21,089 nucleotides of DNA from a virus. Under the pieces are notes generated by a model. It was not told the DNA's origin, searched no databases, and saw only the letters and a list, made by a program, of their open reading frames with translations. Positions within the stretch are counted from its first letter, which is position 1. Each line of letters begins with the position of its first letter. Both the position numbers and the translations under genes were made by a program. Positions 1 to 21,089 of the stretch are shown here, one piece after another. The stretch covers positions 1-21,089 of the IMG/VR virus record IMGVR_UViG_3300020447_000018; one strand, written 5' to 3'.

Positions 1-972
1 ATATAGGGCATCAGCGAGCGCGTTGGTGGGTTTGGTGGACAGTTCGTCGATTGTCTGCTGTGCAATGGTGATAGCATCGGGATTCACGTCCATCGTGACG
101 CAGTTCCGACCCAATTCCATCGCTGCGATTGCTGTTGTTCCTGATCCGCAGAAAGGGTCTAGAACCCATCCACCCGACTCAGATGATGCTTTTATGATAC
201 GTTGTAACAATTTCAAGGGTTTTTGTGTGGGATATTTACGCTTATTCTTCTCACTTCTGCTGATAAAGTATACATCATCCCACAAATTCTGCACTGGAAC
301 ACCCTTAGACTCATGAGAATAGATTTTTTTGTAGATATTATTTGCACCGTAGTGCAGCAGACCCTGGGCGTCCAGTTCTTCCAACTTTTCCCTAGTTATA
401 CGGAACCCATACACAGGGTTGTAACCTTTGTACTCAAATCTGGCGCATGGTCTACTCTTTTCCCCTGTTACTTTCGCCAGAGCATAGTAACCAACATCGT
501 CCTTATTCTTGAAACTATTAGCTGCATAGACAGGATCGAGTGAGGTATACTCAACCTCAAAATATGGACTACCTTTTCTAAACACCAGGATTGAATCCAC
601 GATGTTACCCCAACCGTTCTTGATGTTATTCTTCGGTCCAGATCTCTTCCAAGAGATATTTGTGTAGAAAGAATCTCTGATCTTTCTATCAATCTTGGAC
701 ATCACAAGTGCATTGCCCATGAAGTTATTGTGAGCATACATCCATCCATTCTTATTCAGTTTATCCCAGCATGAGTTTATTACATTTGCATACCAATCTG
801 TGTAGTCATCGAAAGATTCCCATTTATCTGAGAATCCTTTCTCTTGACCATCTTCTTCTTGCATGGTAAAATCCCGCTGCAATCCGAACGGAGGATCCAT
901 ATAAACCAGATCAAATGTCTGGTCTATAGAATCAATCTCCTCAACAGGTTTTTGCAGGATAGTTACACTCAT
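1..972 (-). CDS. DNA methyltransferase, N6-adenine/N4-cytosine type (C-terminus cut by window edge)
   Basis: The frame is open from the ATG at 972 to base 1 (324 codons, no stop), so the 3' end lies outside the window. Near the N-terminus it has the catalytic motif DPPF (residues 26-29). Near the C-terminus it has a TQKP segment followed by DPFCGSGTT (about 272-280), the S-adenosylmethionine-binding motif. Catalytic motif first and SAM motif last is the order of beta-class amino-methyltransferases (N6_N4_Mtase family), which methylate adenine N6 or cytosine N4 in a specific DNA sequence. The middle part, about residues 60-240, would contain the target-recognition region. The start codon overlaps the stop of the helicase gene as ATGA, so the two are translationally coupled. 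No nuclease gene is visible beside it. The target sequence cannot be read from the gene. The family is clear; the exact base methylated is not. Confidence 0.9.
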   Translation of the reverse strand, partial: MSVTILQKPVEEIDSIDQTFDLVYMDPPFGLQRDFTMQEEDGQEKGFSDKWESFDDYTDWYANVINSCWDKLNKNGWMYAHNNFMGNALVMSKIDRKIRDSFYTNISWKRSGPKNNIKNGWGNIVDSILVFRKGSPYFEVEYTSLDPVYAANSFKNKDDVGYYALAKVTGEKSRPCARFEYKGYNPVYGFRITREKLEELDAQGLLHYGANNIYKKIYSHESKGVPVQNLWDDVYFISRSEKNKRKYPTQKPLKLLQRIIKASSESGGWVLDPFCGSGTTAIAAMELGRNCVTMDVNPDAITIAQQTIDELSTKPTNALADALY

Positions 973-2159
973 CGACGAATCTCACTGATAGCGGGTTGAC
1001 CTTGATTGAACACGACATCAACAACTGCCTGTACTTTTTTAGCAGTGCCGATACCAACCGAGTCATATGTAGGCACACAAACCAATCCAAACGTCTTCTC
1101 AGATCCACCCAGACGGATCACACGACCGATAGACTGACTGATACCAATGTAGTCCATGTTGCGCATGAAAATAACAGCTTCCAGTCCATTGACGTTGATA
1201 CCTTCGGACAGAATAGAGTGATGCAGAACAACAAACTTCTTCTCAGAATCTTTGCCCCAAGCGTTCAGAGTCTCGAAGAATTGCTCACGATTGACTTTCT
1301 TACCGTCAATAATTGCACCAGTCTTGGATGTGATCGTCATCCAAGAATAACCACGCGAGGCAAGTTCAGCACAGAAATCAGAGTGAGACAGAAGATTGAT
1401 AATCTGCTTTGTTGTGCGAGCACAGATCAGAGTCTTGTCGATGCTATTATCATCTATAGTCTCAAGCAGGTTATCACAATCATCAGCAAACATAACCTTA
1501 CGACCTTTGATCATAGGCAGTTGTTTGACTACAACTTTAGGAGGAAGAATGTAACCACCTTTGACCAACTCAGGTGCAGGAACATTGACCAGAACCTGAC
1601 CATAAACACTCCAATTCATTCCTGGTTTCTTAGGAGTGAGAGAATGTTTGGGAGTTGCAGTATAGAAATAGCAACGATCTGCGTTCTCTGCAAAGAACTC
1701 AGTAGCAGGGAAGAAGTTCTTCTTTACGCTGTTATGTGCTTCGTCAAAGTAGATAGCATTGACCTCAATATCTGCATCAACAATACGTTGAAGAGAATTG
1801 TATGTGGTAAAAATGATGCAGTTCTCACCCATGTCGCGGGCACAATTAGCAAACACATTGATTCTGTCTGCTTTGGTAGTGCTGAAGTGGTGAGTTTCAC
1901 CACTGTGAACGTGCATCACATGTGTGTTAGCAGTATCAATAATCTCCAGAAACTCACTGCAAAGTTGCTCAGCGAGAAGAATACGCGGAGCTACAACAAC
2001 AGTTGTGGTGCCGTTGTTGATAGAATCATGACGGCGCTGAGTATCAACAATCATGGTGAGAGTTTTACCACCACCAGTAGGGACAATGATCTGACCTTTG
2101 TTGTAAGATTGCATCCGAGCGACGATGCGGTCTTGATGCGGGCGAAGCGTCAGAGTCAT
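969..2159 (-). CDS. Superfamily 2 DEAD/DEAH-box helicase
   Basis: A 396-residue protein with a complete SF2 motif set: RPHQ near residues 6-9, Walker A PTGGGKT (27-33), DEAH (139-142), TATP (167-170), motif V around SEG (318-320) and motif VI QSIGRVIR (342-349). It should be an ATP-dependent DNA translocase or helicase made of two RecA-like domains with almost nothing added: no nuclease domain and no long N-terminal extension. The phage recombination helicase UvsW is an alternative, but I see no UvsW N-terminal domain. The closest motif style is the ResIII/type III restriction helicase group. The downstream methyltransferase overlaps by 4 bases, suggesting a joint role in DNA modification, protection or repair. 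A sigma70-like promoter lies just upstream; no clear Shine-Dalgarno is seen. A long antisense frame exists here but is a shadow. Confidence 0.88.
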   Translation of the reverse strand: MTLTLRPHQDRIVARMQSYNKGQIIVPTGGGKTLTMIVDTQRRHDSINNGTTTVVVAPRILLAEQLCSEFLEIIDTANTHVMHVHSGETHHFSTTKADRINVFANCARDMGENCIIFTTYNSLQRIVDADIEVNAIYFDEAHNSVKKNFFPATEFFAENADRCYFYTATPKHSLTPKKPGMNWSVYGQVLVNVPAPELVKGGYILPPKVVVKQLPMIKGRKVMFADDCDNLLETIDDNSIDKTLICARTTKQIINLLSHSDFCAELASRGYSWMTITSKTGAIIDGKKVNREQFFETLNAWGKDSEKKFVVLHHSILSEGINVNGLEAVIFMRNMDYIGISQSIGRVIRLGGSEKTFGLVCVPTYDSVGIGTAKKVQAVVDVVFNQGQPAISEIRR

Positions 2160-2179
2160 TGATTTGTGTCGTTAGAACT

Positions 2180-2208
2180 ATTATACACAAAAAAACCCCC
2201 TTAGACAA
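2180..2208 (-). promoter_or_regulatory. Sigma70-type promoter for helicase-methyltransferase operon
   Basis: On the minus strand TTGTCT (2208-2203) is followed, after 17 bases, by a perfect TATAAT (2185-2180). Transcription would start near 2173, giving a leader of about 14 bases to the helicase ATG at 2159. The -35 hexamer lies within the hairpin of the terminator at 2189-2214. A consensus host-type promoter suggests early or middle expression of this gene pair. Confidence 0.6.
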
Positions 2209-2214
2209 GAGGGT
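2189..2214 (-). terminator. Rho-independent terminator
   Basis: Read on the minus strand, an 8-bp stem ACCCTCTT/AAGGGGGT (one G:U pair) closes a GTCT loop and runs directly into seven T residues. It lies 24 bases after the stop of the small gene at 2238-2408, so it ends that transcript. The stem and U-tract overlap the promoter of the helicase gene. Confidence 0.85.
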
Positions 2215-2237
2215 GGACGGTTCGCCAGCTGGTATCC

Positions 2238-2408
2238 TCAGTCATTAACAATATCTCCAGCAAACATCATATTAGTTACACTTTCACGAAACTCCGTAGC
2301 AACCTGACTCAATTCAGACGCTGGAAGATTAGTCTGAACTATATTACCATCAACCATAATGTTGAAAGTTCCATCACTATTCAAAACAACAGTAAATTGA
2401 TTTAACAT
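2238..2408 (-). CDS. Small hypothetical protein (56 aa)
   Basis: A 56-residue protein starting MLNQFTVVLN. I chose the ATG at 2408 rather than an upstream in-frame codon at 2453 because GGAGG sits 10 bases before it and because its first bases overlap the stop of the preceding 53-residue gene. The N-terminal half looks like short beta strands (FTVVLNSDGTFNIMVDG) and the C-terminal half like a helix. I do not recognise a family. A strong terminator follows, so it is the last gene of its transcript. Confidence 0.7.
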   Translation of the reverse strand: MLNQFTVVLNSDGTFNIMVDGNIVQTNLPASELSQVATEFRESVTNMMFAGDIVND

Positions 2409-2563
2409 GCTTCTTGATCCTCCGCAAGTTTTCTTACCAAATGTTCTGCCCACTCTTCCATCTTATCAGGATGAATAGCACCTATTCCTGCATCTTTCAC
2501 AGCGTTCTCCATGGATTTTATTTCTTCTTTTTTAAGAGATTTTTTGTCTCGTTTGAAACTCAT
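2402..2563 (-). CDS. Small hypothetical protein (53 aa), charged
   Basis: A short frame, MSFKRDKKSLKKEE and onward, 53 residues ending QEAC. The N-terminus is rich in Lys and Glu, and the rest (around HPDKMEEWAEHLVRKLAED) looks helical. Its stop overlaps the start of the next gene (GCATGTTAA), and its last codons contain that gene's Shine-Dalgarno GGAGG, which argues it is really translated. A TATAAT hexamer lies about 25 bases upstream of the ATG. The function is unknown. Confidence 0.65.
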   Translation of the reverse strand: MSFKRDKKSLKKEEIKSMENAVKDAGIGAIHPDKMEEWAEHLVRKLAEDQEAC

Positions 2564-2587
2564 AAGAGCACCCACATACTATAGTAT

Positions 2588-2593
2588 ATTATA
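2588..2593 (-). promoter_or_regulatory. Possible -10 element before small-gene pair
   Basis: The minus strand has a perfect TATAAT here, 24 bases before the ATG at 2563, in the 77-base gap between two genes. No good -35 hexamer is seen 16-18 bases upstream; only the surrounding A+T-rich sequence and a CTATAAAA stretch near 2633-2640 are present. The promoter call is therefore tentative. Confidence 0.35.
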
Positions 2594-2640
2594 CGGGAAC
2601 TCTAACAAATATATTGATTTCTTTATATTTGTTTTATAGT

Positions 2641-2871
2641 TCATTCATCATCGGTAAAAAAGTTACCAAATGTTCCACTATCACCAGGTTGACGGTTCTC
2701 CAACTTATCAAGGAGAGAATCCATTGACTGAAGATTATCAATTTTGTTGATAAGATCTGCGATAACTCCACATACTACTGGACGTTCTTGACGTGCAGCA
2801 TATGCTAAAGCATTTCGGAGATTTGCTTCTGCTTCTTTAAGAGAAGCTTCTACTGATTGTGAGAGCGCCAT
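2641..2871 (-). CDS. Conserved-looking small hypothetical protein (76 aa)
   Basis: A 76-residue acidic, mostly helical protein: MALSQSVEASLKEAEANLRN at the start, a central helix with VIADLINKIDN, and an acidic Gly/Phe-rich tail ending FTDDE. The pattern resembles short hypothetical proteins I associate with T4-like cyanophages, but I cannot assign a function. It starts one base after the stop of the oxygenase gene at 2873, so it is probably cotranscribed with it. No strong Shine-Dalgarno is visible, which fits coupling to the upstream gene. Confidence 0.75.
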   Translation of the reverse strand: MALSQSVEASLKEAEANLRNALAYAARQERPVVCGVIADLINKIDNLQSMDSLLDKLENRQPGDSGTFGNFFTDDE

Positions 2872-2872
2872 G

Positions 2873-3586
2873 TTAATTAAGGTCTACGAAACGTTTGTAA
2901 GGTTTTTCTTTGTTTAATTGTATATCATCTTCATCGGATTCGCAACTTTTCCGCGCCCAAATATCTCGATCATCTGGATTTGGGTTGTAAAATGGACTAT
3001 TTCCATCGTGCAGGTCTGCATATTCAATCCATCCAGTAGAAACATATTTAGTACAATTATACACTGGATTTCCTCTATGCGTGTGAGTAAATTGTGCTGG
3101 CCAAATTAACAATGTTCCTGCTTTTGGTTGTACTCTAAGACCCTGCCAGAGAAACTCAGTTTCACCTTCACCTTCAGGTACATCATTAAGATAAAGCATC
3201 CAAACTAAAGAACGTGCTACATTGTCTATTGAATCAACTTCACAATGCCATACATGATAACCACCCTGCGGTTCAGTTTGTTGTACCTTGAAGAAGACTG
3301 AGGTGTAATCAAAGTGTTTAACGTGATCATATGTATAATATTTTTTCTTATACAATTCGACATAACTCATGATTATATCTGAAATGTCCCCCGCATACCC
3401 TTTTTCGGGAAAATTTTCTAAATTTATTGATATATCTCTTCTATTAGATGCTCCACCATACATTTTTTCCGAGACCATTTGATATTCTGGATCAATGGAA
3501 AGAAAAAAATCTATCACGTCATCACAAAATTCTACAGATACTGCATCATCATAAATGCCTATGAAATCTTTGTATGTTTCTTTCAT
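2873..3586 (-). CDS. 2-oxoglutarate/Fe(II)-dependent oxygenase-fold protein
   Basis: A 237-residue protein. I start it at the ATG at 3586, which forms a 4-base ATGA overlap with the stop of the two-domain oxygenase; the in-frame codon at 3595 is only a TTG. The fold signature is an iron-binding triad: an HCE motif (H114 and E116 in this numbering), a distal His in the stretch ending FTHTHRGN, and a downstream TKYVSTGW strand that could hold 2-oxoglutarate through Lys instead of the usual Arg. Members hydroxylate proteins, lipids or small molecules. The substrate here is unknown. The C-terminal 45 residues are charged and probably disordered. Confidence 0.8.
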   Translation of the reverse strand: MKETYKDFIGIYDDAVSVEFCDDVIDFFLSIDPEYQMVSEKMYGGASNRRDISINLENFPEKGYAGDISDIIMSYVELYKKKYYTYDHVKHFDYTSVFFKVQQTEPQGGYHVWHCEVDSIDNVARSLVWMLYLNDVPEGEGETEFLWQGLRVQPKAGTLLIWPAQFTHTHRGNPVYNCTKYVSTGWIEYADLHDGNSPFYNPNPDDRDIWARKSCESDEDDIQLNKEKPYKRFVDLN

Positions 3587-5061
3587 ACTAACCAAGTAAT
3601 AATTGCATATCTATTTCCTCTAGTTACAGGCATAACTTCATGAGGAAACATAAAGCTAGAGGGGAACATAATAACACTACCTTTTTTAGGTTTGAGTACT
3701 TTACTTCTATCGAAGAAAGCAAATTCACCACCCTCATAGTCATCATTCAGACAAATACTGCATGATGCAACTCTAGGATTCTCTTTGAAATGATCAGTAT
3801 GCTGAACATAAAATTGTCCTTCTCTGTACCTCAACAGTTCATACCCCGTATCTTGAGATATAGAAAGACCTTCTCTTGCACAATCTGATTCATACTTATT
3901 GATTAAAGATGCAACGCAGTTGTAGAGTTCTTTATCTAATTTTGATCTAATGTTAGGGCTTTGCTCTAAGATCTCTCTTTGAGAGATACTGATAACATCA
4001 CAGTTTCTAGCAGTATCATCTGCACCACCACCAGTCATTGCCTGACTCCATAAATCTGTCGTAACATATTCATTTAGAATATCATCACATACTCTGTCTG
4101 GTAAAGCATTTTCATAAACACGAATGAAATGATCTAATGTATGAATACCTTCTACTTTAGGTTCTGATTTTTCATCAAATGCAACGAAAACAGGTTCCTC
4201 TGGGAGAGAAACTCTTTCATTTAAGTTTGTTTCAACTTCTTCCTTCTCTTTTACTAATCTATTCAATAGACGAGATTTTTTATTTTGTATATTTTGTTTC
4301 TTCTGTTCTAATATATTCAGAATGTTACTGGGCATGTTTTCTTCCTCACTTTGTTTGTTTTCACATTTATGTTCTGGTTTGAAGTCCCAATCAATAGCTA
4401 AAAAATCTTCTTTATTCAATAGCATACCATTAAGATAACGATCAGTCAACTGTTCTGGAAATGGTTTTCCATCTCTAGGTTCATCATGAAGTGCTTTCAT
4501 AATGTCTCTTTCATCAATTAAATCAGGTGCTACTTTATCAAAGTAATAGAGACCAGCAGGACTATCAGATCTAACATAGTGCATAAAGAATTGAGAATAC
4601 CATGTACCATAGAACTCATCTCTCCAATGAGGAGCAACACAACCAAGATATAACACAGCGTCTCCTGGTTTTAATTCAAGGCATACATTTTTATTGTCTT
4701 TATTCTTGATCCAAATGGGCCATGGTTTATCACCATTTAGATGAAGAGTTGCTGATATTTCACATGAGGGTCTATCTGTATGTTTTTTTAATACGGAACC
4801 TTGTTTATATACTCTTGCGTAAGTATAAGTAGGCAAAACGGGTTCATGAATAATCTCTGAAATAATATGTGTAGAGTTACAGAGAAGTTCTAAAGCTGGT
4901 TTATAGTTGTATATACTATGCGAATTTTCTGCCTGTGGATCACCAGGAAGATTTGCATTTTCACAATCAGTTTTGAATTTTTCTGCGAGTGCTATTGCTT
5001 CATCGTGAGGAATAAATTGTTCAAGGAAAACGTAATTGTTATCAAAAAGTTCTTGCAACAT
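3583..5061 (-). CDS. Two-domain 2OG/Fe(II) oxygenase (prolyl-4-hydroxylase-like C-terminal domain)
   Basis: A 492-residue protein with two oxygenase-type domains. Domain 1 (about residues 1-180) has HTD (94-96) and a distal His in APHWRDEF (H145), but no obvious 2-oxoglutarate-binding Arg. A charged Lys/Glu-rich linker runs from about 230 to 300. Domain 2 (about 305-492) has the full set: HTD (421-423), the YEGGEFAFF strand, distal H474 and R484 in RGNRYAIITW. Domain 2 resembles the prolyl-4-hydroxylase class, where the substrate is a protein side chain; domain 1 may be divergent or act on another substrate. Such proteins are typical of T4-like cyanophages, but substrates are unknown. It follows the coiled-coil gene and overlaps the next oxygenase gene by 4 bases. 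Confidence 0.85.
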   Translation of the reverse strand: MLQELFDNNYVFLEQFIPHDEAIALAEKFKTDCENANLPGDPQAENSHSIYNYKPALELLCNSTHIISEIIHEPVLPTYTYARVYKQGSVLKKHTDRPSCEISATLHLNGDKPWPIWIKNKDNKNVCLELKPGDAVLYLGCVAPHWRDEFYGTWYSQFFMHYVRSDSPAGLYYFDKVAPDLIDERDIMKALHDEPRDGKPFPEQLTDRYLNGMLLNKEDFLAIDWDFKPEHKCENKQSEEENMPSNILNILEQKKQNIQNKKSRLLNRLVKEKEEVETNLNERVSLPEEPVFVAFDEKSEPKVEGIHTLDHFIRVYENALPDRVCDDILNEYVTTDLWSQAMTGGGADDTARNCDVISISQREILEQSPNIRSKLDKELYNCVASLINKYESDCAREGLSISQDTGYELLRYREGQFYVQHTDHFKENPRVASCSICLNDDYEGGEFAFFDRSKVLKPKKGSVIMFPSSFMFPHEVMPVTRGNRYAIITWLV

Positions 5062-5080
5062 AATAAATTAGTTTGTAAGT

Positions 5081-5088
5081 TATTTAAT
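5081..5088 (-). promoter_or_regulatory. Weak late-promoter-like octamer
   Basis: ATTAAATA on the minus strand, 19 bases before the ATG of the two-domain oxygenase, in a 28-base gap. It differs from the T4 late consensus TATAAATA and from the better AATAAATA copies in this window, so the call is weak. Confidence 0.25.
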
Positions 5089-5089
5089 A

Positions 5090-6592
5090 TCACCCTTCAT
5101 CATGCTTGAAATACTCTTCAGGCATGAATCCCTCTAGTGACTCTTGATGTGTGAATTGATTGGGTGTATCTATTAAGTAATCCTCAAGTTTTATTGTAAG
5201 TTCTTCACTCTGACGTATATCAGCAACTGTTACATTATACTTTTTACAGAAGATCTGTACTCTTCCCAGTTTGATGAAGAAGGATATTACACCTGATACT
5301 GGTATATTGTTAATATCAAAAGCAGTTGATCCCATTAAGTCAAATAAATCAAAAGGATCTGTAGTCCTCATAATTTGCTGGATTTCATTTTGCATTAAAT
5401 CAGATTCAAGCTGAACCTTTTCCGCCTGAACTCTTTCAATATGCTTCGCATCTGCTGCTTTTCTTGCCTGTTCTTCATCAAATCTTGCTTGCATAATTTC
5501 TTTTTCTTGGTCAATTATTGCCTCCACATTTCTAAGCTTCATATCAAGTTCTTGAGACTTAAGTAATACTTCCTTTTTATCATTTTCTAATTCAGTTCTA
5601 AAAGTCTGAAGAGCATCGTTTTCATATTTTATGAAATCTTCTCTTACCTTCATATCTTCTTTTGCTTTTATTACATCTCTATTGTGTTCTAATTCTAAAC
5701 GATCGCGATCTCTTTCTATAGATTCATTTTCTAATTGTATTTGTTTTCTTGATACTTCTAATTGTTCATATTCTAAAGCAATTCTTTCTGACGTAACATC
5801 TCTCTCTTTCTTAAGCGTTTCAGCTTCTTCATGAAATAGTTTGTGTTCAGCTTCTGATTGCTTTCTGTCTAATTCTTTTTGCGCAAGAAATTCTCTTCTT
5901 TGTCTATCTAGTTCTTGTCTTTCAGAATTTACTTCATCAAAAAGTTCCGTTTTCTGATCAGAAAGGTTTTTAGATAATATATTAAATTGATCCTCTAGTT
6001 GATTTTGATTTTTAATAATCGATTCTTCAACTTGTGCTAAACTTTCTGATTTTTTCTTAATATCTTCTTCAAAAAGTCTAGTTTTAGTTTGAAGTTCTTT
6101 ATCAAGTTTTACTTGTAATTCTTTTTTTGCAGAGATTTCTGCTTCAAAACGAAGTTTATTCTCTAACTCTGCTTTTTCTGATTCTAAAGCAAGTTCTCTT
6201 TGTTTAGTAATAAGAGATTCATTTTGTAATCTTCTATTTTCTTCAGCAGTTTCTCTAACCTTTTTAAGAATATTTTCTTGCTCTTCCTGTTGTCTCTGCA
6301 TTTCAGCAGCACGACTCTCCTTCGTATTACGTTCTTGCTCTTCTCTTTCCATACGAAGTTTTTCAATCTTCGGAAGTTCTGCAAAGAACTTATCAATATA
6401 TGGTTGGACCATATCAACCGTAGTAAGATCTATGTTCTGAGATGTATCAACAAATTCCAATTCACCAGAAGTTTCATCCCAGTGAATAGCATGAATATGT
6501 GAATCATCAAAAGTCCACGCATCGTCATTCAGAGACAACATTTTTTTGTCTACTGTGATATTCCTATCAGGAACAATTACTACGACTTTCAT
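5090..6592 (-). CDS. Long coiled-coil protein with small N-terminal domain (500 aa)
   Basis: Residues 1 to about 65 form a compact beta-rich domain beginning MKVVVIVPDRN and containing HIHAIHWDETSGELEF. This resembles the start of short proteins found near tail-fibre genes in phages, sometimes annotated as fibre assembly chaperones. From about 70 to 400 the sequence is almost uninterrupted Glu/Lys/Gln/Arg with heptad spacing (for example LEQ, VRETAEENRRL), predicting a very long coiled coil. The last 100 residues are a mixed globular region ending EYFKHDEG. There is no transmembrane segment. GGAG lies 10 bases before the ATG, with a late promoter octamer beyond it. A virion structural part or a fibre assembly factor both fit; no enzyme motif is visible. 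Confidence 0.75.
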   Translation of the reverse strand: MKVVVIVPDRNITVDKKMLSLNDDAWTFDDSHIHAIHWDETSGELEFVDTSQNIDLTTVDMVQPYIDKFFAELPKIEKLRMEREEQERNTKESRAAEMQRQQEEQENILKKVRETAEENRRLQNESLITKQRELALESEKAELENKLRFEAEISAKKELQVKLDKELQTKTRLFEEDIKKKSESLAQVEESIIKNQNQLEDQFNILSKNLSDQKTELFDEVNSERQELDRQRREFLAQKELDRKQSEAEHKLFHEEAETLKKERDVTSERIALEYEQLEVSRKQIQLENESIERDRDRLELEHNRDVIKAKEDMKVREDFIKYENDALQTFRTELENDKKEVLLKSQELDMKLRNVEAIIDQEKEIMQARFDEEQARKAADAKHIERVQAEKVQLESDLMQNEIQQIMRTTDPFDLFDLMGSTAFDINNIPVSGVISFFIKLGRVQIFCKKYNVTVADIRQSEELTIKLEDYLIDTPNQFTHQESLEGFMPEEYFKHDEG

Positions 6593-6616
6593 TATTGACT
6601 ATCTCCAATAGTGTTT

Positions 6617-6955
6617 TTATTTATTAGAATCGGTGATTAGTTTCTGATCAGGTGTTTCATCTGTAACTTGAACCTGATGAGATGCAGAGAACATATTTGC
6701 CGCTGCTTCAAGGATATTTATATTTGACTGGTTTGCTTTTACCATTTCATTTCTGAATGACTCAACAGCAGCACCAGTCCCTCTTTGTTGTTGAGAGTTT
6801 TCAATCAAAAGCATTGGGAGAAACTGAATAGAACATGCCCATTCATCTACTGCCTGTCCAGTATTAGGATTATGTCCCATAACATGAGTGTAAAATGCAC
6901 ACTTATGTTCTACACAATCTTTACGAATTAACGGACACCACTTGCCTGACGCCAT
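6617..6955 (-). CDS. Hypothetical protein with four-cysteine N-terminal motif (112 aa)
   Basis: A 112-residue protein starting MASGKWCPLI. Cysteines at 7, 14, 19 and 41 are spaced C-x6-C-x4-C-x21-C within the first 45 residues, together with His 17, 24 and 28, suggesting a small zinc or iron-sulphur site. The rest is helical (IQFLPMLLIENSQQQRG, NILEAAANMF) with a polar tail. I recognise the general look of small phage proteins but cannot name a function. GAGG is 6 bases before the ATG, and a TATAAT/TATAAAA stretch lies upstream at about 6973-6983. It sits between the tail-collar genes and the coiled-coil gene. Confidence 0.75.
   Translation of the reverse strand: MASGKWCPLIRKDCVEHKCAFYTHVMGHNPNTGQAVDEWACSIQFLPMLLIENSQQQRGTGAAVESFRNEMVKANQSNINILEAAANMFSASHQVQVTDETPDQKLITDSNK
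6618..6625 (-). promoter_or_regulatory. T4-type late promoter octamer
   Basis: AATAAATA on the minus strand, 25 bases before the ATG of the coiled-coil gene, matching the T4 late element TATAAATA except the first base. It overlaps the stop codon of the upstream gene. The same layout and spacing recur at 9076 and 10793. Confidence 0.6.
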
Positions 6956-6972
6956 AATTTACCTCACTTGTT

Positions 6973-6983
6973 TTTATATTATA
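6973..6983 (-). promoter_or_regulatory. Possible promoter (-10 TATAAT / late-like TATAAAA)
   Basis: The minus strand reads TATAATATAAA here, 17 bases before the ATG at 6955 and just beyond the stop of the 502-residue tail-collar gene. It could act as a -10 box or as a degenerate late element. No -35 was identified. Confidence 0.3.
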
Positions 6984-6990
6984 CATGTAT

Positions 6991-8499
6991 TTAATCAATG
7001 CTGCAAACAATAACATCAATGTATTGTACCCTTAAACTAAATCCAGAAGGAGCAGTAATCTGAGGGCTAAAGTCATCACCAGTAAATGGGTGAGTATGTG
7101 CGTCTCCACCACCAGTTAAAGATGTATTAGGAGAATTAGTATTATCACCTCTTATAGTATCTCCAGGAACAATTAAAGGTTGTGGATATGGAGAGAAATT
7201 AACGTTACTTTGTTGATATACTTGTGTTACCCGAACGGGAACATTAGTATTAGCATTTACAGTAGTATAAGTGTTTCTCTGTGCGTTAACAGTAACCGGG
7301 GTGCTGGAGGGTTGTCGAGCTGTTGATGGATTTCTAAATGGTGTTGTATTTTGAACTGGATTTGGATTAGGTTCTGGGCGTGGATTTTGTCTAGGTACTA
7401 CTAGGGGTTCTTGGAAATTGAATGCCCTGTTTTGACGGACAGTGTATTGCACACGTCGGTTCTGACGTATATTGACTTGCCCCTGAGTTTGTCCTGTGAA
7501 TGGCGCCGGTTCTCGATGCGCTCTAGCTTGAGACGAAGCTGGAAACGGATTAGGGTTTTGCCGGGATTGAGCACGATTAGTTCTCGTTGGGCTACGAACA
7601 CGTCTATTTTGTCTGAAGTAAGGTCTTCTTCTATTTCTTCTCTGCCTATGACGATCAGGTCGGCCTCCAGGTCTGACTCTTGCGGATCTATTCTGGGGAT
7701 TCTGATATGCAATCCCGCGATTTTGATGAGTCGGGCGTTGGGCTTGGGCGACCCTCTGTTGCATCCTACCTTGGTTTCTTTGTTGCTGAAACTGACCGGG
7801 TACTCTCATATTTCCCCTGACGGGATGACCTCTAGCTTGTGTCGCTTGTCGGTCCTGACCCCTATTTTGAACAGAATCACGTTGTTGATTTATCAGATGT
7901 GGCTGTTGGTATCTTTCCCGACTTATGGGATTAGTTGGTCGCTGATAAGTACCTGGGTTTTGTCTATTAACTGAGGACTGTCTGTTTTGTGGTTGTGGAT
8001 AAGCATCGGGTTGTTGATACAACAGTGGTTGTTGATAAACACTTGGTTGTTGGTATGCTCTCTGATTTGTAATTGGTAGTCTTTCTGCATATGATCTCTG
8101 CAATGTTGCTTGATATGCAGTAGGTGCAGGAGGTCCATCATCTACTTCTCTCGATCCTATTTGGTGATCGTGAGAGGCTATTTCACTAAGAGATAATGTA
8201 TGTGGTCCGACAGATCCTGCTGCAAGAGATGAAGAAACACTAGCAAATGCCTTTGGAGTGAGAGGCATTGCCGTTGTAAAGTCTGTAGTTCCAACAACTG
8301 ATCCACCAGCACCGCTAGTTACTCTAATAGCAGAACCATCTAGATCTCCAGGAGCAGAAACTTGAGTTAATTTTGTCCATCCAGTCGGTGCTGCCGCCTG
8401 ATAGAAAACCATTCTTTTACTTTGTGGAATTAAAAAGTAGAAACCTTCAATTACACTCCCATCACCAAATTCTAAACCATCTGCTTGTAAAATAGACAT
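6991..8499 (-). CDS. Tail-collar-type fibre tip protein with large Arg/Gln/Asn/Pro-rich insertion (502 aa)
   Basis: Residues 1-121 and about 451-502 match the 176-residue neighbour piece by piece. The N-terminal part has the collar signature APTGWTKL (37-44) and SHDH (109-112). The C-terminal part has GGGDAHTHPFTG (463-474) and the strand VQYIDVIVC. Paired HxH motifs recall the metal-binding HxH motifs in T4-type receptor-binding fibre tips. Between them about 330 residues (122-450) are low complexity, rich in Gln, Asn, Arg, Pro and Tyr, with four hexapeptide YQQPxx-type repeats and a strongly basic stretch around 275-310. GGAGG is 7 bases before the ATG. The likely role is a tail fibre or receptor-binding tip whose exposed loop has expanded. 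The domain call is firm; the loop's role is inference. Confidence 0.8.
   Translation of the reverse strand: MSILQADGLEFGDGSVIEGFYFLIPQSKRMVFYQAAAPTGWTKLTQVSAPGDLDGSAIRVTSGAGGSVVGTTDFTTAMPLTPKAFASVSSSLAAGSVGPHTLSLSEIASHDHQIGSREVDDGPPAPTAYQATLQRSYAERLPITNQRAYQQPSVYQQPLLYQQPDAYPQPQNRQSSVNRQNPGTYQRPTNPISRERYQQPHLINQQRDSVQNRGQDRQATQARGHPVRGNMRVPGQFQQQRNQGRMQQRVAQAQRPTHQNRGIAYQNPQNRSARVRPGGRPDRHRQRRNRRRPYFRQNRRVRSPTRTNRAQSRQNPNPFPASSQARAHREPAPFTGQTQGQVNIRQNRRVQYTVRQNRAFNFQEPLVVPRQNPRPEPNPNPVQNTTPFRNPSTARQPSSTPVTVNAQRNTYTTVNANTNVPVRVTQVYQQSNVNFSPYPQPLIVPGDTIRGDNTNSPNTSLTGGGDAHTHPFTGDDFSPQITAPSGFSLRVQYIDVIVCSID
7150..8136 (-). other. Low-complexity insertion inside tail-tip gene
   Basis: This codes for residues 122-450 of the 502-residue fibre protein and has no counterpart in the paralogue, where the same loop is about 35 residues. 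The composition is dominated by Gln, Arg, Asn and Pro, with few acidic residues. Stop codons are scarce in other frames too, so long shadow frames appear on both strands. The DNA looks richer in G and C than the flanks. Confidence 0.75.
7984..8055 (-). repeat. 18-bp tandem repeat coding YQQPxx x4
   Basis: Four in-frame hexapeptide units (YQQPSV, YQQPLL, YQQPDA, YPQPQN) at residues 149-172 of the 502-residue fibre protein. At DNA level the core is TAYCAACAACC with an exact 18-bp period; the last unit has CCA in place of the first CAA. Confidence 0.85.
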
Positions 8500-8519
8500 A
8501 TTATTTCCTCCCTTTACGA

Positions 8520-9050
8520 TTAGTTAAAACGACAAATAATCACATCAATATATTGAACAGCAAGATTTACATTTGCACTCCATGGTACTGCACTTCCTGT
8601 AAATGGGTGACTATGTGCTTGACCACCACCAGTAGAAGATGTTACTGGACCAGTAGCATTTAAGTCTCTACCAGATACTCCAGATCCAGGTTGAGGGTTA
8701 ATACCAATAGCATCACCTGCACCGTGAGCGTGAGAAGGTAATTCTGTAATACTTAGAGTATGACCACCAACTGATCCAGAAGCTGTGACTGTTCCAGTAA
8801 CAGGAACCTGACTAAATGTTGATGTAAAAGGACTACCACCAGCACCAGATGTTCCACCAGAACCAAAACCTCCGCCAGTTCCAGTAACAACTCTGAGTGC
8901 TTTATTATCATGTGTTGTTAATTTTGTCCATCCTGTTGGGGCAGACGATTCAAAGAACACAGTAACGGAATTCTGTGGAATGATATCATATCTGCTGTCT
9001 ATCTGAGTCCCATTACTGAAAACAATACCGTCAACATTTAATACAGCCAT
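8520..9050 (-). CDS. Tail-collar-domain fibre tip protein (176 aa)
   Basis: A 176-residue protein with the phage tail-collar layout: short N-terminal strands (MAVLNVDGIVFSNGTQIDS), APTGWTKL (37-44), Gly/Ser/Thr-rich loops, SHAH (106-109), HSHPFTG (146-152) and a final strand VQYIDVIICRFN. The two HxH pairs could bind metal ions, as in T4-type fibre tips. It is the compact paralogue of the next gene (6991-8499), with near-identical start, collar motif and end, so one probably arose by duplication. AGGA lies just before the ATG and two late-type octamers lie upstream. The likely role is a structural protein at the distal tail or fibre end that contacts the host. Confidence 0.8.
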   Translation of the reverse strand: MAVLNVDGIVFSNGTQIDSRYDIIPQNSVTVFFESSAPTGWTKLTTHDNKALRVVTGTGGGFGSGGTSGAGGSPFTSTFSQVPVTGTVTASGSVGGHTLSITELPSHAHGAGDAIGINPQPGSGVSGRDLNATGPVTSSTGGGQAHSHPFTGSAVPWSANVNLAVQYIDVIICRFN

Positions 9051-9075
9051 TATATCCTAAGTAGTTATTTTTTAT

Positions 9076-9083
9076 TATTTATT
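9076..9083 (-). promoter_or_regulatory. T4-type late promoter octamer
   Basis: AATAAATA on the minus strand, 25 bases before the ATG of the 176-residue collar protein, in the gap after the 9090-9743 oxygenase gene. Confidence 0.6.
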
Positions 9084-9086
9084 AGA

Positions 9087-9094
9087 TATTTATT
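9087..9094 (-). promoter_or_regulatory. Second late promoter octamer
   Basis: A second AATAAATA, 11 bases upstream of the one at 9076 and overlapping the stop codon of the upstream oxygenase gene. The two may form a tandem late promoter, or one may be incidental in this A+T-rich gap. Confidence 0.4.
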
Positions 9095-9743
9095 GAGACA
9101 TATTGAAGGAGATAGAAACTCTATCTCTTCCAGTCAGGTTTGGAGTAACATAATGAAGAAGATGTGGTGGAAAAGCAATAAATGTTCCCTCTTGTAATTC
9201 TGGGCAATGTTCCATTGCATAATCAGTTCCATTGTATGTATTAACATGAACAGATCCATCAGTTCTAACTATGCGCAATTCTCCTTGTTCCTCACCTTCG
9301 TATAAAGGATAATATAGAACTATTAGATCCGCTCCTGGATGACTATGAATAACATTATATGAATAATCATGATTCATATTTACCCATAAGTGAGCACCAC
9401 CTATATTAAAGTCACAATTACTGTTTATATTTCTCATACATTCATTAGCAAACTCCACAGCTATGTTTCCAAGATCGTAGATATTTCTGAGAGTACCCTT
9501 AAAAACTGCAGAATCTAGAGGTCTAACCTCACTCTGCCATCCACCCATATTAGATCTATTTGTGCCGGGAATATGATTTACAGAATCATAACATTCTCGA
9601 AGTATTTCATCATTATTTACGTTTGGAAAAGCTCTCCAAACTCTATCGATGAAAATATCATCATATTGAAAATCCTCCAGTTCAATTCTTTCTCTTTCTA
9701 CAGGTGCAGAACTACCATGATAATGTTCTATGTTGTAGGTCAT
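9090..9743 (-). CDS. 2OG-Fe(II) oxygenase-fold protein (PF13759-like)
   Basis: A 217-residue protein with the pattern of the family often listed as 2OG-FeII_Oxy_5: an N-terminal helical part, the strand HLWVNMN (118-124), then HSHPGAD (133-139), LYYPLYEG, FIAFPPHLLHYVTP with distal H197, and RDRVSISFN with R208. The first His pair plus D139 may supply two iron ligands, and R208 would bind 2-oxoglutarate. The start is firm: GAGGAGG is 7 bases upstream, and the ATG overlaps the preceding stop as ATGA. It is the last gene of the five-oxygenase cluster, directly before the tail-collar pair. The substrate is unknown. Confidence 0.82.
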   Translation of the reverse strand: MTYNIEHYHGSSAPVERERIELEDFQYDDIFIDRVWRAFPNVNNDEILRECYDSVNHIPGTNRSNMGGWQSEVRPLDSAVFKGTLRNIYDLGNIAVEFANECMRNINSNCDFNIGGAHLWVNMNHDYSYNVIHSHPGADLIVLYYPLYEGEEQGELRIVRTDGSVHVNTYNGTDYAMEHCPELQEGTFIAFPPHLLHYVTPNLTGRDRVSISFNMSQ

Positions 9744-10450
9744 TCATCATCCTCCTCATCTTTTTTCAAATCTTCTGGGTCATCAAAAAACATAACTTGA
9801 TTTACTCTAGTTTCGTGGAACCATCTATCATCTTCTATAGCCATTCCATGCTCATATCTATAACCATCAAATGCAACTAATCTATTATATTTTGACTTAA
9901 AAGATGCAATTCTTTTACATTCCCCAGTATGTTTAGAAATCCAAGGATCTCCATGTTCATGACCTCCTCTTCTTTCCCAAAAACCATCACAAAGTCTGTA
10001 TAGATTTGTTCCATATGAAGTGCCATCTTCACATTTATTCAGATATACTAGAGCGTTATATCCAGTATCTGTATGAGGCCACCACCAATTATTCTTGTAA
10101 TCATTATATTTTCTCGATTTCTCATCTATAAAAAATCTAGTATGATTAGTGACTACTCTTGTTCTGGTGTTGGTCGTTTGATTGAATATTTTTGATAAGG
10201 CATCATTTGGAATTTCAATTCCTTCAGAATCTAAACCATCCCACCTACGATCTTCAAAGTATTTGGTGTTTTTAGAATCCTCAAAATCATCCCATTGATC
10301 ACCCCACTTCCATAGTGGGGGAGTTTTGTTAGTTATATACTCAAAAACTAAATCTGGATACTTATAGAAATCATCCATCCAATACACTTTAGAGTCCTCA
10401 AAGTCTTCTACATGTATATTGGATAGATTGTTAATTTCCCAAATGTTCAT
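9740..10450 (-). CDS. DUF6445-like 2OG/Fe(II) oxygenase-fold protein
   Basis: A 236-residue protein with HTD (126-128) in WWWPHTDTGYNALVYLN, a GTNLYR strand, a distal His in YRYEHGM (H201) and R215 near VNQVMFF. This gives the complete His-Asp-His-Arg set of the double-stranded beta-helix oxygenases. The layout resembles DUF6445, a family of this fold with unknown substrate. The N-terminal 100 residues are Trp/Asp-rich and the C-terminus is a very acidic tail (KKDEEDDE). The stop overlaps the next gene's start by 4 bases. No Shine-Dalgarno is evident; the previous gene ends 13 bases upstream. Confidence 0.78.
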   Translation of the reverse strand: MNIWEINNLSNIHVEDFEDSKVYWMDDFYKYPDLVFEYITNKTPPLWKWGDQWDDFEDSKNTKYFEDRRWDGLDSEGIEIPNDALSKIFNQTTNTRTRVVTNHTRFFIDEKSRKYNDYKNNWWWPHTDTGYNALVYLNKCEDGTSYGTNLYRLCDGFWERRGGHEHGDPWISKHTGECKRIASFKSKYNRLVAFDGYRYEHGMAIEDDRWFHETRVNQVMFFDDPEDLKKDEEDDE

Positions 10451-10463
10451 GATATCAGTTGAA

Positions 10464-10766
10464 TTACTTTTTCTTACCTTTACCTTTTTTTTGTTTCTTG
10501 GATTTTAGATTCTTGATTGGAAAGTAGCTTTGTTTTTCTACTCTCAACTCTCGAAAGAGTTTACGGCATAATGAAAATGCATCTCTATCAGACATGTTAG
10601 AATTTACAACTGCCGAAACTTCAGACGAAAAATCAACTAAAGACTCTCTAAACTTAGACTGTTTGATGACTTCTTCCACAATGGTTTCAGAAACTGTTTC
10701 AGTTTCTGCAGCAGGAAGAGGACTACTGATAGTAACATCAACGTTACCTGTTTCTTCGATGGACAT
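10464..10766 (-). CDS. Hypothetical protein with poly-Lys tail (100 aa)
   Basis: A 100-residue protein starting MSIEETGNVD. I chose the ATG at 10766 because GGAGA lies 8 bases upstream; an extension to 10826 would run through the end of the upstream gene without a ribosome site. The N-terminal 40 residues are acidic and Thr/Ser-rich, the middle is helical (SDRDAFSLCRKLFRELR), and the end is extremely basic (KSKKQKKGKGKKK), which could bind nucleic acid or a membrane. I recognise no family. A late-type octamer lies 26 bases before the start, so it may have its own late promoter within the operon. Confidence 0.7.
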   Translation of the reverse strand: MSIEETGNVDVTISSPLPAAETETVSETIVEEVIKQSKFRESLVDFSSEVSAVVNSNMSDRDAFSLCRKLFRELRVEKQSYFPIKNLKSKKQKKGKGKKK

Positions 10767-10791
10767 AAAATAAGTCTCCAAATAGACATTT

Positions 10792-10989
10792 TTATTTATT
10801 GTACACCCGATCGATCTTTTTTTCAAGTCTTAGTATCTCACCTCTCAAGTATACTTGATTATCTTCTATTCTATCAATTCTTTCATTGATACTCTTTACC
10901 CAATCATATAATGGAACTTCCTCTTCCCATGTTAGATCTGGTTCTTCATATAATAATATATCAAATATCTTTCTCAGTTTTCTAATCAT
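10792..10989 (-). CDS. Small hypothetical coiled-coil protein (65 aa)
   Basis: A 65-residue protein starting MIRKLRKIFDILLYEEPD. The second half (INERIDRIEDNQ... ILRLEKKIDRV) has clear heptad hydrophobics and should form a short coiled coil; the middle segment TWEEEVPLYDWV is acidic and aromatic. Its start overlaps the end of the upstream oxygenase gene by 8 bases, so translation is probably coupled. Function unknown. Confidence 0.7.
   Translation of the reverse strand: MIRKLRKIFDILLYEEPDLTWEEEVPLYDWVKSINERIDRIEDNQVYLRGEILRLEKKIDRVYNK
10793..10800 (-). promoter_or_regulatory. T4-type late promoter octamer
   Basis: AATAAATA on the minus strand, 26 bases before the ATG at 10766 and overlapping the stop codon of the 65-residue gene. 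This is the same geometry as the copies at 6618 and 9076. Confidence 0.55.
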
Positions 10990-11566
10990 ACCAAAACATT
11001 TCCTCCATTTTTATTGAGGAAACACAAAATCCAAATACCCAAATAATTCTATTTGTAGATCCTCTGGTTATCGTTACTTCATGTTCAACATCAGAAACAG
11101 CATAGCAAAGTAAATCACCAGAGTCAATATCATACTCTTTTCCCTCAATTATAGTTACACCACCAGAGTCAGATTTTTGAGAAATAATATTACAATGCAC
11201 AGTATGAGTCTCTGGAATGTAAATAGGATCTATATGTTTAAAAATATATCCATCACGAATACCAATACCATTAACAATTCCATCAACAAATGATGGAGGG
11301 TGATCTTGATTCCACAGATTAAACTTAGCACGTATTCTATCTCGAATATTGTAAGCTACTTTAGGGTAGTTTATAAAGACATTCTCATCTATATGATCGA
11401 TATTATTAGCCAACCTAGTAGTAACTCTAGAACCAGGATCATCATAATCCATATTAGCACTCATATAGTAATGAGGATTCTCTCTAAAATTATTTAAAGA
11501 CCACTTATTTAATATATCAAGTTCTTTTTTTGATATAAATTCTTTTATAACTCTTACTTTTTTCAT
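10982..11566 (-). CDS. 2OG/Fe(II) oxygenase-fold protein (194 aa)
   Basis: A compact 194-residue protein with HID (111-113) in the strand FKHIDP, a turn and strand through GGVTIIEGKEY, the GDLLCY turn, distal H162 in DVEHEVT, and R173 in NRIIWVFGF. Both iron ligands and the 2-oxoglutarate Arg are present, so it is likely an active enzyme. The size is near the minimum for the fold. The start overlaps the stop of the previous oxygenase by 4 bases (ATGA). It is the third oxygenase in the run from 12943 down to 9090. The substrate cannot be inferred from sequence. Confidence 0.8.
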   Translation of the reverse strand: MKKVRVIKEFISKKELDILNKWSLNNFRENPHYYMSANMDYDDPGSRVTTRLANNIDHIDENVFINYPKVAYNIRDRIRAKFNLWNQDHPPSFVDGIVNGIGIRDGYIFKHIDPIYIPETHTVHCNIISQKSDSGGVTIIEGKEYDIDSGDLLCYAVSDVEHEVTITRGSTNRIIWVFGFCVSSIKMEEMFWYD

Positions 11567-12243
11567 TGATATCCACTAATATCGATATTAAAGGATATTG
11601 TTATCTTATCATTCTTTACCTCTGGAACATAGTGAGGTAAAGGTCCAGGAAACATAACAATATATCCTTCACTAACTTTAGACATACTTGTATCAGGACC
11701 AATTACACTGGGATCGCAATTTATATGATCAAAATCTCCTCCAGGAAAATAATTATCGGGATTATACCAGGTTGTATTTGCAGTTCCAGTATTTTCAAGA
11801 TAGTAAATTCCAGAAAAATGATGTGGAAGATGATTATGTATTTCCTGATTTCCTCCAGGTTTATACTTATTATACCACATGCTTGCTATAACTGCTGTTT
11901 TAGAAACTTCTGTTAGGTTTGCCCAACCATCATCGTCAAGGAAAAACACACATTCGTTGAAAGCCTCCCAAATAGCGTGCATTAACTCTTCGTTATTAAA
12001 CAAAATCTCACCATTAGTTTCATCAAAGTGATACGAAGAAATTAGATCAGATGCAACCCATCGATTTACAATTTTATCAGCATTTTCTTCTAGATGTTTT
12101 TCAATTTCGGGTAAAAGTGTTCTCTTAATTGTGTTATGTTTTTCCACTTTTGAATGGTATATAAACCTGGGAGGAAAATAAAAAATTCCAGTTTTGTCTT
12201 TCAAAGATTCTTTAAGCATAATACTATACTGGTATAGGACCAT
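11563..12243 (-). CDS. 2OG-Fe(II) oxygenase-fold protein (PF13759-like, 226 aa)
   Basis: The core reads MWYNKYKPGG, HNH (136-138), FSGIYYLEN, a long loop, VMFPGPLPHYVP with distal H204, and KITISFNI with K213 where Arg is usual. This is the PF13759-type layout. The ATG at 12243 overlaps the upstream gene by 20 bases; an ATG at 12219 (MLKESLKDKT) just beyond that gene's stop is an equally good start, and neither has a Shine-Dalgarno. The substitution of Lys for the 2-oxoglutarate-binding Arg may alter cofactor binding, though Lys serves this role in some branches of the fold. Confidence 0.78.
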   Translation of the reverse strand: MVLYQYSIMLKESLKDKTGIFYFPPRFIYHSKVEKHNTIKRTLLPEIEKHLEENADKIVNRWVASDLISSYHFDETNGEILFNNEELMHAIWEAFNECVFFLDDDGWANLTEVSKTAVIASMWYNKYKPGGNQEIHNHLPHHFSGIYYLENTGTANTTWYNPDNYFPGGDFDHINCDPSVIGPDTSMSKVSEGYIVMFPGPLPHYVPEVKNDKITISFNIDISGYQ

Positions 12244-12943
12244 CTGAATTACAAGGAGACATATTAAATGATAGAATTAATCTCTCTTTGTCTGATGCAT
12301 TTGGATGAGTAAAATGTACAACTGATGATGGCCAACAAAGAAGAGATCCCTCCTTTGCTTCTTCAAATTTCCAATCCGATTGACCACCAATAGCGTTAGC
12401 AATAAATGGATTCATAAAAGTAGTTGGAGTATGTTCTTTTTGATCATAATGAATATAAAGAACACAACTATATCCTATGAGTCCATGATGATGTGGGTAA
12501 TGTGCTTCATATTTTTTAGATTTTTCAAACCAAGAGTTTTGTATTGAAAAAAAGAGAGCATTCTCACAGTCTGGAGAGATTATATTTGCATATTCATCAT
12601 TAAATTGATCAGTTTGCAAGAACATTACTTCAAGAATTGCAAGTTCTTCATCTAGAATACTATTGATACTATCATTATACTGACCACCTTCACGATAATG
12701 ATAATCCGTTGAGACATCAAACGGATCACCGCCTATTATCTGATTTTCTTGCGTATTATTATATAAAGAAAGAAGTTGTTTCTTCTTATTTTCCCAATCC
12801 TTAACTTTTATATGAGCTATTGGTATCTGAAACATAGGAATAAGAATATCTTCCTCAGGATTTATCTCATATCCATGAGGAATTTCGCAATGCATTCTTC
12901 TCCTCTGCTCTTGAGGATGAGGAACTCCTTTGTTAAGACTCAT
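12224..12943 (-). CDS. 2OG-Fe(II) oxygenase-fold protein with His cluster (239 aa)
   Basis: This resembles its downstream neighbour: FFSIQNSWFE, then a His-rich HYPHHHG (148-154), GYSCVLYIHY, LLCWPSSVVHFTHP with distal H210, and RLILSFNMS with R221. This is the order of the PF13759-type fold. The N-terminal 45 residues, including QEQRRRMHCEIPHG, are extra and polar. The start forms ATGA with the stop of the 64-residue gene. It opens the run of five oxygenases. Which of the clustered histidines bind iron cannot be decided by eye. Confidence 0.78.
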   Translation of the reverse strand: MSLNKGVPHPQEQRRRMHCEIPHGYEINPEEDILIPMFQIPIAHIKVKDWENKKKQLLSLYNNTQENQIIGGDPFDVSTDYHYREGGQYNDSINSILDEELAILEVMFLQTDQFNDEYANIISPDCENALFFSIQNSWFEKSKKYEAHYPHHHGLIGYSCVLYIHYDQKEHTPTTFMNPFIANAIGGQSDWKFEEAKEGSLLCWPSSVVHFTHPNASDKERLILSFNMSPCNSDGPIPV

Positions 12944-13134
12944 TTTTCAATTCTCCAATGCTCATTACCATCTTTCGGAACCCAAAAGAAATATTTTCTA
13001 TTTAACGATGCTAAGAAAAGCATATCATTATTTTCATTCTCTACTCTACACGAATGAAACAAGTCCATCTCATTAGAGAAACGATTTTTTGCTTTTCTAG
13101 AAAGTGGATGTACGCAGACAAATTTCTTCTTCAT
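12940..13134 (-). CDS. Small basic hypothetical protein (64 aa)
   Basis: A 64-residue protein starting MKKKFVCVHPLSRKAKNRF and ending WVPKDGNEHWRIEK. The basic N-terminal half, two Cys residues and the strand-like MLFLASLNRKYFFWVPK suggest a small folded domain. It resembles short conserved cyanophage proteins, but no function is known to me. It lies 4 bases after the 32-residue membrane peptide gene and overlaps the next gene by 4 bases, so it belongs to the oxygenase operon. Confidence 0.75.
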   Translation of the reverse strand: MKKKFVCVHPLSRKAKNRFSNEMDLFHSCRVENENNDMLFLASLNRKYFFWVPKDGNEHWRIEK

Positions 13135-13138
13135 TATA

Positions 13139-13237
13139 TCACAAAAGAAAGTTAATAGCGACAGAAGTTACACGGGTTCCCCATTGTAGCATACACATGA
13201 AGGATGCAACAAATAATAGTTTCTCCAGAGAAGACAT
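13139..13237 (-). CDS. 32-aa single-span membrane microprotein
   Basis: A short frame MSSLEKLLFVASFMCMLQWG followed by TRVTSVAINFLL. A hydrophobic segment from about residue 6 to 18, with a second hydrophobic end, indicates a membrane peptide. AGGAGG lies only 3 bases before the ATG, closer than usual but unmistakable, and the stop is 4 bases from the next gene. It is the first gene after the hairpin that ends the giant fibre gene. Function unknown. Confidence 0.6.
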   Translation of the reverse strand: MSSLEKLLFVASFMCMLQWGTRVTSVAINFLL

Positions 13238-13258
13238 GTCCCTCCTATTTACTCACAT

Positions 13259-13264
13259 AGTATA
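13259..13264 (-). promoter_or_regulatory. Possible -10 element of oxygenase operon
   Basis: TATACT on the minus strand, between the terminator hairpin and the microprotein gene at 13237. No acceptable -35 is seen. A GTAAATAG stretch nearer the gene resembles, but does not match, the late octamer. Confidence 0.3.
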
Positions 13265-13265
13265 A

Positions 13266-13289
13266 CACCCCCACCCGAAGGTGGAGGTG
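13266..13289 (-). terminator. Terminator hairpin with UUCG tetraloop
   Basis: On the minus strand CACCTCCACC and GGTGGGGGTG form a 10-bp stem (one U:G pair) closed by TTCG, the very stable C(UUCG)G loop known from T4 intercistronic hairpins. It lies 24 bases past the stop of the 2000-residue gene. Only a short T run follows, so it may stop transcription inefficiently or protect the mRNA 3' end. A second, smaller inverted repeat (ACAGTT/AACTGT, 13297-13312) lies between it and the stop codon. Confidence 0.7.
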
Positions 13290-13313
13290 TGAGTGGACAG
13301 TTTTGTAACTGTT

Positions 13314-16300
13314 CTAGTCAACAAAGTCAAACAATGCTGCTGCTCTGAATCTAGCACCACCGTCGTCTGAAACCAGCATAAAGAGATGTGTCTTGCCCGT
13401 TGAAAGGAGCGGAGCCTGATCTTCTGGGAACTTAACAGATGTTGGCCACGTAATTGTACCAGAAGTGTGAGTAATTTCAATAGTTACACCATATGCAACT
13501 CCACTTGGAACATTTGTGAACTCAAATGCTACGTTACCATTGACTGTTGTTGTGAAGTAATTTCCTTGAGAACAATCAACAACTGTTGTTGATCCTAGTG
13601 CAACAACATTCTGCTCAACAGGAGCAAGAATAGACAACTTATTATTAACAGTAACTATATCTGAAGTCACTGTTGGTAGTGTAGAAATACCAGTAGAGTT
13701 AATATTCGTTACTGTAGAAATACTTCCTGTGATAGAAGCATTACCAGAAGCAGTAAGATCAACTGTTGTTAGATTTCCTGCAAGTGTTACATCACTAGAG
13801 AAAGATACAGTACTACTATTATATGGGTGAGAGAACACCACATAGTTTATTCCACCAGATCTTCTATAATAAGAGACAGTATCAGCAACTTCATCGATAG
13901 CAAATGATGGAGAAAGATTTCCATTAAAGAATACACCACCACCTCTGTCTGCTCTAGATCCTACACGTAAATATCCAGTTCCTTGAACATCACCATAGGC
14001 TTCAAATCCAGCGTTGTTGTTATCTCCACTGAGGACTCTGACTGTTCTATCAGCAGCATCAGATGTACTACCAGCAGAAATACTTCCAGAGAAGTTAGCA
14101 GTTGCATTTGAGAATGTAGTCGTGTTTACTTCAGTAGCAACAACTGTACCAGAGATGGTTGCAGAGTCTGCTTCTAATCCATTGATTACCTGAATACCTT
14201 CTCTAAAGACTGCATCATCAAAGAATGTGGAAACACCTGTTGTTGCGATAAATCCACCCTGAGAGAATAATGTTTCATTAGAGACAATGTTTTCATTGAA
14301 AGTAGAAACACCACTAACAACTAGGAACTCAGGTTCAACAGCACTGGAGAAGAACGTAATTGTTCCAACTCCAGAATTAGTATCAACATCAGCAGTAATA
14401 GAAATACCAGTTCCTACAAAGTTAATGTTGGTTGCAATACCAGCGTAACTTGCACCATCAGTTGTAACTCCAACGTTTCTAGATAGAGCCAGTCCTTGAT
14501 CAGAAATAAGACCAAAATCTTCCCAAACATCATCAGATGTGTAGACCCATCCAAGAGTTGCGCCACTATCTGGTTGAGAATTAAGAACAACATCTCCAGG
14601 GTTTCCAGCAACTGTTGGTTTGGATGGAGAGTTTGTATACTTTCTAGAGATTTTATTAGATCCTTGCATAAACAAGGACTTCAATTCTACACCATCATCA
14701 GAAGAAGATGTAATCTTTTCATTGAAAATAGTTGGTCCATCAAACTCAGAAACAATATTCTTCTTAGGACCACCCTCAACCTTCAGAGATCTTGTAACTG
14801 TAATCTCAGAAGATACTTGAGCATCAAACCCTGCTTCATTTCCAGTGGTAACATCCTGACCAGTAATAGTAATGATGGGAGCATCAAATACATCTTCTCT
14901 ACCAGTTGTAGAATTGAGTTTCTTATTACCGATGAAGAAGTTACCATCACTATCCATTGCAGTGAATGCAACAACACCACCATTCTGCTTGTTAGATTGT
15001 GCAATAAAGATTTCTCTTTGATCAAGAACTCTATCTTGTCTATCAGGTAAACCTGTAGAATAATTACCAGGACCATATCCAAGATATTCAAAAGTATGCC
15101 CAGACGCACGAATGATAGAATTTCTTCTCAATTCCATTGGAATTGGTTGAATCTTTCTTACAACATCACCAGAAGCATGTGTCGATCTTACAGATCCAAG
15201 TGCTCCTCTAAAGACTGTAATTGGGTTCCCATCCACAGATTCTTTAATTCTAAAGATTTCATCATTGATCTGTAAGTAATCGCCAATTTCCAAATCATAA
15301 CTACTCAAAGATGTGATAGAAAGCGTTGTTGCATCTGCTGATGTAATAGCAGCACTTAGTTGAGCAGTTACACCACCATATTGGTCAATAAGTCTACCGC
15401 CAATGTTTTGATCAGCAAGACTGATTAAACCACCTCTAGATGTAAATCCATTTCTAAATGCTCTAATTGTTCCTAAGGCATTTGGAACTGTTGTTCCAAC
15501 TCCAACATTAACTTCAAAAGTATTCTGACCTGTAACTCGGGTAATAATGTGATCTTTATTGTAGCCAGAGTAGTTAGCACCAGCAAGTCGAACCTTGTTA
15601 TCTTCTGATAGTCCATGATTAGCCACCGAGGTAAAGCTTACAACACCCGTAATATTGTTATACGAGAGTGATGAAATACCGATCGTAGGTCCAAGGTTAT
15701 ATGCCTTAGAACTTAACAGATCAGTTACTCCAACACCAAGGGTGTTAATACCAGATATTGTCTCCATAGATTCGACAAAAATCTGGTCATCATATGTTGT
15801 TGTAATACCAGTAATTCTATACAGAGTATTGTACTGAGAATGCGAATCTGCAATATCAGTTACGAATAGTACATCACCAGTATTATCATAGATTGAATCT
15901 ACATTTACTGTAGCAGTAGTAAATCCTGTTGTAGTTGCAGTTCCAGTAACATTTAGTTTATCACCAACTGAATATCCTTGTCCGCCATCCATGACTTTAA
16001 TACCAGTCAAGGATCCAACACCATCGATAGAAACTACACAAGTAGCATTTGTTCCATAAACAGTTCCAGAAGTTCCCGTCAGGGTTGCATTATACAGAAC
16101 AGTACCACTTCCAGATCCATATCCTTGTCCAGGACTATCAATACTTAAAGAGGTAATCCTATTCAATCCATGCTCAACTTCAGTGAATAGAGTGTGAGCA
16201 ATACCAGAAGAAGGAGTAGATACAATATCAGTAATAGCTATACCAATGTTTACATCATCATATAGTTTAGTAAGAGACTCTTTCGTTATACTCCTTTGAG

Positions 16301-19300
16301 CATCGTTGACGATAACGTTACCTACTAACTGAGATTCTGCAAATGATCTTGTACCATCAGGGTCCGACTTTGGATTATCCTTGTTAATTTGAGGATAAAG
16401 GAATTGAACTGGTTGAACATATTTCTCAGCATCAAAGGGAGCAACAGTAGGATTATTAGATGCACTTAAAAGAATTAAGTGATAGATACCATCTTGCTCG
16501 TCCTTGATATACTTCTGAACTTCTTCAGAACGATAGATTACATATGTTCCAGGTAATTCGTACTTAGTGAAGTATGGAAGATTAGCATCTCTTGTATTAG
16601 GATCACTGGAGAATAATCCAGGAACAGTTGCTAATGTATATGTGAATGTCTTTTTATCAGGAATAGTTGCTACAAAGAAAACACCATTATATCCAAGATC
16701 ATCTTGACCATCAGTATTTTCAACACTCTTGATATTTCTCAATCTAACGGTATCACCGATAGTTAAATTATGTGGTAATTCAGTTGTAATCGTTGCTGTT
16801 GTTCCAACAATTTCCGCATTAGCAACAAATCTGGGATTTCTTAGTTCTGTGCTATCATTGAGAACTTTAGATGAGATACTGTAATACTTTTCATTTTCAG
16901 TATCGTTACCAGTTACACCACTAGATTCTTGAAGAACATATCCTTCAATAGGTGGTCTAGAAGTAGTGGGATTGTCCTTAGGAATAACATATCTCAGGCG
17001 ATAGATTCTATCTAAAAGACCTCTAGTATCAGGAGTTCTTGTAAAATAAGATCTAGGAGTAGCATCAGATGTTAAATTCTGAATTAAACCAAAGAGATTA
17101 TTATCGGAAGGGTTTTGGGAAACAGAGAGATACCATTGCATTCCACCCCATTGTAATGGGTGTCCAGTATCTCCAGGAGACTTATCAGATACTCTAGAAA
17201 CTACCTTAACTGTACTGGTTTCATTAGAGTAAATTGTAGCCTGCTGACCAATTAAAGCATCATTAAGAGTCTTAGCAACTTTAATTTGATTAGCAGCTAG
17301 ACCTGTTGTGATTGCATAATATAGTTGACCCGTGATCAATCCATCAGGAATGTGTCCAGTATCACTCAGTATTCTTACAGACTCACCAGTTTCAAAGGAA
17401 TGATTTTCCGTAAATGTAAATGTATTAGATGTAATTTCATTTGAGATTCCATTTGTTTTCTTAGTAACAGTAAACTCTTTCTCAAAAGAAGTTTCCGTAC
17501 CAGGCATCACAATCTTTGCAGAATATGTAGAGGTAATACCTGCATTGATAACATCAACTTTAATTACATCATCAGGTTTTGCACCAATTCTATATCCATC
17601 AATAATTTGATTTGGTTTCTCTGCTTGAACTAATTTCTCATAAAGGAAGATTGTTCCAATACCTGTGGTTTGATTTACATCAAAGGAAACAAATTCTACA
17701 TTTACATCAGCAGCAACATTTTCTTGTGGTGGAATGACGTGAGTAATATATCCAACATCATCTTTTGTGAAAGATTCTGCGCGGAATCCTCTGGATACAA
17801 GAGATTTAGCACCAAAGTTTGAGTTAGAGTTGGTGATAGAAAGATCACCACCAGTTTCTGCTAAGAAGTGAGTCGCATAACCAATAGCAAAGACAGATAC
17901 AATTTGAATAACAGAATTGTTACTTGCTTTGATGTGATAGTTTTCGTATGATGGTTTATACCTTGCTCTAGAATCACTAAACAGGTTTGCTACTGTTGTA
18001 GAATCTTGATAAGTTCCTGTGGTATCATCATACTTAAGGAAAGCATTATTATCTTTTTGCAGACCAATTCCAGTGAACTGGGCAACAACCATAGATTTAA
18101 ATCCATCGGCTTTATCCCCATCAGCGTGCATACCACAAGCACCATATACAGATCTCAGAGAGATATTAAAGATATATGGAGATGCTGAGGTAACAGTATC
18201 AGTAACGATGGTGATCTCTCCCTCTGCAATATCAGATACAGATGGTAGTGCAGTGATGGGAGAAGATGGAGCCTTATACTCAATCTCCGTAGCACTATTC
18301 TTCTCACTGACGACAAATTGTCCTGTATATCCATTTACAGATACACCAGAGACTTGAATAGGAGTATCTACATCAAGACCGTCAAGTTCTTCAGATAGAG
18401 TAACAGTAATTGTGCTGGAAGATGTTTCACCATCTCCTGCTCTAATACTAGAAATTCCGACAGAAGCACCTCTAGATCCTACAATCCTATACTCATCAAT
18501 CTTAGTTTCAATATCCAGAGGATCTTCAACAGTTTCAGGTTCAATTTCTCTACCAGAGGTAGAACCATAGACATCACCAATCTTCTGATAGTAAATATCA
18601 AGATCAGTTGTTCCAGAAGTATATTCTAGGAACTCATCATTGATATTAACTGCATTTTTACCATCGGCGTACTCAAAACAAGTAAGCTTATGGTGAGAGA
18701 AATTAGGAATAAATGTATTAACAGTGTAATCTTTGTAAGCAATCGCATTTGGATCAGCGTCAAAAATACTGAACTGCCAGAAATAGCAAGCACCAGTTAC
18801 TCTAAAGATAGCAGATCTTTCAATGTCTGTATTCTCAGGATCTGGTACATATCTTGGTCTGATCTTTGTCTTTCTTAAATCAAGACCAACAATAGAAGTA
18901 CCACGGGGAACAATAACACCACCGTAGACACTATTCAGTTTATAAAGAGTATTGTTTTCCGATAAAACATCAAAGTTAGTATTTCTGTCTAGAGGAGATA
19001 AATCTTCTGTAGTTGCTCCTGCTCTAGTAAAATATGTTCCACTAACTTCTGATGTAAGGAATCCTGGTCGGTTATCAACAATATGCTCACCAGGATACAG
19101 CAGGATTGTTGTTTTTCCAAATCTATCGTTTTCTCTTCCCTCCTGATAGGAGAACCTTGCAGCCTCCATCAGTGCTCTTTGAATAGTTTTGAAAGGTCTT
19201 GCTAAGGAGTTACCCTGGTTTTCAACGCTATCCGTAGAGTCTAAACTGGAAGGATCTACATAAAGGATCTCTCCTTTGGTATTCTTGAGAAAATTATCTA

Positions 19301-19316
19301 AGCGGCTAAGACCCAT
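13314..19316 (-). CDS. Giant virion structural protein, probable tail fibre (2000 aa)
   Basis: The N-terminal 60 residues (YVDPSSLDSTD, RPFKTIQRALMEAARFS) match the start of right-handed beta-helix tail proteins and resemble a large structural protein of T4-like cyanophages. The middle holds several modules of the form HGL-x-GD-x-VRL followed by GYNG-x-F (around 18300-18360, 17380, 16740-16800 and 15560-15630) and Gly-rich GGQGY turns. About residues 1600-1890 are Ser/Thr/Val-rich fibre-like repeats. The last 107 residues (VVDCSQGNYF, ITHTSGTITWP, GKTHLFMLVSDDGG) resemble a C-terminal domain common in phage fibres. There is no enzyme motif. A late octamer lies 31 bases before the ATG and hairpins follow the stop. 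Whether it is a fibre, spike or baseplate-linked protein is inference. Confidence 0.85.
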   Translation of the reverse strand: MGLSRLDNFLKNTKGEILYVDPSSLDSTDSVENQGNSLARPFKTIQRALMEAARFSYQEGRENDRFGKTTILLYPGEHIVDNRPGFLTSEVSGTYFTRAGATTEDLSPLDRNTNFDVLSENNTLYKLNSVYGGVIVPRGTSIVGLDLRKTKIRPRYVPDPENTDIERSAIFRVTGACYFWQFSIFDADPNAIAYKDYTVNTFIPNFSHHKLTCFEYADGKNAVNINDEFLEYTSGTTDLDIYYQKIGDVYGSTSGREIEPETVEDPLDIETKIDEYRIVGSRGASVGISSIRAGDGETSSSTITVTLSEELDGLDVDTPIQVSGVSVNGYTGQFVVSEKNSATEIEYKAPSSPITALPSVSDIAEGEITIVTDTVTSASPYIFNISLRSVYGACGMHADGDKADGFKSMVVAQFTGIGLQKDNNAFLKYDDTTGTYQDSTTVANLFSDSRARYKPSYENYHIKASNNSVIQIVSVFAIGYATHFLAETGGDLSITNSNSNFGAKSLVSRGFRAESFTKDDVGYITHVIPPQENVAADVNVEFVSFDVNQTTGIGTIFLYEKLVQAEKPNQIIDGYRIGAKPDDVIKVDVINAGITSTYSAKIVMPGTETSFEKEFTVTKKTNGISNEITSNTFTFTENHSFETGESVRILSDTGHIPDGLITGQLYYAITTGLAANQIKVAKTLNDALIGQQATIYSNETSTVKVVSRVSDKSPGDTGHPLQWGGMQWYLSVSQNPSDNNLFGLIQNLTSDATPRSYFTRTPDTRGLLDRIYRLRYVIPKDNPTTSRPPIEGYVLQESSGVTGNDTENEKYYSISSKVLNDSTELRNPRFVANAEIVGTTATITTELPHNLTIGDTVRLRNIKSVENTDGQDDLGYNGVFFVATIPDKKTFTYTLATVPGLFSSDPNTRDANLPYFTKYELPGTYVIYRSEEVQKYIKDEQDGIYHLILLSASNNPTVAPFDAEKYVQPVQFLYPQINKDNPKSDPDGTRSFAESQLVGNVIVNDAQRSITKESLTKLYDDVNIGIAITDIVSTPSSGIAHTLFTEVEHGLNRITSLSIDSPGQGYGSGSGTVLYNATLTGTSGTVYGTNATCVVSIDGVGSLTGIKVMDGGQGYSVGDKLNVTGTATTTGFTTATVNVDSIYDNTGDVLFVTDIADSHSQYNTLYRITGITTTYDDQIFVESMETISGINTLGVGVTDLLSSKAYNLGPTIGISSLSYNNITGVVSFTSVANHGLSEDNKVRLAGANYSGYNKDHIITRVTGQNTFEVNVGVGTTVPNALGTIRAFRNGFTSRGGLISLADQNIGGRLIDQYGGVTAQLSAAITSADATTLSITSLSSYDLEIGDYLQINDEIFRIKESVDGNPITVFRGALGSVRSTHASGDVVRKIQPIPMELRRNSIIRASGHTFEYLGYGPGNYSTGLPDRQDRVLDQREIFIAQSNKQNGGVVAFTAMDSDGNFFIGNKKLNSTTGREDVFDAPIITITGQDVTTGNEAGFDAQVSSEITVTRSLKVEGGPKKNIVSEFDGPTIFNEKITSSSDDGVELKSLFMQGSNKISRKYTNSPSKPTVAGNPGDVVLNSQPDSGATLGWVYTSDDVWEDFGLISDQGLALSRNVGVTTDGASYAGIATNINFVGTGISITADVDTNSGVGTITFFSSAVEPEFLVVSGVSTFNENIVSNETLFSQGGFIATTGVSTFFDDAVFREGIQVINGLEADSATISGTVVATEVNTTTFSNATANFSGSISAGSTSDAADRTVRVLSGDNNNAGFEAYGDVQGTGYLRVGSRADRGGGVFFNGNLSPSFAIDEVADTVSYYRRSGGINYVVFSHPYNSSTVSFSSDVTLAGNLTTVDLTASGNASITGSISTVTNINSTGISTLPTVTSDIVTVNNKLSILAPVEQNVVALGSTTVVDCSQGNYFTTTVNGNVAFEFTNVPSGVAYGVTIEITHTSGTITWPTSVKFPEDQAPLLSTGKTHLFMLVSDDGGARFRAAALFDFVD

Positions 19317-19347
19317 TGTATTTCTCTGTTAGGACTATTCTATGTTC

Positions 19348-19355
19348 TATTTATC
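19348..19355 (-). promoter_or_regulatory. T4-type late promoter octamer
   Basis: GATAAATA on the minus strand, 31 bases before the ATG of the giant fibre gene and overlapping the stop of the Mom-like gene. Confidence 0.55.
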
Positions 19356-19962
19356 GCTTCCATTTCTGGGGGTTCCACTTAATATCTAAGGATTTATCGT
19401 AAGTTAAAAGGAACCTATGTTTACGAGATCTTTCTCTCCATTCACCTTCTTTTCCCTTTACAGATCCCCTGGAATGCTTTGTTCCATCAACATAATAGAA
19501 GTCTTTTTTGGGATCCGTTAACCCGAAATAGTCAAAATTGCAAGCGCGGTAGATAGTTCCAGAGTGGCGATCAGAGTCAGCGTAGCTAAGAATAGCACGA
19601 ACAGTTGTATCATTTCTAAATCTCCTAATACATTTACTAACGAACCATGATGTGATGTTATACTCATCCTCCTGTATTTGAGGATCTATGCATAGTCTTG
19701 AAAGTTCAAATAGACCCTGTTGTTGATCTCTTTCTAATCCAAACGCCCCTACTCCTAACTCTGGAACTGGGAACCCAGTAAAAATACAGACACCAAGGCA
19801 ACCGCCAATCCTAAGAGGACATTCCCATGTAGCATGTTTGTAAAGTCCATAGTTAAATCCCGACTTGAAATCTTTAGACTCATTTTTTAGATAATGATGA
19901 TTATAAAGGAGGTCTTTTACTTCTTCTTTATACACTCTATCTATGTAAAAATCACTCTTCAC
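19351..19962 (-). CDS. Mom-like GNAT-fold protein, probable DNA base modification
   Basis: A 203-residue protein with the pattern of the phage Mu Mom group: HHYLK (22-26), a GLER/ELSRLC block (75-91), SWFVSKCIRRF (105-115), then ILSYADSDRHSGTIYRA (124-140), CNFDYFG (141-147) and a basic end with KHRFLL. Mu Mom has a GNAT acetyltransferase-like fold and converts adenines in phage DNA to an N6-carbamoylmethyl form that blocks restriction enzymes. The equivalent role here is inferred from family resemblance. The start is a GTG at 19962, with no good Shine-Dalgarno; an ATG further up closes at once. The upstream gene ends 10 bases before it. A late promoter for the fibre gene overlaps its stop. 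Confidence 0.75.
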   Translation of the reverse strand: MKSDFYIDRVYKEEVKDLLYNHHYLKNESKDFKSGFNYGLYKHATWECPLRIGGCLGVCIFTGFPVPELGVGAFGLERDQQQGLFELSRLCIDPQIQEDEYNITSWFVSKCIRRFRNDTTVRAILSYADSDRHSGTIYRACNFDYFGLTDPKKDFYYVDGTKHSRGSVKGKEGEWRERSRKHRFLLTYDKSLDIKWNPQKWKR

Positions 19963-19972
19963 TTAAGTAATA

Positions 19973-20143
19973 TTACTCATTTTGTGAGCATTCTAGCATA
20001 TATTCTACAGTATTTGCAACATCTTCCATAGCATCACGTAAGAAGGGTTGCGAACCAGATTCTTGGCTCATAGGTTCTTTATCATCAGTAAGAGTCCATC
20101 GCCATTGACGATTAGGTTGTGAGTACCAAAGATTAATTTTCAT
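19973..20143 (-). CDS. Small hypothetical protein (56 aa)
   Basis: A 56-residue protein starting MKINLWYSQPNRQWRW and ending EYMLECSQNE, acidic and helical in its second half (FLRDAMEDVANTVEYML). The start is the ATG at 20143, 16 bases from the tRNA-Leu 3' end. The longer in-frame version to 20269 reads straight through that tRNA and is rejected. It resembles short conserved cyanophage proteins; the function is unknown. No Shine-Dalgarno is visible. Confidence 0.7.
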   Translation of the reverse strand: MKINLWYSQPNRQWRWTLTDDKEPMSQESGSQPFLRDAMEDVANTVEYMLECSQNE

Positions 20144-20159
20144 AAGTTTTTCTGTAAAG

Positions 20160-20241
20160 TACTTAAGAGAGGACTTGAACCTCCACGGATTTCTCCACTT
20201 GGACCTAAACCAAGCGCGTCTACCAATTCCGCCACTTAAGC
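20160..20241 (-). tRNA. tRNA-Leu (anticodon UAG)
   Basis: An 82-base cloverleaf: acceptor GCTTAAG/CTTAAGT with a G:U first pair, discriminator A, D-arm GCGGAATTGGTAGACGC, anticodon stem CTTGG/CCAAG with loop TTTAGGT, a long variable arm as in class II Leu tRNAs, and T-arm GGAGG TTCAAGT CCTCT. It reads CUA codons. CCA is not encoded. Confidence 0.93.
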
Positions 20242-20258
20242 GAGAGGACTGCTGTTTT

Positions 20259-20289
20259 GGATTGGTCATTCCACCATTCCCAGCAATCC
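20259..20289 (-). repeat. Imperfect direct repeat/hairpin, copy 1
   Basis: A 31-base unit with arms GGATTG and CAATCC and an inner GGTGGAATGACC. Its near copy is at 20306-20337. Confidence 0.6.
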
Positions 20290-20305
20290 AGTGGGAGATC
20301 GTTAT

Positions 20306-20337
20306 GGATCGGTCATTCCACCGTTCCCGATCAATCC
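20306..20337 (-). repeat. Imperfect direct repeat/hairpin, copy 2
   Basis: A 32-base unit with the same core GGTGGAATGACC as copy 1. Here GATCGG and CCGATC pair perfectly, and GGATTG/CGATCC also pairs through a G:U. Both copies contain an ATG in the core. Confidence 0.6.
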
Positions 20338-20350
20338 CTACTATAAATGA

Positions 20351-20449
20351 TTAAAGATCCTTGATACTTTTTCCTGTGGCCATCAGTATAAAAGATTCAA
20401 CACCTTGATAATCATTTACTACAAACTCCAGGTGCCCCTTAAGTTTGAT
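20351..20449 (-). pseudogene. Coding-like frame with no start codon between tRNAs
   Basis: One frame reads IKLKGHLEFVVNDYQGVESF and continues ILMATGKSIKDL before a stop. It has the strand-and-turn texture of a real protein C-terminus, but there is no ATG, GTG or TTG start in frame between it and the tRNA-Thr gene upstream. It may be the remnant of a gene cut by tRNA insertion or deletion, or chance. A 7-bp inverted repeat (TTCCTTC/GAAGGAA, 20449-20466) lies just upstream. Confidence 0.3.
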
Positions 20450-20466
20450 TCCTTCTAAAGAAGGAA
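20449..20466 (-). other. Inverted repeat abutting tRNA-Thr 3' end
   Basis: A perfect 7-bp stem, TTCCTTC/GAAGGAA with a 4-base loop, begins one base after the tRNA-Thr discriminator. With no T run it is more likely a processing or mRNA-protecting hairpin than a terminator. Confidence 0.5.
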
Positions 20467-20540
20467 AGCCAATTAACGGACTTGAACCGTTGACCACCGC
20501 TTTACAAAAGCGATGCTCTATCCATCTGAGCTAAATTGGC
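20467..20540 (-). tRNA. tRNA-Thr (anticodon UGU)
   Basis: A 74-base cloverleaf: perfect acceptor GCCAATT/AATTGGC, discriminator U, D-stem GCTC/GAGC, anticodon stem TCGCT/AGCGG with loop TTTGTAA, and T-arm AACGG TTCAAGT CCGTT. It reads ACA codons. CCA is not encoded. Confidence 0.94.
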
Positions 20541-20562
20541 GACTCGCACTTATTTAGTGCAA

Positions 20563-20647
20563 TAGGAGTGGGGGGACTTGAACCCCCACGGGATTAACTC
20601 CCAACAGATTTTAAGTCTGGTGCGTCTACCGATTCCGCCACACTCCC
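20563..20647 (-). tRNA. tRNA-Leu (anticodon UAA)
   Basis: An 85-base class II cloverleaf: acceptor GGGAGTG/CACTCCT, discriminator A, D-arm GCGGAATCGGTAGACGC, anticodon loop CTTAAAA, a long variable arm, and T-arm GGGGG TTCAAGT CCCCC. It reads UUA. CCA is not encoded. A short inverted repeat (GCACT/AGTGC, 20546-20560) lies in the spacer to tRNA-Thr. Confidence 0.94.
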
Positions 20648-20650
20648 AGA

Positions 20651-20722
20651 TAGGACTGCTGGGACTTGAACCCAGATCACTCCGTTATAAGCAGAGGGCC
20701 TTTACCTTTAGGCGACAGTCCC
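20651..20722 (-). tRNA. tRNA-Ile (anticodon UAU)
   Basis: A 72-base cloverleaf: acceptor GGGACTG/CAGTCCT, discriminator A, D-stem GCCT/AGGC, anticodon stem CTCTG/CGGAG with loop CTTATAA, and T-arm CTGGG TTCAAGT CCCAG. Anticodon UAU reads AUA, which bacteria usually read with a lysidine-modified CAU tRNA. CCA is not encoded. It follows the small protein gene by 9 bases. Confidence 0.9.
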
Positions 20723-20731
20723 AAGGAGGAC

Positions 20732-20929
20732 TTACCTCGCAGCAACCCAAGGTTCGGAATAAGCAATCATTTCGTCAGGAACAGTAGATTTCACAAAATC
20801 AAGAACATTCATAAACTCATCAATGGTATCACATTCAATCACTTTCTCATCGCCTTGATCAGAATACATGTAGAAAGTCTTACGCATAGGATCAATAACG
20901 AAACGAGAAAGGAATTCGTCTTGAGGCAT
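20732..20929 (-). CDS. Small hypothetical protein (65 aa)
   Basis: A 65-residue protein starting MPQDEFLSRFVIDPMRK and ending AYSEPWVAAR. A start at 20956 is also open, but the -10 box lies directly before it, so a transcript from that promoter would begin after that ATG. The ATG at 20929 has GGAG 8 bases upstream and fits a leader of about 20 bases. The fold looks like a small alpha/beta domain (FYMYSDQGDEKVIECDTIDEF). It resembles short cyanophage hypotheticals. The tRNA cluster follows 9 bases later, so it is probably cotranscribed. Confidence 0.7.
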   Translation of the reverse strand: MPQDEFLSRFVIDPMRKTFYMYSDQGDEKVIECDTIDEFMNVLDFVKSTVPDEMIAYSEPWVAAR

Positions 20930-20956
20930 CGGATGTGCTCCGTTGATTACCCTCAT

Positions 20957-20985
20957 ATTATAGGGTGTCCTAGTCCAGGCGTCAA
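20957..20985 (-). promoter_or_regulatory. Strong sigma70-type promoter for small gene and tRNA cluster
   Basis: On the minus strand TTGACG (20985-20980), 17 bases, then a perfect TATAAT (20962-20957). This is 11 of 12 consensus positions with ideal spacing. Transcription would begin near 20950. It should be read by the host polymerase early in infection. Confidence 0.75.
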
Positions 20986-21021
20986 GCCATTAGGTCGCAG
21001 AGAAGGACAGTGCTGTGATTG

Positions 21022-21038
21022 ACTGACCTGAGGTCAGT
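21022..21038. other. 7-bp perfect inverted repeat near right edge
   Basis: ACTGACC/GGTCAGT separated by TGA, in the gene-poor right end (20986-21089), about 37 bases upstream of the -35 box. It could be an operator-like protein site. No T run follows on either strand. I see no supportable gene in the remaining bases of this end. Confidence 0.35.
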
Positions 21039-21089
21039 TTCCACCTGATCAGAATCCGATTATTAGAATCATGAGATGATGATGAAGTT

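Follow-up and report, generated by a model that had tools for sequence, protein, structure and literature searches.

The window (the whole analysed stretch of 21,089 nt of IMG/VR virus record IMGVR_UViG_3300020447_000018, reported as a marine cyanophage) carries eight predicted 2OG/Fe(II) oxygenase domains in seven genes, all on the minus strand, which flank two tail-collar proteins and a coiled-coil protein in two blocks (Table 1). With moderate confidence, the block is taken to encode a tail-tip adhesin together with enzymes that modify it after translation, the probable substrate being a repeat carried by the second collar protein, COL2. Genes are referred to below by their first coordinate. 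Neighbouring oxygenase genes overlap by 4–20 bases. Both the number of domains and their placement had been put forward in a first-pass annotation of the sequence and were borne out, the N-terminal domain of 3583 being the more weakly supported member.

Table 1. Features of the oxygenase and collar region, in window coordinates.
Feature	Position	Strand	Evidence
PF13759-type 2OG oxygenase, HxH...H...R	12224..12943	-	Pfam 7.1e-10; ligands in 26/26 orthologues
PF13759-type 2OG oxygenase, HxH...H...K	11563..12243	-	Pfam 1.9e-12; ligands in 11/12 orthologues, one R
2OG oxygenase, new family, HxD...H...R	10982..11566	-	AlphaFold pLDDT 95, Foldseek, A1 invariants
2OG oxygenase, phrog_1644, HxD...H...R	9740..10450	-	AlphaFold pLDDT 90, Foldseek, orthologue ligands
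PF13759-type 2OG oxygenase, HxH...H...R	9090..9743	-	Pfam 6.7e-11; ligands in 36/36 orthologues
COL1, short tail-collar protein without insert	8520..9050	-	55% identity to SSCSM1_244; profile match to 9qgo
COL2, tail-collar protein interrupted by a long repeat	6991..8499	-	
COL2 insert, residues 113–467	7099..8163	-	lag-6 periodicity, composition; candidate oxygenase substrate
Small Cys-containing core-module protein	6617..6955	-	after COL2 in nearly all loci
Coiled-coil core-module protein	5090..6592	-	kept across loci
Two-domain 2OG oxygenase (N domain phrog_3531, C domain PF13640)	3583..5061	-	Pfam, profiles, orthologue ligands
PF13640-type 2OG oxygenase, HxE...H...K	2873..3595	-	Pfam 1.5e-10; ligands in 26/27 orthologues
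Small conserved protein after cassette	2641..2871	-	kept in loci

Five of the eight domains (2873, the C-terminal domain of 3583, 9090, 11563 and 12224) lie above the Pfam cut-off. A double-stranded beta-helix is indicated by AlphaFold and Foldseek for 10982 and 9740, by profile comparison with solved members for the C-terminal domain of 3583 and the PF13759 domains, and by Pfam for 2873. The iron triad (HxD/E, or HxH in PF13759, followed by a distal His) is essentially invariant among the orthologues of all eight domains, and the 2OG-binding Arg or Lys after the distal His is conserved in seven; the diverse HxD, HxE and HxH types with Arg or Lys that had been read from the single sequence match these orthologue motifs. 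Since the catalytic residues are essentially invariant, the domains are predicted to be enzymes and not relics. The closest folds or profiles of the cassette enzymes are those of protein hydroxylases (PHD2, P4H, OGFOD1, LH3). The Ox5 (PF13759) family profile matches the solved structures 3bvc (E 6e-14) and 2rg4 (E 4.5e-13), which belong to the same family as the Ox5 domains and are themselves uncharacterised bacterial proteins.

Structure prediction, which had been suggested as a check, was run on 10982 and 9740 and found a 2OG oxygenase fold in both; their sequence profiles gave no match in the PDB. The best Foldseek matches of 10982 were the prolyl hydroxylases 6t8m and 4j25, and WelO5, while those of 9740 were OGFOD1, ABH2, PHD2 and LH3. 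The ligands HxD...H...R are present in 36/36 orthologues of each. Prolyl 4-hydroxylases/PHD2 are matched in fold by 10982 (fold-match identity below 20%) and in profile by the C-terminal domain of 3583. A single-sequence search with 10982 found no relatives and an alignment-based search found 45, of which 43 stand in the same gene order as in the window; the family is almost confined to this cassette, and wherever COL2 is complete at these loci it is the long form. Genes of the 9740 type are not generally linked to collars, as the copy in S-CAM9 lies by nrdAB, and in ACG-2014b one directly precedes tail-fibre genes without a hexad repeat. The label 'minor coat protein' (phrog_1644) of 9740 was rejected, given its 2OG fold and a homologue in isolate S-SCSM1 (SSCSM1_242) without a virion-protein annotation.

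In the two-domain enzyme, the C-terminal domain matches PF13640 (6e-21), retains HxD...H...R in its orthologues, and has a profile that matches prolyl 4-hydroxylases of solved structure (5hv0, 3itq, 4j25; E 1e-9). In the N-terminal domain H94xD96 and H145 are invariant across 82 orthologues, and hhalign gives a weak match to a PF13640-type domain (probability ~36%, E 6e-5, against E ~0.9 for unrelated controls). The S-SCSM1 study places a PhyH-type domain in the orthologue of this N-terminal domain (PMC9602691). Its label 'ferrochelatase' (phrog_3531/2954) was rejected, as Pfam searches with 37 two-domain family members gave no match to a ferrochelatase model. The pelagiphage 2OG genes described as 'adjacent to ferrochelatase' (PMC9599517) likely have the same kind of N-type domain beside PF13640 domains; there the neighbour was taken to be a haem enzyme, whereas here the family is taken to be a 2OG domain.

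The collar profile matches the solved tail fibres 9qgo (E 4e-10) and 9nxk (E 1e-7); similarity of the collars to T4 gp37/gp12 was not above that of shuffled controls. In COL2, invariant HxH motifs at residues 110–112 and 468–470 bracket a 355-residue insert, which is a hexapeptide repeat, [YF]-[RQ]-x-P-x-[STN], of about 50–60 hexads, rich in Arg, Pro, Gln and Asn, lacking Cys and nearly lacking Lys. Of 29 non-redundant inserts, 28 reach a lag-6 z of 3 or more (pooled lag-6 z = 30 for P and 26 for Y), and insert-like periodicity together with high Pro occurs in 0 of 1126 other distinct ORFs of the same loci. When bacterial genomes were scanned for three successive YRQP repeats, more than 100 stretches were returned, none with cassette families. 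The insert does not figure in the first-pass annotation. That it might be collagen-like (Gly-X-Y) was ruled out by its period of 6 and by the low Gly content of COL2-type inserts (5.0%). The collagen-like repeats of Mimivirus are Gly-X-Y. Pfam searches with the small Cys-containing protein and the coiled-coil protein gave no match.

The order ox5-(ox5)-10982-9740-ox5-COL1-COL2-6617-coil-two-domain-ox3 (ox5 being the PF13759 type) is shared by S-SCSM1, in which the cassette is ORF240–249, and by dozens of virus contigs. The linkage to tail-tip genes proposed earlier stands for these, but is absent in S-SCSM2R, S-T4 and ACG-2014f, where the two-domain core enzyme lies away from the collar genes. 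Among collar-bearing relatives, 2–6 oxygenase genes are found directly upstream in 20/20 loci with a long COL2 and in 2/39 without the insert. A tree of the two-domain enzyme places the joint origin of the insert and the extra oxygenases at a single point; because of this shared origin the 20 loci are not 20 independent events, and the two fractions are no longer treated as independent counts. The two-domain enzyme also adjoins insert-free collars. In 20 loci that lack the insert, 2–6 glycosyltransferase genes come after the core oxygenase, as expected if hydroxyls become glycosylated; none were found in the 24 insert-bearing loci. A separate case is provided by four other phage contigs, in which Pro-rich hexad/octad fibre proteins, unrelated to COL2, are encoded upstream of a PF13640 + PF13759 pair and adjoin neck genes. 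In two relatives of this second repeat family (L234 and L239, both incomplete contigs) a radical SAM gene, not a 2OG gene, lies beside the repeat; the family had no match among isolate phages.

Together these observations suggest that the attachment needle of the virus may be chemically modified by viral enzymes, as animals hydroxylate collagen. COL2 retains the collar fold at both ends, the long repeat between the HxH motifs would form a needle-like structure, and the oxygenases of the same operon would most likely hydroxylate side chains of the repeat late in infection, either ahead of virion assembly or while it proceeds. The foremost candidate residue is proline; Arg, Asn and Gln may also be modified, because the enzymes are many and different. 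Hydroxylation would probably make a strongly basic needle stiffer or more soluble, or adjust how it binds to the host surface. The first-pass annotation had left the choice between a fibre and a host-surface substrate, and it is the fibre that is favoured by the COL2 insert and by the second pairing of a repeat fibre with 2OG genes, although we still infer the substrate. A broader form of this proposal, in which marine phages run hydroxylation of their own adhesins, distinct 2OG hydroxylases each writing a different residue along an Arg/Pro hexad needle and, in sister clades, the collar hydroxyls made by the core enzyme being glycosylated by the adjoining glycosyltransferases, is put forward tentatively and is on balance doubtful. 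In that form it would parallel, in phages, the maturation of collagen or of plant extensin, and would account for many cyanophage 2OG genes that are at present orphans.

The best-placed alternative, although unlikely, is that the oxygenases (with the glycosyltransferases of relatives) act on host-surface sugars or proteins, or on a glycan that the phage makes, and neighbour the adhesin since both concern the cell surface. In relatives the core module is surrounded by glycosyltransferase, aminotransferase, carbamoyltransferase and radical SAM genes, and a large sugar-modification cluster of S-SCSM1 itself includes 2OG genes. This would leave unexplained the co-occurrence of the extra oxygenases with the repeat insert and the second repeat-fibre pair by the neck genes, and it fits poorly with insert-bearing loci that have no glycosyltransferases.

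Slightly less probable again is that gene gain is concentrated in the fibre region, where the oxygenases were duplicated as cargo and have a neighbourhood that is functionally meaningless. The single clade described above is consistent with this, as is the different place of the cassette relative to the helicase in the window (969–2159) and in S-SCSM1, and 2OG genes are described as mobile among cyanophages in PMC9602691. However, the gene order, the overlaps and the catalytic residues survive deep divergence (the two-domain enzyme is 40–50% identical across relatives), and separate pairs of repeat fibres and 2OG genes are not predicted by hitch-hiking.

The S-SCSM1 genome bears on a further, improbable explanation, that these are auxiliary metabolic genes which consume 2-oxoglutarate or reprogram host metabolism and have no functional link to the tail genes, a hypothesis published in PMC3037559 and PMC9602691. 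Many 2OG genes are indeed scattered over cyanophage genomes, and 17 of the 24 in S-SCSM1 lie elsewhere than the cassette, many of them among replication genes. The remaining seven, however, lie together in a single stretch of 14 genes that surrounds the collars (probability by chance 2.6e-5 for a given block), and a lowering of 2-oxoglutarate would not require eight active sites that differ and are each conserved. The S-SCSM1 annotation marks none of the 24 2OG proteins as part of the virion, and on this annotation a role for the oxygenases as virion structural proteins was rejected. The COL1 homologue (SSCSM1_244, gp128) is so marked; COL2 (gp127) is not, although few usable tryptic peptides are to be expected from its Arg-rich insert (29% of the protein). 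AlkB-type DNA repair or DNA modification, an older proposal cited in PMC9146016 and PMC3037559, is very improbable in spite of the nearby helicase and of ABH2 among the folds resembling 9740, as the genes belong to the tail operon, 10982 and the C-terminal domain of 3583 are closest to protein hydroxylases, and no AlkB family exceeded the Pfam cut-off.

Parts of the proposed arrangement have counterparts elsewhere. Mimivirus encodes collagen-like repeat proteins together with prolyl/lysyl hydroxylases and collagen glycosyltransferases, with activity in vitro (PMC9546862). The likeness is that of a virus with a repeat protein plus 2OG hydroxylases, plus glycosyltransferases, the relation to a substrate being here a probable one; the differences are that the present protein is a phage collar protein, that its hexapeptide repeat has no regular Gly, and that hydroxylation is predicted only. 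The tip of T4 gp37 is a receptor-binding needle inserted in a collar domain, with iron-binding His motifs (PMC6957217). In COL2, likewise, a long insert interrupts the collar domain and HxH motifs lie by the insertion; unlike that of gp37, it consists of Arg/Pro hexads and is not His-rich, and there is no significant sequence match. We know of no oxygenases beside T4 gp37. The 2OG genes of T4-like cyanophages belong to the same Pfam families, with many diverse copies per genome, and in the available text of PMC9602691 and PMC3037559 are treated as host-metabolism genes; neither the COL2 repeat nor a modification of fibres is mentioned there.

With a candidate substrate encoded in the same operon, the question of what cyanophage 2OG oxygenases act on becomes testable. 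If the proposal is correct, hydroxylation of attachment proteins by the tailed phages that encode them would be established, and the maturation of phage adhesins would be tied to host oxygen, iron and 2-oxoglutarate. The database labels 'ferrochelatase', 'minor coat protein' and 'DNA endonuclease' would be corrected.

This 21 kb window of a virus record carries genes of the T4-like cyanophage type, and its seven 2OG/Fe(II) oxygenase genes, named by start coordinate, all lie on the minus strand, several neighbours overlapping by a few bases. Of the eight domains, five score above the Pfam cut-offs: 2873 and the C-terminal half of 3583 as PF13640, and 9090, 11563 and 12224 as PF13759. The AlphaFold models of 10982 and 9740 (pLDDT 95 and 90) resemble solved 2OG enzymes, the best matches being prolyl hydroxylases and WelO5 for the former, with OGFOD1, ABH2, PHD2 and LH3 matched by the latter. 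The 'ferrochelatase' label of 3583 sits on its N-terminal domain, which has an HxD...H motif invariant in 82 sequences and a weak, non-random profile match to PF13640-type domains; among Pfam models, this domain gave no match to ferrochelatase. Orthologue comparison shows essentially invariant iron ligands in every one of the eight domains: the three PF13759 proteins have HxH...H, 2873 has HxE...H and the remaining four domains have HxD...H, which bears out the motifs described in the first-pass annotation. The families phrog_3531, phrog_2954, phrog_1644, phrog_274 and phrog_2297 of PHROGs appear to be 2OG oxygenases under wrong labels ('ferrochelatase', 'minor coat protein', 'DNA endonuclease (V)') that have spread into RefSeq cyanophage annotations; 9740 is a 'minor coat protein' in both, and a report of a pelagiphage 'ferrochelatase beside 2OG' (PMC9599517) may rest on such labels.

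The first-pass annotation correctly placed the oxygenases around tail-collar genes but overlooked a repeat insert in the longer collar protein, COL2. Here the collar ends are kept, and 355 residues lie between an invariant HxH motif at residues 110-112 and another at 468-470. Across 29 non-redundant inserts (275-381 aa), Arg makes up 11-30% and Pro 7-14%, Cys is absent, Lys is near zero, and net charge is +36 to +83. A six-residue period is evident in 28 of them (lag-6 z at least 3; pooled z: Pro 30, Tyr 26, Arg 19), the COL2 consensus being [YF]-[RQ]-[QVN]-P-x-[STN]. None of 1126 other distinct ORFs (at least 150 aa) from the same loci combined such periodicity with high Pro, and COL2 ranks first in hexad periodicity among 196 ORFs of the cultured cyanophage S-SCSM1. 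Insert length is constant inside clades (284 aa in eight sequences, mean identity 78%), a pattern that speaks against a linker under free drift.

Coordinates of features in the window and in related loci
Feature	Coordinates	Strand	Remarks
COL2	6991-8499	-	502 aa
COL1, short collar protein	8520-9050	-	176 aa
6617, small Cys protein	6617-6955		CPLxxKDCVEHKCA...WxC; conserved between COL2 and coiled-coil gene
Coiled-coil protein	5090-6592
Tail fibre gene	13314-19316		2000 aa; phrog_529
Mom-like DNA modification protein	19351-19962		phrog_1384, 2.8e-28; upstream of tail fibre gene
Four tRNA genes (Leu, Thr, Leu, Ile)	20159-20723	-
Second tRNA Leu; tRNA Ile	20562-20648; 20649-20723		abutting
Octapeptide-repeat fibre protein, marine phage	L366:782-2787		further example in L368 (-); RSPFTYxH, ARQPFIAQ
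Hexad-repeat phage proteins	L234:7951-9330; L239:1274-2692		FQQPYA, RPATGT
Glycosyltransferases, insert-free	L054:13245-15677
Glycosyltransferase region, insert-free	L376:6281-10781
S-SCSM2R 'baseplate protein'	L371:10226-10729		after two collar-like proteins

Comparison of gene neighbourhoods showed the suspected oxygenase-collar linkage to be conserved, with exceptions. S-SCSM1 carries the same cassette, and a survey with our own profiles (122, later 208 sequences) found the core COL1-COL2-6617-coiled coil-two-domain oxygenase (3583) in nearly all loci, adjacency being partly ascertained because some loci were found by oxygenase queries. Extra oxygenases (two to four PF13759, plus 10982 and 9740 types) lie immediately upstream of COL1 in 20/20 insert-bearing loci and in 2/39 insert-free loci with enough flank. 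Gene order is the same in 43 of the 45 contigs with a 10982-type gene, some of which stop before the collars, and every complete COL2 among them is the long form. Insert-bearing loci form one group on the two-domain-enzyme tree, indicating one origin and long joint retention; in an apparent exception, L097, COL2 is truncated. Longer inserts go with longer coiled-coil proteins (about 431-448 vs 472-502 aa in the two insert clades), and loci without the insert usually have a shorter one; a protein that measures or chaperones the needle might behave like this. Protein 6617 matched no family; it stays beside the two-domain enzyme also at the S-SCSM2R site, which has no collars.

An IMG/VR DNA scan for three successive [YF][RQ]QP hexads recovered COL2 and an unrelated hexad-repeat protein, followed in L238 within 3 kb by PF13640 (6.6e-7) and PF13759 (2.6e-18) genes. 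Three related contigs have Pro-rich octad-repeat proteins (lag-8 z 12-21), then the same pair, then neck genes; in L366 and L368 octapeptide-repeat genes are immediately upstream of the pair and neck genes. There are thus at least two settings in which a Pro-rich repeat fibre protein is encoded in one operon with 2OG genes. In L234 and L239, incomplete contigs lacking a 2OG gene, the hexad-repeat gene precedes a radical SAM/SPASM gene, possibly encoding another modification enzyme for the repeat fibre.

Among 47 distinct insert-free loci, 20 have two to six tandem glycosyltransferase genes directly after the two-domain oxygenase; the 24 insert-bearing loci have none there. These glycosyltransferases belong to phrog_2835, some to PF01755/GT25, with aminotransferase and radical SAM genes close by. 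The isolate S-SCSM2R has the order 6617-coiled coil-two-domain enzyme-glycosyltransferases (one GT25; PF01755, 1.6e-7), with a radical SAM gene and a further oxygenase. Collagen is hydroxylated and then glycosylated, GT25 enzymes acting on hydroxylysine (PMC9546862); the similar pairing in insert-free loci is only suggestive of the same logic, since GT25 also serves LPS synthesis.

Virion-protein marks in the S-SCSM1 record derive from mass spectrometry (PMC9602691). COL1 (SSCSM1_244) carries such a mark. Neither COL2 nor any of the 24 2OG proteins does, so the enzymes are probably not virion components. For COL2 the missing mark is ambiguous, because tryptic digestion yields usable peptides that cover just 29% of the protein. 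In T4 gp37 a needle is inserted into a collar domain (PMC6957217); collar profiles matched neither gp37 nor gp12 above shuffled controls, so the likeness is one of architecture.

Of the rival readings, modification of host surface or glycans stands beside a metabolic role, as published, and hitch-hiking cargo. Seven of the 24 S-SCSM1 2OG genes lie inside the 14-gene collar block (P 2.6e-5 for a given block), most lying elsewhere. The two-domain enzyme is away from collars in S-T4, ACG-2014f and S-SCSM2R; the S-SCSM2R collars, at another site, have their own 2OG neighbour, the 'baseplate protein', a PF13640-type oxygenase (E 3.6e-5, just below the curated cut-off). The published literature searched, which excluded most subscription journals, contained no tie between cyanophage 2OG genes and fibre repeats. 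Enzymes, repeat, gene order and co-occurrence are shown; substrate, residue and effect we infer. The cassette oxygenases most likely act on the COL2 hexad repeat, which they would hydroxylate ahead of virion assembly, and the collars themselves would perhaps be hydroxylated too.
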